This document shows, one piece after another, positions 1 to 64,000 of a stretch of 64,000 bases of DNA. The notes under the pieces are model-generated. The model made no database searches, was not told the origin of the DNA, and worked only from the letters and a program-made list of their open reading frames with translations. This DNA comes from Paraburkholderia sp. D15 (GTDB lineage Bacteria > Pseudomonadota > Gammaproteobacteria > Burkholderiales > Burkholderiaceae), in contig NZ_CP110396.1 in the NCBI RefSeq assembly GCF_029910215.1, forward strand, positions 1,984,001 through 2,048,000. The letters run 5' to 3'. Within the stretch, counting starts at the first letter, position 1. Each line of letters begins with the position of its first letter. The position numbers were made by a program, and so were the translations under genes.

Positions 1-401
1 GGTTGACGCATAAGCAACGCGCCATCGCTTGCGGGGCGTGACTGTGTCATAGCGGCGCGCCAGGGCGCTTTCGTCTCATTCGCGAGGCATAGCTTCGACC
101 TGAACGCCTTCCTGAGTTCGTCGCGCCCACCGCACGCACCTCGCTGACCGCGCTCACCGCATTCCCCGCATTCTCCGCATTCCCCGCATTCACCGCATTC
201 TCCGCGCTGGCGCGCACGCCGAGCCGTACTCGCCAGCGCCATCAAACTACCTCCGCGCCCGCATCACGCCCGCATCACCTCGCATCGCTTCGCCGCATTC
301 CCCGCATCCCCCTGAACAATTTCCGGTCCCATTCGTCAAGCAGGTGAGACGCAATAGCCGCGGCAACGTGGCGCGCCCCCGACGCTTATCACGACGCAAA
401 C
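1..401. other. Upstream region of the first NRPS gene, no gene seen
   Basis: I see no convincing coding sequence here. It contains a C-rich 9-bp tandem repeat (157-201) and then the leader of the first NRPS gene. I found no clear Fur box, unlike the other iron genes in the window. A CGTC tetranucleotide at 334-337 is the only hint of an OrbS/PvdS-type -10 element and is too weak to call. The promoter of the NRPS operon may lie upstream of the window. Confidence 0.5.
157..201. repeat. 9-bp tandem repeat (ccgcattcn x5)
   Basis: Five consecutive copies of ccgcattc plus one variable base (c, t, c, a, t), directly readable. Related units recur at about 293-311. The array lies about 200 bp upstream of the first NRPS start codon. 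No function is evident; slippage-prone spacer DNA is the simplest explanation. Confidence 0.8.
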
Positions 402-3400
402 ATGAACCAGCCACCAGCTCAGGACACCGCGGGCCAAACCGCCGCCGCGCGCGACCGTCGCGCGATCTCCGCCAGGTACGCCGCATTGAGCGCGGACAAA
501 CGCGCGCAACTGCGCAGCCGCGTCGCCGACCTGAACATCGATCCCGCGCAATTGCCGATCGTGCCGATCGCCGCGCGCGATGGCGATGACGCCGGCCACG
601 CGCCGCTCTCCGATAGCCAGGCGCAACTGTGGTTTCTCGCGCGGCTCGAACCGGACAGCGCCGCCTATCACATGAGCGGCGGCGTGCGTCTGGACGGCGC
701 GCTCGACGAACGCCGCCTGCGCGCCGCCGTGGCCGCGCTGGTCGAGCGTCACGAGATGTTGCGCACGCGGATCGTCGAACGTGACGGCGAACCCTTGCAG
801 ATCGTCGATGACTTCGACGCCGTGCAGGCCGAGGCGTTGTGCGAGTTCCACGATCTGCGCGTCGCGGGCAGCGGAACCGAAGCCGACGCCGACGCCGCCT
901 CCAAAGCCAGCATCGCCGCCTTCACCCAAACGTTTTCGCTGCGTCCCTTCGATCTCGAACGCGGGCCGCTGTGGCGAATCGCATTCCTGACGATCGGCGC
1001 CGACGCCCACGTGCTGCTGTTGACCATGCATCACCTGATTTCCGACGGCTGGTCGCTCGGCGTGCTGGTCAAGGATTTCGTCGCGGGCTACGCGGCCGAC
1101 GCCGCGCCAACGCGCGACGCGTTACCGGTCCAGTTCCGCGACTATGTGGTCTGGCAGCGCGAATGGCGCGACGAAGCGCGCGAGGCGGCCGATCTCGACT
1201 ACTGGCGCAGCCGTCTTGGCGAGCCGCAAGATCCGCTCGCGCTGCCGTACGACCGCGCTCGCAACGGCGCGCGCGGCACGCATGGCGCGCGCGTGATCCG
1301 CGTGCTCGACACGCAGCAGGCGCAGGCCTGGCGCGCGTTCGTGCGCAGCCGGCGCGGCACGGTGTCGGCGGCGATGCTGGCCGTCTTCGATGTGCTGCTC
1401 GCGCGTCATAGCGGGCAGCGCGATCTGCGCGTCGGCATGCCGCTCGCGAATCGCGACCGCGCGGAAACCGCCGGCCTGATCGGCTGCTTCGTGAACACCG
1501 TGGTGATCGACGCGCAACTGGACAGCGCCGCGCCGTTCGACGCGTTGCTGGCCCAGGTGCAGCAGCGCGTCACGCAAGCGCTCGCGCATCAGCAGGTGCC
1601 GTTCGCACGCGTGGTCGAAGCGCTGCGTCCGCCCGCGATCGTCGGCGTCACGCCGGTGTTCCAGGCGATGTTCAACCTGCTCGACGTCTCCGGCGACGGC
1701 CTGCCCGAGTTGCCGGGGCTGCGCGCGTCCGAGTGGCGCGGCGAGCATCCGGTCGCGCGTTTCGATCTGACGCTCGACATCCGCGACGATGCCGACACCT
1801 TCGAATGCGCGCTCATCTACGCAACCGATGTGTTCGACGAAGCCACCGTCGCGCAACTCGCCGACGACTTCGTGAGCCTGATCGGGCAGATCGTCGCGCA
1901 GCCCGACTGTGCATTGGGGAATCTGCGCGTGGCGGCGGACGCAGCGTCGGCAGTTGCGGCGTCGGCCGGATCGATTGCAACGGCATTCCCGGCCTATCCG
2001 TTCGTTCCGCTGACCGACCGTCTGTTCGCGCTGTCGCAGTCGCAACCGGCGGCCCGTGCCGTGCACGCGGAAGACGCGCAACTCGACTATCGACAACTCG
2101 CCTCGGCCGCGCGTGCCGTCGCCGCGCGTTTGCTCGAAGCCGGCGTGCAGCGCGAGGAACGTGTCGGTCTGTGCGTGCAGCGCACGGCCGCCTTGCCGGC
2201 CGCGCTCTACGGCGTGCTGGCGAGCGGCGCGGCCTATGTGCCGCTCGATCCGGGCTATCCGGTCGAGCGGTTGCAATACATCATCGCGGATGCGGGCATT
2301 CGCCGTGTCGTCGCCGACGCGGCGTCGCGCGACAAACTTGCCGAATTGCTGACGCCGCTCGACTGCATCGTCGTCTCGATCGATGGCAACGAAATCGGCA
2401 ACGAAGGCGGCAACGAAGGCGGCAATGAAGGCCGCACCCAGGACGCAAACGCTGGAAGCCACCGCCATGTCCTGCCGGCTCCGCACCCCGACCAACTCGC
2501 CTACGTGATCTATACGTCGGGCTCGACCGGTCAGCCGAAAGGCGTCGGCGTCACGCATCGCAACGTCACGCGTCTGCTCGACGCGACCCACGCGCAATTC
2601 GGCTTCGGTCCCGCCGACGTGTGGAGCTGCTTCCACTCGTACGCGTTCGACTTCTCCGTCTGGGAATACTTCGGCGCGTTGTCGTTCGGCGGCACGGCCG
2701 TGGTGGTGCCGCATGGGGTCGCGCGTTCGCCGCAAGACTTCCACGCGCTGCTGCGCGAGACCGGCGTGACGATCCTGAATCAAACGCCGTCCGCGTTTCT
2801 GCCGCTCACCCAGGTCGAACTCGATCTGAACGCGCCGCTCCCCGCTTTGCGCTGCGTGATCTTCGGCGGCGAAAAACTCGAACCGGCGACGCTATCGCGC
2901 TGGCTCGCATGGCGCGGCGCGCGCGCACCGCGCCTCGTGAACATGTACGGCATCACCGAAACCACGGTGCACGTCACCGCGCGCGATATCACGCTCGCCG
3001 ACACCGAAGCCCTCACCGCGGCCGCCAGCGCGCCGAGCCTGATCGGCGCGCCGATTGCCGACCTGAGCCTGCACGTGCTCGACGCGGATCTGAACCCCGC
3101 TCCTTTCGGCGTGTGCGGCGAGTTGTGTGTCGGCGGCGCGGGTCTCGCGCGTGCGTATCTTGGCCGTCCGGGGCTGACCGCGAGCCGCTTCGTGCCCGAC
3201 CCGTTCGGGCCGCCGGGCGCGCGGCTCTACCGGTCGGGCGACGTCGCGCGCCGGCATCGCAACGGCGAACTCGAATACCTCGGCCGTAACGACGCGCAGG
3301 TCAAGATTCGCGGCTTCCGGATCGAGCCGGGCGAAATCCAGGCGGTGCTGATCGAGCATCCCGCGATCCGTTCGGCGGTGGTCGTGCCGGGTGCCGATCC

Positions 3401-6400
3401 GCAAGGCGGACTGCGTTTGATTGCCTACTACGTCAGTGCGGATGCCGACGTCGATGCGGCCGCGTTGCGCGAACACATTGCCGCGCGTTTGCCTGCGCAC
3501 ATGGTGCCGGCCGCCTTCGTGCCGATGGAGGCGTTGCCGCTGACATTGAACGGCAAGCTCGACGTACGCGCATTGCCGGCGCCAGGTGAAGTCGTGGTCG
3601 AACGTTCGCGTATCGCGCCGCGCACGCCGCAGGAAATCGCGCTCGCCGCGATCTGGCAAGACGTGCTGGGCGGCGCGCTGCCCGGCGCCGACGACGACTT
3701 CTTCGCGCTCGGTGGGCACTCGTTGTCGGCCGTCAAGGTGGTCGCGCGCGTGCGTCAACGGCTTGGCGTGAGCTTGCCGTTGCAGAGCGTGTTCAGCCTG
3801 CCGGTGCTGTCGCAACTCGCACGGGCTATCGAGGAGGCCGCGCTCGCCGCCGCGGAATCGGCAACCCAAGCCGCATCGGCAACCGGGGCATCCGCAAACA
3901 CAACCGCATCCGCCGACACGGCGCCGATCGCGCGCCGTCCCGCGAATGCGCAAGCGGACAACCTGCCGCTCTCGTTCGCGCAGGAACGTCTATGGGTGTT
4001 GTGGCAACTGGAACCGGAAAGCGCCGCGTATCACGTACCCGGCGCGGTGCGTCTGAGCGGATCGCTCGACACAGCGGCCGTGCGTGCCGCATTCGACACG
4101 ATCGTCGCGCGTCACGAAGCGCTGCGCACGACCTTCGTGGCCGTCGACGGCAAGCCGGTCCAGCGCGTCGCCGGCGCGGTCCGCTACGACTGGCGCACGG
4201 CGACGCTCGATCACGCCGAGCCACGCGCGCTGGCCGCCGCGTTGCACGACTGCGTGAGCGAGCCGTTCGATCTCGAACATGGCCAGTTGCTGCGTGTCGT
4301 CCTGCTGTCGTCGAGCGAGACCGAACACGTGCTCGCGGTGGTGATGCATCACATCGTGTCCGACGGCTGGTCGATGGACGTGCTGATCGACGAGTTCAGC
4401 GCCTGCTACGAAGCATCGCGACGCGGCTTCGCGCCCGATCTGCCGCCGCTGCCGATCCAGTGCGCGGATTACGCGTACTGGGAACGCGCCGAAGGCGGCC
4501 GCCGCGCGGCCGATCTCGACTGGTGGTGCGAGCGGCTTGCGGGCGACCAGCCGGTGCTGAACCTGCCGCTGACACGCGCGCGGCCGGCGACGCGCAGCGC
4601 GGCCGGCGGCCGTTGCCTGCGCCGGATCGATCCTCGAACGACGCGCGCGCTGCGCGAGTTGTCGCAACGCGAAGGCGCGACCTTGTTCATGGTGCTGCTC
4701 GCGTGCTATCAGACGCTGCTGCATCGCTATAGCGGGCAGGGCGATATCCGCATCGGCATTCCGGTCGCGAATCGCGAACGGCTCGAAACGGAATCGCTGA
4801 TCGGCTTCTTCATCAATACGCTGGTGATTCGCGGCGCGCCGGCCGGGCATCGGCCGTTCGATCAACTGCTCGCCGCCACGCGCGCCGAAGTGGTCGCCGC
4901 GCAGGCGCATGCGTCGGTGCCGTTCGCGCAACTGGTGGACGTCGTGCAGCCGCAACGCGATCTTGGTCTCACGCCGCTGTTCCAGACCATGTTCAACCTG
5001 CAGGTCACGCCGGCCGAACAATTCGCGAGTCTGAGCGGCATCACGGTCAGCGCGCTGGATCTGCCGGAACTCGGCGGCGAGACCGCGCAGTTCGACCTCA
5101 CGCTCGACATCACCGATCAGGGCGACGCGCTGCGCGTGTCGTTCGGCTACGCGAACGATATTTTCGACCGCGCGGTCATCGATCAAATTGCGGATCACTA
5201 TCTCGAACTCGTCGTGCAGGTGCTGGCCGCGCCTCGCCAGGCGCTCGCGGCGATTGCGCTGACGCCGGCGCGGACGGTAGGCGCGCCGGTCGCGGCGGAG
5301 CAGCCTTATGTGCCGGTGCTCGAACGTTTCATGCGCCAGGTGCAGGTGCAACCGGCGGCGCCCGCGTTGCGTTCGCCGGCCACGCCCGCCGAACCCGCGT
5401 TCGACTACGCGACGCTCGCCGCGCGCGCGCGCCAGGTGGGAGCGGTGCTGCACGCGGCCGGTGTGCGCGACGAAGCGCGCGTCGGTTTGTGCGTGTCCCG
5501 TTCGCCGTCGATGGTGGCCGCGCTGTTCGGCATCTGGAGCGCGGGCGCCGCCTTCGTGCCGCTCGATCCGGAATATCCGCCCGAGCGCCTCGCGCAGATC
5601 GTCGCCGATGCCGGTATCGATCACGTGGTGGTGGATCGCGTCAGCGCCGCGCGTCTGAGCGGCGTGCTAGCGGGACTCACGCTGCATGCGATGGAGGACA
5701 TGGACGCGCGCGCGGCAGCGAATGCGTCGCGATCGTCATCGCCGTTGTCCTTCACTCCACATATGCCGCGCATGCCGCTCGCGCCGCAACTCGCGTACGT
5801 GATGTACACGTCCGGCTCGACCGGCGTGCCGAAGGGCGTCGCGATGACGCACGCCGCGCTGTCCGTGCACGTCGACGACGTGATCGCGCGCTTCGGCGTC
5901 CACGCGGGCGATTGCGTGCTCCAGTTCTCGACCATCAATTTCGATGCCGCGCTCGAACAGTTGCTGCCCGCGCTGTGCGTCGGCGCGCGCGTCGTGCTGC
6001 GCGGCCCGGATCTTTGGAGCTGGCCGGAATTCAACGCGGTGCTGCGCGACGAAGCGGTGAGCGTGACCGACCTGCCGACCGCGTTCTGGCAGCAATGGCT
6101 CCGCGATCTGCCGGCGGCGCTGCCCGCGCTGCGTCTCGTGACGATCGGCGGCGAAGCGCTGAACGGCGCGGCGCTCGCGCAGTGGCTCGGCTGCGGCTTG
6201 CGCGACGTGCGCTTCGAGAACACTTACGGCCCGACCGAAGCGGCGATCTCCGCGCTCAGCCGCCGCACCGAAGCGGCCGACGTGGACGCGCCGGTCGTCA
6301 CGATCGGTCTGCCGTACCCCGGCCGTATCGCGCGTCTGCTCGACGAGTGGAGCAATCCGACGCCGGCGGGTGCGACAGGCGAGCTGTGCATCGGCGGCGA

Positions 6401-8615
6401 GGCATTGGCGCGCGGCTATCTCGGCCGGCCGGCGACGACCGCCGAGCGCTTCGTGCCGGACCCGTTCGGTCCGCCGGGTTCGCGCCTCTATCGCACCGGC
6501 GACGTGTGCGTGCTGCGCGCGGGCGATGCGCGGCACGGTTTCGACTACGTCGGACGCGACGACCGCCAGGTCAAGCTGCGCGGCTACCGGATCGAGTTGT
6601 CGGAAGTGGAGACCGCGTTGCGTGGGTTGCCTGGTGTGCGCGAGGCGATCGCGGTGATCAGCGGGGCGGACGACGCGCGCAAGCTGCTCGCCTACGCGGT
6701 GATCGACGACGCCGACAGCGAGCGTGCGGGCACGGCCCTGCACGCGGCGCTCGCGGAGCGCCTGCCGGCCTACATGGTGCCGGCGGCGGTCGTGCCGCTC
6801 GCGGCCTTGCCGCTCACGCCGAACGGCAAGGTCGACAAACGCGCGCTGCCGCCACCGCTGCTCGATAACGCCGACGCGCCGCGTGAGCTGACCGCCGCGC
6901 GTGACGAACGCGAAGCGCGTCTGCTCGCGATCTGGCGCGCGGTGCTGGGCCGCGACGAGATCGGCGTGGACGACAACTTCTTCGCGCTCGGCGGCGATTC
7001 GATCCTCGCGATTCAGGCAATCAGCCGTGCGCGTGCCGAAGGCATGGCGTTGACCGTGCGCGAACTGTTCGAACATCAGAGCGTGGCCGCACTGGCGCAA
7101 CGCGTGCCGCAAGCGGCGCCGCAGCGCGCCTATCGCGAGGTTGCGGGGGCGCTCGCGCTGACGCCGATTCAGCGCTGGTTCTTCGACGAACATCCGGACG
7201 GCCCGGCGCATTGGAATCAATCGGTATTGCTTGCGGCGAACGAGCGCTTGTCCGACGCTGCGCTGCAAGTCGCCGTGCAGACCGTGATGCAGCGTCACGA
7301 CGCGTTGCGTTTGCGTTTTTCGCGCGACGTTTCAGGCGCCGCGCGAGGCGAGTGGACCCAGCGCAGTCTGGCACGCGACGCGGCTTCCGATGCGGACGCG
7401 GCCAGTGCGATCGAATGTATCGATTTGCGCGGCGAAGCCGACTGGCAAGCGGCGATGTCCGCGCGCGGCGCGCAGGTGCAGGCGTCGCTGGATATCGAGC
7501 ACGGGCCGGTATGGCGCGCTGTTCGCTTCGACGTCCCCGATGGCGGTTCGCGTCTGCTGCTGGTCGTGCATCACCTGAGTATCGACGGCGTGTCGTGGCG
7601 CATTCTGCTCGAGGAACTGGGGCAAGCGTACGAACAGGCGCTAGCGGGACAGTCGATCGAATTGCCCGCGCAGAGTCTGAGCTGGGGCGACTGGACCGAA
7701 GCGCTGTCCGCTCACGCGCAGCGCGACACGGTGCGCGACGAATTGACCTACTGGCGCGCGCAATTGTCGGCGGCCTCGGCGTGGGACGACGCGGCGCGTG
7801 CACGTGGCGGGCTGCCGCTCGCGGCTCGGCTCGACGAGGTGGATCGCACGCTCGGCGCGAGCCAGGTGCTGCGTCGCAAGCTCGACGAAACGCGTACGCG
7901 GGCGTTGTTGCAGGAAGCGTCGTCGACGCAGCAAGGTCGCGTGGACGAGTGGTTGCTGGCTGCGCTGGTGAACACGCTCGCGGGATGGAGCGAACGCGCG
8001 GGCGTGCTGATCGAACTCGAAGGCCACGGCCGCGAGGAAGTGATCGACGGGGTGGATCTGACGCGCACGGTGGGCTGGTTCACGACGCGGTATCCGGTGT
8101 GGTTCGACGCGGTGAATGACGCAACCACCGACGCCGCGACCACGCTCGCCTCGGTGAAGACCACGCTGCGCAACGTGCCGAACAAAGGCCTGCACTACGG
8201 CGTACTGGAGTCCCTGAGCGGCGCAAATGAACGCAACGCGATCGCCGCCTTGCCGCGCGCGCAGGTGAGCTTCAACTACCTCGGCCAGTTCGGCCAGAGC
8301 GACAGCGCTACGCAGAACCGCATGCGCATCGCGACCGGCGAACACGCGGGCCAGGCCGCCGGCGCACACACCGTCTTCTCGTATGCGCTCGAACTGAACG
8401 CATTGATCGTCGACGGGGCGTTGTCGATCGACTGGCGTTACCTGCCGGGTCTGATCGACAGCACGCGTGCGCAGGCGCTCGCCGACACCTTCGACGCGCA
8501 ACTCGACGCCTTGCTGCAAACGCGGATCGGCAACGACACGCTGGCCGTTCATGGTTTCGACAGCGATCTCGCCGGCGAAGACCTCGACGCCTTGCTCGAC
8601 CAACTCGACGACTGA
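402..8615 (+). CDS. Non-ribosomal peptide synthetase, modules 1-2 (C-A-T-C-A-T-E)
   Basis: A 2737-residue NRPS. Order: C1 (about 65-500; HHLISDG at 210-216), A1 (about 530-1050; TSGSTG near 705), carrier domain with phosphopantetheine Ser about 1107, C2 (HHIVSDG from 1316), A2 (TSGSTG near 1803), carrier Ser about 2200, and a C-terminal epimerisation domain (HHLSIDG from 2390). Pocket residues aligned by eye to PheA give DFWNIGMVHK for A1, the known threonine code, and DAEDTGTISK for A2, which I cannot assign; Glu at the third position suggests an amine-bearing side chain such as (hydroxy)ornithine. The E domain implies a D residue 2. The protein begins with a condensation domain, so the first residue may be N-acylated or may receive an upstream intermediate. 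The second NRPS follows after 56 bp. Function as a siderophore synthetase is inferred from the neighbours. Confidence 0.95.
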   Translation: MNQPPAQDTAGQTAAARDRRAISARYAALSADKRAQLRSRVADLNIDPAQLPIVPIAARDGDDAGHAPLSDSQAQLWFLARLEPDSAAYHMSGGVRLDGALDERRLRAAVAALVERHEMLRTRIVERDGEPLQIVDDFDAVQAEALCEFHDLRVAGSGTEADADAASKASIAAFTQTFSLRPFDLERGPLWRIAFLTIGADAHVLLLTMHHLISDGWSLGVLVKDFVAGYAADAAPTRDALPVQFRDYVVWQREWRDEAREAADLDYWRSRLGEPQDPLALPYDRARNGARGTHGARVIRVLDTQQAQAWRAFVRSRRGTVSAAMLAVFDVLLARHSGQRDLRVGMPLANRDRAETAGLIGCFVNTVVIDAQLDSAAPFDALLAQVQQRVTQALAHQQVPFARVVEALRPPAIVGVTPVFQAMFNLLDVSGDGLPELPGLRASEWRGEHPVARFDLTLDIRDDADTFECALIYATDVFDEATVAQLADDFVSLIGQIVAQPDCALGNLRVAADAASAVAASAGSIATAFPAYPFVPLTDRLFALSQSQPAARAVHAEDAQLDYRQLASAARAVAARLLEAGVQREERVGLCVQRTAALPAALYGVLASGAAYVPLDPGYPVERLQYIIADAGIRRVVADAASRDKLAELLTPLDCIVVSIDGNEIGNEGGNEGGNEGRTQDANAGSHRHVLPAPHPDQLAYVIYTSGSTGQPKGVGVTHRNVTRLLDATHAQFGFGPADVWSCFHSYAFDFSVWEYFGALSFGGTAVVVPHGVARSPQDFHALLRETGVTILNQTPSAFLPLTQVELDLNAPLPALRCVIFGGEKLEPATLSRWLAWRGARAPRLVNMYGITETTVHVTARDITLADTEALTAAASAPSLIGAPIADLSLHVLDADLNPAPFGVCGELCVGGAGLARAYLGRPGLTASRFVPDPFGPPGARLYRSGDVARRHRNGELEYLGRNDAQVKIRGFRIEPGEIQAVLIEHPAIRSAVVVPGADPQGGLRLIAYYVSADADVDAAALREHIAARLPAHMVPAAFVPMEALPLTLNGKLDVRALPAPGEVVVERSRIAPRTPQEIALAAIWQDVLGGALPGADDDFFALGGHSLSAVKVVARVRQRLGVSLPLQSVFSLPVLSQLARAIEEAALAAAESATQAASATGASANTTASADTAPIARRPANAQADNLPLSFAQERLWVLWQLEPESAAYHVPGAVRLSGSLDTAAVRAAFDTIVARHEALRTTFVAVDGKPVQRVAGAVRYDWRTATLDHAEPRALAAALHDCVSEPFDLEHGQLLRVVLLSSSETEHVLAVVMHHIVSDGWSMDVLIDEFSACYEASRRGFAPDLPPLPIQCADYAYWERAEGGRRAADLDWWCERLAGDQPVLNLPLTRARPATRSAAGGRCLRRIDPRTTRALRELSQREGATLFMVLLACYQTLLHRYSGQGDIRIGIPVANRERLETESLIGFFINTLVIRGAPAGHRPFDQLLAATRAEVVAAQAHASVPFAQLVDVVQPQRDLGLTPLFQTMFNLQVTPAEQFASLSGITVSALDLPELGGETAQFDLTLDITDQGDALRVSFGYANDIFDRAVIDQIADHYLELVVQVLAAPRQALAAIALTPARTVGAPVAAEQPYVPVLERFMRQVQVQPAAPALRSPATPAEPAFDYATLAARARQVGAVLHAAGVRDEARVGLCVSRSPSMVAALFGIWSAGAAFVPLDPEYPPERLAQIVADAGIDHVVVDRVSAARLSGVLAGLTLHAMEDMDARAAANASRSSSPLSFTPHMPRMPLAPQLAYVMYTSGSTGVPKGVAMTHAALSVHVDDVIARFGVHAGDCVLQFSTINFDAALEQLLPALCVGARVVLRGPDLWSWPEFNAVLRDEAVSVTDLPTAFWQQWLRDLPAALPALRLVTIGGEALNGAALAQWLGCGLRDVRFENTYGPTEAAISALSRRTEAADVDAPVVTIGLPYPGRIARLLDEWSNPTPAGATGELCIGGEALARGYLGRPATTAERFVPDPFGPPGSRLYRTGDVCVLRAGDARHGFDYVGRDDRQVKLRGYRIELSEVETALRGLPGVREAIAVISGADDARKLLAYAVIDDADSERAGTALHAALAERLPAYMVPAAVVPLAALPLTPNGKVDKRALPPPLLDNADAPRELTAARDEREARLLAIWRAVLGRDEIGVDDNFFALGGDSILAIQAISRARAEGMALTVRELFEHQSVAALAQRVPQAAPQRAYREVAGALALTPIQRWFFDEHPDGPAHWNQSVLLAANERLSDAALQVAVQTVMQRHDALRLRFSRDVSGAARGEWTQRSLARDAASDADAASAIECIDLRGEADWQAAMSARGAQVQASLDIEHGPVWRAVRFDVPDGGSRLLLVVHHLSIDGVSWRILLEELGQAYEQALAGQSIELPAQSLSWGDWTEALSAHAQRDTVRDELTYWRAQLSAASAWDDAARARGGLPLAARLDEVDRTLGASQVLRRKLDETRTRALLQEASSTQQGRVDEWLLAALVNTLAGWSERAGVLIELEGHGREEVIDGVDLTRTVGWFTTRYPVWFDAVNDATTDAATTLASVKTTLRNVPNKGLHYGVLESLSGANERNAIAALPRAQVSFNYLGQFGQSDSATQNRMRIATGEHAGQAAGAHTVFSYALELNALIVDGALSIDWRYLPGLIDSTRAQALADTFDAQLDALLQTRIGNDTLAVHGFDSDLAGEDLDALLDQLDD
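2389..2435 (+). repeat. 12-bp in-frame repeat inside A1 (Gly-Asn-Glu-rich loop)
   Basis: Three to four near-identical units of ggcaacgaaggc encode a GNEGGNEGG-type insert between core motifs A2 and A3 of the first adenylation domain. It sits in a loop that varies in length in the family, so it is probably tolerated slippage DNA and not part of the active site. Confidence 0.7.
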
Positions 8616-8620
8616 ACCGG

Positions 8621-8640
8621 ACCGCCCGATGGGCGGTTTG
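8621..8640 (+). terminator. Hairpin between the two NRPS genes
   Basis: ACCGCCC-GAT-GGGCGGT is a perfect 7-bp stem with a 3-nt loop, followed by a short TTTG, 5 bp after the first NRPS stop codon. The T-run is short, so it may act as an attenuator or a transcript-stabilising stem and not a full terminator. Confidence 0.45.
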
Positions 8641-8654
8641 CTCCAACGAAAAAT

Positions 8655-8673
8655 AGTAGTGATTCTCATTAAT
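8655..8673 (+). promoter_or_regulatory. Candidate Fur box upstream of the second NRPS
   Basis: About 12 of 19 positions match the consensus GATAATGATAATCATTATC, with the core TGATTCTCATTA. It overlaps the first possible start codon of the second NRPS, suggesting an internal iron-controlled promoter. No clear -35/-10 pair is visible, so this rests on the Fur-like core alone. Confidence 0.45.
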
Positions 8674-11600
8674 GAGTGAAGCCATCATGACGACGAACCC
8701 GGATTTCCGTCGCAAGAGCAACATCGAATCGGTGCACCGTTTGCTCGGCGTGCAACCGGGCCTGTTGACCCAGGCCTTGCAAGCGGGCGCCGACGATCCG
8801 TACTACTCGCAATACGTGTTCGAACTGGAAGGCGCGCTGTCGATCGATGCATTCGACGGCGCGTGGCGCGACGTGGTCGCGCGTCACGAAATTCTGCGCG
8901 CGGATTTCCGCTGGGAAGGACTCGCGCAGCCCGCGATGATCGTTTATCGCGAGACGGACGCCGGTTGCGAGTACGACGATTGGCGCGCTCTGTCCGACGC
9001 GCAGCAGCATGCGCGTCTCGCGCAGGCGTGGGACGCGCGGCGCGCGGAGGGTTTCCATCTGGCGCGCGCGGCATCGTTGCAGTTGCATTTGATCCAGGTG
9101 GCGGAGCAGCGCTTCTGGTTCGTGTGGCGCATGCATCACGTGCAGCTCGACGGCTGGAGTCTGCCGATCGTGCTGCGCGAAGTGATGGCGCGTTACGCCG
9201 CGCGCAGCGCGGGGCTGGGTGGACCGCTTGCGCCCGCGCCGGGTCTGAAGGTCTATCGCACCTGGCTCGACGCGCAGGATCGCGACGCGGCCGAGGCGCG
9301 CTGGTGCGCGGCGCTTGCCGGCCTCGACGTGCCGACGCCGCTGCCCGCAAGCGCCGCGCAGACCGATGCGCAACGGCGCTACGCGGAACTGCGTCTGCGC
9401 CTCGATCCGGCCGCGAGCGCGGCGCTGGTCGAATTCGCGCGCGCTCAACGCGTGACGCTCGGTTCGGTCGTGCAGGCGGCGTGGGCGTTGCTGCTCGCGC
9501 GCCGCGCCGATCGCGAGGAAGCCGTGTTCGGCGTGACGGCGGCGGGACGGCCGGCCGAGATCGACGGCATGGACGCGATGGTCGGCGTGTTCATCAACAC
9601 GGTGCCGATGCCGGTGCGGCTGTCGGCGTCGCAAACGGTCGGCGACTGGGTGCGGGCGCAGCAGGCGCAGTCGTTCGCGTTGCGCGCGGTCGAGCACGTG
9701 CCGCTTGCGCGGATTCAGGCCGTGGCGAACGGCGGGCGGGCGCTGTTCGACAGCATCGTCGTGATCGAAAACTATCCGGTCGATTCGAGCGGCGCGCGCG
9801 CGGGCGATCTGCAGGTCAGGATGCTCGGCGCCGCCGACGTGCATGAGCCCGGCATGCGCTATACCGATGGCCGCAATCCCTATCCGCTCAGTCTGATCGT
9901 CGCGACGGGCGCGCAGTTCGACTACGTGCTGGCGTATGACACGCGGCGTTTCACGCATGCTGCCGTCGAGACGATCGGCGCGCAGTTGCGTGAGGTGCTG
10001 GCCGCCTTTGTCGCGCATCCGGAACGCGCGTTGGGCGAGATCGGCTTGCGGCCGCCAGCTTCGCCGGATGCGACGGCCGGTTCGAGTGTGCAACCGGCGC
10101 AAAGGGCGCAGCCAGCGCAGGCTTCGGTGGCTTATGTGCCGCTCGCTGCCGGCAATACCTTGCTCGCGCGCATCGCGCAACACGTTCGCACGCGGCCCGA
10201 TGCCGAGGCGCTTGCCGATGGCACGCGATCGCTCGACTGGCGCGCAGTGTGGAACGCTTCGGGACGACTGGCGCAACGGCTCGTCGATGCCGGCGTGACC
10301 CGCGAGTCGCGCGTTGCGGTCGTGTTGCCGCGCGGCGTCGATTTTGTACTCAGCGTGCTCGCGGTATGGCGTGCGGGCGGCGCGTATGTACCGCTCGATA
10401 TCGCTGCACCCACCGAACGTCTTGCGTGGCAGGTGAGCGATAGCCAGGCGCACGGCGTGATCGCGGGGAGCGATGTCGATGCGTGGTTGCCGTCCGGTAC
10501 GAAGCGAATCGACCCGGCGGAGGTTCTCGCCACGTTTGATGTCAACGCAACTGCACATGCAAATGAAAATGAAAACGAAAACGCCGCCGCCGCCGAACCG
10601 GACCTCGACATCGCACTCCCGCTGCCCGGCCAGCTCGCCTACCTGATCTACACCTCCGGCTCGACCGGCCGTCCGAAGGGCGTGATGATCGCGCACGACG
10701 CACTGAGCGCCTATCTCGACGCGTTGCTCACGCGCGTGCCGGACGGCATCGAGCGCGCGGCGTTTCTGTCGACGCCTGCCGCCGACCTCGGCCACACGAC
10801 GCTCTTCGGCGCGCTGTGGGCCGGCTGGACGCTGCACATCCCCGCCGAAGCGCTGAGCTTCGATCCCGACGCGTGCGGCGACTATCTGCGCCGCCATCGC
10901 ATCGACATGCTGAAGATCGTGCCGTCGCATCTCGGCGGCTTGCTGCAAGCCGCGCAACCCGGCCACGTGCTGCCCGCGCGTTGCCTCGTGCTGGGCGGCG
11001 AGGCGGCGAGCGGCGCGCTGATCGAACGCATTGCCGCGCTCGCGCCGCACTGCGTGGTGCTCAATCACTATGGTCCGACCGAAACCACCGTCGGCGCGTT
11101 GACGTGGCGCAAGCCGGCCGCCGATGTCGCGAGCCTGCCGCTCGGGCATCCGCTGCCGCACGCGAACGTGCGGTTGCTCGACGCGCACGGCAATCTCGCG
11201 GGCGACGCGGCGTACGGCGAGATCTGCATCGGCGGCGCGTCGGTGGCGCGCGGTTATGCCGGTCGGCCGGGGTTGACCGCAGAGCGTTTCGTGCCCGATC
11301 CGTCGGGGCATGGCGCACGCGTGTACCGCACGGGCGACCGTGGCCGCATCGACGAGCAGGGGCGATTCGTGTTCCTCGGCCGCCGCGACGATCAGGTGAA
11401 GATTCGCGGCTATCGCGTCGAACCGGAAGAGGTCGGCGCGTGCCTGCGTGCGTTGCCGGGCGTGCGCGACGGCATCGTGATCGCACGCGAAGACGACGCC
11501 GGCCGCGTGCAACTGCATGCGTTCGCCACCGGTGACAATCTGCGCGCGGACGCGTTGCGCGCGGCGCTCGCGCAGACCTTGCCGGATGCATTGGTGCCCG

Positions 11601-14600
11601 ACACCTTCACCGTGCTCGACGCGTTGCCGCTCACGCCGAACGGCAAGATCGACCGTCGCGCGCTGACGCCGATGCAAGCAGGCGCGGGCGCCGATGCGCG
11701 CGCCGTCGTCGCGCCGCGCACCGAGGCGGAAACGACCCTGCTGGCGATCTGGCAGGCCGCGCTCGGCCGCGAGGATATCGGCGTGACCGACAACTTCTTC
11801 GAGATCGGCGGCGATTCGATTCTCAGCCTGCGGATCATCGCGAAGGCGCGGCAAGCTGGGCTCGGCCTGACGCCGAAGCAGGTCTTCGACCATCCGACGA
11901 TCGAGGCCGCCGCGGCGGTCGCGAAGCCGGTGACGCCGAAAGCGCCACGCGCGAGCGGCGTGGGGGTGGCTTCGGCTTCTGCGTTGGCTGCATCGTCGAA
12001 CGCGGTGTCGAACGCGGCAGCGAGCGCTTCGGCCACGTTGCCGCTCACGCCGATTCAGGCTCGCTTCTTCGCCGAGCATCCCTCTGGCCCGAATCACTGG
12101 AACCAGTCGATGCTGCTCGCCGCGAACGAGCGTCTGTCGCTGGACGCGTTGCGCACCGCCGTGCACACCGTGATGGGCCGCCACGACGCGCTGCGTCTGC
12201 GCTTCACGCGCGAGGGCGAAGGCAACGGCAACGGCAACGGCGCAGCGGGCCGCTGGACCCAGCGTTGCGCGCCGTCCGAAACGAATACGGTGGACTACGT
12301 CGATCTGCGCGACGAGGCCGACTGGCAAGCAGCGATGTCCGCGCGGGGCGCGCAGGTGCAGGCGTCGCTCGATCTGGCGCAGGGACCGGTATGGCGCGCG
12401 GTGCTGTTCGACGTGCCGGGCGATAACTCGCGTCTGCTGATCGCCGTGCATCACCTGAGCATCGACGGCGTGTCGTGGCGCGTGTTGCTCGAAGATATCG
12501 GCGATGCATACGAACACGCGCTGGCGGGCCGTCCGATCGCGTTGCCCGCACCTAGCCTCAGCTGGAGCGAATGGACGGCGGCGCTGTCCGCGCATGCGCA
12601 GCGCGACACGGTACGCGACGAAGTGACCTACTGGCGCACACAGTTGTCGGAAACCACGAACTGGAGCGATGCGACGCGCGCGGCCGGCGGTTTGCCGCTC
12701 GCGTCGCGTCTCGACGAAACCGACAGCACGCTGGGCGCGAGCCGTACGATTCTGCGAGAACTCGATAGCGCGCGGACTCGTGCGTTGTTGCAGGACGTGC
12801 CGGGCGCGTACCGCACGCGCATCGATGAAGTCCTGCTTGCCGCGCTGGTCGAGACGCTCGCGGGCTGGAACGACGCGCAGGGCGTGCTGGTGGAGCTCGA
12901 AGGCCACGGCCGTGAAGACGTGATCGACGGCGTGGATCTGACGCGCACCGTCGGCTGGTTCACGACGCGTTATCCGGTCTGGTTCGAAGCGGCGCACGGC
13001 GGCGTGCCAACCCTGGCGGCGGTGAAGACCGCATTGCGCGGCGTGCCGAACAAAGGGCTGCACTACGGCGTGCTGGAATATCTCGGCGGCGCGGCGGAGC
13101 AGGCGGCCATCGCCGCGCTGCCGCGTGCGCAGGTGAGCTTCAACTATCTCGGCCAGTTCGGTCAGAGCGATCGCGCGGATCAAGGCCGCATGCGTATCGC
13201 CGCCGACGAACACGCGGGCCGCGCCGCGAGTCCGCTCGAACGTTGCGGGCATGCACTCGCATTCAACGCGTGGATCGTCGACGGCGCGTTGTCGATCGAA
13301 TGGCGGCATGTGCCGGGTGCGGTCGCGCCGGCCACGGCGGAGGCGTTGGCCAGCGCGTTCGATACCCATCTGCGAGCGTTGATCGACCACTGCGCGACGG
13401 CGCCGCGCGCGGCGACCTCGGCGGATTTCCCGTTGTCCGGTCTCGACGAAGCGGGCCTGCACGCGCTCGCGTTGCCGCTCGACAACGTCGACGACATCTA
13501 TCCGGCCACGCCGTTGCAACAGGGGCTGATTTTCCACGCGCAATTGCGTCAGGGCAGCGGCACCTACGTCAATCAATTGCGCCTGACGCTGAGCGGCGCG
13601 CTGGATGCCGCGCGTCTCGCCGATGCCTGGCGCGCCACGGTCGCGCGTCATGACGTGTTGCGCACCGCGTTCCGTTATCGCGGCGATGGCGAGTTGCTGC
13701 AAGTGGTCTATCGCCGGGCGGAGTTATCCGTGGCATTCCACGCGTGGCACGGCGAAAGCAACGGCGTGCGTTACGACGACCGCCTGCATGCATGGTGCGC
13801 GCAGGATCTCGCGCAAGGTGTCGAGATCGAGTCCGCGCCGCTGATGCGTGTGAACGTGTTCGCGCGTCCGGACGGCGCGCACGATCTGATCTGGACCAGC
13901 CATCATGCGTTGACCGATGGCTGGAGCAGCGCACGTCTGCTCGATGAAGTCGGTGCGCACTATGCGGCCGCGACGCGTGGTGAGACCGCGCGGCTCGCGC
14001 CGGCGGGGCGCTATCGCGATTACGTCGCGTGGCTCGGTGCGCAGGGTCCGGAGGCCGCGGCGCAGGCGGTATGGCGCGAACGCTTCGACGGCTTCGACGA
14101 TCCGGTGATGCTCGACGCCGCGCTCGGCCGCACCGCGCAACCGCGTCAAGGGCTGTTCCATGTCGAGCAACGCGTGTCGGTCGAGGTCGAGCAGGCGTTG
14201 CGAACGGCGGCGCAGCGCGCGCAGGTCACGCTGAATACGTTGATCCAGGGCGGCTGGGCATTGCTGCTCGCGCGCTATGGCGGCCGCGACGCGGTGATGT
14301 TCGGCGTGACCACGTCGGGGCGCAGCGCGGGCAATGAACGCGTGCCGGGCATCGACGCGATGCTTGGGCTTTTCATCAACAGCCTGCCGCTTGGTGTGCG
14401 CGTGCCGGCGGATCGCGCGGCGGCGGACTGGCTGCGCGATCTGCAACGCGCGAACGCCGAGCTGCGCGAACACGAGCACGTGTCGCTCGCGCAGGTGCAA
14501 CGCTGGCTCGGCCGTAGCGGCAGCGCGTTGTTCGATACGCTGCTCATTTTCGAAAACTACGATACCGGCGAGCGTCGCCCCGGGAGCGCGGCCGATGCCG

Positions 14601-17527
14601 GCGGTCTCACGGTCAGCGCGGCGGCGGCGGTCAATCGCACGCACTATCCGCTGACGCTGAGCGTGACGCCGGGTCAGACGCTGTCGTTCGAATGGGCGTG
14701 GGACGGCGAGTATCTCGATCGCGCGACCGTTTCGCGGCTGGCGGCCGATTATCTTGGGTTGCTGACGCAACTGGCCGAGGCGGCGAGTGCGACGGTCGAT
14801 GTGGCCGATGCGGTTCACGCTGCCAATGCCAAAGCGGCGAAGGTCGGGGCGATCGGTGTGCGGCGTGACGCTCACGATGCGGTAACGGTCGCTCCCGCCA
14901 GCGCGATCGCGCTGCCGTCTTGCGTCGCGCGTACCGCGTCGCAAGACGGCGCGCGCATTGCGATTGCGTGCGGCGAACGGCAACTCGACTACCGCACGCT
15001 GGTCGCGCGGTCGCAGGCACTCGCTCGCAACCTGCTGCGTTCGGGCGTGACGGGTGAAGCGCGGGTCGGCGTGTGCGTCGCGCGTTCGGAACAACTGCCG
15101 CTCGCGTTGCTGGGTGTGCTGACGAGCGGCGCGTGCTATGTGCCGCTCGATCCCGACTATCCGGCGAGCCGTCTGCAATGGATGATCGAAGACGCCGGCA
15201 TTCGGACCGTCGTGATCGATGCCGCCACGCGGGCACGCGTTGGCCATCCCGGTTCGCTGTTCGATGGCTTGACGCTAATCGATGTCGAGACCGCGAGCGT
15301 TGTCGAGGTCAGTGATCTCGACGGCACGACTCCCTCCGATTTGCCCGCGCTGCATCCCGAACAACTCGCGTATGTGATTTACACGTCCGGCTCGACGGGC
15401 CGCCCGAAGGGCGTCGCGATCAGCCACGGCGCGCTCGACCGCTTCCTGCAGTCGATGACCCGCGTGCCCGGCCTCGCCCATGACGACGTGCTGTTGTCCG
15501 TCACGTCGCCGTCGTTCGACATCTTTGCGCTCGAAGCGTACGCGCCGCTGCTGCTCGGCGCGCGCGTCGAGATCGCGACGCGCGCCGAGGTGGTGGACGG
15601 CGAGCGCCTCGCCGCGCGTCTCGCGCAGACCGGCGCGAACGTGATGCAGGCAACGCCGAGCGGCTGGAAGTTGTTGCTTGCCACCGGCTGGCAGGCGCCC
15701 GCCGGTTTCCGCGCGCTGTGCGGCGGCGAAGCGCTCGCTGACGATCTCGCCGCGGCGCTGCGTGCACGCGGCGTCGCGTTGTGGAACATGTACGGCCCGA
15801 CCGAGACGACGGTGTGGTCGAGCGTGGCGCACATCGACGGCACCGCGCCGATCGCGCTCGGCGCACCGATCGACCACACGGCGTTGCGCGTGCTCGACGC
15901 TCATGGTCATCAAGTGCCGCAAGGCGGCGCGGGTGAGCTGTACATCGGCGGCGAGAACCTGGCGCGCGGCTATCTCGGCCGCGCCGCGCTGACCGCCGAG
16001 CGCTTCGTGCCCGATCCGTTCGGCGCGCCGGGCGCGCGTCTGTACCGCACGGGCGACGCGTGCCGCGTCGGCGTGGATGGATATTTGCGTTACCTCGGCC
16101 GTCTCGATCAGCAGGTGAAGTTGCGCGGGCATCGCATCGAGATCGGCGAAATCGAGGCAGTGCTGCGCGCGCAACCCGGCGTGCGCGATGCCGCGGTCGT
16201 GCTGCTCGACGGTGACGGGCAGGCCGCGCGTCTGGCCGGTGCGCTGGTACGTGCCGATGCCGGCGGACCTGGTGAGCCTGGTGAGCTCGCGCTCGAAGCC
16301 CTCCAGCGCGCGGTGGCGGCGGCCCTGCCGTCGCACATGGTGCCGACGGTGTGGCGTGTGTGCGAGGCGTTGCCGCAGACGCCGAACGGCAAGCTCGACC
16401 GCCGCGCGCTCGCCGATGCGTGCGCCGCCGAAGCCGCGCCGGCGGCGGCGCGCCGCGCGCCCCGCACGCCGCTCGAAACCACGCTTGTCGATACGTGGCA
16501 GCGCGTGCTCGGGCAAAGCACGATCGGCATCGACGACGACTTCTTCCAGCTCGGCGGCGATTCGCTCGCGGCGATGCGCGTGATGGCGCAACTGCGCGCG
16601 GCCGGCGTCGCCGCATGTTCGCTCGAAATGCTGTTCGTGCAACGCACGCCGGCCGCGCTGGCGGCGGCGATCGAAGAAGGCGCGGCGGACTGGCCCGGCA
16701 ATCTGGTCGCGTTGAATGGCGCGCCGAAGCACTCGGCCACGACGCTGTTCTGCATTCACCCCGGCTTCGGTCTCGTCAACGGCTATGCGCCGCTCGCCGC
16801 CGCGTTGCCGCGCGATGTGCGGGCGATCGGCGTGCAATCGCCGCGCTACACCGAAGCGCAATGGCAACCGGCCGACTTCGCCGCGTGGATCGCCGACTAC
16901 GTCGCGCGGATTCGCGCTGCGCAGCCGCACGGCCCGTACCGCCTGCTCGGCTGGTCGCTCGGCGGTCTGCTCGCCGCGCACATCGCGCAGGCGCTCGAAC
17001 GTGCAGGCGAAACGGTCGCGTGGCTCGGCGTGCTCGATACCGATCCGGACCCGGCGCCGGTCGATCCGGATGCGAGCGTGCTCGACCTCGACACGCTGCG
17101 CGGCTATCTCGCCCCGCGCTCGCCGGAACGCGCGGCCGCGCTCGATACGCTGCACGCCACCGGCGACAGCCCCGCTGCCTTGCTCGACGCCGCGCGCGCC
17201 GCGGGTCTGATCGACGCCGACGAACAAGCCACGCTGCACAGCCTCGTCGACGTGGTGCGGTTGCAGCGTCGCTTGCTGGCGGGACGTCCCGCGGTTCACG
17301 TGCGCGCCGACATCGACGTGTGGCAGGTCAGCGACGCCACGCGCTCCGACGCCTCCGCGTGGCGCGCCGTCACCGGCGGCGTCGCGCATGCGGTGGCCGC
17401 GCTCGCGACGACGCACGACGCCATCGTTCATCACCCGTCGGTACGGGATGCCGTGCGCGCGCGTTTGCGCGCGGGCGGCGCCACCGTCGACGACATCCAT
17501 TCAGTAGACAACGGAAGGCCGCAATGA
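8672..17527 (+). CDS. Non-ribosomal peptide synthetase, modules 3-4 (C-A-T-E-C-A-T-TE)
   Basis: A 2951-residue NRPS; a start at 8687 (2946 residues) is equally plausible because the 8672 ATG has no ribosome site and overlaps the Fur-like box. Order: C3 (HHVQLDG from 155, with an altered first C motif, GVQPGLLTQAL), A3 (TSGSTG near 661), carrier Ser about 1049, E (HHLSIDG from 1260), C4 (ATPLQQGLIFH, a D-acceptor signature; HHALTDG from 1744), A4 (TSGSTG near 2238), carrier Ser about 2631, and a thioesterase with GWSLGG (Ser about 2762). Pocket codes read by eye are DLTKVGHVGK for A3 (aspartate, one change from DLTKVGHIGK) and DILQLGMVWK for A4 (close to known glycine codes). The E domain implies D-Asp, probably beta-hydroxylated by the TauD-like enzyme at 21089. 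The terminal thioesterase releases the tetrapeptide. The ornithine monooxygenase gene follows 44 bp downstream. Confidence 0.95.
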   Translation: MSEAIMTTNPDFRRKSNIESVHRLLGVQPGLLTQALQAGADDPYYSQYVFELEGALSIDAFDGAWRDVVARHEILRADFRWEGLAQPAMIVYRETDAGCEYDDWRALSDAQQHARLAQAWDARRAEGFHLARAASLQLHLIQVAEQRFWFVWRMHHVQLDGWSLPIVLREVMARYAARSAGLGGPLAPAPGLKVYRTWLDAQDRDAAEARWCAALAGLDVPTPLPASAAQTDAQRRYAELRLRLDPAASAALVEFARAQRVTLGSVVQAAWALLLARRADREEAVFGVTAAGRPAEIDGMDAMVGVFINTVPMPVRLSASQTVGDWVRAQQAQSFALRAVEHVPLARIQAVANGGRALFDSIVVIENYPVDSSGARAGDLQVRMLGAADVHEPGMRYTDGRNPYPLSLIVATGAQFDYVLAYDTRRFTHAAVETIGAQLREVLAAFVAHPERALGEIGLRPPASPDATAGSSVQPAQRAQPAQASVAYVPLAAGNTLLARIAQHVRTRPDAEALADGTRSLDWRAVWNASGRLAQRLVDAGVTRESRVAVVLPRGVDFVLSVLAVWRAGGAYVPLDIAAPTERLAWQVSDSQAHGVIAGSDVDAWLPSGTKRIDPAEVLATFDVNATAHANENENENAAAAEPDLDIALPLPGQLAYLIYTSGSTGRPKGVMIAHDALSAYLDALLTRVPDGIERAAFLSTPAADLGHTTLFGALWAGWTLHIPAEALSFDPDACGDYLRRHRIDMLKIVPSHLGGLLQAAQPGHVLPARCLVLGGEAASGALIERIAALAPHCVVLNHYGPTETTVGALTWRKPAADVASLPLGHPLPHANVRLLDAHGNLAGDAAYGEICIGGASVARGYAGRPGLTAERFVPDPSGHGARVYRTGDRGRIDEQGRFVFLGRRDDQVKIRGYRVEPEEVGACLRALPGVRDGIVIAREDDAGRVQLHAFATGDNLRADALRAALAQTLPDALVPDTFTVLDALPLTPNGKIDRRALTPMQAGAGADARAVVAPRTEAETTLLAIWQAALGREDIGVTDNFFEIGGDSILSLRIIAKARQAGLGLTPKQVFDHPTIEAAAAVAKPVTPKAPRASGVGVASASALAASSNAVSNAAASASATLPLTPIQARFFAEHPSGPNHWNQSMLLAANERLSLDALRTAVHTVMGRHDALRLRFTREGEGNGNGNGAAGRWTQRCAPSETNTVDYVDLRDEADWQAAMSARGAQVQASLDLAQGPVWRAVLFDVPGDNSRLLIAVHHLSIDGVSWRVLLEDIGDAYEHALAGRPIALPAPSLSWSEWTAALSAHAQRDTVRDEVTYWRTQLSETTNWSDATRAAGGLPLASRLDETDSTLGASRTILRELDSARTRALLQDVPGAYRTRIDEVLLAALVETLAGWNDAQGVLVELEGHGREDVIDGVDLTRTVGWFTTRYPVWFEAAHGGVPTLAAVKTALRGVPNKGLHYGVLEYLGGAAEQAAIAALPRAQVSFNYLGQFGQSDRADQGRMRIAADEHAGRAASPLERCGHALAFNAWIVDGALSIEWRHVPGAVAPATAEALASAFDTHLRALIDHCATAPRAATSADFPLSGLDEAGLHALALPLDNVDDIYPATPLQQGLIFHAQLRQGSGTYVNQLRLTLSGALDAARLADAWRATVARHDVLRTAFRYRGDGELLQVVYRRAELSVAFHAWHGESNGVRYDDRLHAWCAQDLAQGVEIESAPLMRVNVFARPDGAHDLIWTSHHALTDGWSSARLLDEVGAHYAAATRGETARLAPAGRYRDYVAWLGAQGPEAAAQAVWRERFDGFDDPVMLDAALGRTAQPRQGLFHVEQRVSVEVEQALRTAAQRAQVTLNTLIQGGWALLLARYGGRDAVMFGVTTSGRSAGNERVPGIDAMLGLFINSLPLGVRVPADRAAADWLRDLQRANAELREHEHVSLAQVQRWLGRSGSALFDTLLIFENYDTGERRPGSAADAGGLTVSAAAAVNRTHYPLTLSVTPGQTLSFEWAWDGEYLDRATVSRLAADYLGLLTQLAEAASATVDVADAVHAANAKAAKVGAIGVRRDAHDAVTVAPASAIALPSCVARTASQDGARIAIACGERQLDYRTLVARSQALARNLLRSGVTGEARVGVCVARSEQLPLALLGVLTSGACYVPLDPDYPASRLQWMIEDAGIRTVVIDAATRARVGHPGSLFDGLTLIDVETASVVEVSDLDGTTPSDLPALHPEQLAYVIYTSGSTGRPKGVAISHGALDRFLQSMTRVPGLAHDDVLLSVTSPSFDIFALEAYAPLLLGARVEIATRAEVVDGERLAARLAQTGANVMQATPSGWKLLLATGWQAPAGFRALCGGEALADDLAAALRARGVALWNMYGPTETTVWSSVAHIDGTAPIALGAPIDHTALRVLDAHGHQVPQGGAGELYIGGENLARGYLGRAALTAERFVPDPFGAPGARLYRTGDACRVGVDGYLRYLGRLDQQVKLRGHRIEIGEIEAVLRAQPGVRDAAVVLLDGDGQAARLAGALVRADAGGPGEPGELALEALQRAVAAALPSHMVPTVWRVCEALPQTPNGKLDRRALADACAAEAAPAAARRAPRTPLETTLVDTWQRVLGQSTIGIDDDFFQLGGDSLAAMRVMAQLRAAGVAACSLEMLFVQRTPAALAAAIEEGAADWPGNLVALNGAPKHSATTLFCIHPGFGLVNGYAPLAAALPRDVRAIGVQSPRYTEAQWQPADFAAWIADYVARIRAAQPHGPYRLLGWSLGGLLAAHIAQALERAGETVAWLGVLDTDPDPAPVDPDASVLDLDTLRGYLAPRSPERAAALDTLHATGDSPAALLDAARAAGLIDADEQATLHSLVDVVRLQRRLLAGRPAVHVRADIDVWQVSDATRSDASAWRAVTGGVAHAVAALATTHDAIVHHPSVRDAVRARLRAGGATVDDIHSVDNGRPQ

Positions 17528-17571
17528 GCGGCCGCTCCATCCCGAATCATTTCCAAAAGGAGTGCGTAAGC

Positions 17572-18942
17572 ATGGCCGTCGATCATCCTGTTTCTCTGCC
17601 GGCGCTGGACCTGCTCGGCATCGGTTTCGGTCCCTCGAACCTGGCGCTCGCCATCGCGCTCGACGAGGACGCGCGTGCCAATGGCCGCCGGCTGAAGACC
17701 GGCTTCATCGAAAAGAAGCACGGGTTCGCGTGGCATAGCGGCATGCTGCTGCAGGACAGCCGCATGCAGATTTCGTTTCTGAAGGATCTGGTCACGCTGC
17801 GCGATCCGTGCAGCCCGTTCTCGTTCCTCAAGTATCTGCAAACGCAGGGACGTCTGGAGGATTTCGTCAATCTGCGCAGTTTCCTGCCGACCCGCATCGA
17901 GTACGACGGTTATCTGCGCTGGGCCGCGTCGTCGTTCGACGATCAGGTGCATTACGGCGAGGCCGTGCTGAGCGTGAAGCCGCGTAGCGCGGGCGGCAAG
18001 GTGCGCGCGCTGGAAGTCGTGTCGCGCCGCGCGGACGGCAGCGAGACCACGCGGATCGCGTCGAATCTGGTGATGGCGGTGGGCGGACGTCCGTCGCTGC
18101 CGGCGCCGCTTGCCGCGCTCGCCGGACAGAACTCGCCGGCCGCGCGCCGGCTCGTGCATTCGTCCGGCTATCTGCCGGAGATCGACGCGGCGTTGCGCGC
18201 GAGCCGCGCCGAAGCGCAGGCGGCCGGCCGCCGCGTGCGCGTGGCGGTGCTGGGTGGCGGGCAGAGCGGCGCGGAGATTTTCCAGGACCTCGTGCAGCGC
18301 GGCAGCCTCGACGACGATCTCGACGTGACGCTGGTGATTCGCGGCAGCGCGCTCAAGCCCGCCGACGACAGCCCGTTCGTCAACGAGATCTTCCACGCGG
18401 ACTTCACCGACTCGATCTATCACCGCACGCCGGAAGCGCGGCAACAGTTCTTCGACGAATATCGCGGCACCAACTATTCGGTGGTCGACGTCGATCTGCT
18501 CGAACGTCTCTATGAACTCTTCTACATGCAGAAGGTGAGCGCGCAGCCGCGTCATGCGTTGCTCACGCAGCGGCAGTTGACGGCCGCGACGCCGGGCCGG
18601 CACGGTCTGGCGCTGACCTTCGAGGATCTGGCGCGCAATGTCACCGAGACCAGCGAGTTCGACGTGGTGGTGGCCGCGACGGGTTACCGGCGCGACGATC
18701 ATCGTCGTCTGCTGGAAAACCTCGCGCCGTATCTCGGCGAGTTCAAGGTCGGCCGCGATTACCGGATCGAATCGCGCGACGACTTCCTGCCGGGCATCTG
18801 GCTGCAAGGTGGCTGCGAAGCGACCCATGGTTTGAGCGACACGCTGCTGTCGATTCTCGCGACGCGGTCGGCGGAGATTTGCGCGTCCTTGCATGACGCG
18901 TACGAAACGCTCGCGGAACAGCGCGCGCATGCGGTGGCTTGA
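17572..18942 (+). CDS. pvdA: L-ornithine N5-monooxygenase
   Basis: A 456-residue flavoprotein of the SidA/PvdA/IucD family. It hydroxylates the side-chain amine of L-ornithine with NADPH and O2, the committed step to a hydroxamate chelator. Visible motifs: FAD site GFGPSN (18-23), NADPH site GGGQSG (228-233), and the family ATGY signature near 369. Length is normal for the family. Start choice: AAAAGGAG at 17555-17562, about 9 bp upstream of the ATG. An upstream extension in the same frame overlaps the NRPS gene and is not needed. It lies directly after the NRPS genes and before an N-acyltransferase, so the two probably make N5-acyl-N5-hydroxyornithine for NRPS loading. Choice of ornithine over lysine rests on family resemblance. 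Confidence 0.92.
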   Translation: MAVDHPVSLPALDLLGIGFGPSNLALAIALDEDARANGRRLKTGFIEKKHGFAWHSGMLLQDSRMQISFLKDLVTLRDPCSPFSFLKYLQTQGRLEDFVNLRSFLPTRIEYDGYLRWAASSFDDQVHYGEAVLSVKPRSAGGKVRALEVVSRRADGSETTRIASNLVMAVGGRPSLPAPLAALAGQNSPAARRLVHSSGYLPEIDAALRASRAEAQAAGRRVRVAVLGGGQSGAEIFQDLVQRGSLDDDLDVTLVIRGSALKPADDSPFVNEIFHADFTDSIYHRTPEARQQFFDEYRGTNYSVVDVDLLERLYELFYMQKVSAQPRHALLTQRQLTAATPGRHGLALTFEDLARNVTETSEFDVVVAATGYRRDDHRRLLENLAPYLGEFKVGRDYRIESRDDFLPGIWLQGGCEATHGLSDTLLSILATRSAEICASLHDAYETLAEQRAHAVA

Positions 18943-19012
18943 TCGTTGATCGTTGATTGAACTGCGATCGAGCGCCCGGCACCTATTTTTTGACTATCAA
19001 CGGAACACCATC

Positions 19013-20116
19013 ATGGACCAGGCTGTGAGCCATGCGCCGACTCTCGCGACGAGCGATCCCGCCGGCGCGGGCGGCAACGAATTTTCCTCGTTTTCCCACG
19101 CGCTGCCCGATGGCCGCGTGTGCTGCGTGCAAGTGCTCGCGGGCGGCAGCGTGGCGCTGCACGTCGACGGCGAAGCGCAGGCGCTGCTGACCGCGCGCTT
19201 CGACACCACGCACGTGTCGATCGACAATCTCGGCGACGCGCGAACGCTCGGTCGCCAGCCGCCGGAGATTTTTCTACCGCTGCTGGCCGAGTACTTCGCG
19301 CGCCCGGATCAGGTATCGACGATCGAGATCACCTTGCCGGTGAGTCGCGCATGGGCGGTCGACGCCGTGCGCAACGGCATCTTCGACGAGATCGAGGAAA
19401 CCTCGGCCGGTTGCCGTCTGCGTTGCCGCCGCGCGAGCTTCTGGCAGCATCCGGCGATGTGGCTGCGGGCGACATCGAGCCGGGGCTTCGCGCCGCGCTA
19501 CACGCTGACGAATCATCATCGGCATCCGGTGCGGCCGCCCAAGCCGCGCGGCGTCGTGTACGAACGCCAGCTTCCGCATCTGGATCTGACGTTTTCTCTG
19601 CGCACGATCCACGGCGAACAGGATCTCGAACTGTTCAATCGCTGGATGAACCTGCCGAACGTCGCGAGCGTGTGGGATCAGGCCGACGACACGATCACGC
19701 ACGCGCGTTTTCTCGCCGATCAGGAAGCGGACCCGCATACGCAAACTTTGTTCGGCTGCTTCAACGGCGAGCCGTTCGCGTACTTCGAGGTGTACTGGGT
19801 CAAGGAAGATCGCCTGTCGCCGTTCTGCAATGCCGGCGATTACGACCGCGGCATTCATATTCTGGTGGGCAATCGGCGCCATCAGGGACCGGCGAAACTG
19901 GAAGCGTGGCTGCGCTCGCTATTCCATTACGTGTTCCTCGATGAACCCCGCACCCAGACGATTTACGGCGAACCCCGCATCGATAATGCGCGCTGGATCG
20001 ATTACATGCAGGAGCAGGGCGGCGTGAAGCAGAAGGAATTCGACTTTCCGCATAAGCGCGCGGCGCTCATCAGTCTCGCCAGAGAGACTTACTTCGAGCA
20101 CTTTGGTCCACGATAA
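19013..20116 (+). CDS. IucB/VbsA-like hydroxamate N-acyltransferase (GNAT)
   Basis: A 367-residue protein whose C-terminal half is a GNAT acyltransferase of the IucB/AlcB/RhbD type (NRRHQGP and DEPRTQTIYGEP stretches). The roughly 150-residue N-terminal extension is typical of the siderophore members. It is expected to transfer an acyl group, probably acetyl from acetyl-CoA, onto N5-hydroxyornithine to give the hydroxamate. The start is the ATG at 19013; an in-frame extension to 18953 lacks conserved sequence. It is 70 bp after the ornithine monooxygenase and is closed by a strong terminator, so it is the last gene of the NRPS-side transcription unit. The acyl group cannot be told from sequence: acetyl and 3-hydroxyacyl are both precedented. 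Confidence 0.88.
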   Translation: MDQAVSHAPTLATSDPAGAGGNEFSSFSHALPDGRVCCVQVLAGGSVALHVDGEAQALLTARFDTTHVSIDNLGDARTLGRQPPEIFLPLLAEYFARPDQVSTIEITLPVSRAWAVDAVRNGIFDEIEETSAGCRLRCRRASFWQHPAMWLRATSSRGFAPRYTLTNHHRHPVRPPKPRGVVYERQLPHLDLTFSLRTIHGEQDLELFNRWMNLPNVASVWDQADDTITHARFLADQEADPHTQTLFGCFNGEPFAYFEVYWVKEDRLSPFCNAGDYDRGIHILVGNRRHQGPAKLEAWLRSLFHYVFLDEPRTQTIYGEPRIDNARWIDYMQEQGGVKQKEFDFPHKRAALISLARETYFEHFGPR

Positions 20117-20137
20117 CAGCGCGATGTCTGAAGAAGG

Positions 20138-20157
20138 GGCGCTTCGGCGCCTTTTTT
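20138..20157 (+). terminator. Intrinsic terminator after the acyltransferase
   Basis: GGCGC-TTCG-GCGCC (stable UUCG tetraloop) followed by six T, 22 bp after the stop codon. It marks the end of the NRPS-monooxygenase-acyltransferase unit and separates it from the Fur-controlled promoter just downstream. Confidence 0.85.
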
Positions 20158-20191
20158 GCGTGTTGGGCACAAGCATTCAAGGAAACGTCAC

Positions 20192-20220
20192 TTGACACGC
20201 ATCACGCTCACACTTTTAAA
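20192..20220 (+). promoter_or_regulatory. Sigma70-like promoter for the thioesterase-hydroxylase-sigma-MbtH genes
   Basis: TTGACA (20192-20197), a 17-bp spacer, then TTTAAA (20215-20220). The -35 is a perfect match, the -10 matches 4 of 6. A Fur box begins inside the -10, which fits iron repression of the regulator-encoding half of the locus. Confidence 0.65.
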
Positions 20221-20234
20221 TGCGAATCATTATC
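20216..20234 (+). promoter_or_regulatory. Fur box
   Basis: About 14 of 19 positions match GATAATGATAATCATTATC, including a perfect AATCATTATC half. It overlaps the -10 of the promoter at 20192-20220, an arrangement that would block RNA polymerase under iron-replete conditions. Confidence 0.75.
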
Positions 20235-20275
20235 AGTATCATTGCCAAAATTATTTCACGAGAGAGTTGCATTCG

Positions 20276-20344
20276 ATGACGCATCGACAGCCTGCATTAA
20301 ATCGCCTCATTTGCGTGCCTGCCGTTGCGGCATTTCTGCTGTGA
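20276..20344 (+). CDS. 22-codon leader ORF overlapping the thioesterase start
   Basis: ATG at 20276, preceded by GAGAG about 9 bp upstream, opens a 22-residue ORF beginning MTHRQPALNRL. Its stop TGA (20342-20344) overlaps the GTG start of the thioesterase as GTGA. The thioesterase GTG has no ribosome site of its own, so translation may be coupled to the leader. Whether the peptide is made is unknown. It could instead be fortuitous. Confidence 0.4.
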   Translation: MTHRQPALNRLICVPAVAAFLL

Positions 20345-21075
20345 GCGCTGCGTTGAATCTCTTTTGCCTGCCATTTGCAGGCGGCAGCGCGGCGGTATTC
20401 AACCCGTGGCGAACGCTCGCTCCCGCATCGATGCGCGTGACGCCGATGGTGTTGCCGGGACGCGGGACGCAATGGGGCGAACCGTTGGTCGCCGAGTGGG
20501 CGACGTTGCTGGATCGGCTGTATGCGCAGATCGCGCCGTATGCGCACCAACCGTACGCGTTGTTCGGCCACAGCATGGGTGCGCTGCTCGCGTTCGAACT
20601 GGCGCATCGGCTGCGTGCGCACGGCATGCCGGCGCCTGCGTTGCTGATCGTGTCGGCGACGCGTCCGCCGCGCGAGGATCATCGCCTGTCCGGTATCGAC
20701 TGGCGGCGTTGCGCCGACGAACAGGTGCTCGACACGCTGTTCGGCATCAGCGGCAGCGATCCGGCCTGGGAACACGCCGAGTTGCGCGAGCTGATGTTGC
20801 CGATCGTGCGCAACGATTTTCAGCTTTGCGCGGATTACCGCTATCGGGAACGCGCGCCGCTGGCCGTGCCGATTCACGTTCTCGCCGGTCGCGACGATCA
20901 CGGTTGTCCGTATGCGCCCGCCTTCGCCGCATGGCGCGACGAGTCCAGCATGAGGACGACCGGCCGTGAAGTCGATGGCGGCCACCTGTTTCTTCGCGAC
21001 GATCCGGCTGCCGCGTTCGCGGCGGTCATCGACGCGCTCGACGCTTTGCAGCGCGAACCTTTTCACTCTATCTAG
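20341..21075 (+). CDS. Type II thioesterase of the NRPS pathway
   Basis: A 244-residue alpha/beta hydrolase of the GrsT/SrfAD type. It removes wrongly loaded or stalled acyl groups from carrier domains. Visible: the opening LFCLPFAGG, the nucleophile elbow GHSMG, and a late Asp (GRDDHG) and His (GGHLFL) completing the triad. The chosen start is GTG at 20341, because family similarity begins right there (LNLFCLPFAGG); an upstream TTG at 20242 would add unrelated residues. The GTG lacks a Shine-Dalgarno and overlaps the leader ORF stop. The hydroxylase gene begins 13 bp downstream. Confidence 0.9.
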   Translation: MSAALNLFCLPFAGGSAAVFNPWRTLAPASMRVTPMVLPGRGTQWGEPLVAEWATLLDRLYAQIAPYAHQPYALFGHSMGALLAFELAHRLRAHGMPAPALLIVSATRPPREDHRLSGIDWRRCADEQVLDTLFGISGSDPAWEHAELRELMLPIVRNDFQLCADYRYRERAPLAVPIHVLAGRDDHGCPYAPAFAAWRDESSMRTTGREVDGGHLFLRDDPAAAFAAVIDALDALQREPFHSI

Positions 21076-21088
21076 TCAGGAGTCAAGC

Positions 21089-22075
21089 ATGTCGACCGAT
21101 ATCCGGGAAGCACCCGCTGAAATCCAGCTCGCCGACACCGTGTTCCAGAAGGGCAGCACGCGTCTGCCCGTCATGCACGCCCCCGCCGACGCCAGCGACA
21201 TTCTCGATCGCGGCTGGCACGCAACGATCGCCCGCCATCTCGCCCGCGACGGCGGCGTGTTGCTGCGCGGTTTCGCGGACATGAGCATCGATCGTTTCCA
21301 CGAATTCGCGAAGAGCTTCGGCTCGCCGCTGCTGTCGTACGAATTCGGTTCGACGCCGCGCAGCGAGGTGCAGAAGGGCGTGTATTCGTCGACCGAGTAC
21401 CCCGCGCATCAATGGATTCCGCAGCACAACGAGCAGGCCTACACGACCAACTGGCCGATGAAGATCTGGTTCTATTGCGACGTTCAGCCGGAAGATCGCG
21501 GCGAAACGCCGGTGGCCGATTCGCGCGTCGTGTATCAGGGCATCGACCCCGCGCTGCGCGAGCGCTTCGCAAGCCGCAAGCTGATGTACGTGCGCAATTA
21601 CGGCGGCGGTCTCGATCTGTCGTGGCAACAGGTCTTCAATACCGACGACACCGCGGTTGCCGAAGCGTATTGCCGCCAGCATCAGATCGAATGGGAGTGG
21701 AAGGAAGACGGCAATCTGCGCACCCGCCAGATCTGCCAGGCGGTCGCGCGTCATCCGCGTACCGGCGAGGACGTGTGGTTCAACCAGGCGCATCTGTTCC
21801 ATGTGTCGGCGCTCGAGGAAACGACGCGCGAGGCGCTGCTCGACATCGTCGAGGAAGAGGACCTGCCGCGCAACGTGTACTACGGCGACGGCTCGCCGAT
21901 CGCCGACGAGGAACTCGACAGCGTGCGCGCGGTGTACGACGCGCATCGGCTCGATTTCGCGTGGCGGCGCGGCGACGTGATGATGCTCGACAACATGCTG
22001 ATGACGCACGGCCGCGCGCCGTTCTCGGGGCCGCGACGCATCGTCGTCGCGATGGCGGAAGCGCACGGCGTGTAA
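21089..22075 (+). CDS. TauD/SyrP-like aspartyl beta-hydroxylase
   Basis: A 328-residue Fe(II)/2-oxoglutarate dioxygenase. The iron triad is visible as H113-x-E115 (QHNEQAY) and distal H307 (THGR), with R316/R317 (PRRIVV) placed to bind 2-oxoglutarate. Stand-alone members of this subfamily beside siderophore NRPS genes (for example OrbG-type) hydroxylate carrier-bound aspartate at the beta carbon, producing a bidentate alpha-hydroxycarboxylate ligand. The Asp-type code of A3 in the second NRPS gives it an obvious substrate. Start: ATG at 21089 with AGGAG at 21079-21083; upstream in-frame sequence overlaps the thioesterase and is not conserved. A different hydroxylated residue cannot be excluded. 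Confidence 0.88.
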   Translation: MSTDIREAPAEIQLADTVFQKGSTRLPVMHAPADASDILDRGWHATIARHLARDGGVLLRGFADMSIDRFHEFAKSFGSPLLSYEFGSTPRSEVQKGVYSSTEYPAHQWIPQHNEQAYTTNWPMKIWFYCDVQPEDRGETPVADSRVVYQGIDPALRERFASRKLMYVRNYGGGLDLSWQQVFNTDDTAVAEAYCRQHQIEWEWKEDGNLRTRQICQAVARHPRTGEDVWFNQAHLFHVSALEETTREALLDIVEEEDLPRNVYYGDGSPIADEELDSVRAVYDAHRLDFAWRRGDVMMLDNMLMTHGRAPFSGPRRIVVAMAEAHGV

Positions 22076-22170
22076 ACGCGGCGCACCGTTTCGTTGCGCG
22101 CGCATCGAACGTTGCAAACGTTTCACGCGCCCTTTCATTCGTTTGAACGAACCAGAGAAGAGGTCCCATC

Positions 22171-22701
22171 ATGCAGGAACCGATGCCCATGCAGAAGCAG
22201 GCGCTAGCGCATGCGCTGATGACATCCCGGCGCACGCTGATCGATACCGCTTCGCGCATCGTCGGCTGCCGTCGCGGCGGCGAGGATGTCGTGCACGACA
22301 TCTGGCTCAGGCTGGAAGAAGCCGACGACTTCGGCGAGATCCGTCAGCCTGGCGGCTATATTGCGCGGATGGTCCGCAATCATGCGATCGACCGTTGCCG
22401 TCGTCTGAATCTCGAAGCCTTTTATTGCGCGCCGGAAGAGGCGGCGCTCGACGTCGCGTGCGAAGAGCCGTCGCCCGAGCAGGCCAATATGAATTGTCAG
22501 GCCATGTGCATGCTCTCGGATGCGCTCGACGCGTTGCCCGAACGCTCGCGCACCGCGTTCTGCCTGTATTACGTGTACGGCTACACGCAGCGGGAAATCT
22601 CGGACCACCTCGGCGTATCGTCGACGCTCGTCAACTGCATGGTGCGCGACGCCACCGTGCATTGCCGTGCGCGTCTCGAAGCCTATCGTCCGGGCCAATG
22701 A
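22171..22701 (+). CDS. ECF sigma factor of the OrbS/PvdS type
   Basis: A 176-residue iron-starvation ECF sigma factor. Region 2 is recognisable around GEDVVHDIWLRL and GYIARMVRNHAIDR, and region 4 around LDALPERSRTAFCLYY with the helix-turn-helix YTQREISDHLGVSS. It is 95 bp after the hydroxylase and 64 bp before MbtH, so it is probably transcribed from the Fur-repressed promoter at 20192 and in turn drives siderophore genes. No FecR-like anti-sigma gene is adjacent, matching the stand-alone OrbS/PvdS arrangement. AGAGAAGAGG lies upstream of the ATG. Which promoters it recognises is not visible; no consensus site stands out upstream of the first NRPS. Confidence 0.88.
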   Translation: MQEPMPMQKQALAHALMTSRRTLIDTASRIVGCRRGGEDVVHDIWLRLEEADDFGEIRQPGGYIARMVRNHAIDRCRRLNLEAFYCAPEEAALDVACEEPSPEQANMNCQAMCMLSDALDALPERSRTAFCLYYVYGYTQREISDHLGVSSTLVNCMVRDATVHCRARLEAYRPGQ

Positions 22702-22765
22702 ATTCGTTCCGGGCGGCATTGCTGCCCGGACTCACTCAAGTCAAGCTAACCAGGAGAAGTGAACC

Positions 22766-22978
22766 ATGAGTTTCGATAACGACGACGCGATCTACCAGGT
22801 GGTCATCAATCACGAGGAACAGTATTCGATCTGGCCGGATTTCAAGGAAGTGCCGGCGGGCTGGAGCAAGGTGGGCGTGCAGGGTAATAAGCAGACCTGT
22901 CTCGAACACATCGAAAAAGTGTGGACCGACATGCGTCCGCTGAGCTTGCGCCAGGCGCTGGCACAGCAAACGGCCTGA
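22766..22978 (+). CDS. MbtH-family NRPS chaperone
   Basis: A 70-residue MbtH-like protein. The family fingerprint is complete: [35 protein letters not shown], then LSLR. Such proteins bind adenylation domains and are often needed for their solubility or activity, so it most likely serves the four A domains encoded upstream. AGGAGAAG lies 6-7 bp before the ATG. It is the last gene of the locus. A weak GC hairpin at 22995-23017 lacks a T-run. Confidence 0.95.
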
Positions 22979-23074
22979 AACACAGGCGCGCTTCGAGGCG
23001 CAATTCAGGCGCGCCTCACGAACTACGCGGGCGGGTTGCGATCGTTTCGACGATGGCGACCCGCCCGCTTCGTT

Positions 23075-23548
23075 TCACACTGCGATGGACGGAATGCTCT
23101 TCATGCAGCGCAGCGCGAACATCGACCGGCTGTGGCGGATGCCGGCGATCTTGTAGAGCTTCTCGCGCAGAAAACGTTCATAACCCGCGGTGCCGTCCAC
23201 CGCGACCTTCACCAGATAGTCGTAGTCGCCCGAGACCAGATACGCCTCGAGTACTTCCGAGAGCGTGGCGAGTTCGGCGCCAAAGCGCGCGAGCGCGTCG
23301 TCGTCGTGACGGTCGAGCGTGACTTCGAGCAGCACCACATCCGCGAAACCGAGCTTCTGCTGATCGAGCAGCGCGACGTAGCCGCGAATGTAGCCCTCGG
23401 TTTCCAGCTGGCGCGTGCGATTCCAGCACGCGGTGGTCGACATGCCGACCAGTTCGGCGAGTTCCGCGTTGCTCAGGCGCGCGTTCTTCTGCAGTTCACG
23501 CATGATCTTGCGGTCCTGGTTGTCGAGTGGGCGATTTCGGGTGGTCAT
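23075..23548 (-). CDS. Lrp/AsnC-family transcriptional regulator
   Basis: A 157-residue Lrp/AsnC regulator. It has an N-terminal helix-turn-helix (LDNQDRKIMRELQKNARLS, then AELVGMSTTACWNR) and a C-terminal ligand-binding RAM domain. It is divergent from a LysE-type amino-acid exporter across about 400 bp, the classic arrangement in which an Lrp/AsnC protein senses an amino acid and switches on its exporter. The ligand is not predictable. It follows the siderophore locus convergently but has no evident link to it. Confidence 0.9.
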   Translation of the reverse strand: MTTRNRPLDNQDRKIMRELQKNARLSNAELAELVGMSTTACWNRTRQLETEGYIRGYVALLDQQKLGFADVVLLEVTLDRHDDDALARFGAELATLSEVLEAYLVSGDYDYLVKVAVDGTAGYERFLREKLYKIAGIRHSRSMFALRCMKSIPSIAV

Positions 23549-23944
23549 GGGGTGTCAGGAAGGTTGTTCCGTGTATTGCAATGATAGCGGAATATCGTCC
23601 TGTATTTAATGGCTGCGTGCGCAACTTTAAGAAGCCTATCCAGCCTATCGCCGGGTATATTTTCAGCGTGCATTCATGCCCGGGACAACCGCCCGGGCCG
23701 CGGGCCCCAACCCGCGGCCTCGTTCAGCCACAAGCTGTCTTCCGGTGTCTCGCTGCCTTCACGGGAAGGCGGCACGCGGGCGAATTCCGGCGCTATCCGC
23801 GCGGGAAGGCGCGCTCGCCGGGCATGGACGCATGTTCCTAACCGAATGCTTGCCCACATCACCACGTCGATAGCGACGGGTTTATCCGACCCTGAGCGAG
23901 TCGCGGCTGCGTGCCGTGGCAATGCATGTAACCCATGCCTGCCG
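23549..23944. other. Long divergent intergenic region with a GC-rich hairpin
   Basis: There are 396 bp between the Lrp/AsnC and LysE-type genes. I see no gene. A perfect 9-bp hairpin, GGCCGCGGG-CCCCAA-CCCGCGGCC, occupies 23696-23719. An alternative CCCGGG pairing (23679-23684 with 23692-23697) overlaps its left arm, so two mutually exclusive folds are possible in the exporter leader. Confidence 0.5.
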
Positions 23945-24565
23945 ATGTCGATCCAGCTGTACGTTTCATTTCTTCTTGCTTCGTTAGTTCTCGTCTACTC
24001 CCCCGGTCCCGTCAATGTACTGACGATGAGTCAGGCACTCAGCGCCGGTTGGCGCGCCGCGTTGCCCTGCGTATGGGGCGGCACCTGCGCGGTGCTGGTC
24101 CAGCTCGTTTTCACCGCCCTGTGTCTGAATTCACTGCTGCTTATCGACGAGCGCGCGTTGGTCGCGCTGCGTTGGGCCGGCGCGATCTATCTCGTGTATC
24201 TCGGCTGCAAACAATGGCGCAGCGCGACGTTTGTCGCGACTGCAAGCTCCGATCGCGAACGCGGGTTGTTCTGGCGTGGCTTTGCCACGTCCGGGCTGAA
24301 TCCGAAAACGCTGCTGTTCTTTCCTTCGTTCTTTCCGCAGTTCATCAGCGCGCCTGCCGATTCCGCGGACTGGTCCGCGAATCAGCAATACCTGTTGCTG
24401 GCCGCGACGTTTGCACTGGTGTTTGCGCTCGGCGTTGCATCGACGGCGGTGTTCTCGCATCGGCTGCGGACGGTTTTACAAAGGCCGACGCGATTGCGCG
24501 CGGTGAATCGCTTGATGGGCAGCTTGCTCGTTGGCATGGGCGCGTTGATGGCAGCGATGCGTTGA
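23945..24565 (+). CDS. LysE/RhtB-family amino-acid exporter
   Basis: A 206-residue integral membrane protein with about six predicted helices, opening with the family motif SPGPVNVLTMSQA after the first helix and containing GLNPKTLLFF, both typical of LysE/RhtB transporters. It probably exports an amino acid or analogue across the inner membrane. The start MSIQLYVSF at 23945 gives the usual length; upstream in-frame sequence is Arg/Ser-rich and not conserved. No good ribosome site is visible. It is probably controlled by the divergent Lrp/AsnC protein. Confidence 0.85.
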   Translation: MSIQLYVSFLLASLVLVYSPGPVNVLTMSQALSAGWRAALPCVWGGTCAVLVQLVFTALCLNSLLLIDERALVALRWAGAIYLVYLGCKQWRSATFVATASSDRERGLFWRGFATSGLNPKTLLFFPSFFPQFISAPADSADWSANQQYLLLAATFALVFALGVASTAVFSHRLRTVLQRPTRLRAVNRLMGSLLVGMGALMAAMR

Positions 24566-24597
24566 ACGCAGAGCGCTAGAAACGCCTGAAAAAACAC

Positions 24598-24648
24598 AAG
24601 CGCGAAAGGCGACGTCCCGGTAACGGGTGTTGCCTTTCGCGCTTTCTT
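24598..24648 (+). terminator. Strong bidirectional terminator
   Basis: AAGCGCGAAAGGC pairs perfectly with GCCTTTCGCGCTT (13-bp stem), followed by TTC-rich sequence on the plus strand and preceded by an A-run that gives U-rich sequence on the minus strand. It ends the LysE-type gene and can also stop transcripts from the small minus-strand gene at 24779. Confidence 0.85.
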
Positions 24649-24704
24649 TCGTACTCGTCGTACGTTTGGAACCGTGGTTTTCGTTCTTCGGAACAGCCGG
24701 CCGG

Positions 24705-24779
24705 TCAATGGAAAATCAGATACAGAATGACCAGCACGATCAACGGAACGCCAAGAAGCCAGCCAAGTAGATAAGGCAT
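24705..24779 (-). CDS. Tiny membrane protein (24 residues)
   Basis: ATG at 24779, preceded by GGAGATC about 5-6 bp upstream, opens a 24-codon ORF encoding an almost wholly hydrophobic peptide that starts MPYLLGWLLGVPLIV and ends LIFH. One transmembrane helix spans most of it. The good ribosome site, hydrophobic composition and downstream terminator support a real gene. Function is unknown. Confidence 0.55.
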   Translation of the reverse strand: MPYLLGWLLGVPLIVLVILYLIFH

Positions 24780-24908
24780 GATGTGATCTCCTTTCGTGTT
24801 GAAGTTTAAGTACGAAATAGATCGAGCATCCGGCGTGCCTGCCCTCGTGATCGTTGCGATGAGTCGAGTGTGGTGCGCCGCATCACGCGCCTGACGCGGG
24901 CTCGGACG

Positions 24909-25709
24909 TCAACCGTTGTCCGCGAAGCCCGGATACAAGGTCATGCCGCCATCGACGAACAAGGTCGTGCCGACCACGTAATCGCTTTCATCAGACGCGA
25001 GCCATACGGCAGCCTTGCCGATGTCGTCGGTTTCACCGATACGTCCGTACGGAATCAGCTTCAGCAACGTGTCGAGCGCGGCCTGCGTGTCCCACGCGTC
25101 CTTATTGATCGGTGTGCGGATCGCGCCTGGTGCGATCGAGTTGACGCGGATGCGCTCCGGCGCAACTTCCTGCGCAAGGGATTTCATGAACATCTGAATG
25201 CCCCCTTTCGACGCTGCATAGTTGACGTGCCCGGCCCATGGAATCACTTCGTGCACCGAGCTCATGCAGATGATTTTGCCGAGCGCTCTGGACACGTCGC
25301 GCGGCCCGCGTCGGCGGAATTCCCTGACGGCTGCCTGCGCGGTCAGAAATTGTCCGGTCAGATTGGTGGCCAGTACCGCCTGCCAATCCTGTAACGTCAT
25401 CTCGGCGAAGGCGCTGTCTTTCTGCATGCCCGAATTCGCGACCACGATATCGACCGTGCCGAAATGGGCGCGGCACGCGTCGAACATGTGGTCGACCTGT
25501 GCGGGGTCGCTGACGTCCGCTTGCACAGCGAGCGCTGCGCCGCCGGCACTTTCTATTTCCTTGGCCAGTTGTTGCGCTTCTTCCGCATGAGCGTGGTAAT
25601 TCAGTACGACAGCCGCGCCCGCATCCGCCAGTGCTTTTGCAACGCCATAGCCAATGCCGGAACTGGCGCCGGTGATCAACGCAACCTGTCTTGCGAGTAA
25701 CTTTTCCAT
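24909..25709 (-). CDS. SDR-family oxidoreductase (glucose 1-dehydrogenase-like)
   Basis: A 266-residue classical short-chain dehydrogenase/reductase: cofactor motif TGASSGIG (13-20), a NNAG-equivalent variant NSG, the active-site pair YAASK, and the closing FVDGGMTLYP. Similarity is to the FabG/glucose-1-dehydrogenase group. Such enzymes oxidise sugars or reduce ketones with NAD(P); the substrate cannot be read from sequence. Start: ATG at 25709 with GGAGAG 4-5 bp upstream. It lies alone on the minus strand between two small membrane-protein genes. Confidence 0.88.
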   Translation of the reverse strand: MEKLLARQVALITGASSGIGYGVAKALADAGAAVVLNYHAHAEEAQQLAKEIESAGGAALAVQADVSDPAQVDHMFDACRAHFGTVDIVVANSGMQKDSAFAEMTLQDWQAVLATNLTGQFLTAQAAVREFRRRGPRDVSRALGKIICMSSVHEVIPWAGHVNYAASKGGIQMFMKSLAQEVAPERIRVNSIAPGAIRTPINKDAWDTQAALDTLLKLIPYGRIGETDDIGKAAVWLASDESDYVVGTTLFVDGGMTLYPGFADNG

Positions 25710-25928
25710 CGCACTCTCCGCGCGTGAATACGGTGACGGGTAGATGACAACGAAGCATCGAAACAACGAAAACAACAAAGCAAAGCCGCCGGATACGCGC
25801 CGCGATTTGCGACGATATCCGGCGGCCGTTCGGCTCGCCACCTTGCCTGTGCTACCCAAACTCTACCCAAACTGCGAGAGCGCGACGAACAGGCGAAAAG
25901 ACTAACCGAAGCGCTCAACCCGCGACGG

Positions 25929-26084
25929 CTATATCACGCCCGCCACCAGCAACACGATAATCACGATCAGCACGATGCCGATCCCGCCGGTAGGCGCATA
26001 GCCCCACGAACGGCTATGCGGCCAGGTCGGAAATGCACCGATGAGTAGAAGAATCAGCACAATCAGAAGAATAGTTCCCAACAT
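25929..26084 (-). CDS. DUF3309 small membrane protein
   Basis: A 51-residue protein with two hydrophobic helices flanking the conserved centre FPTWPHSRSWGYAPTGG, the hallmark of DUF3309. The ATG at 26084 follows GGAGG by 6 bp. The family is common in proteobacteria, often near stress or cell-envelope genes; its function is unknown. It stands alone here. Confidence 0.88.
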   Translation of the reverse strand: MLGTILLIVLILLLIGAFPTWPHSRSWGYAPTGGIGIVLIVIIVLLVAGVI

Positions 26085-26226
26085 ATATGACCTCCGCTTG
26101 GGTTGATAGGACCTGCCGTGACGACAGCCATGCAGCGCCCGTTGTGGGACGGGTTGGCGAAAGGCAGATCGACACTCCTGTCGAGCAAACCGCATGCCCA
26201 GACAAAAATTCAAACGGAGGTAGGTT

Positions 26227-26895
26227 TCAAACGTCGAGAATCCGGAAGCGCCGCAGCGTGTCGATCTGAAACTGCACGCAGCTCGCGCGGTAGTCGCGGC
26301 AGAGTAGTTCCGCTTGAGCGACGTCGCCATGACGAATCGCGTCGAGAATGGCGCGATGCCGATCCATCGGCAAGTCGGCTAACGCGGTGAGCCGTAACGT
26401 CAGATCGCGCACACGGCGAATCTGATCCCAGCACTCGTTGACGATCTGCGCGAGCCGCGGATTGCCGCCGAGTTTCAGCAGATGCGCGTAAAAGGTTTCG
26501 TCGGCGGCGCCCCATGCGTCGAGATCGCTCTTTTCGCGGGCGCGCTCCAGTGCCTGGCATGCGTGATCGAAAGGCGCCAGATCTTTCGCGCGCAGATTCG
26601 CCGCGGCGACGATGCCGGCCGCCGTCGCCTCCAGACTGGTTTGCACCTGATTGATTTCCTCGACATCCGCCAGCGACACCTGGCGCACGCGAATGCCGTG
26701 GCGCGGCACGATCTGCAGCAGGTTTTCCTTTTGCAGCCGGACCAGCGCTTCCCGCACGGGCGTGCGGCTCACGCCGAACAGATCGACGAGATCGCGCTCC
26801 AGCAATTGCATGCCGGGCCGGAATTCGTTGCTGAGAATCTTGGCACGCAGTTGTTGATACACCGCGTCGGTGGATGTTTCGCGCAGCGTGGTCAT
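26227..26895 (-). CDS. GntR-family regulator (FadR/FCD subgroup)
   Basis: A 222-residue regulator with an N-terminal winged helix (AVYQQLRAKILSNEF, then FGVSRTPVREALVRL) and a C-terminal FCD-type all-helical ligand domain. Members usually repress catabolic genes for organic acids. The chosen start MTTLRE (26895) matches the family; longer in-frame starts add nothing conserved. It resembles the GntR at 29046, sharing the PRHGIR stretch after the winged helix. No partner operon is directly attached. Confidence 0.87.
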   Translation of the reverse strand: MTTLRETSTDAVYQQLRAKILSNEFRPGMQLLERDLVDLFGVSRTPVREALVRLQKENLLQIVPRHGIRVRQVSLADVEEINQVQTSLEATAAGIVAAANLRAKDLAPFDHACQALERAREKSDLDAWGAADETFYAHLLKLGGNPRLAQIVNECWDQIRRVRDLTLRLTALADLPMDRHRAILDAIRHGDVAQAELLCRDYRASCVQFQIDTLRRFRILDV

Positions 26896-26991
26896 CTGTT
26901 CTGTCTCGCCGACGGATTGAAGGCGATTCTGCCACGCACGCGTGCAAACACTCAACGCTCGAACACCCGAACGAGGGAGCAATAAAAACCG

Positions 26992-27762
26992 CTACCTGTC
27001 CCACACTTCGTCGGGCAACGGCAATCCCGCCAGATCCTGCGCGGTCAACGGACGCTCGACCGGCACGCCTTCGCTCTCCAGCATCAGCATCACTTGCCGC
27101 GTGTGCTGCGCGCTATGCCACGCGGTACGTTCCAGCACTTCATGCATCGGACGCCGCCCATAGTAAGTCGGCACCTCGTAGCTCAGCGAGCGGTCCGTCT
27201 CGGCCTCCCACCATGCGCGTAGACGCTTGCGCACGCTGTCGCCCCATGCGGCGATGTCCTCGGGGCCCCAATCGCCGGGCGGCACTTCGTCGAAGCCCTC
27301 GAACAGCAGTTCGATCTGCTGCGCGGCTTCGATACCCATCTCGGCGACGCGAAACACGTGAAACGTCAAACCCGCCGGGGTGCGATTGCGATTGCGGAAG
27401 CGCTCGCGAAACGCCGGACCGCTGAACTGCCGCGTGTAGCGCGCATTCGATTCGAGCACGAGCTCAAGCCGGTCGACGAGTTCGGCCGGCGGCAGCGGCG
27501 TCAGGATCTTCGTCTTCAGATCCAGAAACTTGATGACGTCGTTGATCGACTGGCAGAACGTGTATTTGCCGCCGAGCGCCACGACGGGGACGCTGCGTGC
27601 GCCGAGCGCGGTCAGCTTTTCAAGGCCACCGGCGTCGTTGTGCACGTCGATGGATTCGAACTCGATGCCCTGTTTGGTCAGGAATTCCTTGGTCCGCAGG
27701 CAGGACGAACAGCCGGGCTGCCAGAACACCTGGATCTTGGCGTGGGTCGCGGTTTGCATCAT
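26992..27762 (-). CDS. Glutaredoxin-DinB fusion protein
   Basis: A 256-residue two-domain protein. Residues about 8-80 form a glutaredoxin-like domain with redox motif CSSC (C18, C21) and the cis-proline SVPVV. Residues about 110-250 resemble a DinB/YfiT four-helix domain, with histidines in TFHVFRVAE and WHSAQHTRQV spaced as metal ligands. DinB-superfamily members include thiol-dependent S-transferases, so a glutaredoxin fusion suggests thiol transfer, detoxification or disulfide chemistry; this is inference. Two adjacent ATGs (27762, 27759) share a GAGGAG ribosome site; the second has better spacing. Confidence 0.82.
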   Translation of the reverse strand: MMQTATHAKIQVFWQPGCSSCLRTKEFLTKQGIEFESIDVHNDAGGLEKLTALGARSVPVVALGGKYTFCQSINDVIKFLDLKTKILTPLPPAELVDRLELVLESNARYTRQFSGPAFRERFRNRNRTPAGLTFHVFRVAEMGIEAAQQIELLFEGFDEVPPGDWGPEDIAAWGDSVRKRLRAWWEAETDRSLSYEVPTYYGRRPMHEVLERTAWHSAQHTRQVMLMLESEGVPVERPLTAQDLAGLPLPDEVWDR

Positions 27763-27959
27763 TGGCTCCTCTCGGTCGGGCGGCGCGGCGTGGGCTGACG
27801 GTGGACGTCATGGGTTGTGTCCTAGGTTGACGTCATTGTTCGCCGTACCGCGCGGCGTGCAAAGCATTGCTTGACCATGCCGCCATCGCGATCCACGATG
27901 GCAACGCGCGGATCCAAGTCCCACTGGCTCGCGCGTTCCCTCATTTGCCGCGAGCCGCC

Positions 27960-28847
27960 ATGCCGACACTCGATCCGCTTTCACTCAGGCTGTTCGTCAG
28001 CGTCGCCGAAACCGGCACGATCGCGGCGGCGGCGCAGCGCGAACATATCGCGGCGGCGGCCGTCAGCAAACGTATCAGCGAGATCGAAACGACGCTCGGC
28101 GTGACGCTTCTGCGACGCACCAACAAAGGCGTGATGCCGACCGCCGCGGGCGAGCGGCTGGTCACGCTCGCGCATCGCGCGCTGCACGAACTCGACGACA
28201 TCGCGGTGCAGATGCGCGACTACGCGAGCGGCTTCAGCGGCTTGATCCGGTTGGTGGCGAACGTGTCGTCGGTCGTGCAGTTTCTGCCGCATGAAATTCA
28301 GGCGTTCGCCGCGCAGCATCCGCGCATCCGGATTCAGCTCGAAGAAAAACCGAGTGCTGGCGTGGTGAAAGCCGTGGCCGGCAATGCGGCCGATATCGGC
28401 GTGTTCACGTCCGTGCCGCATGGCTACGACGTGCAGACGTTCCCCTACCGGCGCGATTGCCTGACGCTCGTCGCGCCAGTGGGTCATGCGCTCGCGCAGC
28501 GTCAGGCGATCGCCTTCGCCGATACGCTCGATTTCGAATACGTCGGCTTGCCGTCCGATACCGCCATCAGCCAGCAATTGACGCGCGCGGCGCACGCCCA
28601 CGCGCGACCCGTCAATCTGCGCATTCAGGTGACGAGCTACGACGCGCAGTGTCTGATGATCGCCGCCGGCCTCGGACTCGGCGTGATGCCGCGCGCGGTC
28701 GCGCAACAGCAGGCCGCGAAACTGGGACTTGCGACGATCGCGTTGACCGACGCGTGGGCCGAGCGCGAACTGCTGCTGGCCGTGCGTTCGCTGGACGCGC
28801 TGCCGGTCGCGTGCCAACTGCTGGTTGCGCATCTTCGCGGTGTGTGA
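27960..28847 (+). CDS. LysR-family transcriptional regulator
   Basis: A 295-residue LysR regulator: N-terminal winged helix (LRLFVSVAETGTIAAAA, then ISEIETTLGVTLLRR) and a periplasmic-binding-like effector domain. The start at 27960 (MPTLDPLSLRLF) fits the family; an upstream in-frame extension is not conserved. The neighbouring minus-strand glutaredoxin-DinB gene is divergent, 197 bp away, and is the likeliest target. Confidence 0.88.
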   Translation: MPTLDPLSLRLFVSVAETGTIAAAAQREHIAAAAVSKRISEIETTLGVTLLRRTNKGVMPTAAGERLVTLAHRALHELDDIAVQMRDYASGFSGLIRLVANVSSVVQFLPHEIQAFAAQHPRIRIQLEEKPSAGVVKAVAGNAADIGVFTSVPHGYDVQTFPYRRDCLTLVAPVGHALAQRQAIAFADTLDFEYVGLPSDTAISQQLTRAAHAHARPVNLRIQVTSYDAQCLMIAAGLGLGVMPRAVAQQQAAKLGLATIALTDAWAERELLLAVRSLDALPVACQLLVAHLRGV

Positions 28848-29045
28848 GTGTGGCGGGGTTACCGCGTGATCGCCGCGAGAGTGGTGCACGGGTCCCACCG
28901 GCATTAAGCGTTTCCCCCTTATCCCGCAGCGCCGCATGCGGTGCTAGCATCGGAACGTTCGCGCGCGGCGGCGCCTGGCCAGCGCCGTGCGCGCCTTGCC
29001 CTGCCGGACGTCCGCGTGCGCTCCGGCGCCGCCTGGAGAAGCGTC

Positions 29046-29741
29046 GTGCCCAAGACCCGATCGACCGCACAGCCCGAAGCGCGCAACGGCAATTCATCGC
29101 AACTCGCGTACGAAAGCCTCCGGCAGAAAATCATCGAAAGCGAGTTGACGCCTGGCTCCTACGTGCTCGAACAGGAACTCGCGCTGATGCTCGGCGTGAG
29201 CCGCACCCCAATCCGCGAGGCAGCGATCCGTCTGCAGGGAGAAGGTCTCGTCGAAATCGTGCCGCGTCACGGCATCCGCATCGTGCCGACCTCGGTGACC
29301 GATATCAGCCACATCTATCAGGTTCTGATCAGCCTCGAATCGACGGCGGCGGGGCTGGTGGCCGCGCGCAGCGGCGTGGACCTCAGCCCGCTCGACAACG
29401 CCTGTCAGCAGATGACGGAGGCACTCGCCGCGCAGGACATGCAAGCTTGGGCCGCCGCCGATGAAGCGTTCCACGAAGCGCTCGTGCAGCTCGGCGGCAA
29501 CTCGCGGCTCGCGCAGGTGGTGATGAATTGCCGCGACCAGGTGCATCGCGTGCGGCGTTTCACGCAGCAGTTGCGGCCGCATCCGCAGCCGAAGAAATCG
29601 ATCGCGGAACACTACGAAATCATCGAGGCGATCCGTCGCGGCGATGCAGCGCGCGCGAGCCGGTTGTATCGCCAACACCGCGAGCGCGGCTGGCGCGAGC
29701 AGACTGCGGTGCTGCAGCAACACGGTATTCATCAGGCTTGA
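29046..29741 (+). CDS. GntR-family regulator (FCD subgroup), probable regulator of the downstream operon
   Basis: A 231-residue GntR regulator: winged helix with LGVSRTPIREAAIRL, then an FCD ligand domain (ADEAFHEALVQLGGN and AEHYEIIEAIRRGD place the usual metal/ligand residues). The start is GTG at 29046, preceded by GGAGAAG 6 bp upstream, which is better than the earlier in-frame codons. It lies 299 bp upstream of the organic-acid uptake and cleavage operon in the same orientation; the palindrome at 29874-29889 is a plausible operator. Confidence 0.88.
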   Translation: MPKTRSTAQPEARNGNSSQLAYESLRQKIIESELTPGSYVLEQELALMLGVSRTPIREAAIRLQGEGLVEIVPRHGIRIVPTSVTDISHIYQVLISLESTAAGLVAARSGVDLSPLDNACQQMTEALAAQDMQAWAAADEAFHEALVQLGGNSRLAQVVMNCRDQVHRVRRFTQQLRPHPQPKKSIAEHYEIIEAIRRGDAARASRLYRQHRERGWREQTAVLQQHGIHQA

Positions 29742-29873
29742 TGCCGCCTTGGGCGATTTCATGAGATCGCCAGAAAATCCCTTGAAATCAGGCATAAAAC
29801 TGACGAATGATTCGTGAGAAAGCGGGGTAAACCCAGCCGGTTTTCAACGCGGATGTTCTGTACTTTTAACGAT

Positions 29874-29889
29874 TTAATGCATACATTAA
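29874..29889. promoter_or_regulatory. Palindrome TTAATG-CATA-CATTAA, candidate GntR operator
   Basis: A perfect 6-bp inverted repeat around CATA in an AT-rich patch between the GntR gene and the ABC-transporter operon. FCD-type GntR proteins bind short AT-rich palindromes of this size. No -10/-35 pair is certain around it. Confidence 0.45.
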
Positions 29890-30040
29890 CTTACACGGCG
29901 ATCGCGTAACGCCACATCGGCGAGCTCGATTTCCGACCCGCTACCGGCGTCGCGGCGCGTGGCGGTGCGAGAAAAAAACGCGGCACGGAAGGCGACCATG
30001 ACGGGCCATCAACCGTCAATCGTGGATGGAGACGAACCAC

Positions 30041-31024
30041 ATGAACGCGATTTGCCAGATCGCGCGGGCGGTGTGCCTGTGCGCGACGCTGACGCTTGCG
30101 AGCGTCGGCGCCAACGCCAGTTCGTTGACGGTGACGCACTGGGGTGACGGAATGTACGGCGTGCCGTTCGCGGTCGCGCTGGACAAGGGGTACTTCAAGG
30201 AAGAGAAAGTCGACGTGACCGGCTTTATCACCTCGGAAGGCGGCGGCACCAGCATCCGCAATGCAATGGCGTCGGAGATTCCCTACGGTGAGGTGGCCTT
30301 GCCCGCCGCCATCGCGGCGGTGAAGCAGGGCGTCGATCTGACCATCGTGCACGGCGGCGTGCAAAGTCTTGGCGACCTGGTGTGGGTCGAATTGAAGAAC
30401 GGCTCGATCACCAACATCAAGCAGATGAAGGGCAAGACGATCGGCTACAGCAGTCCCAAATCGACCACCGACATGATCTCGACGATCGCACTCGATCGCG
30501 TCGGTCTGCTCGGCCAGGTGCAACGCAAGCCGGTCGGCAGTTCGAGCGGCATGCTCACGTCGCTGCAACAGGGCGCGGTGGATGTCGCCTACATGACCGA
30601 GCCGTCGTACAGCGCGAAGAAGGACGGTCTGCGAATCGCATTCCGTTCGAACGACGTGGTGCCGAACGAAACGCAAACGGTGGGGATTGTCCGCACCGAT
30701 TATCTGAAGGCGCACCCAGAAGTGATTCGCGGCATCATCGCGGCGCGCCGCAAGGCGGTGATCTACATGGCGACGCATCGCGCCGAAGCCGCGCAGATTC
30801 TCGCGAAGGAGTACAAGATGGACCCGGCGGTCGCCGCCTCGGCCATCAACAACGTGCTCGACGCTGATCCGAAGTACTGGAGCGAAGGCGGCTTCGACTA
30901 CAAAAGCATGGACGAAGTCCTGAAAGGTCTGGTGCTGGTGAAAGCCATTCCCGAAGGTCCGTTCGACTGGCCGAAGATCGTCGACGAATCGATGTTGCCG
31001 GCCGATCTGCGCAGCAAGAAGTGA
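30041..31024 (+). CDS. ABC transporter substrate-binding protein (NMT1/TauA type)
   Basis: A 327-residue periplasmic binding protein of the NMT1/THI5/SsuA fold. It has an N-terminal signal peptide (about 1-27, ending in ANA) followed by LTVTHWGDGMYGVPFAVALD. First gene of an operon with an ATPase and two permeases. NMT1-type proteins bind small molecules such as pyrimidine precursors, sulfonates, nitrate-like ions or aromatic acids; here the enzymes downstream suggest an organic acid. The start is chosen at 30041, with GGAG upstream; an ATG at 30026 is in frame but lacks a ribosome site. Confidence 0.87.
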   Translation: MNAICQIARAVCLCATLTLASVGANASSLTVTHWGDGMYGVPFAVALDKGYFKEEKVDVTGFITSEGGGTSIRNAMASEIPYGEVALPAAIAAVKQGVDLTIVHGGVQSLGDLVWVELKNGSITNIKQMKGKTIGYSSPKSTTDMISTIALDRVGLLGQVQRKPVGSSSGMLTSLQQGAVDVAYMTEPSYSAKKDGLRIAFRSNDVVPNETQTVGIVRTDYLKAHPEVIRGIIAARRKAVIYMATHRAEAAQILAKEYKMDPAVAASAINNVLDADPKYWSEGGFDYKSMDEVLKGLVLVKAIPEGPFDWPKIVDESMLPADLRSKK

Positions 31025-31031
31025 GGCCGCG

Positions 31032-31895
31032 ATGAGCGCGTTATCCCGCCATAAGCCCAACATCTCGGTGGTCGCGCCGAGTACGCTGTCGCCCGACGGC
31101 AAGCGCATCGAAGCCACGCTGACCGACGTCACGCGCATCTATCCGGGCGTCGACGGCAAGCCGCCGTTTCACGCACTCGGTCCCGTGAGCCTCGAATTGC
31201 GGGCCGGTGAATTCTTCTCCGTGGTGGGGCCGTCGGGTTGCGGGAAGTCCACCCTGCTCGACGTGCTGGCCGGTTTGAATCCGGCGAGCGGCGGCACGGT
31301 GACGTTTGAAGGCAAACCCGTCGGCGCGCAGGTGCCCGATGGCGTGGCCGTCGTGTTTCAGGAAGACGCGAGTTTTCCGTGGCTCAACGTGTTCGACAAT
31401 GCGGCGTTCGCCGCGCGCCAGGCCGGTGTCGCCGAAACGGAAGTGCGCGAACGCGTCGAACACGCGCTGTCGTTCATGGGCCTGAAGAAGTTTGCGAGCG
31501 CGTATCCGGCGCAGCTGTCGGGCGGCATGCGTCAGCGGGTCTGCATCGCGCGCGCGATGGTGGTGCGGCCACGCTTGCTGTTGCTCGACGAGCCGTTCGG
31601 CGCCCTCGATCAGCAAACCCGTCTGCTGATGGGCGACGAAACGCTGAAGCTGTGGCGCGACACCGGCGCGACCGTGCTGCTGATCACCCACTCGATCGAC
31701 GAAGCCGTGCTGCTATCCGATCGCATCGGCGTGATGTCCGCGTGTCCGGGCCGTTTCATCGCGACGATCGAAACCGGTTGGCCGCGCCTGCGCGACAGTA
31801 CGACCGCGCTCGACGCGCGCTTCGGCGAATTGACCGCCCAGGTGTGGGGCCTGCTGCGCGAGGAAGCGCTCAAGGCACTCGGGAGCCAGGCGTGA
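31032..31895 (+). CDS. ABC transporter ATP-binding protein (SsuB/TauB type)
   Basis: A 287-residue ATPase with Walker A GPSGCGKST, Q-loop QEDASFPW, signature LSGGMRQR, Walker B LLLLDEPFGALD and H-loop ITHSIDEA. It powers the importer with the binding protein 7 bp upstream and the permeases downstream. The stop overlaps the first permease start (GTGA), indicating translational coupling. Confidence 0.93.
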   Translation: MSALSRHKPNISVVAPSTLSPDGKRIEATLTDVTRIYPGVDGKPPFHALGPVSLELRAGEFFSVVGPSGCGKSTLLDVLAGLNPASGGTVTFEGKPVGAQVPDGVAVVFQEDASFPWLNVFDNAAFAARQAGVAETEVRERVEHALSFMGLKKFASAYPAQLSGGMRQRVCIARAMVVRPRLLLLDEPFGALDQQTRLLMGDETLKLWRDTGATVLLITHSIDEAVLLSDRIGVMSACPGRFIATIETGWPRLRDSTTALDARFGELTAQVWGLLREEALKALGSQA

Positions 31896-32650
31896 AACCC
31901 GCCCTTCGCTGGCGGCTCGGCTTGATCGTCGGGCTGATCGTGGTGCTGGAGATAGCGAGCCGGATGGCGTGGATCAACCCGGTGTCGTTCATTCCACCAT
32001 CGCGCATGATCGTGAGCGCCGCCGAATTGTTGTGGTCGGGCCAGTACACCACCGACATTCTGCAAACGCTCGGCAGCGCATTGCTGGCGGTGGCGCTCGC
32101 GGTCGTGGCGGGTTTTGCCGGCGGCGTGCTGCTCTTCAGACTGCCGCGCGTGCGTCGCGTGCTCGATCCGCTGCTGCTGTCGTACTACGCGGTGCCGGTG
32201 TTCGTGCTCTATCCGATCCTGATCGTGCTGCTTGGGCTGAATCGCTGGCCGCTGGTGGGCATCGGCTTCGTGTTCGCCGTCGTGGCAATGGCGGTGAATA
32301 CGCTCAACGGTCTCGAGCGCGTACCGCGCGTGATGTTGCGCACGGCCCGCGTGTGCCGGCTGAATACCTTCGACGAAATCCGTCTGATCACGTTGCCGGC
32401 GAGTCTGCCGTTCGTCTTCACCGGTATCAAGCTGACGGTGGTGTACGCATTCATCGCGGTGGTGGCGGGCGAATTCGTCCTGTCGGGTTCAGGCTTCGGC
32501 TATCAGATCGCGTTCGCGTATAACAACTTCGATAACCCGACCATGTACGGCCTGATGGTGCTGATGCTGCTGTTCGTCGGCACGCTCAACGCGCTGCTGC
32601 GCACGGCCGAAGCGCGTCTCTACCGGCGCATTCGCAGGGAGGCCGCATGA
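31892..32650 (+). CDS. ABC transporter permease 1 (SsuC/TauC type)
   Basis: A 252-residue inner-membrane permease with about six helices and the cytoplasmic EAA-like loop (LRTARVCRLNTFDEIRLITL, then P). The GTG start at 31892 overlaps the ATPase stop; the gene ends in an ATGA overlap with the second permease. Two different permeases imply a heterodimeric channel, less usual for this transporter family than a homodimer. Confidence 0.9.
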   Translation: MKPALRWRLGLIVGLIVVLEIASRMAWINPVSFIPPSRMIVSAAELLWSGQYTTDILQTLGSALLAVALAVVAGFAGGVLLFRLPRVRRVLDPLLLSYYAVPVFVLYPILIVLLGLNRWPLVGIGFVFAVVAMAVNTLNGLERVPRVMLRTARVCRLNTFDEIRLITLPASLPFVFTGIKLTVVYAFIAVVAGEFVLSGSGFGYQIAFAYNNFDNPTMYGLMVLMLLFVGTLNALLRTAEARLYRRIRREAA

Positions 32651-33423
32651 GTACGATCGTCGTTGCGCATACGGAAAAACCGCGCCACGCGCGCCGCTGG
32701 GTCGACGGCGTGGTGCTGCTGATCGTGCTCGCCGCGCTGTGGCAGATTGCCAGCGAATTGCTCGGCCCGGATGTACTCACCACGCCGTGGCGCACGCTGA
32801 TCCGCGCGGTGCATATCGCGAGCGATCCGGATTTTCCGGCGAGTCTGTACGTGACCGCGTTCGCGTTCGGGTCGGCGTTCCTGATCTCGGCCGTGTGCGG
32901 CGTATGCGCCGGCATGCTGCTCGGCGTGCGCAAGTTGCCCGGCGACGTGATGGAGCCGCTGATGATGGGCTTCTACTCCATTCCGAAGGTCACGCTCTAC
33001 CCGGTCGTCCTGCTCGCGTTCGGCTTGGGCCTGTGGGCCAAGATCGTGTTCGGCGTGATGCACGGCATCGTGCCGATCACGTTGTTCACGATGAACGCGG
33101 TGCGCAACATGCCGCCCATCTATTCGCGCGCGGCCCGCACCTACCGCTTGAATCCGGGCGCTTTCGCGCGGCACATCCTGTTTCCCGCGTGCGTGCCGGA
33201 AGTGGTCGCGGGATTGCGGATCGGTTTTTCATTGACCTTGCTCGGCACGTTGATCGGCGAAATGTTCGCGTCGCAAAGCGGCATCGGCCACATGCTGATG
33301 ATCGCGATGAACCGCAGCGAGACCAGCACGATCATGGCGCTCGCGCTGATGCTCTTCGTCTTCGCGACGCTCGTCAATCTGCTGCTGCTCGCGTGGCAAC
33401 GGCGACTCACACACAGCAACTGA
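32647..33423 (+). CDS. ABC transporter permease 2 (SsuC/TauC type)
   Basis: A 258-residue paralogous permease with the EAA-like loop AARTYRLNPGAFARHILFP and about six helices. It overlaps the first permease by ATGA and is followed 13 bp later by the first lyase gene. Together with the previous three genes it forms a complete importer. Confidence 0.9.
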   Translation: MSTIVVAHTEKPRHARRWVDGVVLLIVLAALWQIASELLGPDVLTTPWRTLIRAVHIASDPDFPASLYVTAFAFGSAFLISAVCGVCAGMLLGVRKLPGDVMEPLMMGFYSIPKVTLYPVVLLAFGLGLWAKIVFGVMHGIVPITLFTMNAVRNMPPIYSRAARTYRLNPGAFARHILFPACVPEVVAGLRIGFSLTLLGTLIGEMFASQSGIGHMLMIAMNRSETSTIMALALMLFVFATLVNLLLLAWQRRLTHSN

Positions 33424-33436
33424 GCAGGAGCGTTCG

Positions 33437-34327
33437 ATGAGCACATCCGCGAAACTGAAGACGATTCTCCAAAGCGGACGCTTCGTCGTCGCGCCCGGCG
33501 TGTTCGACATGTTCTCGGCGCGCGTGGCCGACCGGCTGCCGTTCGAGGCGCTGTACATGACCGGCTACGGCGTGTCGGGTTCGTATCTGGGCGTCGCCGA
33601 TGCGGGGCTGGTCAGCTACGCCGACATGGTCGGACGTGCGCGGCAAATCGCCGAGGGTATCGGCAAGCCGTTGATCGCGGATGCGGACACCGGTTTCGGC
33701 GGCCTGCTCAATGTGCGTCATACCGTACGCGGTTACGAGGCCGCCGGCGTGCAGGCGATCCAGATGGAAGACCAGGTGATGCCGAAAAAATGCGGCCACA
33801 CGCAAGGGCGCCAGGTCGTTCCGCTGGACGAGATGCTGAAGAAAATCGACGTGGCGCGGGAAGCGCGCCGCAGCGACGACATGCTGATCATCGCGCGCAC
33901 CGATTCGCGCACCACGCTTGGCCTCGACGAAGCGATCCGGCGCGGCAGGGCGTTTGCGAAAGCGGGCGCGGACATCGTGTTCGTCGAATCGCCCGAAAGC
34001 GCGGAAGAGTTCGAGCGGATCGGCGGCGAGCTTGGCGATTGCGGCGCGTGGCTGTTCGCCAACATGGTGCCCACGGGACGCTCGCCGGTCGTGGCGAGCA
34101 GCCAGTTGAAGGCGTGGGGCTTCAGCATCGCGATCTATCCGTCGATCGGCATGGCGGCTGCCACCGCCGCGCTGGATAGCGCGTACCGTCATCTGCTTGA
34201 ACACGGCGATTCGCTGGACTTGCAGGTGCCGTCGTTCACGATGGACCAGCTGCACGAACTCGTCGGCTTTCCCGAGGTGTGGGCCTTCGAGAAACGTCAT
34301 GCGCAAAGCGGCGAGGCCGCATCATGA
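33437..34327 (+). CDS. Isocitrate lyase/PEP mutase-family lyase 1
   Basis: A 296-residue (alpha/beta)8-barrel protein of the isocitrate lyase/PEP mutase superfamily. It carries the metal-site stretch DADTGFGG and the catalytic-loop signature MPKKCGH. This group includes 2-methylisocitrate lyase, 2,3-dimethylmalate lyase and carboxyphosphonoenolpyruvate mutase, which cleave or form C-C or C-P bonds next to a 2-oxo acid. KKCGH fits a lyase. AGGAG upstream. It sits between the importer and the LeuC-like gene (ATGA overlap), so it likely cleaves an acid taken up and isomerised by this operon. The exact substrate is unknown. Confidence 0.85.
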   Translation: MSTSAKLKTILQSGRFVVAPGVFDMFSARVADRLPFEALYMTGYGVSGSYLGVADAGLVSYADMVGRARQIAEGIGKPLIADADTGFGGLLNVRHTVRGYEAAGVQAIQMEDQVMPKKCGHTQGRQVVPLDEMLKKIDVAREARRSDDMLIIARTDSRTTLGLDEAIRRGRAFAKAGADIVFVESPESAEEFERIGGELGDCGAWLFANMVPTGRSPVVASSQLKAWGFSIAIYPSIGMAAATAALDSAYRHLLEHGDSLDLQVPSFTMDQLHELVGFPEVWAFEKRHAQSGEAAS

Positions 34328-35748
34328 ACGCGCCGCGCACGCTGTTCGACAAGCTGTGGGACAGCCATGCGATTGCGTCTCTCGCCGGTGGCGTCGATCT
34401 GCTGCAGGTGGATCGCAACCTGATGCACGAGTTGACCGGCGTCGAGGCGATCCGGGTGCTCGAAGCACGCGGCCTGCCTGTCGATCAGCCGGCCTTGACC
34501 TTCGCGACGCTCGATCACGTGATCTCCACGCAACCCGGCCGCCGCGCGGGCGACGCCGGCTGGAGCACGACGATGGTCGACGCATTGCGTGAACAGACCG
34601 CGCGCTACGCGATTCCGCTGTTCGATATCGGCGCGCAGGGGCAGCAGGGCATCGTGCATGTGATCGGGCCGGAGTTGGGTTTGTCGCTACCGGGCACGCT
34701 GATCGTCTGCGCGGATAGCCACACGTGCACGCACGGCGCGCTGGGTACGCTCGCGTTCGGCATCGGCTCGACGGAACTGGTCCATGTGCTGGCGACGCAG
34801 ACGGTGCGGCAGAAAAAGCCGCGCACGATGCGGATTCGTTTCGACGGCAGCGTGGCCGAAGGCGTCACCGCGAAAGACATGATTCTGTATGTGATCGGTG
34901 CGCTGGGGGCGAGCGCGGGCACCGGTTACGCGGTCGAGTTTGCCGGCCCGGCGGTGCAGGCGTTGTCGATGGAAGCGCGTTTGACGCTGTGCGATCTGAC
35001 GATCGAACTCGGCGCCAAATTCGGCCTGATCGCGCCGGACCAGGTGACGTTCGATTATCTGCGTGGCCGTCCGTACGCACCCCAAGGGGCCGACTTCGAT
35101 GCCGCGGTGAGCGATTGGCGTGGCTTACCGAGCGACGCGGGCGCGCAGTTCGACCACGAGGTCGAGATCGACGCATCGGCGATCGCGGTGCAGGTGACGT
35201 GGGGCACGAGCCCCGAGCACGTCATCGCCATCGATGCCGCCGTGCCGGACCCCGTCAGCGAATCCGACCCCGCCCGTCGCGAAGCACTGCAGCGCGCGCT
35301 CGATTACATGGGCGTGCACGCGGGGCAGCATCTGGAAGAACTGGCCGTCGACCGCGTATTCATCGGCTCGTGCACGAACAGCCGTATCGAAGATCTGCAG
35401 GCGGCCGCGCGCGTGGTGGCCGGCCATCATGTCGCCGATGGCGTGACCGCGTGGGTGGTGCCGGGTTCGTTGAGCGTCGCGCGCGAAGCCGAGGCGCAGG
35501 GACTCGCGCAGGTGTTTCGCGCGGCGGGTTTCGAATGGCGCGAACCCGGCTGTTCGATGTGCGTCGGCGCGAACGGCGACGTGGTGGGGCGCGGCGAGCG
35601 TTGCGTGTCGACGTCGAACCGCAACTTCGTCGGCCGGCAGGGCCCCGGCGCGCGCACGCATCTGGCTAGTCCAGCCGTCGCGGCGGCGAGTGCGCTCGCC
35701 GGTCATATCGCCGCGCCATCGAGCGTGAGTGCGGGAGCCGTGCGATGA
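34324..35748 (+). CDS. LeuC-like hydro-lyase large subunit (aconitase family)
   Basis: A 474-residue aconitase-superfamily subunit. The 4Fe-4S ligands are visible as the Cys in FIGSCTNSR and the two Cys in PGCSMCVGANGD, and the substrate/cluster region as ADSHTCTHGALG. It resembles 3-isopropylmalate dehydratase LeuC but lies outside any leucine operon, between two isocitrate-lyase-type lyases. The closest precedent I know is the 2,3-dimethylmalate dehydratase/lyase pair of nicotinate fermentation. The start overlaps the preceding stop (ATGA), and the LeuD-like gene overlaps its own end. Confidence 0.87.
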   Translation: MNAPRTLFDKLWDSHAIASLAGGVDLLQVDRNLMHELTGVEAIRVLEARGLPVDQPALTFATLDHVISTQPGRRAGDAGWSTTMVDALREQTARYAIPLFDIGAQGQQGIVHVIGPELGLSLPGTLIVCADSHTCTHGALGTLAFGIGSTELVHVLATQTVRQKKPRTMRIRFDGSVAEGVTAKDMILYVIGALGASAGTGYAVEFAGPAVQALSMEARLTLCDLTIELGAKFGLIAPDQVTFDYLRGRPYAPQGADFDAAVSDWRGLPSDAGAQFDHEVEIDASAIAVQVTWGTSPEHVIAIDAAVPDPVSESDPARREALQRALDYMGVHAGQHLEELAVDRVFIGSCTNSRIEDLQAAARVVAGHHVADGVTAWVVPGSLSVAREAEAQGLAQVFRAAGFEWREPGCSMCVGANGDVVGRGERCVSTSNRNFVGRQGPGARTHLASPAVAAASALAGHIAAPSSVSAGAVR

Positions 35749-36365
35749 AACCGTTCACCGTCGTCAAGGGGCCGGCCGCGCCGCTGCTGCGCAATAACGT
35801 CGACACCGATCTGATCATCCGCATCGAACGGATTTCGCAACTCGTGCGCGGTCAACTCGAGCCGTGGCTGTTCGAGACACTGCGCTATCGCAATGGGGGT
35901 CCCGAAGAGGGCGAGCGTGACGATTTCGTGTTGAACCGGCCGGCGTTTCGTCATGCGTCGATTCTGCTCGGCGGCGCCAATTTCGGTTGCGGCAGTTCAC
36001 GCGAAATGGCCGTGTGGGCGCTGGAAGAGTTCGGCATTCGCTGCGTGATCGCACCGTCTTTCGGCGACATCTTCTTCAACAATTGTCTGCAGAACGGCTT
36101 GCTGCCGGTGCGTCTAGACGCTGCGTCGATCGACACGCTGGCGGCTGTCGCAGCGAATGGCGTGCCGCTCGAAGTCGATCTGCGCGCGCTGGAGATTCGC
36201 GCGAGTGGACTGGCGCCGGTGTCTTTCGACTTCGATCCGTCGCGCCGCGCGGTGCTGCTCGAAGGACTCGACGAGGTCGACCAGACGCTGCGCCTCGCCG
36301 ACGAGATTGCCGCTTTCCGCCGCGAAGATCGCGCGAGGCGTGCCTGGGCTTACCTGCCGCGATAG
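35745..36365 (+). CDS. LeuD-like hydro-lyase small subunit
   Basis: A 206-residue small-subunit ('swivel') domain of the LeuD/aconitase family. Conserved signs: NNVDTDLIIRI and GANFGCGSSREMAVWAL. It overlaps the LeuC-like gene by ATGA and surely forms a heterodimer with it. In leucine synthesis this pair isomerises isopropylmalate; here the context argues for a related hydroxy-diacid. Confidence 0.88.
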   Translation: MKPFTVVKGPAAPLLRNNVDTDLIIRIERISQLVRGQLEPWLFETLRYRNGGPEEGERDDFVLNRPAFRHASILLGGANFGCGSSREMAVWALEEFGIRCVIAPSFGDIFFNNCLQNGLLPVRLDAASIDTLAAVAANGVPLEVDLRALEIRASGLAPVSFDFDPSRRAVLLEGLDEVDQTLRLADEIAAFRREDRARRAWAYLPR

Positions 36366-36481
36366 CGCGCGCTGTCGTTGGGACTGTCTTGACGAATGTA
36401 CCGGCGAATGCGAATGCGGATGAATGCGTTCGCATCGATCCGTCGGCGTCGTCCGATCCGACCTTCACTGGGAGAAGCACC

Positions 36482-37387
36482 GTGAGCCGTTCCGCACGTT
36501 TCAGAGAGTTGTTGAAATCGCCGCCCTTCGTTTGTCTTGGCGCGCACGACGCGTTGACCGCGAAGCTGGCCGAGCAGGCGGGCGCGAAAGCGATCTACGT
36601 CAGCGGCTTTGCGGCGTCGGGCATTCTGGCCGGCGAGCCGGACGTCGGCTTGTTGACGCAGACGGAAATGTTCGAACACATCCGCCGGATCTGTCGCGTG
36701 ACTTCATTGCCCGTGTTCGCCGACGCCGATACCGGCTATGGCGGCATTCTCGACGTGCAACGGACGATTCGTCTGTGGGAAGAGGCGGGCGCATCGGTGT
36801 TGCATCTGGAGGATCAGGCGGTACCGAAGAAATGCGGCCACTTCGCGGGCAAGCAGGTGATTCCGAAGGAAGAGATGCAGGCGAGGCTGCGCGCGATGCT
36901 GGCCGCGCGCACCGATCCGGATTTCTTCGTCGTCGCGCGCACGGACGCGATTGCCGTGACCGGACTCGACGACGCGATCGACCGGCTCACCGCCTATGCC
37001 GAGGCTGGCGCGGATGGCTTGTATGCGGACGCACCGGAAAGTGTCGAGCAGATGCGCGAGCTGGTGCGCCGCCTGAAGCCGCTCGGCAAACCGATCCTGT
37101 TCAACATGGCGCGCACCGGCAAGAGCCCCTTTCTGACGCTCGACGAGGTGTACCGGATCGGCTTCGACTACACGCTGTGTCCGATCGAATCGATGCTGGC
37201 CACGCACAAGGCGGTGAAGGAGATGATGGAAATCTTCCTGCGCGAAGGTTCGACCGACGCGGTGGCGGACCGGCTGACTTCGTTCAAGGACTTCAACCGC
37301 TTTGTCGGTCTCGACGAAGCGGTGGCCGTGGAAGCTTCGTATAACGTGAGTACGATCGCGCCTGAACCTAAAGTCGACGCGGCCTGA
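36482..37387 (+). CDS. Isocitrate lyase/PEP mutase-family lyase 2
   Basis: A 301-residue second member of the superfamily, with DADTGYGG and VPKKCGH. It is closer to the 2-methylisocitrate lyase/oxaloacetate decarboxylase branch (FNMARTGKSP, FDYTLCPIESM). Start: GTG at 36482 after GGGAGAAG, 116 bp downstream of the LeuD-like gene. It is the last gene of the operon, before a strong terminator. Two lyases in one operon may act on different stereoisomers or in successive steps. Confidence 0.85.
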   Translation: MSRSARFRELLKSPPFVCLGAHDALTAKLAEQAGAKAIYVSGFAASGILAGEPDVGLLTQTEMFEHIRRICRVTSLPVFADADTGYGGILDVQRTIRLWEEAGASVLHLEDQAVPKKCGHFAGKQVIPKEEMQARLRAMLAARTDPDFFVVARTDAIAVTGLDDAIDRLTAYAEAGADGLYADAPESVEQMRELVRRLKPLGKPILFNMARTGKSPFLTLDEVYRIGFDYTLCPIESMLATHKAVKEMMEIFLREGSTDAVADRLTSFKDFNRFVGLDEAVAVEASYNVSTIAPEPKVDAA

Positions 37388-37427
37388 AACCGATCGACGC
37401 TTTTAGCCAATCTTCAGGTTAAATGCA

Positions 37428-37470
37428 CAGAAGCCCCGTCACGAATCTTTCGTGACGGGGCTTCTGTTTT
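37428..37470 (+). terminator. Strong terminator after the lyase operon
   Basis: AGAAGCCCCGTCACGAA pairs with TTCGTGACGGGGCTTCT (17-bp stem) around a very short loop, followed by GTTTT. It marks the 3' end of the operon that starts at 30041. Confidence 0.92.
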
Positions 37471-37550
37471 CCAGATTGCCGTTATGTTCAACGTGCTGAG
37501 GTCTCCTCGCACTGTGAGTATAGGAAATCCGTGTGCGACTTGCCGGCTGT

Positions 37551-38447
37551 TTATTGGTGTCTCATGGAATCGCCGCGCGCGTGCGCCGCCGCTTCCTTCA
37601 CGATCCACTGACTGAACAGCAGCATGGCTGGGGTCGCGGGTTTGCCCTTCAGACAGGTCAGCCAGTAGCTGCCCGAATGGACTTCCACGTCGAATGGCCG
37701 TACGAGACGACCTGTATTGATCTCGTGATCGAACATCAACGCCGGCGCCAGGGCGATTCCCGCACCTTGCATCGCCGCTTCCACCATCAGCCGCGACGAA
37801 TCGAACACCGGCCCGCGTATCGGCCGCGGCGGAATGCCCGCGGCGTTGAACCAGTTCATCCAGTCGTCCGCGCGATAGGAGCGCAGCAGCGTTTCGTCGG
37901 CGAGATCGCCGGGTGCCGAGAGACGCGCGGCGATTTCCGGTGCGCACAGCAACGACAGCGGCGCATCGAGCAGGCGGGTGGCGAGCGAACCGGGCCAGGT
38001 GCCATCGCCGAAACGGATCGCGAAGTCGAGGCCTTCGGTGGCGAGATCGACCAGGTTGTTGTTGGTTTGCAGCCGCAATTCGACGAACGGATGCGCTTCG
38101 CGAAACGACTTCAGACGCGGCATCAACCAGCCGACCGCGAACGTGCCCACTACACCGAGCGTCAATACCTCGTGAAAATGGCCGCCCTCGAATTGCTTGA
38201 GCACGGCTTCGATGCGGTCAAATGCATCAGTCAGCACCGGGCGCAGCGCGAGGCCCTCGTCGGTCATCGCGAGTCCGCGCGGCAGGCGCTTGAAGAGCGT
38301 GGTGCCGAGCCGCTCTTCGAGAGAGCGGACCTGCTGGCTCACGGCCGCTTGCGTCACGTTCAATTCGAGCGCCGCGCGCGTGAAACTCAAATGCCGGGCC
38401 GACGATTCGAACGCGCGCAGCGCGTTCAGTGGCAGGTAAGGTCGCAT
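37551..38447 (-). CDS. penR: LysR-type regulator of the beta-lactamase (AmpR/PenR-like)
   Basis: A 298-residue LysR regulator beginning MRPYLPLNALRAFESSARHL, the signature opening of the AmpR/GcvA subgroup, followed by a standard winged helix and an effector domain. It is divergent from the class A beta-lactamase across 99 bp, the same layout as penR-penA in Burkholderia and ampR-ampC elsewhere. It likely senses cell-wall fragments and controls the beta-lactamase. An upstream in-frame codon at 38456 would add three residues; 38447 matches the family start. Confidence 0.88.
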   Translation of the reverse strand: MRPYLPLNALRAFESSARHLSFTRAALELNVTQAAVSQQVRSLEERLGTTLFKRLPRGLAMTDEGLALRPVLTDAFDRIEAVLKQFEGGHFHEVLTLGVVGTFAVGWLMPRLKSFREAHPFVELRLQTNNNLVDLATEGLDFAIRFGDGTWPGSLATRLLDAPLSLLCAPEIAARLSAPGDLADETLLRSYRADDWMNWFNAAGIPPRPIRGPVFDSSRLMVEAAMQGAGIALAPALMFDHEINTGRLVRPFDVEVHSGSYWLTCLKGKPATPAMLLFSQWIVKEAAAHARGDSMRHQ

Positions 38448-38546
38448 GGCGAACACATAAGATTTTCTTGTGAGTCGTCTAACTTATCATCGTTTGTCAG
38501 CGAGCGGCGGAAATCCGATAGTGGCGGCTTCTCACAAGGAGCGGCA
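38448..38546. promoter_or_regulatory. Divergent beta-lactamase/regulator promoter region
   Basis: This 99-bp spacer between the AmpR-like gene and the beta-lactamase must contain both promoters and the regulator site. It is more AT-rich than its surroundings (ACATAAGATTTTCTTGTGAG). LysR proteins bind T-N11-A dyads, but I cannot assign one with confidence. Confidence 0.45.
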
Positions 38547-39485
38547 ATGATCACAAGACGGAAATTCGCGGGCGCGGTGCTGGGTGTGTCGATAGCTGGC
38601 GTTGCGGTTGGCGGCGTGGGGGCGTTCGGCAAGGTCATCCATAAAGGGGGCGCGGCGTCGCCGGACCGGCAACTGGCGAAGGCCGACACGATTCGTCGAC
38701 GACTCGCGCAGATCGAGGCGGAAAGCGGTGGACGGCTCGGCGTATCGATCGTCGATACGGTGTCGGGTTTGCACGCGGGGTTGCGCGGCGACGAGCGGTT
38801 TCCGATGTGCAGCACGTTCAAGGCGTTGCTCGCGGGCGCGGTCCTGACGCGCGTGGATCGCGGGCAGGAAAACCTCGCGCGGCGCGTCGTTTTCTCGAAG
38901 CGCGAGCTGGTGTCGAACTCGCCGGGCACGAGCCCGCATACGCGCGAGCTGACCGGCGAGGAAGGCATGAGCATCGCCGATCTCTGCAAGGCGGCGATTA
39001 CGTTGAGTGACAACACGGCGGCCAATCTTCTGCTGAAGACGATCGGCGGTCCGCCGGGATTGACCGCGTTTGCCCGCGATCTCGGCGATGGCATCACGCG
39101 TCTGGATCGCATCGAGCCGATGCTGAACGAGGCGACGCCCGGCGATCCGCGCGATACGACCACACCGAACGCGATGCTCGGCAATCTGCGGGAACTCCTG
39201 CTCGGCGAGCATTTGTCGTCGCCGTCGCGTGCGCAATTGCTGGCGTGGCTGGTGGCGAACGAAACGGGCGGCGCGCGGCTGCGCGCGAAGCTGCCGCCGG
39301 ACTGGGGCGTCGGCGACAAGACCGGAACCGGCGAGCACGGCACGGCGAACGATATCGCGATTCTGTGGCCGCCTGGACGCGGCCCGGTGCTGGTCGCCGT
39401 CTATCTGACCGGCACGGATGGCGATGCGGCACGTAGCAACGCGGCGATTGCGAACGTCGGCGCGCTGGCGGTGGAATCGGTTTGA
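38547..39485 (+). CDS. penA: Class A beta-lactamase (PenA-like), Tat-exported
   Basis: A 312-residue serine beta-lactamase. Active-site motifs: STFK with nucleophile S89, SDN at 154-156, ExxLN with E190, KTG at 258-260 (standard Ambler S70, S130, E166, K234). The N-terminus has a twin-arginine signal (TRRKFAG, then a hydrophobic stretch), as reported for PenA-type enzymes of Burkholderia, so it is probably exported folded to the periplasm. ATG at 38547 with AAGGAG 6 bp upstream. It is divergent from the AmpR-like regulator. Substrate range cannot be judged by eye. Confidence 0.92.
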   Translation: MITRRKFAGAVLGVSIAGVAVGGVGAFGKVIHKGGAASPDRQLAKADTIRRRLAQIEAESGGRLGVSIVDTVSGLHAGLRGDERFPMCSTFKALLAGAVLTRVDRGQENLARRVVFSKRELVSNSPGTSPHTRELTGEEGMSIADLCKAAITLSDNTAANLLLKTIGGPPGLTAFARDLGDGITRLDRIEPMLNEATPGDPRDTTTPNAMLGNLRELLLGEHLSSPSRAQLLAWLVANETGGARLRAKLPPDWGVGDKTGTGEHGTANDIAILWPPGRGPVLVAVYLTGTDGDAARSNAAIANVGALAVESV

Positions 39486-39519
39486 CGTGACCGCAACGAG
39501 TGAGGCGCACCAAACGAAA

Positions 39520-39546
39520 CGAGGCGCACGTGGCGCCTCGTCGTTT
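39520..39546. terminator. Bidirectional terminator between beta-lactamase and TehA-like gene
   Basis: CGAGGCGC-ACGTG-GCGCCTCG with AAA on the left and TCGTTT on the right. It lies between two convergent genes and can serve both. Confidence 0.75.
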
Positions 39547-39564
39547 GCGGGAGGGTGCTGCTTG

Positions 39565-40578
39565 TCAATGCGCCTGCGCAATCCGGCGCGGTTCCACCGG
39601 CGCAGTCTGAGCGGCCACAGCCGCAACTGCCGGCGGAATCAACTTCCCTTGCACCAGCAAGCTCACCGTCTTCACCACCAGAATCCCGACGATCACATTC
39701 GCGGCAACGAACAGCACCGGCGCCGCCCATTCGACCGGACCCGTCGCGCCTCGTTCGACGAGACGGATCGCCATGGTCGGCAATGCCGCCACGCCGAAGC
39801 TGAAGGCCCAATAACCGGGGACGAAAGCCTGCTGACGAATCCAGGGCAGCAGACGCAGCAGCATCAACGCCTGATACAGACCGTAACCGAGCAACATCAT
39901 CGCGAACAGATCGGGCACGCCCGTCGTGAGGCTCAGATACGTGACCCCACCCACTACCGGCGGCGCGAGCTGGATGCCGAGCACCGGCCGCAACGCTTCG
40001 GGCAACGCGTCATGCACCGTGGCGCGATGCAGGATGATCGACTCGATCGCGAGCCAGGACAGCAGACCCGCGCCGAAGAACAACGTGCCCAGCTGATGGA
40101 AACCGAACGCCGCCGATGCCGTTCCCGCCACGAAGCTCGACGCGACGCTCGGCAGATAAATGGCGGGCGTGACCAGCTCGGGCTTGCGTCCGCCTTGCCA
40201 GAGCCGTCCATGCAGATAGACGCCGAGCGCCAGTTGCCCGACCATCGCCACGCCGAACACGCCGAGCGCCAACGCATGCGCAATCGGTTGCAGCAGTTGC
40301 GCGGCCAGCAGGCTCGACACCGGCACGAGCGCCGCGAACGACGATTGCACTGGATGCTGCATTTCCGCGCGTGCCTCGTCGGCGTGCGCAAGCCACTTGT
40401 GTGCGTACGCTGCCAGCAGCACGACCCACACCACCAGCGCGACGGCCGTGCTCAACGCACCGATTTCGGTGGGCAGATGCCACACCGAAATCGCCACACG
40501 CCACAGATTGGCGAACGCCAGTGCGCCCACCGCGATCCCGAAGAAAGCAACTGGAATCGTGCCACGATTGCTGTTCAT
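39565..40578 (-). CDS. tehA: TehA/TDT-family membrane transporter
   Basis: A 337-residue membrane protein with about ten helices, similar to the TehA/Mae1/SLAC1 (TDT) family: IPVAFFGIAVGALAFANLW at the N-terminus and a GALAFANLWR-type first helix. Members transport dicarboxylates or anions; TehA is linked with tellurite resistance when overexpressed. The start is ATG at 40578 with GGAGGG about 6 bp upstream. A GTG codon directly precedes it. Given the surrounding organic-acid genes a dicarboxylate role is attractive, but unproven. Confidence 0.82.
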   Translation of the reverse strand: MNSNRGTIPVAFFGIAVGALAFANLWRVAISVWHLPTEIGALSTAVALVVWVVLLAAYAHKWLAHADEARAEMQHPVQSSFAALVPVSSLLAAQLLQPIAHALALGVFGVAMVGQLALGVYLHGRLWQGGRKPELVTPAIYLPSVASSFVAGTASAAFGFHQLGTLFFGAGLLSWLAIESIILHRATVHDALPEALRPVLGIQLAPPVVGGVTYLSLTTGVPDLFAMMLLGYGLYQALMLLRLLPWIRQQAFVPGYWAFSFGVAALPTMAIRLVERGATGPVEWAAPVLFVAANVIVGILVVKTVSLLVQGKLIPPAVAAVAAQTAPVEPRRIAQAH

Positions 40579-40757
40579 CACCGACCCTCCGACAGTTGCG
40601 ACGCGCTCCGATGTTCTGGCCTCACGCGTTCGATGACGTACTGTAAAAGGCGGCGGCCCGGCGGTGAACGCGGACGACGCTCAACAAATCGCGCGATCGT
40701 CTCAAGCTGCGGGGAAGCGCAAAACGACGTAAGCCACGGAAGCCGACGCGATCCGCA

Positions 40758-41582
40758 TCAAGGCAGATGACGCTCGGGCTTGCCGGTGTAGGTGTAGCTC
40801 ATCTGGCGCGGCATCGGCCCCTTATTGCGTTCGTGGCGCCCGCGCTGCTCCCACGCGTGCGACAGAATCCCGACCGCGCGCGACAGGCAGAACACGCCGC
40901 GCGCCAGCTCCGGCGCGAAACCGAGTTCGGCGTAGATGACCGCGGTGGCGCCGTCGATATTCATCGGCACGGGTTTGCTTTTGCGGCGCATCAGCAACGC
41001 CTCGATGCCACGCGCGATCGCCGCGTAACGTCCGCCGATGCGACCCTGCGCGACGTTGTCATCGACCAGCGCGAGCAGGCGTGGCGCGCGCGGATCGACC
41101 GGATGGAAGCGGTGGCCGAAGCCTGGCAGATACTTGCCGCGCGTCTGCGTGAACGCATCGACGCCCTGTTCGACCGCTTCGTCCAAGGTTGCGCCCGCAT
41201 CCATTCGGGCGCCGATCGCATCGTAGAGTTCGACTGCCTGTTGTCCCGCGCCGCCGTGCACGTCGTCGAGCGCGTTGAGGGCCGAGGCCATCGCGCCGTT
41301 TAGCGGCAAGCCGCAACTGGTCGCCATCCGCGAAATCGCGATCGACGGCGCGTGCGGTCCGTGATCCACCGACGCGACCAGCGCCGCCTCGAACAGACTC
41401 GCCTGCGCCGCATCCGGCAACTCGCCGCGCAACATCAGCCAGATCATCTGCGGAAAGCTGATGTGGCCGATCAGCTCCTGAATCGGAAAACCGCGCACGT
41501 TGATCGAGCCCGGATGAATGTCGATGATCGACGTGCTCCAGTAGTCGGCGGCGAGTTTCGCGGCGTCGAATGTTTGCGTCAT
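40758..41582 (-). CDS. Citryl-CoA lyase-like enzyme
   Basis: A 274-residue protein resembling the citryl-CoA lyase domain of ATP-citrate lyase and short citrate-synthase homologues: VDHGPHAPS, LDDVHGGAGQQ and KYLPGFGHRFHPVDPRA carry the His/Asp residues used by citrate-synthase-fold enzymes. It is shorter than a true citrate synthase (about 430). Likely cleaves a citryl-CoA-type thioester to acetyl-CoA plus a 2-oxo acid. It is 2 bp downstream of a CoA-transferase, which would supply the thioester. Last gene of a three-gene minus-strand unit. Confidence 0.78.
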   Translation of the reverse strand: MTQTFDAAKLAADYWSTSIIDIHPGSINVRGFPIQELIGHISFPQMIWLMLRGELPDAAQASLFEAALVASVDHGPHAPSIAISRMATSCGLPLNGAMASALNALDDVHGGAGQQAVELYDAIGARMDAGATLDEAVEQGVDAFTQTRGKYLPGFGHRFHPVDPRAPRLLALVDDNVAQGRIGGRYAAIARGIEALLMRRKSKPVPMNIDGATAVIYAELGFAPELARGVFCLSRAVGILSHAWEQRGRHERNKGPMPRQMSYTYTGKPERHLP

Positions 41583-41584
41583 GG

Positions 41585-42784
41585 TCAGATCACGCCTTCG
41601 GCGCGTAGTTGGTCGATGTGGGCGTCGTCGTAGCCGAGCGCGCCGAGTTGTTCACGGGTGTGCGCCGACAGCACCGGCGCGGGCGTGGCGGGCGCCGTGT
41701 CGGCGTCGTGCAGACGGAAACCCGCGCGCGTCACGCGTTGCCGGTCGGTGTCGTGCGTGCCGTCGAACTCGCGGATGAATTCGCGCGACGCCAGATGCGG
41801 ATGCGCGAGGATTTCCGGCACCGACATCACGCGGCCGGCCGGCACGCCCGCTTCGTAGCATTTCGCTTCCCAGTTCGCGGCGCTGTCGGCGGCGAGCGCG
41901 GCTTCGATTTCCGCTTTCAGCGCGGCACGGTTCAGCTTGCGCGCGTTGCGTTCGGCAAAGCGCGGGTCGTCGAGTAGATCGGCGCGGCCGATCAGGCGGC
42001 ACAGGCTCGCGAACTGTTTGTTCTCGTTCGCGGCGATGTTCAGCGGGCCGTCGCCGGTCTTGAACGTGCCCGACGGCGCGGCGGTGAAATTCTCGTTGCC
42101 CATCGGCGTGGGCGTGACGCCCGCGTTCAGATAGTTCGACACGACCCAGCCCATCGTCGCGAGCGTGGCTTCGAGCATCGACACGTCGAGCATGCGGCCG
42201 TGGCCGGTGGCGCGCGCATCGAGCAGCGCCGCGCAGATGCCGAACGCCGCGGTGAGGCCGCCCACCGTGTCCGACACCGGATAGCCGACGCGCAGCGGCG
42301 CGCTGTCGGCGTCGCCGGTCACGCTCATCACACCGGCAATGCCCTGGATGATCTGATCGTAAGCGGGGCGTTTGGCAAACTCGCCGTCCATGCCGAAGCC
42401 GGAAATCGCGCAGTACACGAGCTTCGGATTGACTTCGCTCAGCGCGGCGAAGTCGAGGCCGAGCCGCGTCATCACGCCGGGCCGGAAGTTTTCGACCAGC
42501 ACGTCGGCGGTTTTCACCAGCTCGCGCAGGATGTCCTTGCCGCGCGGGTCTTTCAGATTCAGCGTGACGGACTGCTTGCCCGCGTTCACCGCGACGAACG
42601 AGGCCCCCATGTTGCGCGACGACGCTTCCTTGTCGGCGCCGAGCCGTCGCGCGAGATCGCCGCCTTCGGGATGCTCGATCTTGATCACTTCGGCGCCGAG
42701 CAGCGCGAGTTGATACGCGCAGAACGGCCCCGCCAAAACATTCGATAAGTCCAGTACGCGGACTCCAGCCAACGGCAGCGTCAT
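41585..42784 (-). CDS. CaiB/BaiF-family CoA-transferase
   Basis: A 399-residue family III CoA-transferase: GVRVLDLSNVLAGPFCAYQLALLGAEVIKIE opening in shortened form (LDLSNVLAGPF, KIEHPEGGDLARR), a catalytic Asp context, and GENFRPG (here VENFRPGVMTRLG). It moves CoA between carboxylic acids. Flanked by the citryl-CoA-lyase-like gene (2 bp) and an MFS permease (16 bp), it probably activates the imported acid before cleavage. Confidence 0.88.
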   Translation of the reverse strand: MTLPLAGVRVLDLSNVLAGPFCAYQLALLGAEVIKIEHPEGGDLARRLGADKEASSRNMGASFVAVNAGKQSVTLNLKDPRGKDILRELVKTADVLVENFRPGVMTRLGLDFAALSEVNPKLVYCAISGFGMDGEFAKRPAYDQIIQGIAGVMSVTGDADSAPLRVGYPVSDTVGGLTAAFGICAALLDARATGHGRMLDVSMLEATLATMGWVVSNYLNAGVTPTPMGNENFTAAPSGTFKTGDGPLNIAANENKQFASLCRLIGRADLLDDPRFAERNARKLNRAALKAEIEAALAADSAANWEAKCYEAGVPAGRVMSVPEILAHPHLASREFIREFDGTHDTDRQRVTRAGFRLHDADTAPATPAPVLSAHTREQLGALGYDDAHIDQLRAEGVI

Positions 42785-42800
42785 TGCAGAAGCCTCTTGT

Positions 42801-44234
42801 TCAATGCGAGATTTCGTCGAGATTGAGATTGTTGGTGCGCGGCCCGAACAGACCGATCGCGCCCATCACCATCACCATCGACACGCTGATCAGCGCGAAC
42901 ACGCCGGTCACGTCGAAGTGCCGCAGCGCGAATGCGATCATGAAGCCGGAGAACATCGCCGACAGTCGCGACATCGAGTACACGAAACCGACCGCGCGCG
43001 CCCGCAAACGCGTGGGGAACAGTTCGGTCTGGTACGCGTGATAGCCGACCGAGAGAAGCGTGCCGCACAGCGTGATGAGCACGCCGAGCGTCATCAGCAT
43101 GGCGGGCGAGGTCTGCGTGGCGAACAGGCTGCCGAAGATCACGATGCCGAGCGCCGACAGCACGATCAGCGTTTTACGTTCGATACGGTCCGCGATCGCC
43201 ATGCCGAGCAGCGGCCCGAACGGATTCGAAATCGCGATCACGAACGAGTACAGCAGGCTGTGCGTGATGGTCACGCCCTTGGAGACCAGCAGCGTCGGCA
43301 CCCACGACGCGAAACCGTAGAAGCCGATCGCCTGGAACAGGTTGAACACGAGCATCGTGATTGCGCGGCGGCGATACGGCGGTTGCCAGATTTCGCGGAA
43401 GGCCGCCTTCGTGGTGGCGGGTTCGACGGTCGGCACGGGCGGCGGCAACGGTTTGCCGTATTGCGCGGCGACCTTCGCTTCCAGCGCCTGCAGCACCTGT
43501 TCCGCTTCGGCGGCGCGCCCTTGTTGCGCGAGCCAGCGCGGGCTTTCCGGCACGCGCCGGCGAATCGCCCACACGATCACCGCGCCCAGCGCGCCGATGA
43601 TCACGACCCAGCGCCAGCCGTCGAGACCGAACGGCGTTTGCGGCACCAGCCACCACGCGAGAAACGCGACCGACGGCACCGCCGTGTACTGCACCAGATG
43701 CACGAACGCGAACGCGCGGCCACGCAGATGCTTCGGCACGAGTTCGCTGACGTAGGTGTCGATCGTCACCAGTTCGACGCCCACGCCGATGCCCGCGATC
43801 AGCCGCCATGCGTTGATCGCGGGCGCGCTGCTTTGCAGGGCCATGATCAGCGTGGCGACCGAATACCACAGCAGGGATACGGTGAACACGGTGCGCCGGC
43901 CGTAACGGTCGGCCATTCCCGCGAGAAAAAACGTGCCGATGAACAGGCCGGCGAACGACGCCGCCACGAACGCGCCGAGGCCGGACACGCCGAAGAACGA
44001 GGCCGTGGTGGTCGCGTACATGCCGCTCTTGACGAGACCGGGGCCGACATACGCGGTGAAGAACAGATCGTAGAACTCGAACCAGCCGCCGATCGACAGC
44101 AGAAACACCAGCGTCCACACCGTGCGCGTGGCGGGCAGACGGTCGATTCGCGCGTTGATGCCGGGCGTCGGCTCCGGCGTCCCGGCGGGCGGGTTGGATG
44201 ATGCGTGTCGCGCATCGAGCGGCAGGCTTGCCAT
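42801..44234 (-). CDS. MFS transporter (organic-acid/metabolite:H+ symporter-like)
   Basis: A 477-residue major facilitator with twelve predicted helices and the A-loop signature GMADRYGRRTVF. Similarity is to the metabolite:H+ symporter / sugar-porter-like group. It is the first gene of the unit with CoA-transferase and lyase, so it is the likely importer of their substrate. ATG at 44234 with AAGGAGG 6 bp upstream. Confidence 0.87.
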   Translation of the reverse strand: MASLPLDARHASSNPPAGTPEPTPGINARIDRLPATRTVWTLVFLLSIGGWFEFYDLFFTAYVGPGLVKSGMYATTTASFFGVSGLGAFVAASFAGLFIGTFFLAGMADRYGRRTVFTVSLLWYSVATLIMALQSSAPAINAWRLIAGIGVGVELVTIDTYVSELVPKHLRGRAFAFVHLVQYTAVPSVAFLAWWLVPQTPFGLDGWRWVVIIGALGAVIVWAIRRRVPESPRWLAQQGRAAEAEQVLQALEAKVAAQYGKPLPPPVPTVEPATTKAAFREIWQPPYRRRAITMLVFNLFQAIGFYGFASWVPTLLVSKGVTITHSLLYSFVIAISNPFGPLLGMAIADRIERKTLIVLSALGIVIFGSLFATQTSPAMLMTLGVLITLCGTLLSVGYHAYQTELFPTRLRARAVGFVYSMSRLSAMFSGFMIAFALRHFDVTGVFALISVSMVMVMGAIGLFGPRTNNLNLDEISH

Positions 44235-44416
44235 GGAATCCTCCTTCGGATGTCTCTCGGCTAGATTGTTTTCGTTCTATTGGGCAGAACGATGTTCTAT
44301 AAAATGGATGTGCCGAGAGTAGTCCGAGCGCGCGTCGGCAGATATCGGGGTTTTACCTGGAGGGCGCTATATCGCGCGGCGTTGCGCTTTCACGAGTGGC
44401 AGGCCGCCAAAAACGA

Positions 44417-44450
44417 AAGCGCCGGATGGTCGTTCGACGATCCGGCGCTT
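44417..44450 (-). terminator. Terminator of the KaiC-like/receiver unit
   Basis: AAGCGCCGGAT and ATCCGGCGCTT form an 11-bp stem; on the minus strand it is followed by TTTCGTTTTTGG. It lies 31 bp after the receiver gene stop. Confidence 0.85.
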
Positions 44451-44480
44451 CGCTTCAAGGTTTTTGCAGAGTTGCGTGCG

Positions 44481-44831
44481 TTACACGGCCATGCGTTGCA
44501 GGGTTTGCAGCAAGGTATCGAAGGACAGCGGTTTGCGCGCGTATTCGATACGAGGATTCGGCTGAATGGGAATGTCCGCGGCGGCGCTGCACAACAGGAT
44601 CGGAATCTCGCGCAGGTCCGGGGCGGCGTTCAGGATCGCGCAGAGTTGCAAGCCGGACATGACCGGCATCATGCAGTCGGACACGATGATGTCGGGCCGG
44701 GTCGTGCGAATCTGCACCAGCGCGGCCGCTCCATTCGACGCCGTCAATACCGTATAGCCGTGCCGCTCCAGCAACAGTCGCCAGACCGTGAGAATGTCGA
44801 ATTCGTCGTCCACGACCAGAATGGTTTTCAT
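44481..44831 (-). CDS. Stand-alone response-regulator receiver domain
   Basis: A 116-residue CheY-like receiver with no output domain. Visible: acidic pair D8/D9 (VVDDE), phospho-acceptor D52 (IIVSDCMMP), Ser at the switch position (LLCSAA) and K100 (ARKP). It starts 6 bp after the KaiC-like ATPase gene, so the two are co-expressed and may interact. No histidine kinase is nearby. Confidence 0.9.
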   Translation of the reverse strand: MKTILVVDDEFDILTVWRLLLERHGYTVLTASNGAAALVQIRTTRPDIIVSDCMMPVMSGLQLCAILNAAPDLREIPILLCSAAADIPIQPNPRIEYARKPLSFDTLLQTLQRMAV

Positions 44832-44837
44832 GGGCGG

Positions 44838-46388
44838 CTAGGGAAGTCGTCGCGCTTGCAGTGTGGCTGACAGGCCAGGTACCGACACCATGCTGGCCGG
44901 GCCGGCTGAATTGGCCGTGACGTCGAGTCCGTCGGACGAAATCACGAGCTCGCGCAACGACGTGTCGTGTGCGCTCTCGCGTTGCTTGACCACGGAAATC
45001 ATTCGATGCAGACCGCTGTCGGTTTCGGCGTAGCGCAGCAGCACGAGGTTTTCCGTCAACGCGGAGACACGTACGCTCTTCGCGTGACCCGGGTCGGCGT
45101 ACAGAGGCAGTTCTTCCGTGATCAGCGTGGTCACGCAGGCCTCGCGAAGCTGATGCAGGAACGCGTTGAGGAACAGGCCGAAGCGCTCGGTACGCAGCGC
45201 CGAGTCGCGGAATCCTTCCACACCGTCGATCACGATGCGCGTTGCGCCGGTCCGTTTGACCGTGGCGAGCGCGGTGGCCGCGAGTTCGTCGACCGCGAGT
45301 TCGATTGCCGGTTGCCATTGAATGGCCAGGCGACCGTCCTGATAGGCGTCGGTGAGCGGGATCGAGACGGCCTCGGCCTTGCCGATCAACCGCTGCGGCC
45401 CTTCGTAGAAACCGAGGTACACGCAGCGTTCGCCGCGCGTTACGCCGGCCGCGAGGAACTGTAGACAGAGCAGCGTCTTGCCGACGCCCGACGGGCCGAT
45501 CAGCGTGGTGGTGGAGCCTTGCGCGAAGCCGCCGCCCAGCAACCCGTCGAGATGCGGCAATCCGAAGCCGAGACGCGATTTCAGATCCACCGGCCCCGGC
45601 TGCGCGGCGCACTGCGCTTCGAGACGCGGGAACATCAGCAGGCCGCTTTCGGCAATACGGAAGAAGTGCTTGCCCATCAGATGATTGCGCGCGCGCATCT
45701 TGTGCACTTCGATTTCGCGCGCGCGGCGCATGCCGTCGCTATAACGGTTCAACTCGATCAACCCGTCGACCAGCGTGTGCTCCGGATGCGGTTCGTTACC
45801 GGACAGCGGCGCGAGCAGCAGCGTGGTGCAGTCCATCGCCGCGACCAGCGCGTTGAGTTCGTGAATGAACTTCGACAGCGACAGCTCGGTTTCGCTGAAT
45901 TCACGCGCGCTGCGAAAACCGTCGATGATCATCAAACTCGGGCGGTAGTCGTAAATGCTCGACGCGATCAGCTTCAGGAAACCGTCGAGACCGTCCTGCA
46001 TCAACTCGTGGTAGCCGGAAACGAACAGCATCTGCTGGGCGACCGCGCGTTCGTCGAAGAAGCTCAGACCCTTCAGGTGGCCCAGCAGCTTGTCGTGCGA
46101 TTCGGCGATCAGGGTCATATACAGCACCTTCTCGCCCTGGCTTACACGGTGAAATCCAATCTGGCTCGACAGGATCGTTTTACCTGCACCGGCCATGCCT
46201 TCCAGCAGATAGACGCCGCCGCGGACGAGGCCGCCGCCCAGGATTTCGTCGAGGCCCGGTACGCCCGTCTCGACATTGGCGCGAGCCGCGTCAGGCCGGG
46301 CCGCGTCAGGCCGAGCCGCGTCAGGCCGAGCCGTGCCCGGCCGGCCCGGGTCCGGCGATGGAGACGACTGGGATTCGTGGATAGTCAT
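44838..46388 (-). CDS. KaiC-like double RecA-domain ATPase
   Basis: A 516-residue circadian-clock-protein-KaiC-like ATPase with two tandem RecA domains: Walker A GMAGAGKT (64-71) and GPSGVGKT (about 297-304), preceded by the family phrases ETGVPGLDEILGGG and FGLPHLDGLLGGG. In non-cyanobacteria such proteins act in stress or signalling and often pair with receiver or kinase proteins, as here with the receiver 6 bp downstream. The Ala/Arg/Pro-Asp-rich N-terminus (about 15-36) comes from a 15-bp repeat. The start is ATG at 46388; longer in-frame starts exist, and no strong ribosome site decides. Confidence 0.88.
   Translation of the reverse strand: MTIHESQSSPSPDPGRPGTARPDAARPDAARPDAARANVETGVPGLDEILGGGLVRGGVYLLEGMAGAGKTILSSQIGFHRVSQGEKVLYMTLIAESHDKLLGHLKGLSFFDERAVAQQMLFVSGYHELMQDGLDGFLKLIASSIYDYRPSLMIIDGFRSAREFSETELSLSKFIHELNALVAAMDCTTLLLAPLSGNEPHPEHTLVDGLIELNRYSDGMRRAREIEVHKMRARNHLMGKHFFRIAESGLLMFPRLEAQCAAQPGPVDLKSRLGFGLPHLDGLLGGGFAQGSTTTLIGPSGVGKTLLCLQFLAAGVTRGERCVYLGFYEGPQRLIGKAEAVSIPLTDAYQDGRLAIQWQPAIELAVDELAATALATVKRTGATRIVIDGVEGFRDSALRTERFGLFLNAFLHQLREACVTTLITEELPLYADPGHAKSVRVSALTENLVLLRYAETDSGLHRMISVVKQRESAHDTSLRELVISSDGLDVTANSAGPASMVSVPGLSATLQARRLP
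46285..46329 (-). repeat. 15-bp tandem repeat in the KaiC-like N-terminus
   Basis: Three copies of gccgcgtcaggccgR, encoding ARPDA-type pentapeptides before the first RecA domain, with a partial fourth. Copy number can change without shifting the frame. Confidence 0.85.
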
Positions 46389-46700
46389 TGTCGATGTGTC
46401 ATTCAGAGTGCGAAGAGGCGAAGGCTCGTGCGTGCGGTCCGGATCGCCCAAACAAGATAACGTAGCAATCCGCGTTCCTTAACGTACCCGCTCACGAGCG
46501 TGATGACGCCCGCCGACGTTGGATGGAGGGGATTCTATCCGGCCCTGGCCCGCTTGGCGAACCGCGGGCCGACTGGAGCTGCCGCATCGGACCGGCACGC
46601 GACGCAAGGTCCGAACGCTTGTGCCGTATACAATTCGGCAGCGCCGGAGGCTTACCGGCTTGTGCTTCGCGTTCCACCCAATCCTGACCTGATCCGATCC
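46389..46700. other. Divergent intergenic region, KaiC-like / squalene-synthase-like genes
   Basis: 312 bp between two divergent genes. An in-frame extension of the plus-strand gene reaches back to 46500 but is not family-like. I see no obvious hairpin or operator. Confidence 0.4.
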
Positions 46701-47747
46701 ATGCCGACTCCGACCCGGGCCTTTCTTCTCGGCCCGCTCCTGAAAGGCGTTTCACGCTCCTTCTATCTCACGCTGCGCGTGCTGCCCACCGGCATGCGCG
46801 ACCCGATCGGCCTCGCGTATCTGCTGGCGCGCGCGGCCGACACGATTGCGGATACCTCGCTGATCTCGCCCGAACAGCGACTGGAATTGCTGTTGGCGTT
46901 GCGCGCCCACGTGAACGGCGCGACCGACGACGGCACGCTGCTGCGTCGCCTCACCGCCGAGGTGGCGGGTCAACAGACGCAGTCGGATGAAAAGGTGCTG
47001 CTCGAATCGCTTGGCCCCGCGCTCGACGTGCTGTCGCAACTCGGCGAGTCCGATCGCAAAGCGGTGCGCGGCATCGTCACGACGCTGAGCGAGGGCATGG
47101 AATTCGATCTGCGCACGTTCCCCGACGAACGTTCCGGCCAGATCGCGGCGCTGGGCAACGAGGACGATCTCGATCGCTATACGTATCTGGTGGCGGGATG
47201 CGTCGGCGAATTCTGGACCACGATGACCTATGCGCATATGCCGGGCACGCTGAAGGAGCGGCCCGACACGATGACCGGTCGCGGCGTGCGTTTCGGCAAG
47301 GCGCTGCAGATGACCAACGTGCTGCGCGATTGCGGCAAGGATCTGCGGATCGGCCGCTGCTATCTGCCGCAAACCTTGCTCGATCGCCATGGTCTCGGCG
47401 CGCGGGACTTGCTGTTGCCCGCCAACTCGCTGCGCGCGCGTCCGCTGATGGTCGAACTGCTGCGCAAGTCGCTCGATCATTTCCACGCGGCGCTCGACTA
47501 CACGCTGGCGATTCCCGGGTGGTCCGTGCGCTTGCGTCTCGCCAGCTTGTGGCCGATCCTGATCGGCCTCGACACCTTGCTGCTGCTCGTGCAAAACGAT
47601 GCGTGGCTCGATCCGCAGAAGGTGTCGAAGGTGCGGCGCAATCACGTGTACCGGATCATCGGCGAGTCGTTCATGATGGTGGCGTCCAATGCCATGGTGC
47701 GCAAGGCGGTCGAGAAACGCATCGCGCAGATCGAAGCGCGGTTCTGA
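46701..47747 (+). CDS. Squalene/phytoene synthase-family protein (one-step squalene-synthase-like)
   Basis: A 348-residue prenyl-diphosphate condensing enzyme. The first Asp-rich motif is ARAADTIADT, the second NVLRDCGKDLRIGRCYLP; the opening LLKGVSRSFYLTLRVLP and the C-terminal hydrophobic segment recall eukaryote-type squalene synthase rather than the bacterial HpnC/HpnD pair. It probably joins two farnesyl diphosphates. Hopanoid genes are not adjacent. ATG at 46701 chosen because family similarity starts there. Confidence 0.82.
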   Translation: MPTPTRAFLLGPLLKGVSRSFYLTLRVLPTGMRDPIGLAYLLARAADTIADTSLISPEQRLELLLALRAHVNGATDDGTLLRRLTAEVAGQQTQSDEKVLLESLGPALDVLSQLGESDRKAVRGIVTTLSEGMEFDLRTFPDERSGQIAALGNEDDLDRYTYLVAGCVGEFWTTMTYAHMPGTLKERPDTMTGRGVRFGKALQMTNVLRDCGKDLRIGRCYLPQTLLDRHGLGARDLLLPANSLRARPLMVELLRKSLDHFHAALDYTLAIPGWSVRLRLASLWPILIGLDTLLLLVQNDAWLDPQKVSKVRRNHVYRIIGESFMMVASNAMVRKAVEKRIAQIEARF

Positions 47748-47880
47748 ATGACCTGTTTCGGCGTTCGTTGCGCCGGCATCGATCGATTTAATCTGGATCA
47801 TTGAATCGCGATCGATCGGGAAACCCCTAGGACCGTGCGTCCGTGGTTCGCGTTAGTCTCTGTTCAAGAGGAGACGAACC

Positions 47881-48129
47881 ATGAGACAAGCGTTTTACAT
47901 TGCCGTGGTGTTGTTGCTTGGCTATCTGATGGCCGATCGGGCGCTGATGCGCGCGCAGGCCGGAGAGATAGGCACCATTACGTGCCATCAAGGCGCGGAA
48001 CTGGTCAAATCCGGCGCGTTGAAGAAGGGCTTCGGCGAAGTCGGCGCCAGCAGCCAGGGAGAGAACTTCCTGTCGAGCTGCCTCGTTACCGGCCGTGGTC
48101 AGGTCGGCGATCTGATCGCACGCGAATAA
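47881..48129 (+). CDS. Small hypothetical exported or membrane-anchored protein
   Basis: An 82-residue protein of unknown function. It has an N-terminal hydrophobic segment (about 4-18) and a short soluble domain with two cysteines (ITCHQGAEL and FLSSCLVTGRG) that could form a disulfide in the periplasm. GAGGAG lies about 7 bp before the ATG and a terminator follows. I do not recognise the family. Confidence 0.7.
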   Translation: MRQAFYIAVVLLLGYLMADRALMRAQAGEIGTITCHQGAELVKSGALKKGFGEVGASSQGENFLSSCLVTGRGQVGDLIARE

Positions 48130-48208
48130 AGACAGCAGGAAAAAGCGCCCGGACCAGATGGCCCAGGCGAAGTCATCGGGAGCCCGATGACGGAGGTATC
48201 GAATACGA

Positions 48209-48248
48209 AACTGGCCCGCGATCGGGGATGCTCGGTCGCGGGCCAGTT
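48209..48248. terminator. Terminator hairpin
   Basis: AACTGGCCCGCGA and TCGCGGGCCAGTT pair perfectly over 13 bp around a 14-nt loop, then CGTTT. It lies between the convergent small protein (ends 48129) and the DUF4148 gene (ends 48367). Confidence 0.85.
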
Positions 48249-48366
48249 CGTTTACAGCGTGTTGTGATGCGTGCCGGGTGCGTGAAGATCGCAAATCCGA
48301 AGCGCGGCCATCAATCCTTCTTTTCCAGCGACAGCCCAGGTATCGGTATAACGGTACGCGACTGGC

Positions 48367-48687
48367 TTAATGGCCGAAGTAGACCGATTGCGGACCCGTG
48401 CCGACCGCGACCGGATGACCCCCTTCCGACGATCCGCTAACGACGCCGCCATATCCCGATTCCGCACCTTGCGCGGTGCCGTTTTTCGCGTCGACACGCG
48501 CCTGGGCCGCTTGAATGTCGGCGGGGTAATACGGGTCGGCGTGGCCCGGTTGATAGCCGGCCTGTTCCAGTTGAATCAGTTGGGCGCGCACTTCGGCGCG
48601 GGTCATCGGCTGGTTGGACTGGGCAAACGAAGCGACAGGCGCGGCCAGCGCGGCGGCGATAACGACAGCTTGAATGAGCGATTTCAT
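48367..48687 (-). CDS. DUF4148-family secreted protein
   Basis: A 106-residue protein with a Sec signal peptide (MKSLIQAVVIAAALAAPVAS, cleavage after FAQ) and the DUF4148 core TRAEVRAQLIQLEQAGYQP followed by YPADIQAAQARV. This family is abundant in Burkholderiaceae and of unknown function. It stands alone. Confidence 0.9.
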   Translation of the reverse strand: MKSLIQAVVIAAALAAPVASFAQSNQPMTRAEVRAQLIQLEQAGYQPGHADPYYPADIQAAQARVDAKNGTAQGAESGYGGVVSGSSEGGHPVAVGTGPQSVYFGH

Positions 48688-49058
48688 GATGAACTACCTC
48701 CAGTTCGGTCTTTGTGGCGCTACGAACGCGCTTGTTCGTAGTCAGTGATTACATTGTAGTTTTGAGAACTGGGCGGAGTAATCGCCAAAACAGGTAATGT
48801 TTGTTGTTAAAACTGAGACAAATGCGCCGGAACTCTGGTGCTGGATTTGCCGCTGGTGGCGACGCAAAGGAGATAGGCCGTTCGATCGAAGAGTAAACGG
48901 CATGGGCGGATGCGGGCAAGGCTCGACGGTCGCATCGCGGAGTGTGGGATGACGAGGTCACCGTAATTCGCTACGGCATCCGAATCAAATTGAAGGTGTC
49001 GAAAAATTACGCCACGACACGACGCAACGATCGCGACGCCAGGGTCGCGACACACGAT
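48688..49058. other. Intergenic region, no gene seen
   Basis: 371 bp, more AT-rich than the surroundings around 48770-48830. It includes the DUF4148 promoter. I see no gene or strong hairpin. Confidence 0.4.
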
Positions 49059-49337
49059 TCACGACACGGAACACTCCGGATCGCTGACGAGAAGAAGTTC
49101 ATTGACCTGATCCAGCACGCCGGATTTTTTCCACGCCGTATAACGAAGATAACAGGTCTGTTGCGGCGGAAAGGTGGCTGGAAGCCGGTGCCATTTTTCC
49201 TTGGTCTGTTGCAGCCACAGTATCGCGTTGAGAATCTCGCGATCGCTGCGGCGCGGTCGCCCGCGTACGGATGAAGACTCCGGAAAGAGACTCTGGACGC
49301 GAGCCCAATCGGCGTCGGAGAGTGGGATCTGTAGCAT
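49059..49337 (-). CDS. Orphan IS5-type transposase N-terminal domain (DUF4096)
   Basis: A 92-residue protein matching only the N-terminal DUF4096 part of IS5-family transposases: LSDADWARVQSLFPE, then RGRPRRSDREILNAILWL and the W-x-LP-x-x-F-P stretch. The catalytic DDE domain is absent, and I see no inverted repeats or second half nearby. It could be an IS remnant or a retained DNA-binding protein. The start at 49337 follows family similarity. Confidence 0.65.
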   Translation of the reverse strand: MLQIPLSDADWARVQSLFPESSSVRGRPRRSDREILNAILWLQQTKEKWHRLPATFPPQQTCYLRYTAWKKSGVLDQVNELLLVSDPECSVS

Positions 49338-49794
49338 CGGCTGCCTGAATGACGGTGGGGGAAATTGGCGGTCGTCGCATGCTGCGCTGAAGCCGATACT
49401 AGAGAATCTTTTTAACCCGGTCAAACGTTCCGGTGCTGATATATCGCACTGAAAACGTTTATGTTTCAGCGCTATTTCGCGATCTTGCACGGCATGCCGT
49501 TTCGTTCGCATTCGACGATTTTTCGTTATCGTCGCGCGCAATCATCGTTGGCGTGCCGCTGTAGTGTCGGTGGCGTTCCCGCAGCGTAACGTCACGTGTT
49601 TCGCTACGTAACGTGCGTGCTGGAACGAACCTTTTCGATGCCGGAACGAGGCGGCGAAAGTTTGGGGAAGATGCCCGCGAAGCATTGCGCGGCGTGGCTT
49701 TGCGGTGAGGCGCGACGTTTCATACTGGTGTTGTACTGGCGCCTGGCATAAGCCGTGCATACGTTGGCGAAGTTCCATCGATCATCGGTTCGCC
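49338..49794. other. Intergenic region, no gene seen
   Basis: 457 bp between the transposase fragment and the EAL-like gene. Short ORFs here show no family features. It could contain further decayed IS sequence, but none is recognisable. Confidence 0.4.
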
Positions 49795-50673
49795 ATGCAC
49801 ACCCTCGACTATATCCAACCTGTTGCGTTCGCAACGAACTCGATCGCGGGCGCGCTCAGCGCCGCGCGGCACGACGCGGACGACGCCCGCGACCCTTCGT
49901 CGGGTTTGACCGGACTCGAGCAGCGGGTTCAGGACGGACTGCGCGCGGGCGAGTTTCATCTCGTGTTTCAGGGCGCGCATCGTGTGGCGGGCGGCGCGCT
50001 GGCGCGTCTCGAAGCGCAGGTGCGCTGGACGCATCCCGATTACGGTTTGCTGCTTCCCGGTATCTTCATGATGCCGCTCGATCATCCGCAGCTCGCGCTG
50101 GAGATGGCGCAATTCGTCGTGGATGGCGTGTGCCGCGAGTTGCGAGACTGTCTCGCCGCGCAACTGCCTTTGCGTCCGGTGGCGATCAGGGTGCCCGCAC
50201 AGGTCGCCGTGCTCGCGTCGTTCGCGGAGGACATTGTGCGGATCGCCGGGTCGTACGGCGTGCCGGTCCATCTGCTCGATATCGAAGTCGTCGACGGCGC
50301 CGAGGCGGCCAAGCTGCTGTCGTTGCGGACCTTAACCGCGGGCTTGCGCGATGCCGGGGCGAGCATTTCGTTGGGGCAATGGGGCAACGGCGCGTCGTCG
50401 CTCGCGTTGCTCGGAGCGCTCGACGTCGACACCATCACGATTTCGCGTGACCTGATGGCGACCGTGCCGCGCGAGGCGCGCGCCGGCCTGGTGATGTCGA
50501 CGCTGATGGACCTGTTGCAGGCGCTGGACGTGCAGGTGGTGGTGAACGGTATCGATACCGAAGCGCAACTGGCATGGTTGAAGCGTTGGCCGCAAGCGCT
50601 GGCGCAAGGGCTATTGTTCTCGCGCCCGCAAGCCGGCCTCGCGAGTGTGTTGAAGCTGCGCCGCGTGCCGTGA
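49795..50673 (+). CDS. Degenerate EAL-domain protein
   Basis: A 292-residue protein with the fold of a cyclic-di-GMP phosphodiesterase (EAL) domain, but key residues are lost. The signature EAL reads EAQ (ARLEAQVRWTHP); the DDFGTG loop reads LGQWGNG; and the catalytic Lys context reads ISRD. It is therefore probably catalytically dead and may act as a c-di-GMP sensor or protein-binding module. No GGDEF or sensory domain is attached. ATG at 49795. Confidence 0.8.
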   Translation: MHTLDYIQPVAFATNSIAGALSAARHDADDARDPSSGLTGLEQRVQDGLRAGEFHLVFQGAHRVAGGALARLEAQVRWTHPDYGLLLPGIFMMPLDHPQLALEMAQFVVDGVCRELRDCLAAQLPLRPVAIRVPAQVAVLASFAEDIVRIAGSYGVPVHLLDIEVVDGAEAAKLLSLRTLTAGLRDAGASISLGQWGNGASSLALLGALDVDTITISRDLMATVPREARAGLVMSTLMDLLQALDVQVVVNGIDTEAQLAWLKRWPQALAQGLLFSRPQAGLASVLKLRRVP

Positions 50674-50769
50674 TCTGCGAGCGCAAGGCGATGAGCGGTA
50701 TCTGATTCACGGGCGGCATAGGCACACTCACGGCACACACGCAAAACGCACACGCAAAACACGAATGAC

Positions 50770-50806
50770 AACGCCGGTTGAACTCACGTTCAACCGGCGT
50801 TTGTTT
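50770..50806. terminator. Terminator between the EAL-like and methyltransferase-like genes
   Basis: AACGCCGGTTGAAC-TCAC-GTTCAACCGGCGTT is a perfect 14-bp stem followed by TGTTTT. It lies between convergent genes. Confidence 0.92.
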
Positions 50807-50825
50807 TGCGCGGCACCCGACTGGA

Positions 50826-52094
50826 CTAATCGAACACGCGCGACAGTCTCGCGAACAAGCCGTTCTTCGCGATCCACTCGGCGTACGCGCGGTAGTCGGG
50901 ATCGTTCATCAAATGTTTTTCCTCGGTTTTCGCGCGCAGGAAATACAGCATGTTCACCATCGCGAGCGCGAAGCAGTGCATGAGCGCCGCGCGCCAGCCC
51001 AGCGGTTCGATGAACGGCACGGCGATCATCCAGTAAGACAGATTCTTGGCGATGTACGCGGGGTGCTTGGTGAAGCGGTAAGGCCCCGACGTGATGATGC
51101 CGCGATTGGTCAGGTTCGAGAAACGCAGGCCGAACGAGATCGTGGCGAGCGCGTAGCACAGCAGCAGCGCCACGATGACCGTGCCCCACACGATGCGCAG
51201 CAGCGGTAGCGAAATGAGCCAGTTGTCCCAGAACATCGATCCTTCGTAATGGATGTACTGGTTCGAGATCAGCGACCAGAACGGCTGATAGCAGATCAGC
51301 GCGACGAGCCAGCCGAGCGCGGTCGGCTCCGCGCTCCGCACGTGGGTGTCGAGAATGCGCAGCGTGCACAGATAGCCGACGGTGCCGAACATCAGGTCCA
51401 TCGCGAACGACAGGTCGTACATGAAGCGGAACGTGGCGAGCGAGAACGGTGCATTCAGCGCGGCGGTCAGCGACGCGTCGAGGTGATCCGCGTTGGTCGA
51501 CAGGTAGACGATCATCAGCGGCAGGAAGAAGGCCTTGACCATCCACCCCGCCAGCATCTCGCGCACGGGGCGGAAGTTCGCCGGCCGCTCGCCGCGAAAC
51601 AGCAGGCGCGCCCACACCAGATACGCGTCGTCGACATCGCGCTGATGCCGGTCCATCCACGCGAAATAGAACGGCGCGACGATCAGCACGTAAGGCGCGA
51701 GGGTGCGGATCAGCGACCAGAACGGGTTGTAGAACGCGCCGTGATATTCGGGCAGCAGCCAGTACAGCGCGCCGATGCCCGCGTAGACCGAACTGAGCGC
51801 GGCCAGCCGCGCGCCGACTCGCGCGACACTCAGCGGCCGCACCGCACGGCTCGCGAGGCCGGCGCTCGGGCGCAGATAGACGCGCGCGACGAAGAGTTCG
51901 TAGGTGGCGATCGTCGCGATGATCGCGAGACAGGCCAAGGTGCCGCGCGCCGCGCCGTCGAGCGTGGTGCTGTCGCGCAGCAGCCAGAGCGTGAGCAGGC
52001 CGGCGGCGATGCCGAGCAGGCCGATCGAAAACGGCGTCGCGGATTGCGGCCGCGCGTCCTGGAGATGCGCAACGGTGTCGAAGGTCGAGTTCAT
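50826..52094 (-). CDS. Multi-pass membrane protein with isoprenylcysteine methyltransferase-like C-terminus
   Basis: A 422-residue membrane protein with roughly eight to ten helices. The C-terminal part has SGPYRFTKHPAYIAKNLSYW and TEEKHLMNDPDYRAYAEW, the SAM-binding pattern of ICMT/PEMT-type membrane methyltransferases (GPYxxxRHPxY, then E near the end). Substrate unknown; lipid methylation is one option. ATG at 52094 with a GAGG ribosome site. Confidence 0.75.
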   Translation of the reverse strand: MNSTFDTVAHLQDARPQSATPFSIGLLGIAAGLLTLWLLRDSTTLDGAARGTLACLAIIATIATYELFVARVYLRPSAGLASRAVRPLSVARVGARLAALSSVYAGIGALYWLLPEYHGAFYNPFWSLIRTLAPYVLIVAPFYFAWMDRHQRDVDDAYLVWARLLFRGERPANFRPVREMLAGWMVKAFFLPLMIVYLSTNADHLDASLTAALNAPFSLATFRFMYDLSFAMDLMFGTVGYLCTLRILDTHVRSAEPTALGWLVALICYQPFWSLISNQYIHYEGSMFWDNWLISLPLLRIVWGTVIVALLLCYALATISFGLRFSNLTNRGIITSGPYRFTKHPAYIAKNLSYWMIAVPFIEPLGWRAALMHCFALAMVNMLYFLRAKTEEKHLMNDPDYRAYAEWIAKNGLFARLSRVFD

Positions 52095-52298
52095 GTCATC
52101 CTCGTAGTCATGACATCGCGGCCGGGCTGTTTGGTTTTTTGAGGGCTGGCCGCTGCGGTTGAATGCTGGGTCGAGACGATGATTCAGTGGGGCGTCGTGT
52201 AGTACCGCGTTCGATATGGCGAAAGCTTTTTGCTTCGAAGCGCCGCGCGCGAGGTATCGACTCGAAGCGCGGCGCTTCATCTGCTGCTGTCCGTTCGG

Positions 52299-54407
52299 TT
52301 ACTTGCCGGTGGCGACGCCGCCGAGCAATCCGCCGACCAGATTCGTCACCGGCGCGAGCGGATTCTTGCTGGTGGAACCGCTGCTGCCCGAGCCGCTGGC
52401 GGTGCCGCCGGTCAGCCCGCCGATCAGACCGGTCACCGGATTGGCCGCCGTGCCGCCCGACGACGACGCGCTGACGCCGCCTGTCACGCTGACCGTCAAC
52501 GAACCGACCAGACTGACGACTGGCGTCAGCGGATTGCCCGTGCCTGTACCTGCGCCGCCGAGCGAGCCGACCTTGCCGAGCAGACCGGTGATCGGCGTGA
52601 GCAATCCGCCGATGCCGCCTGCGCCGCCGATACCACCTGCGCCACCCGCGCCACCGAGCGAACCGAGGTTGCCGATCAGACCCGTCAACGGCGGGATCGA
52701 GATGCCGCCGGTTCCGCCGAGTCCGCCTAGCCCACCCAAAGGTCCGAGCAGGCCGGTGATCGGTGCAAGCGGGTTCGATGTCGCGCCGGTGAACAGACCG
52801 CCGGTGCTCGTGACGGTCTTGCCCAACTGACTCACGACGCCGCCGATGTCCTTGCCGACCGGGTCGCCGGTCGAGCCCGACACCTTGATACCGGCCGCAT
52901 CGAGGCCATTGCCGAGGGTGCCGAGCAGGTTGTTGAGCGGTGCGCCGAGACCGGTCGCGTTGCCGAGCGTCTGCGTCGTGTTCGAGACGGTCAGGGTGAT
53001 CGGGTTGATGGCCGAACTGAGCTGGGTCTCGATCTGCTGGACGGGGGCGCTCGCGAGGACGTTGTTCAATCCCGAACCGACCGACGTCACACCGTTGCCG
53101 ACACCGCCGACCACGCCGCCGACCGCGGACGTCACGGGAGAAAGCGGCGACAGCGGGCCGCTGCCGAGACTCGACACCACGCCGCCCACGGCGGTCACCG
53201 CGTTGCCGGTGTTGGAGACGAGGCCGGAGGTGGAGGTGAGCGTCGGGCCGAGCGGGTTGGCGGCGCTGCCGACCGTGCCGAGACCCGCGGCGGTGCCGTT
53301 GCCGAGCGTCTTCACGCCATTGCCGAGATCGGTGAGGGCGTTGCCGAGGTTCGTCGTCGTTCCGCTATCGACGCCAGGGACCGATGTGCCGGTGACTTTG
53401 CCGCCGGTATCGGCGACTGTCGTGCCGACCGCGGCGATCAGGTTGCCGGTTTGCGTGATGATGTTGCCGAGCGGGGTGGAGGAGGTGCCCGAGGTGCCCG
53501 AGGTGCCCGAGGTGCCCGAGGTGCCCGAGGTGCCCGAGGTGCCCGAGGTGCCCGAGGTGCCCGAGGTGCCCGAGGTGCCCGAGGTGCCCGAGGTGCCCGA
53601 GGTGCCCGAGGTGCCCGAGGTGCCCGAGGTGCCCGAGGTGCCCGAGGTGCCCGAGGTGCCGGAAGTACCCGAGGTGCCGGAAGTACCCGAGGTGCCGGAA
53701 GTACCCGAGGTGCCGGAAGTACCCGAGGTGCCGGAAGTACCCGAGGTGCCGGAAGTACCCGAGGTGCCGGAAGTACCCGAGGTGCCGGAAGTACCCGAGG
53801 TGCCGGAAGTGCCTGAGGTGCCGGAAGTGCCTGAGGTGCCGGAAGTACCCGAAGTACCCGAAGTACCCGAAGTACCCGAAGTACCCGAAGTACCCGAAGT
53901 ACCCGAAGTACCCGAAGTACCCGAAGTACCCGAAGTACCCGAAGTACCCGAAGTACCCGAAGTACCCGAAGTACCCGAAGTACCCGAAGTACCCGAAGTG
54001 CCCGAAGTGCCGGAAGTGCCGGAAGTACCCGAAGTGCCGGAAGTACCCGAAGTACCCGAAGTACCCGAAGTGCCCGAAGTGCCCGAAGTGCCCGAAGTGC
54101 CGGAAGTGCCCGAAGTGCCCGAAGTGCCCGAAGTGCCCGAAGTGCCCGAAGTGCCGGAAGTACCCGAAGTACCGGAAGTCCCCGAAGTACCGGAAGTCCC
54201 CGAAGTACCGGAAGTACCGGAAGTCCCCGAACCACCCGAAGTCCCACCACCCCCACCACCCGACGTCCCACTCCCCGACGTCCCCGCGAGCCCTCCTCCG
54301 CCGAGCCCGCTCGTAGTACCGGGGCTAAGCGTCGATCCACAACCATAGAGAGCGAGCAATGTAGACGTCGCAACAGCGATGGCTGTCCGACCCGCGAATT
54401 TGTTCAT
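52299..54407 (-). CDS. Lipoprotein with long Gly-Thr-Ser (collagen-like periodicity) repeat
   Basis: A 702-residue protein. The N-terminus is a lipoprotein signal (LLALYGCGS, acylated Cys about 23). Then comes a Gly-rich segment, about 83 uninterrupted Gly-Thr-Ser triplets (roughly residues 59-308), and a 390-residue Gly/Leu/Val/Thr-rich C-terminal region with recurring [19 protein letters not shown] motifs. Gly at every third position is the periodicity of a collagen triple helix, and Burkholderia collagen-like (Bucl) proteins are known, though these are richer in Pro. It is likely surface-exposed from the outer membrane. Function unknown. Triplet number probably varies between strains because of the 9-bp DNA repeat. 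Confidence 0.85.
53484..54231 (-). repeat. 9-bp tandem repeat array (about 83 units)
   Basis: Units on the plus strand are gaggtgccc, gaagtaccc, gaagtgccc or gaggtgccg/gaagtaccc pairs. Variants occur in blocks: about twenty identical gaggtgccc, then an 18-bp alternation repeated about nine times, then about nineteen gaagtaccc, then mixed gaagtgccc/gaagtgccg. Blocks of identical units indicate local duplication by slippage or unequal exchange. All changes are synonymous for Thr-Ser-Gly on the coding strand. Confidence 0.93.
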
Positions 54408-54704
54408 GATGTCCCCGTTGTGCGACTAATGGTGGGGACATCATTGCAAGTTGCACGCCAATGGCGGCTTGTGTCTCAATCACGGCGATTGACAGAAAAA
54501 TCACCGTCAAGATGGAACAAAATCAGAATTTAAATCGCCAAATCGGCAATTTCATTAACATGAAGAGGGCGGTGTTCCCATGCGTGCTACGTAACACACC
54601 GAGCGTTCGTAACGCCGCATGGACGGAGAACGAAAGCAAACTCGACCCGAGCCCACCACCGCAACGCCCGTTTGAAGACACCAAGAAAAAACCTCAAAAA
54701 CACC

Positions 54705-55868
54705 TCAAAACGCCGCCGTATAAATCGCCAACGCATCCCCCTCGCTAACCGGCCGGGGGTTATTCACCAGCAGACGCGTCTGCAACATCGCATCGCTCGC
54801 CATCCGTTCGAGGCCGCTCCGTTCAATCCCGACGTCGCGCAACCGCGCCGGAATCGCGGTCGCCGCGATCATCCGTTCGAGCCGCTCGATCAACGCCTGC
54901 GTCTTGCTCTCGTCGCTACCGGCTACGCCCGGTACGACCACCTCAGCCAGTTCCGCGTACAGCCGCGCGGCGGCCGACGCATTGAAACGCAGCACATGTG
55001 GCAACACCAGCGCGTTCGAAAGACCATGCGGTACGTGATAAATCCCGCCGATCGGATAAGCGAGCGCATGCACCGCCGCGACCGGCGAGTTGGCGAATGC
55101 CTGCCCCGCGAACGTGGCGCCGAGCAGCATCGCCTCGCGCGCGGCCTGGTTGTGACCATTCTCGCAAGCGGGCAGCAGATTGCGCGACAGCAATTCCAGC
55201 GCCTTGACTGCGAGTAGATCGGAGACGGGGTTCTTCAAATGCGCGGACGTATAGGCTTCGATCGCATGCACCATCGCGTCGATGCCGGTCGCCGCCGTGG
55301 CCGCGACGGGCAACCCGAGCGTGAGCTCCGCATCGAGAATCGCGAGGTCGGCGATAAGCTGCGGCGCGACCACGCCCATCTTCTTCGCCTCGCCGACCGT
55401 CACGATCGATACGGCCGTGACTTCGGAGCCGGTGCCCGCGGTGGTCGGCATCTGCACGAGCGGTAGCCGCGCCACCGTTACCTTGTTCACGCCATACATT
55501 TCGCTGAGCGCCTGCTGCTGCTGGGGTGCGAGCACGGCGATCAGCTTCGCCACGTCCATCGACGAGCCGCCGCCGAGCCCGAGCACGAGTTCGGCGCCGG
55601 CCTGCCGCGCGCGCGACGTCGCTTCGAGCACGATGTGTTCGGGCGGATCGGCGATCACGTCGTCGATTACCGTGGCGTTCCAGCCATGCGCGGCGAGATC
55701 CGCGAGCGCGGGACTCAGCAGGCCGCTCGCGTGAAGAAATCCGTCGGTCACTACGGACACGCGTTCGAGCGCGGGAAATTGCGCGCGCAACAAGGCACCG
55801 AGACGGCGCGCCGCGCCGAATTCGACCACCAGCGTCGGCACGGTCTGAAAACGGAACGCGTTCGTCAT
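54705..55868 (-). CDS. Iron-containing alcohol dehydrogenase / maleylacetate reductase-like
   Basis: A 387-residue group III dehydrogenase: the NAD(P)-binding GGGSSMDVAK, PTTAGTGSEVT, and the metal-binding histidines in GIDAMVHAIEAYTS, VHALAYPIGG and YHVPHGLSNA are all present. It reduces or oxidises an aldehyde, alcohol or maleylacetate-type substrate. ATG at 55868 overlaps the stop of the upstream monooxygenase-like gene, so the two are translationally coupled. Substrate unresolved. Confidence 0.88.
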   Translation of the reverse strand: MTNAFRFQTVPTLVVEFGAARRLGALLRAQFPALERVSVVTDGFLHASGLLSPALADLAAHGWNATVIDDVIADPPEHIVLEATSRARQAGAELVLGLGGGSSMDVAKLIAVLAPQQQQALSEMYGVNKVTVARLPLVQMPTTAGTGSEVTAVSIVTVGEAKKMGVVAPQLIADLAILDAELTLGLPVAATAATGIDAMVHAIEAYTSAHLKNPVSDLLAVKALELLSRNLLPACENGHNQAAREAMLLGATFAGQAFANSPVAAVHALAYPIGGIYHVPHGLSNALVLPHVLRFNASAAARLYAELAEVVVPGVAGSDESKTQALIERLERMIAATAIPARLRDVGIERSGLERMASDAMLQTRLLVNNPRPVSEGDALAIYTAAF

Positions 55869-56173
55869 GCCGCGTCTCCCTGCACCATGTGGCTCGTCAC
55901 CTCGCGCCGGTCGAGCAGCGGAATGATGGTGCCGAAACCCAGGCGCTGGAAATGTTCGGTCTCGCGATGTTCGGCGAGGCCATTGGCGTCGCTGTACTTC
56001 TCCAGAATCACGAAGTGATCCGGATCGAGCGGCGAGCGGAAGAATTCGTAGTAAAGATTTTTGGGCTCGCCGCGCGTGGCGGCGGCGAGTTCCGTGAGGG
56101 GGCGGACAAGCGCGTCGCCGTTGCCGGGTTGGGCGAAATAATGGGCGATCACCTGCAGATAAGCTTGAGCCAT
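55865..56173 (-). CDS. Antibiotic-biosynthesis-monooxygenase (ABM)-type small protein
   Basis: A 102-residue ferredoxin-like alpha+beta protein of the ABM/YgiN group: YLQVIAHYFAQPGNGDAL opening, then YYEFFRSPLDPDHFVILEKY and a conserved His before FQRLG. Such proteins oxidise quinols or act as small heme-independent monooxygenases. It is coupled by a 4-bp overlap to the alcohol dehydrogenase gene, suggesting a joint step on a (hydro)quinone or aldehyde substrate. Confidence 0.8.
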   Translation of the reverse strand: MAQAYLQVIAHYFAQPGNGDALVRPLTELAAATRGEPKNLYYEFFRSPLDPDHFVILEKYSDANGLAEHRETEHFQRLGFGTIIPLLDRREVTSHMVQGDAA

Positions 56174-56217
56174 CGATCACTCCGACAGGTTGGGTACGTC
56201 TCTCGTGAGTCTGCGTT

Positions 56218-56628
56218 TCAGCGTTCCGGGTCCAGCTTCCACCATTCGCTATCGCTGGTGGAGACCGCCACCGCGCCGTTCTTTAATGCATCGAATACGT
56301 CGCCCTTGTTGCAGACGAAACCCGACGCGACGATCGGCGGCAGTGCGTTGCGGTCCTGTTTGGACAGATGCGAAAGCATGGGCGCAGGCATCAGTTGTAC
56401 CAGATTCGGGTCGCTCTGTTCGAGCGCCTTGAGACTGCGCGGCCACGTGGAGCGGTCCCTTCCACTATTGCTCGGCAGGTAGCACCGTGCGGCATGATCG
56501 ACATTGATGTGGATGCCGAAATAAATCGTGCTGCGCTTGAGATCAATCATGCTTGGGCTTGCACGATCGTTTGACCCGGTCCCCAACACGACGAAACGTC
56601 CGCAAATCGATCGATCCAATTCCGTCAT
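56218..56628 (-). CDS. GlpP-like (glycerol-3-phosphate antiterminator family) short protein
   Basis: A 136-residue protein whose C-terminal half (DPNLVQLMPAPML, PPIVASGFVCNKGDVFDALK, NGAVAVSTSDSEWW) resembles the end of GlpP-type proteins, which are near 190 residues. The N-terminal half does not show the expected barrel start, so it may be truncated or rearranged. It is divergent from the second ECF sigma factor across a Fur box, so it might be iron-controlled. Function uncertain. Confidence 0.5.
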   Translation of the reverse strand: MTELDRSICGRFVVLGTGSNDRASPSMIDLKRSTIYFGIHINVDHAARCYLPSNSGRDRSTWPRSLKALEQSDPNLVQLMPAPMLSHLSKQDRNALPPIVASGFVCNKGDVFDALKNGAVAVSTSDSEWWKLDPER

Positions 56629-56636
56629 GCAAATTT

Positions 56637-56655
56637 AATATTGAGAATCATTCGC
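56637..56655. promoter_or_regulatory. Fur box between the GlpP-like gene and second sigma factor
   Basis: About 14 of 19 matches to the Fur consensus, core TGAGAATCATT. It lies 48 bp upstream of the sigma factor ATG and only 8 bp upstream of the divergent GlpP-like ATG, so it could control both. Confidence 0.7.
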
Positions 56656-56703
56656 ATTTAGGATAAATTGGCGCCCTGTCTTTTTTAGCAAGCGGAGCGA
56701 GGT

Positions 56704-57291
56704 ATGTCCTGGAAAAACGGCGCGCTGTTCGACGTGCTGATCGGCCATCGGCCAATGCTCGTCGAACTGTCGCAAGGCGTGGTCGGTTGCCCGTGCGTTG
56801 CCGAGGACGTGGTGCACGACGTCTTCATCAAGCTCGTCGAGTTCCGCGACCAGGATGCCGTGCGTCAACCGCTGGCTTACGTCACGCGCATGGTGCGCAA
56901 CGCGTCGATCGACGTGCTGCGCCGCCAGAGCGCGGAAGACGCCGATCACGTCGACGAAGACGACAGCCTGCACGTGCCGTCCCCGACACCTTCGCCGGAA
57001 GCCACCTTGCTGGCGCGCGACACGCTGCGGCATGTGTACGACGCGCTCGAACAACTGCCGCCGCGCAACCGCACCGCCTTCGAGATGGTGCGGCTGCACG
57101 AAGAGACGTTGCAGCACACCGCGCGCGCACTCGACGTCTCGCCGACCCAGGTGCATGTGATGGTGCGCAACGCGCAGCGTCACTGCGCGGTGAGTCTCGC
57201 TAGCACGAGTCGCAGCGAGCAGCTTGCGGCGCGTTCGTCCTTGCCTGCCCGCCCAGCTTGCGCGACGCGCGCCCCGAGATCGCGAAACTGA
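56704..57291 (+). CDS. ECF sigma factor (FecI/PvdS-like), second copy type
   Basis: A 195-residue ECF sigma factor: region 2 VAEDVVHDVFIKLVEF and AYVTRMVRNASIDVLRR, region 4 ALEQLPPRNRTAFEMVRLH followed by a helix-turn-helix. The last roughly 30 residues are a basic Ser/Ala/Arg tail encoded opposite the end of the MFS gene. A Fur box precedes it, so it is an iron-starvation sigma. No FecR anti-sigma gene is adjacent. The TonB receptor about 5 kb away is a candidate target. AGCGAGG lies upstream of the ATG. Confidence 0.85.
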   Translation: MSWKNGALFDVLIGHRPMLVELSQGVVGCPCVAEDVVHDVFIKLVEFRDQDAVRQPLAYVTRMVRNASIDVLRRQSAEDADHVDEDDSLHVPSPTPSPEATLLARDTLRHVYDALEQLPPRNRTAFEMVRLHEETLQHTARALDVSPTQVHVMVRNAQRHCAVSLASTSRSEQLAARSSLPARPACATRAPRSRN

Positions 57292-58852
57292 GCACGGCGA
57301 GGATCGCCACGCCCGCGCCGCCGTAGAGCATCACCCAGCCGAATCCTTCCATCAGCGCGGCATGCACGATGCTGCCGGTGGGATCGATCCGCGCGAGTCC
57401 GGGGATGCCGGCGTGGATCGCATCGACATTGCCGGCGGCGATTTTCTCCGCGAGACGCGCGAGCACCGCGCTATCGAGCGACGGGTCGTTGAGCACCGCA
57501 TCGCCGAGCCGCGTCTTCAATCCGAACAGAATCCCGCCGACCAGGATCGCGCCCATCAACGCGATGTTGATCGCGAGCGTGATCATGCGCGCGCTCATGT
57601 CGATGCCCGAGGCCATGCCCGCGCGTTCGGGCGGCACCGCGGCGGTCGTCGTGTTGGTGACGGGCGTGTTGGTGAGACCGAGGCCCGCGCCGGCCAGCAG
57701 GCAACCGGGCATCATGCTCAGCACGCCAGGATGCGCGACGCTGCTGCCGAGTTTCATCAACAGAAAGCCGATGCCGATCGTCAGCAGACCGGCGGGGATC
57801 GCGATACCCGAGCCGTAGCGCAGCGCGAGGCGTTCGCCGAGCGGCGGAAACAGGAGTGTCGGCAGCGTGTAGGCGAGCAGCGCGAGGCCCGCGTTCACGC
57901 TGTCGTAGCCGAGGCCGATCTGGAAGTAGATCGGCAGATAGATCATGAACGGCCAGAAGCTGAAGTTCATTCCCGCCGAGCCCATCAGCGCGCCGGAAAA
58001 CTGCGGGATGCGGAAGACCGAGAAGTCGAACATGGGCCGCGCGCTGAAGCGCTCCGCGCACAGGAAGGCGACGAACGCGAGCAGCGTCGCCGCAACGATC
58101 AGCATTGCGCGCGCGCTGGCGATACCGAGATCCGACGCCTGCGTGATGAAGTACACGAGACCGAATACCGCCACCGACAGCGTCACGATGCCGGCGACGT
58201 CGAGCGTATGCGCGTGCGGATCGCGCGATTCCTGCACGCCGCCGAACACCATCGCGAGAGTGACGATCGCAAGCACCGCGTGCACCCAGAACACCCACTG
58301 CCAGCTCGACAGTGCCGCGATCATCCCGCCGATGATCGGGCCGAAGCCGAGCCCGATCCCGAAGATGATCCCCCACGCGCTGAATGCGCGGGCGCGCTCG
58401 GGGCCATCGCTGAATTGATGCGATAGCACGGCCACCTGGCAGATCAGCATGACGCCACCGCTCGCGCCTTGCAGCAGACGCGCGACGATCAGCGTCGGCA
58501 CGCTTTGCGCGAGACCGCAGATCAGCGACGTGATGCCGAACAGCGCGATGCCGATCACGAAGATGCGCCGTCGCCCGAAGCGGTCGGCCAGCGTGCCGGT
58601 CGCCATCAGCACCGTGGTGACCGCGAGCGTGTAGGCATTCATGATCCATTGCATGCCTTTGAAGTCGCCGTGCAGCACGCGTTCGAGCGTCGGCAGGATC
58701 ACCGGCACGCCGGAGATTTCCAGGCCGAACATCAGCGACGCGAGACACACCGCGCCTAACGCGAGCGTGTTCTTGCGGATCGAAAACAAACCGGCAATGC
58801 GCAATGCTGCGCGTTCATCGCGCCGTGGCGGCGCGGTTGGACGAGTGGACAT
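57200..58852 (-). CDS. MFS drug/metabolite exporter (DHA2, 14-helix type)
   Basis: A 550-residue major facilitator with about fourteen predicted helices: TGTLADRFGRRRIFVIG after helix 2 and GASGGVMLICQ in helix 5 fit the EmrB/QacA group. It expels drugs or metabolites using proton motive force; siderophore export is conceivable because of the neighbouring sigma factor and receptor, but unproven. Its 3' end overlaps the sigma-factor gene by 92 bp on the opposite strand. It is divergent from a LysR regulator. Confidence 0.88.
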   Translation of the reverse strand: MSTRPTAPPRRDERAALRIAGLFSIRKNTLALGAVCLASLMFGLEISGVPVILPTLERVLHGDFKGMQWIMNAYTLAVTTVLMATGTLADRFGRRRIFVIGIALFGITSLICGLAQSVPTLIVARLLQGASGGVMLICQVAVLSHQFSDGPERARAFSAWGIIFGIGLGFGPIIGGMIAALSSWQWVFWVHAVLAIVTLAMVFGGVQESRDPHAHTLDVAGIVTLSVAVFGLVYFITQASDLGIASARAMLIVAATLLAFVAFLCAERFSARPMFDFSVFRIPQFSGALMGSAGMNFSFWPFMIYLPIYFQIGLGYDSVNAGLALLAYTLPTLLFPPLGERLALRYGSGIAIPAGLLTIGIGFLLMKLGSSVAHPGVLSMMPGCLLAGAGLGLTNTPVTNTTTAAVPPERAGMASGIDMSARMITLAINIALMGAILVGGILFGLKTRLGDAVLNDPSLDSAVLARLAEKIAAGNVDAIHAGIPGLARIDPTGSIVHAALMEGFGWVMLYGGAGVAILAVLSFAISGRASRKLGGQARTNAPQAARCDSC

Positions 58853-59048
58853 GAAGGGTTACCTCGAGAGTCGGTGAGCGATGTTTGTGTTCGTGCGTGT
58901 GTGTATATGTGTTTCGTTGCGTCGGGGCCCTGACGGAATTGCTAATATAGGGGGAATCAACGTCCCGATTGCGATGCCTGAATCCCAGCAATGAGTCGTG
59001 ACAGGAACCAATGGCGCGCAATTCAGGACGCAAAACAGGACGCAAACA

Positions 59049-59972
59049 ATGAGCGACATCCTCGAAGGTGTGACGACGTTCGTGCGCGTCGTCGAAACGG
59101 GCAGCTTCTCCCTGGCCGCCGAACGGCTGAACCTCACGCGCTCGGCGGTCGGCAAGGTGATCGTGCGGCTCGAAAAGCGGCTGGGCGTGCGGCTGATCAA
59201 TCGCACCACGCGCAGCCAGAGCCTGACCGAGGACGGCCAGGCGTACTACGATCGCTGCGTGCGCGCGCTTGCCGAACTGGAGGCCGCCGAGGCGGATCTG
59301 GATTCAGGCCGCCGCGAGCCGAAAGGGCGTCTGCGGGTCAGCATTCCGCAGTGCTTCGGCCATCACTGCGCGGCGCCGGTGCTGCTGGACCTGGCGCGCC
59401 GGCATCCGCAATTGAAGATCGAGATGTCGATCTCAGATCGTTTCGTCGACGTGGTGGAGGAGGGCTTCGATCTGGTGGTGCGCGTGGGTCCGCTCGCCGA
59501 TAGCGTGAGTCTCGCCGCCCGCAAACTGGGCATGCAGTACGCGAGCATCGGCGCGTCGCCCGAGTATCTGGCGCGACACGGCACGCCGCGTAACGTCGAC
59601 GAGTTGCGCGGTCATGCGGTGATCGCCTATATGCGAGGCGGAACGGCGATGCCGTGGGATGTGATCGATGTCGACGGGCAGGTGCGGCGTGCGCAGGTGC
59701 AGCCGCAATTGGGTTTCGACGACATGCAGGGCATCGTGGATGCCGCCGTCGCCGGTTTTGGTCTCGCGTGGTTGCCGAGCTGGCTGCTGGCTCGGCACGC
59801 GGGCAAGGGCGAACTGGTGACGGTGATGGAGAACTGCTTCCGCCCCGCGCAGGAGATTCATGCGGTGTGGCCGAAGAGCCGCTATCTGCCGCTGAAAACG
59901 CGCTATGCGATCGACGCGCTGGTGGCCGGTATTCCGGCGATGATCGGCGCGTCGTCGGCGCAGTCGGTGTAG
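59049..59972 (+). CDS. LysR-family transcriptional regulator
   Basis: A 307-residue LysR regulator: TTFVRVVETGSFSLAAERL and KVIVRLEKRLGVRLINRTTR form the winged helix, then an effector domain. It is divergent from the MFS exporter with a 196-bp spacer, the typical layout for control of an efflux pump. The start at 59049 (MSDILEG) matches the subgroup; no good ribosome site is visible. Confidence 0.88.
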   Translation: MSDILEGVTTFVRVVETGSFSLAAERLNLTRSAVGKVIVRLEKRLGVRLINRTTRSQSLTEDGQAYYDRCVRALAELEAAEADLDSGRREPKGRLRVSIPQCFGHHCAAPVLLDLARRHPQLKIEMSISDRFVDVVEEGFDLVVRVGPLADSVSLAARKLGMQYASIGASPEYLARHGTPRNVDELRGHAVIAYMRGGTAMPWDVIDVDGQVRRAQVQPQLGFDDMQGIVDAAVAGFGLAWLPSWLLARHAGKGELVTVMENCFRPAQEIHAVWPKSRYLPLKTRYAIDALVAGIPAMIGASSAQSV

Positions 59973-60104
59973 TCCGCGCTTTCCGCGCCGGGGCCGATGC
60001 CCGGGTGAGGCGAGACTCGCTGACCGGGTCCGTGCCGATGCCGGCAACGGACCCGGCGCCGCTTTACTAGTCGCTGTGTAGACGAGCTGGCAGACAAGCC
60101 GATT

Positions 60105-62294
60105 TCAGAACTGCAGCGTCGCGCTCGCGACCGCCGTGCGCGTCGCCGACAGCGACACGAACGAGCCCCACGCCGTGGTCCAGTAGCGTCGGTTGAACAG
60201 GTTGTTGATTCCCGCGCGGAACGTCACGTCCTGGCCGGCGATCTTCGTCTCGTAACGGCCGCTCAGGTCGTACGTCACATAGGCCGGCACGAACTGCGTG
60301 TTGGCGGCATCCACGGCCTGGTTGCCGACGTACTTGCCGCCAAACGCCACCGTCAACGGACGCAGATACGCCGGGTTGTATTCGACGCGTCCCGTCACCG
60401 TGAAGCGCGGCGCGCCATACACGCGTTTGCCTTCGATGTTCGGATCGTCGATGTCCACGGCCTTCGTGTCGAGCCACATCACGCCGCCCATCACGCGCCA
60501 CTCGTTGGTCAGCGCGAGCCAGCCGCTTGCGTCGACGCCGGTGTAGCGCTTCGTGCCGTCCTGCACGAAGTAATTGGACGTGTTCGTGTAGTTGTAGTCT
60601 TGATCGACGTGGAACAGCGCGAGATTCGCGCCCCACTTGCTATGGTCCGTCTTGTAGCCGATTTCGTATTGCTTGCTGCGCAGCGGGCCGAACGTCGCCG
60701 GGTAGTTCAGATTGGTGTTGGCGGCCGCGCCGCCCTGTTCCAGCGACTGCACATAGCTCGCGTAGACCGTCGAATACGGATCGGTCTTGAACATCAGCGC
60801 GAGCGTTGGCGTGACCGGGCTCGCGCTGTATTGCGAGGTGATCGTCGCCGACGGGTCGTACACGTTCTGGCGATATTGCGTGTAGCGCACGCCAAGCAGC
60901 GCCGACAGACGCGACGTGAACTGCACGGTGTCGCTCGCGTACACGGCGGCCTGCGTGGTGCGCTGCTGGCGATAGAGCTCCGAGCCCACGCTGACTTCGT
61001 CGTTGGTCAGTAGCGTGGTGGTGTACAGGTTGCCGGTGCCGAGCGCGTAGCCCAGGTTCCAGCCCGTGCTGTTGCTGTACTCGCTGGTCTGCGACTCGAA
61101 GCCGGCGCCCACCACCACGTCGTGCTTGATGCTGCCGGTCTCGAACTTGCCCTGCACCATCGCGTCGACGTTCTGATAGAAATAGCGCGTCATCGCGGCG
61201 TAGAGCGTGTTCGTGTAGTTGCCGGCGCTGTCGCCCACGTACAGGAAACTATCCGAATTGGTGCGGTTCTCCTTGGCGAAGCGGTACTTCACGTTCGCAT
61301 GCCAGTTCTCCGACAGACGGTAGTCGAGGCCCGTGCCGAACGAGGCCATTTCCGTCTGGTAGTAGTTTTGCGGCTGGGTCAGCGCGGCGCGATTGATCGT
61401 GCTCGCGTCCGGAATGCCGCCGGCGGTGGAGCCGAAGCCCAAACCGAACAGCGTGCCGTTGGTCTTGCGCTTCTGGTACAGCGCATCGACGGTCCACGTC
61501 AGATCCGGCGTGATGCGGAAGTCCAGCGCAAGCGACGCCACCTTGCGGCGCACGTGACCGTTGGCTTCGGCGGTATTGCCGTCCTCGTTGACGAGATTCA
61601 GGCGGAAGCCGAAGCGCTTGTCGTTGCCGAAGCGGCCGCCCAGGTCGATCGCCTCGGTGAACACGCCCGCCGACTTATAGCCGACGGTGACGCTGCGGTA
61701 CGGGTCGTCGGTCGGCCGTTTCATCACGTAGTTGACGATGCCGCCCGGCGCGCCGAAGCCGTACATGAAGCCGGACAGACCCTTGAGCAATTCCACCTGC
61801 TCGAACGGTTCGAGCGACAGGTCGGTATCCCACGACGGGAACGACTGGCCGTCCACCTTGATGCTGTTCAGCGTGTCGATCGGCATGCCGCGCACGTTGA
61901 ACATGGAGTTTTCGGCGAGCGCGTTGTCGCTGCTGATCGAGACGGCCGGGTCGTATTTGAACAGGTCGTTGGAGGTGGTGGCGAACAGGTCCTTCGCTTC
62001 GTCGCTCGTCACGACGTGGGTCGAGAACGGCGTATCGACCTGCTTGCGCGTGCCGAGCGCGCCGGCACCGACCGTGTCGGCCTGCGCGACCGGGGCGTCT
62101 TTCGCCGCCGAGACCTTCACCGCCGGCAGCGTGGCGCCGGCATCGCTCGCGGCGGCGGCTTGCGCCCATCCGCTCGACGACAGGGTGGAAAGCGTCAGGC
62201 CCACGCTGACGAGAAGTCCGGCGCTCAGCAGCGACGGAGCGCGACGCTGAGCGCGCGCGAACGCCGGACGCCCGGCGATAAAAGATTTCTGCAT
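60105..62294 (-). CDS. TonB-dependent siderophore receptor
   Basis: A 729-residue outer-membrane receptor: signal peptide (about 1-45), plug domain (FNVRGMPIDTLNSIKVDGQ and VELLKGLSGFMYGFGAPGG), a 22-strand-type barrel, the NNLFNRRYW signature and the terminal Phe (ATLQF). It imports a ferric siderophore with TonB energy. It lacks the extra N-terminal signalling domain of FecA-type transducers, which fits the absence of an anti-sigma gene nearby. ATG at 62294 chosen; an upstream in-frame extension is Ser/Asn-rich. A Fur-like box lies 136 bp upstream. The ligand is unknown; the product of the NRPS locus is a candidate. Confidence 0.92.
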   Translation of the reverse strand: MQKSFIAGRPAFARAQRRAPSLLSAGLLVSVGLTLSTLSSSGWAQAAAASDAGATLPAVKVSAAKDAPVAQADTVGAGALGTRKQVDTPFSTHVVTSDEAKDLFATTSNDLFKYDPAVSISSDNALAENSMFNVRGMPIDTLNSIKVDGQSFPSWDTDLSLEPFEQVELLKGLSGFMYGFGAPGGIVNYVMKRPTDDPYRSVTVGYKSAGVFTEAIDLGGRFGNDKRFGFRLNLVNEDGNTAEANGHVRRKVASLALDFRITPDLTWTVDALYQKRKTNGTLFGLGFGSTAGGIPDASTINRAALTQPQNYYQTEMASFGTGLDYRLSENWHANVKYRFAKENRTNSDSFLYVGDSAGNYTNTLYAAMTRYFYQNVDAMVQGKFETGSIKHDVVVGAGFESQTSEYSNSTGWNLGYALGTGNLYTTTLLTNDEVSVGSELYRQQRTTQAAVYASDTVQFTSRLSALLGVRYTQYRQNVYDPSATITSQYSASPVTPTLALMFKTDPYSTVYASYVQSLEQGGAAANTNLNYPATFGPLRSKQYEIGYKTDHSKWGANLALFHVDQDYNYTNTSNYFVQDGTKRYTGVDASGWLALTNEWRVMGGVMWLDTKAVDIDDPNIEGKRVYGAPRFTVTGRVEYNPAYLRPLTVAFGGKYVGNQAVDAANTQFVPAYVTYDLSGRYETKIAGQDVTFRAGINNLFNRRYWTTAWGSFVSLSATRTAVASATLQF

Positions 62295-62734
62295 TTTGTT
62301 CGAATTGTTCGAATTGGACGGGCTACGGCCGCCGCGCACCGGCCCGGTGCGGACGGCGTGTCGCGCACGCCTGGCGAGTCAGTGACAGTTAAACGGACGG
62401 TGAAAATTTTTTGGCCGACGAATGGTAATGCATCTGATTCGCATTAACAATGTTTTTGAAAGGCTTTTGACAAGTACTGAGTCATCTATAAGACATCTAT
62501 CGTAAGACCGAGGGTATTGGGCTGAAAGCCTTGTCTGGCGGGGCTCGACCCCATCGGCGCCGATGCGGGAATATGTTTGTTTAACAGCAAGTAGAGGAAA
62601 ACACGCATATACTCACGGTCGGGCCGTAAAAAGTAGCGTCGTGCCATGCGCGCGGTTTTGCTGCTTCGTCGCACCTTGCCGGCTTAGCGCTACCAAACGC
62701 TCTGTCTTTCACTTCACCTAGCAAAGCATCGAAC
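62295..62734. other. Divergent intergenic region, receptor / isocitrate dehydrogenase
   Basis: 440 bp. It contains the Fur-like box (62430-62448), and a TTGACA at 62467-62472 with only a poor -10 candidate downstream. I see no small gene. Confidence 0.45.
62430..62448 (-). promoter_or_regulatory. Candidate Fur box for the TonB receptor
   Basis: On the minus strand, GTTAATGCGAATCAGATGC matches about 12 of 19 consensus positions, with AATGCGAATCA shared almost exactly with the Fur box at 20216-20234. Receptor genes of this kind are normally Fur-repressed. Confidence 0.5.

Positions 62735-64000
<1,266 letters not shown>

Follow-up and report, generated by a model that had tools for sequence, protein, structure and literature searches.

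A conserved seven-module NRPS locus of Paraburkholderia sp. D15 predicted to make an enlarged siderophore of the ornibactin kind

A 42.7-kb locus of Paraburkholderia sp. D15 (C2:1964279-2006978) probably directs the synthesis of a seven-residue siderophore related to ornibactin, for which we propose the structure N5-acyl-N5-hydroxyornithine - D-beta-hydroxyaspartate - Gly - Thr - D-X5 - D-beta-hydroxyaspartate - Gly. Its genes and their conservation point to a real siderophore locus, complete by its appearance and of the ornibactin kind, in which the assembly line has been enlarged, the structure of the product being a prediction from sequence. In the openly accessible literature searched, MIBiG and most subscription journals lying outside its scope, we came across no siderophore with such a sequence; the first-pass annotation of the same DNA had likewise known of none for the four residues that it read. 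The locus matters as the predicted source, in bacteria associated with soil and plants, of a siderophore whose sequence and length have not been described, and, taken together with orb and mba, as a test case for an NRPS line that gains modules while the transport and regulation genes are kept.

The 64,000-nucleotide stretch that was analysed (the window, position 1 of which is C2:1984001) opens in the middle of the cluster. A condensation-domain search of the whole 8.33-Mb genome (three contigs) located, on the strand that carries the NRPS genes of the window, a 2746-aa NRPS (N0) that stops 7.9 kb short of the first of them; together with a 732-aa A-T protein it occupies C2:1966098-1976536. 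Beyond the cluster the search gave a single Condensation match, under the curated cut-off. The three NRPS genes and the A-T gene share one orientation, and between them lie the receptor and ABC genes. The features of the locus are as follows.

C2:1964279-1966048, minus strand: OrbE-like exporter, named by 50% homology to the orb locus; gene end inferred near 1965937
C2:1966098-1968296, plus strand: A-T protein, 732 aa, module 1
C2:1968296-1976536, plus strand: NRPS N0, 2746 aa, modules 2-3, C-A-T-E-C-A-T
C2:1976709-1978997, upstream of the window: OrbA-like TonB receptor
C2:1979043-1979843, upstream of the window: ABC ATPase
C2:1979840-1981921, upstream of the window: fused FecCD permease
C2:1982603-1984006, plus strand: periplasmic binding protein gene, its final bases being window 1..6
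Window 402..8615, plus strand: NRPS N1, 2737 aa, modules 4 and 5, C-A(Thr)-T-C-A(X5)-T-E
Window 2037..3575, plus strand: module 4 A domain, DFWNIGMVHK (Thr), approximate limits from HMM matches
Window 5289..6851, plus strand: module 5 A domain (X5), DAEDTGTISK, approximate limits
Window 7146..8519, plus strand: E domain after X5, a condensation-family match that clusters with E domains
Window 8672..17527, plus strand: NRPS N2, 2951 aa, modules 6 and 7, C-A(Asp)-T-E-C-A(Gly)-T-TE
Window 10178..11668, plus strand: module 6 A domain, DLTKVGHVGK (Asp), approximate limits
Window 12035..13402, plus strand: E domain after Asp6
Window 14927..16423, plus strand: module 7 A domain, DILQLGMVWK (Gly), approximate limits
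Window 16742..17425, plus strand: terminal thioesterase domain, PF00975
Window 17524..18942, plus strand: PvdA-like Lys/Orn N-monooxygenase, inferred start
Window 19013..20116, plus strand: OrbL-like Acetyltransf_8 acyltransferase, inferred start
Window 20242..21075, plus strand: type II thioesterase, ORF limits, the real start probably further in
Window 21089..22075, plus strand: OrbG-like TauD-family Asp beta-hydroxylase, 57% to the OrbG-position protein, inferred start
Window 22171..22701, plus strand: OrbS-like ECF sigma factor, 42.5%
Window 22766..22978, plus strand: MbtH-like protein, 65% to the orb MbtH

Among the 25 best NCBIfam matches of N1 and N2, all were under the cut-off save the general adenylation model TIGR01733. 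Outside the locus, positions 31379-35748 of the window hold two ABC permease genes followed by genes of the PEP-mutase/isocitrate-lyase and aconitase families, apparently of ordinary metabolism.

The complete line consists of four proteins that together have seven A domains, in the order A-T, C-A-T-E-C-A-T, C-A-T-C-A-T-E and C-A-T-E-C-A-T-TE, and the serine of the carrier domain is kept in all seven modules. Pocket codes were read after alignment with MAFFT to the pocket fragment of GrsA PheA, verified against 1amu, which gave DGEATAGITK, DLTKVGHVGK and DILQFGLIYK (atypical for Gly) for modules 1-3 and, for modules 4-7, the four codes listed above, letter for letter as in the first-pass annotation. 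Two controls were run on the extraction: from the tistrellabactin locus six codes were recovered, all of them among the seven of Table 1 in PMC10391617, the seventh not being detected in the stretch taken, and the first A domain of MbaA returned DVETLGGISK, a code for a nitro-ornithine-type residue (PMC12283262). The predicted order of residues is X1 - D-Asp - Gly - Thr - D-X5 - D-Asp - Gly. The two NRPS genes which the first-pass annotation had placed at 402-17527 are indeed present, and its Thr-X-D-Asp-Gly stands as the final four residues; the "four-module" NRPS that it described was an artefact of the window edge, three further modules being encoded upstream.

The stereochemistry is consistent with the genes being read in this order, given that in a tree of C domains (covering the window strain, B. 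paludis, orb and mba) the three that come after the E domains of modules 2, 5 and 6 cluster with the post-Asp C domain of OrbI/MbaA, and the remaining three with L-accepting ones. Relationships among A domains were examined in three trees: a smaller one built from five of the 71 loci matching the A-T protein (codes were read from all 71, 227 domains in total), the four clusters compared below, three database proteins, and the orb and mba stretches with the first A domain of each left out; a larger one with 17 chosen groups, Tistrella and four further clusters, P. bannensis being left out; and an extension of the latter with OrbI-A1 and MbaA-A1. The Asp domain of N0 clusters weakly (about 0.8) with those of OrbI and MbaA in two of the trees. 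The two Gly domains come together in the smaller tree (support 0.984) and the second of them joins the Gly domains of graminine lines in the larger one, so that a simple copying of an Asp-Gly pair is not established.

The assembly line is conserved beyond the genus. Full-length relatives of the A-T protein with 57-84% identity occur in P. bannensis WP4_2_2, B. paludis MSh1 and Ps. quercus hsmgli-8, and others in P. busanensis (98%) and in a strain named P. xenovorans (80%); in P. busanensis P39 both the A-T and the N1 proteins are 98% identical to those of the window strain, which is accordingly P. busanensis itself or closely related to it. When the clusters of the window strain, P. bannensis, B. 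paludis and Ps. quercus were compared, the codes were the same or nearly so at all seven positions (28 codes read out of 28, with N0-A1 of Ps. quercus, which was missed by the motif, read separately). The order of 15 genes is identical in the first three, and the same in Ps. quercus save that the sigma and MbtH genes have changed places and the sigma gene, only 40% identical, is inverted. That Burkholderia-type bacteria share this order with a Pseudomonas speaks for a single product kept in all of them.

Among 105 proteins listed by a search with the A-T protein, eight had 58-98% identity and the next one 42%, and three of 71 loci in a locus scan, which depends on exact short peptide patterns so that copies may escape, had 57-84%, the others having at most 46%. 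In two taxon surveys with a cut-off of E <= 1e-150, which catches a copy like that of B. paludis (6.5e-173) and misses one like that of Ps. quercus (1e-143), the only genome found was that of the window strain (1 of 59 and 1 of 398, the best two candidates per genome being scored in the latter). A survey of the genus of Ps. quercus was positive in none of 298 genomes, but it missed even the known positive G061 and so carries no information on distribution. All 793 plasmid records matched by N1 were below 60% identity, and this search led only to the Tistrella locus.

Could the cluster make a peptide of another kind, such as a toxin-like or signalling lipopeptide, with uptake genes that adjoin it by chance? 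NRPS clusters have many possible products, but TonB receptor and ABC uptake genes sit between the NRPS genes in all four clusters, and genes for an ornithine N-hydroxylase, an Asp hydroxylase, MbtH and a sigma factor of iron-starvation type share the cluster, which makes this very improbable. Chelator genes, siderophore transport genes and NRPS genes are all combined here, as in nonribosomal peptide siderophore loci in general, and in all four genomes a single strong match for an ornithine N-monooxygenase exists, every time inside the cluster. The first-pass annotation had noted one hydroxyornithine route and one Asp hydroxylase, and a single ornithine N-hydroxylase and a TauD-type hydroxylase are in fact encoded after N2.

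Ornibactin and malleobactin come from related systems. For comparison, the orb locus was taken from a Burkholderia ambifaria contig (L039), with gene names that we assigned by position, and the mba locus from P. xenovorans LB400 (L051). Ten of the 11 accessory genes have orb homologues, with identities of 65% for MbtH, 57% for TauD, 51% for the ABC ATPase, 50% for both exporter and PvdA, 47% for the acyltransferase, 42.5% for the sigma factor, 42% for the permease, 41% for the receptor and 33% for the binding protein; the exception is the type II thioesterase, which is without a homologue in mba as well. Nine of the 11 have homologues in the mba stretch taken, which lacks one for the acyltransferase and matches the receptor at just 28%. 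In addition, N0 aligns over its full length with modules 2-3 of OrbI (42%), and a start with hydroxyornithine followed by D-hydroxyaspartate is suggested by the codes and clades of the first two modules, together with the E domain. These likenesses, and the antiSMASH region of P. busanensis P39 labelled 53% ornibactin (PMC10715207), presumably the same locus, might suggest that the product is simply ornibactin or malleobactin. We regard this as extremely improbable, since OrbI-OrbJ are two NRPSs with four A domains (acyl-hydroxyornithine, Asp, Ser and formyl-hydroxyornithine), whereas the present line has seven with other codes, Gly in place of Ser at position 3 and four further modules, as well as a terminal PF00975 thioesterase on N2 where OrbJ ends in a second C and a carrier domain (C-T). 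This C-T we take to be the putrescine end of ornibactin; moreover, no formyltransferase domain was found among the ORFs scanned. The order had already been recognised in the first-pass annotation as unlike that of ornibactin/malleobactin, and the seven modules and their codes bear this out. The homologues of the ten accessory genes thus argue for a locus of the ornibactin/malleobactin kind with a different and longer line that ends in a thioesterase.

Residue 1 is predicted by code and clade to be of the hydroxyornithine type. In the extended tree X1 falls in a clade of 15 domains (support 1.0) with OrbI-A1, MbaA-A1, OrbJ, MbaB and PvdJ-type domains, the last of which presumably have a hydroxyornithine-type substrate; the placement was unchanged by the addition of OrbI-A1 and MbaA-A1 and was likewise obtained in both other trees. 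The orb and mba domains load acyl- or formyl-hydroxyornithine (PMC5681537). In B. paludis and Ps. quercus the X1 code is DGEATGGITK, one residue off DGECTGGITK, which is one of the modified-ornithine codes (PMC12283262). The A-T protein was also considered as a FAAL and rejected on account of its place in the hydroxyornithine clade.

For the predicted seven-residue product, we propose that the PvdA-like enzyme (48% to that of the tistrellabactin locus) N-hydroxylates ornithine and that the OrbL-like enzyme acylates the hydroxyornithine, probably with a short 3-hydroxyacyl chain, as suggested by its 47% identity both to the OrbL-position protein and to the tistrellabactin GNAT. The standalone A-T protein would then load the acyl-hydroxyornithine, the OrbG-like enzyme would hydroxylate Asp on the carrier domain, one hydroxylase being assumed to serve both Asp modules, and the terminal thioesterase would release the product as free acid or ring. 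Transport would involve the OrbE-like exporter, the OrbA-like TonB receptor and the OrbBCD-like ABC parts, under putative control of the OrbS-like sigma factor.

The short divergent intergenic stretch between the exporter and A-T genes, just upstream of the window on C2, contains elements that by eye are conserved in all four species. A TACATTTTT/TTAAATTTTT ... TCGTC pattern faces the A-T gene, the exporter being faced by GACGAA ... GAAAAAA, and both in our judgement resemble iron-starvation sigma promoters. A scan with TAAA-N15-18-CGT, taken by us as the OrbS/PvdS-type promoter pattern, gave scattered matches. Four C-terminal cysteines of OrbS form an Fe(II) sensor (PMC9023288); the first of these is kept and the other three are absent in the OrbS-like sigma factor (22171-22701) of the window strain, P. 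bannensis and B. paludis, which has several extra cysteines in its N-terminal and middle parts and may sense iron differently from OrbS.

Ornibactin binds iron with two hydroxamates and one hydroxyaspartate (PMC5681537). In the present product, hydroxyornithine 1 and the two Asp modules are expected to provide three bidentate ligands, even with X5 as a non-ligand, provided that a single hydroxylase acts for both modules; residue 1 with its hydroxamate and the two hydroxyaspartates would then bind ferric iron. The first-pass annotation had counted only two bidentate ligands in a tetrapeptide, a shortfall due to the window edge: the upstream modules add X1 of hydroxyornithine type, a second D-Asp and Gly. 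The use of one hydroxylase for both Asp residues is the case in pandorabactin (PMC12144892) and has been proposed for the pyoverdine of P. syringae (PMC3207962).

Pandorabactin A/B, from the pan locus of Pandoraea, is acyl-OHOrn-OHAsp-Thr-OHOrn-Ala-OHAsp, made by six modules with a FAAL start and E domains in modules 1 and 4; both of its ornithines are N-hydroxylated and the metal is bound by one hydroxamate and two hydroxyaspartates (PMC12144892). Compared by description only, it shares with the predicted product the ligand set (two hydroxyaspartates and, if X5 is one, two hydroxyornithines) and Thr, in another order, and the two loci have in common MbtH, type II thioesterase, ornithine hydroxylase, Asp hydroxylase, acyltransferase and terminal thioesterase. 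The present line differs from it in its seven modules, its A-T start of the hydroxyornithine clade, Gly-Thr-X5, the Gly at the end and E domains in modules 2, 5 and 6.

A further ligand could be present, depending on the nature of X5. Its code DAEDTGTISK is identical at nine of ten positions, including Asp278, Ile330 and Ser331, to DAEDTGRISK, characterised as L-hydroxyornithine in tistrellabactin (PMC10391617), and hydroxyornithine falls just short of an even chance as residue 5. If residues 1 and 5 were acyl-hydroxyornithine and residues 2 and 6 beta-hydroxyaspartate, there would be four bidentate ligands, an ornibactin-type start (OHOrn-OHAsp-X) being lengthened by Thr-D-OHOrn and a second Asp-Gly pair; this full arrangement seems to us rather unlikely. 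If it is true, iron could be held in more than one way or two metals be bridged, and the molecule would be photoreactive at two sites. The first-pass annotation had set its own reading against a line with hydroxyornithine predicted for two modules, and X1, perhaps with X5, may provide just that, yet the line does not become ornibactin thereby.

Module 5 of the same seven-module siderophore could instead put in D-Gln (or D-Lys or D-Orn) as a non-ligand, leaving iron to hydroxyornithine 1 and the two hydroxyaspartates, and to this we give an even chance. In the trees the sister of the X5 domains is DAEYAGTITK of tistrellabactin (7/10 to the X5 code; support 0.70 in the larger tree and 0.935 in its extension), a domain characterised as D-Gln (PMC10391617), but the Gln code carries Tyr278 and the hydroxyornithine code is the closer match; for the residue itself, Gln is somewhat unlikely. 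A basic residue is less likely still. The non-ligand alternative is further suggested by DAEDTGTVVK (8/10), found in two genomes (G225 and G413) where the best ornithine-monooxygenase matches are weak, and by Asp278 and Thr322, which X5 shares with the Lys code DGEDHGTVVK (PMC3207962, PMC12283262). Lys or Orn had been considered for X5 on these two residues and on matches to DGEDHGTVVK domains, and was demoted by the tistrellabactin hydroxyornithine code one residue off, remaining only within the non-ligand alternative. In the larger tree the domain falls in a group (support 1.0) that contains the DVHRTG domains for graminine, the DAEY domains for Gln and the hydroxyornithine domain of tistrellabactin, DAEDTGRISK; with the three Tistrella domains of the group it has 49-51% identity.

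The predicted product differs from those of these neighbours. Tistrellabactin (T. mobilis pTM2, locus L153) contains graminine and repeated Gln in another order (PMC10391617). The best-scoring relatives of the X5 domain are the DVHRTG[LI] domains of gramibactin-type graminine lines in Burkholderiaceae (47-54%), the pocket of which differs from that of X5; graminine in these lines requires GrbD/GrbE, neither of which was noticed in the conserved gene set of the present cluster, and the graminine code DVHRTGLVAK is none of the seven codes of the present line. The lines of G225:C5 and G413:C10 (L148-L151) combine a module of code DAEDTGTVVK with modules for Asp and for Thr (two) and one of graminine type, with adjoining TauD, type II thioesterase and MbtH genes. 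Another line, at G405:C1:356000-395999 (L145-L146), has Ser, Asp, Ser, Asp, two identical DGEDHGTVTK modules, which were not taken as substrate labels, and a DGEAVGGVTK module; it lies close to a strong ornithine monooxygenase match and an acyltransferase and is a candidate for another hydroxamate-type siderophore.

P. busanensis P39, a close relative of the window strain, is a biocontrol candidate that was siderophore-positive on CAS plates, a trait not tied to the present locus in that report (PMC10715207). In the B. cepacia complex, B. paludis has been described as an exception to ornibactin production, in which ornibactin synthesis is missing and the genes for ferric-ornibactin transport are kept, interpreted as use of the siderophore of another species (PMC5681537), and pyochelin was reported in its description (PMC5174137). 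B. paludis MSh1 carries the seven-module cluster, and a separate OrbA-like receptor is encoded at G060:C14:139245-141761 (81%, the cluster's own receptor on C33 having 42%); P. bannensis likewise has a second OrbA-like match (G059:C5, 62%). Both species may use foreign ornibactin-type siderophores, and the presence in B. paludis of the cluster together with the separate receptor suggests that it may make a siderophore of its own and use ornibactin too.
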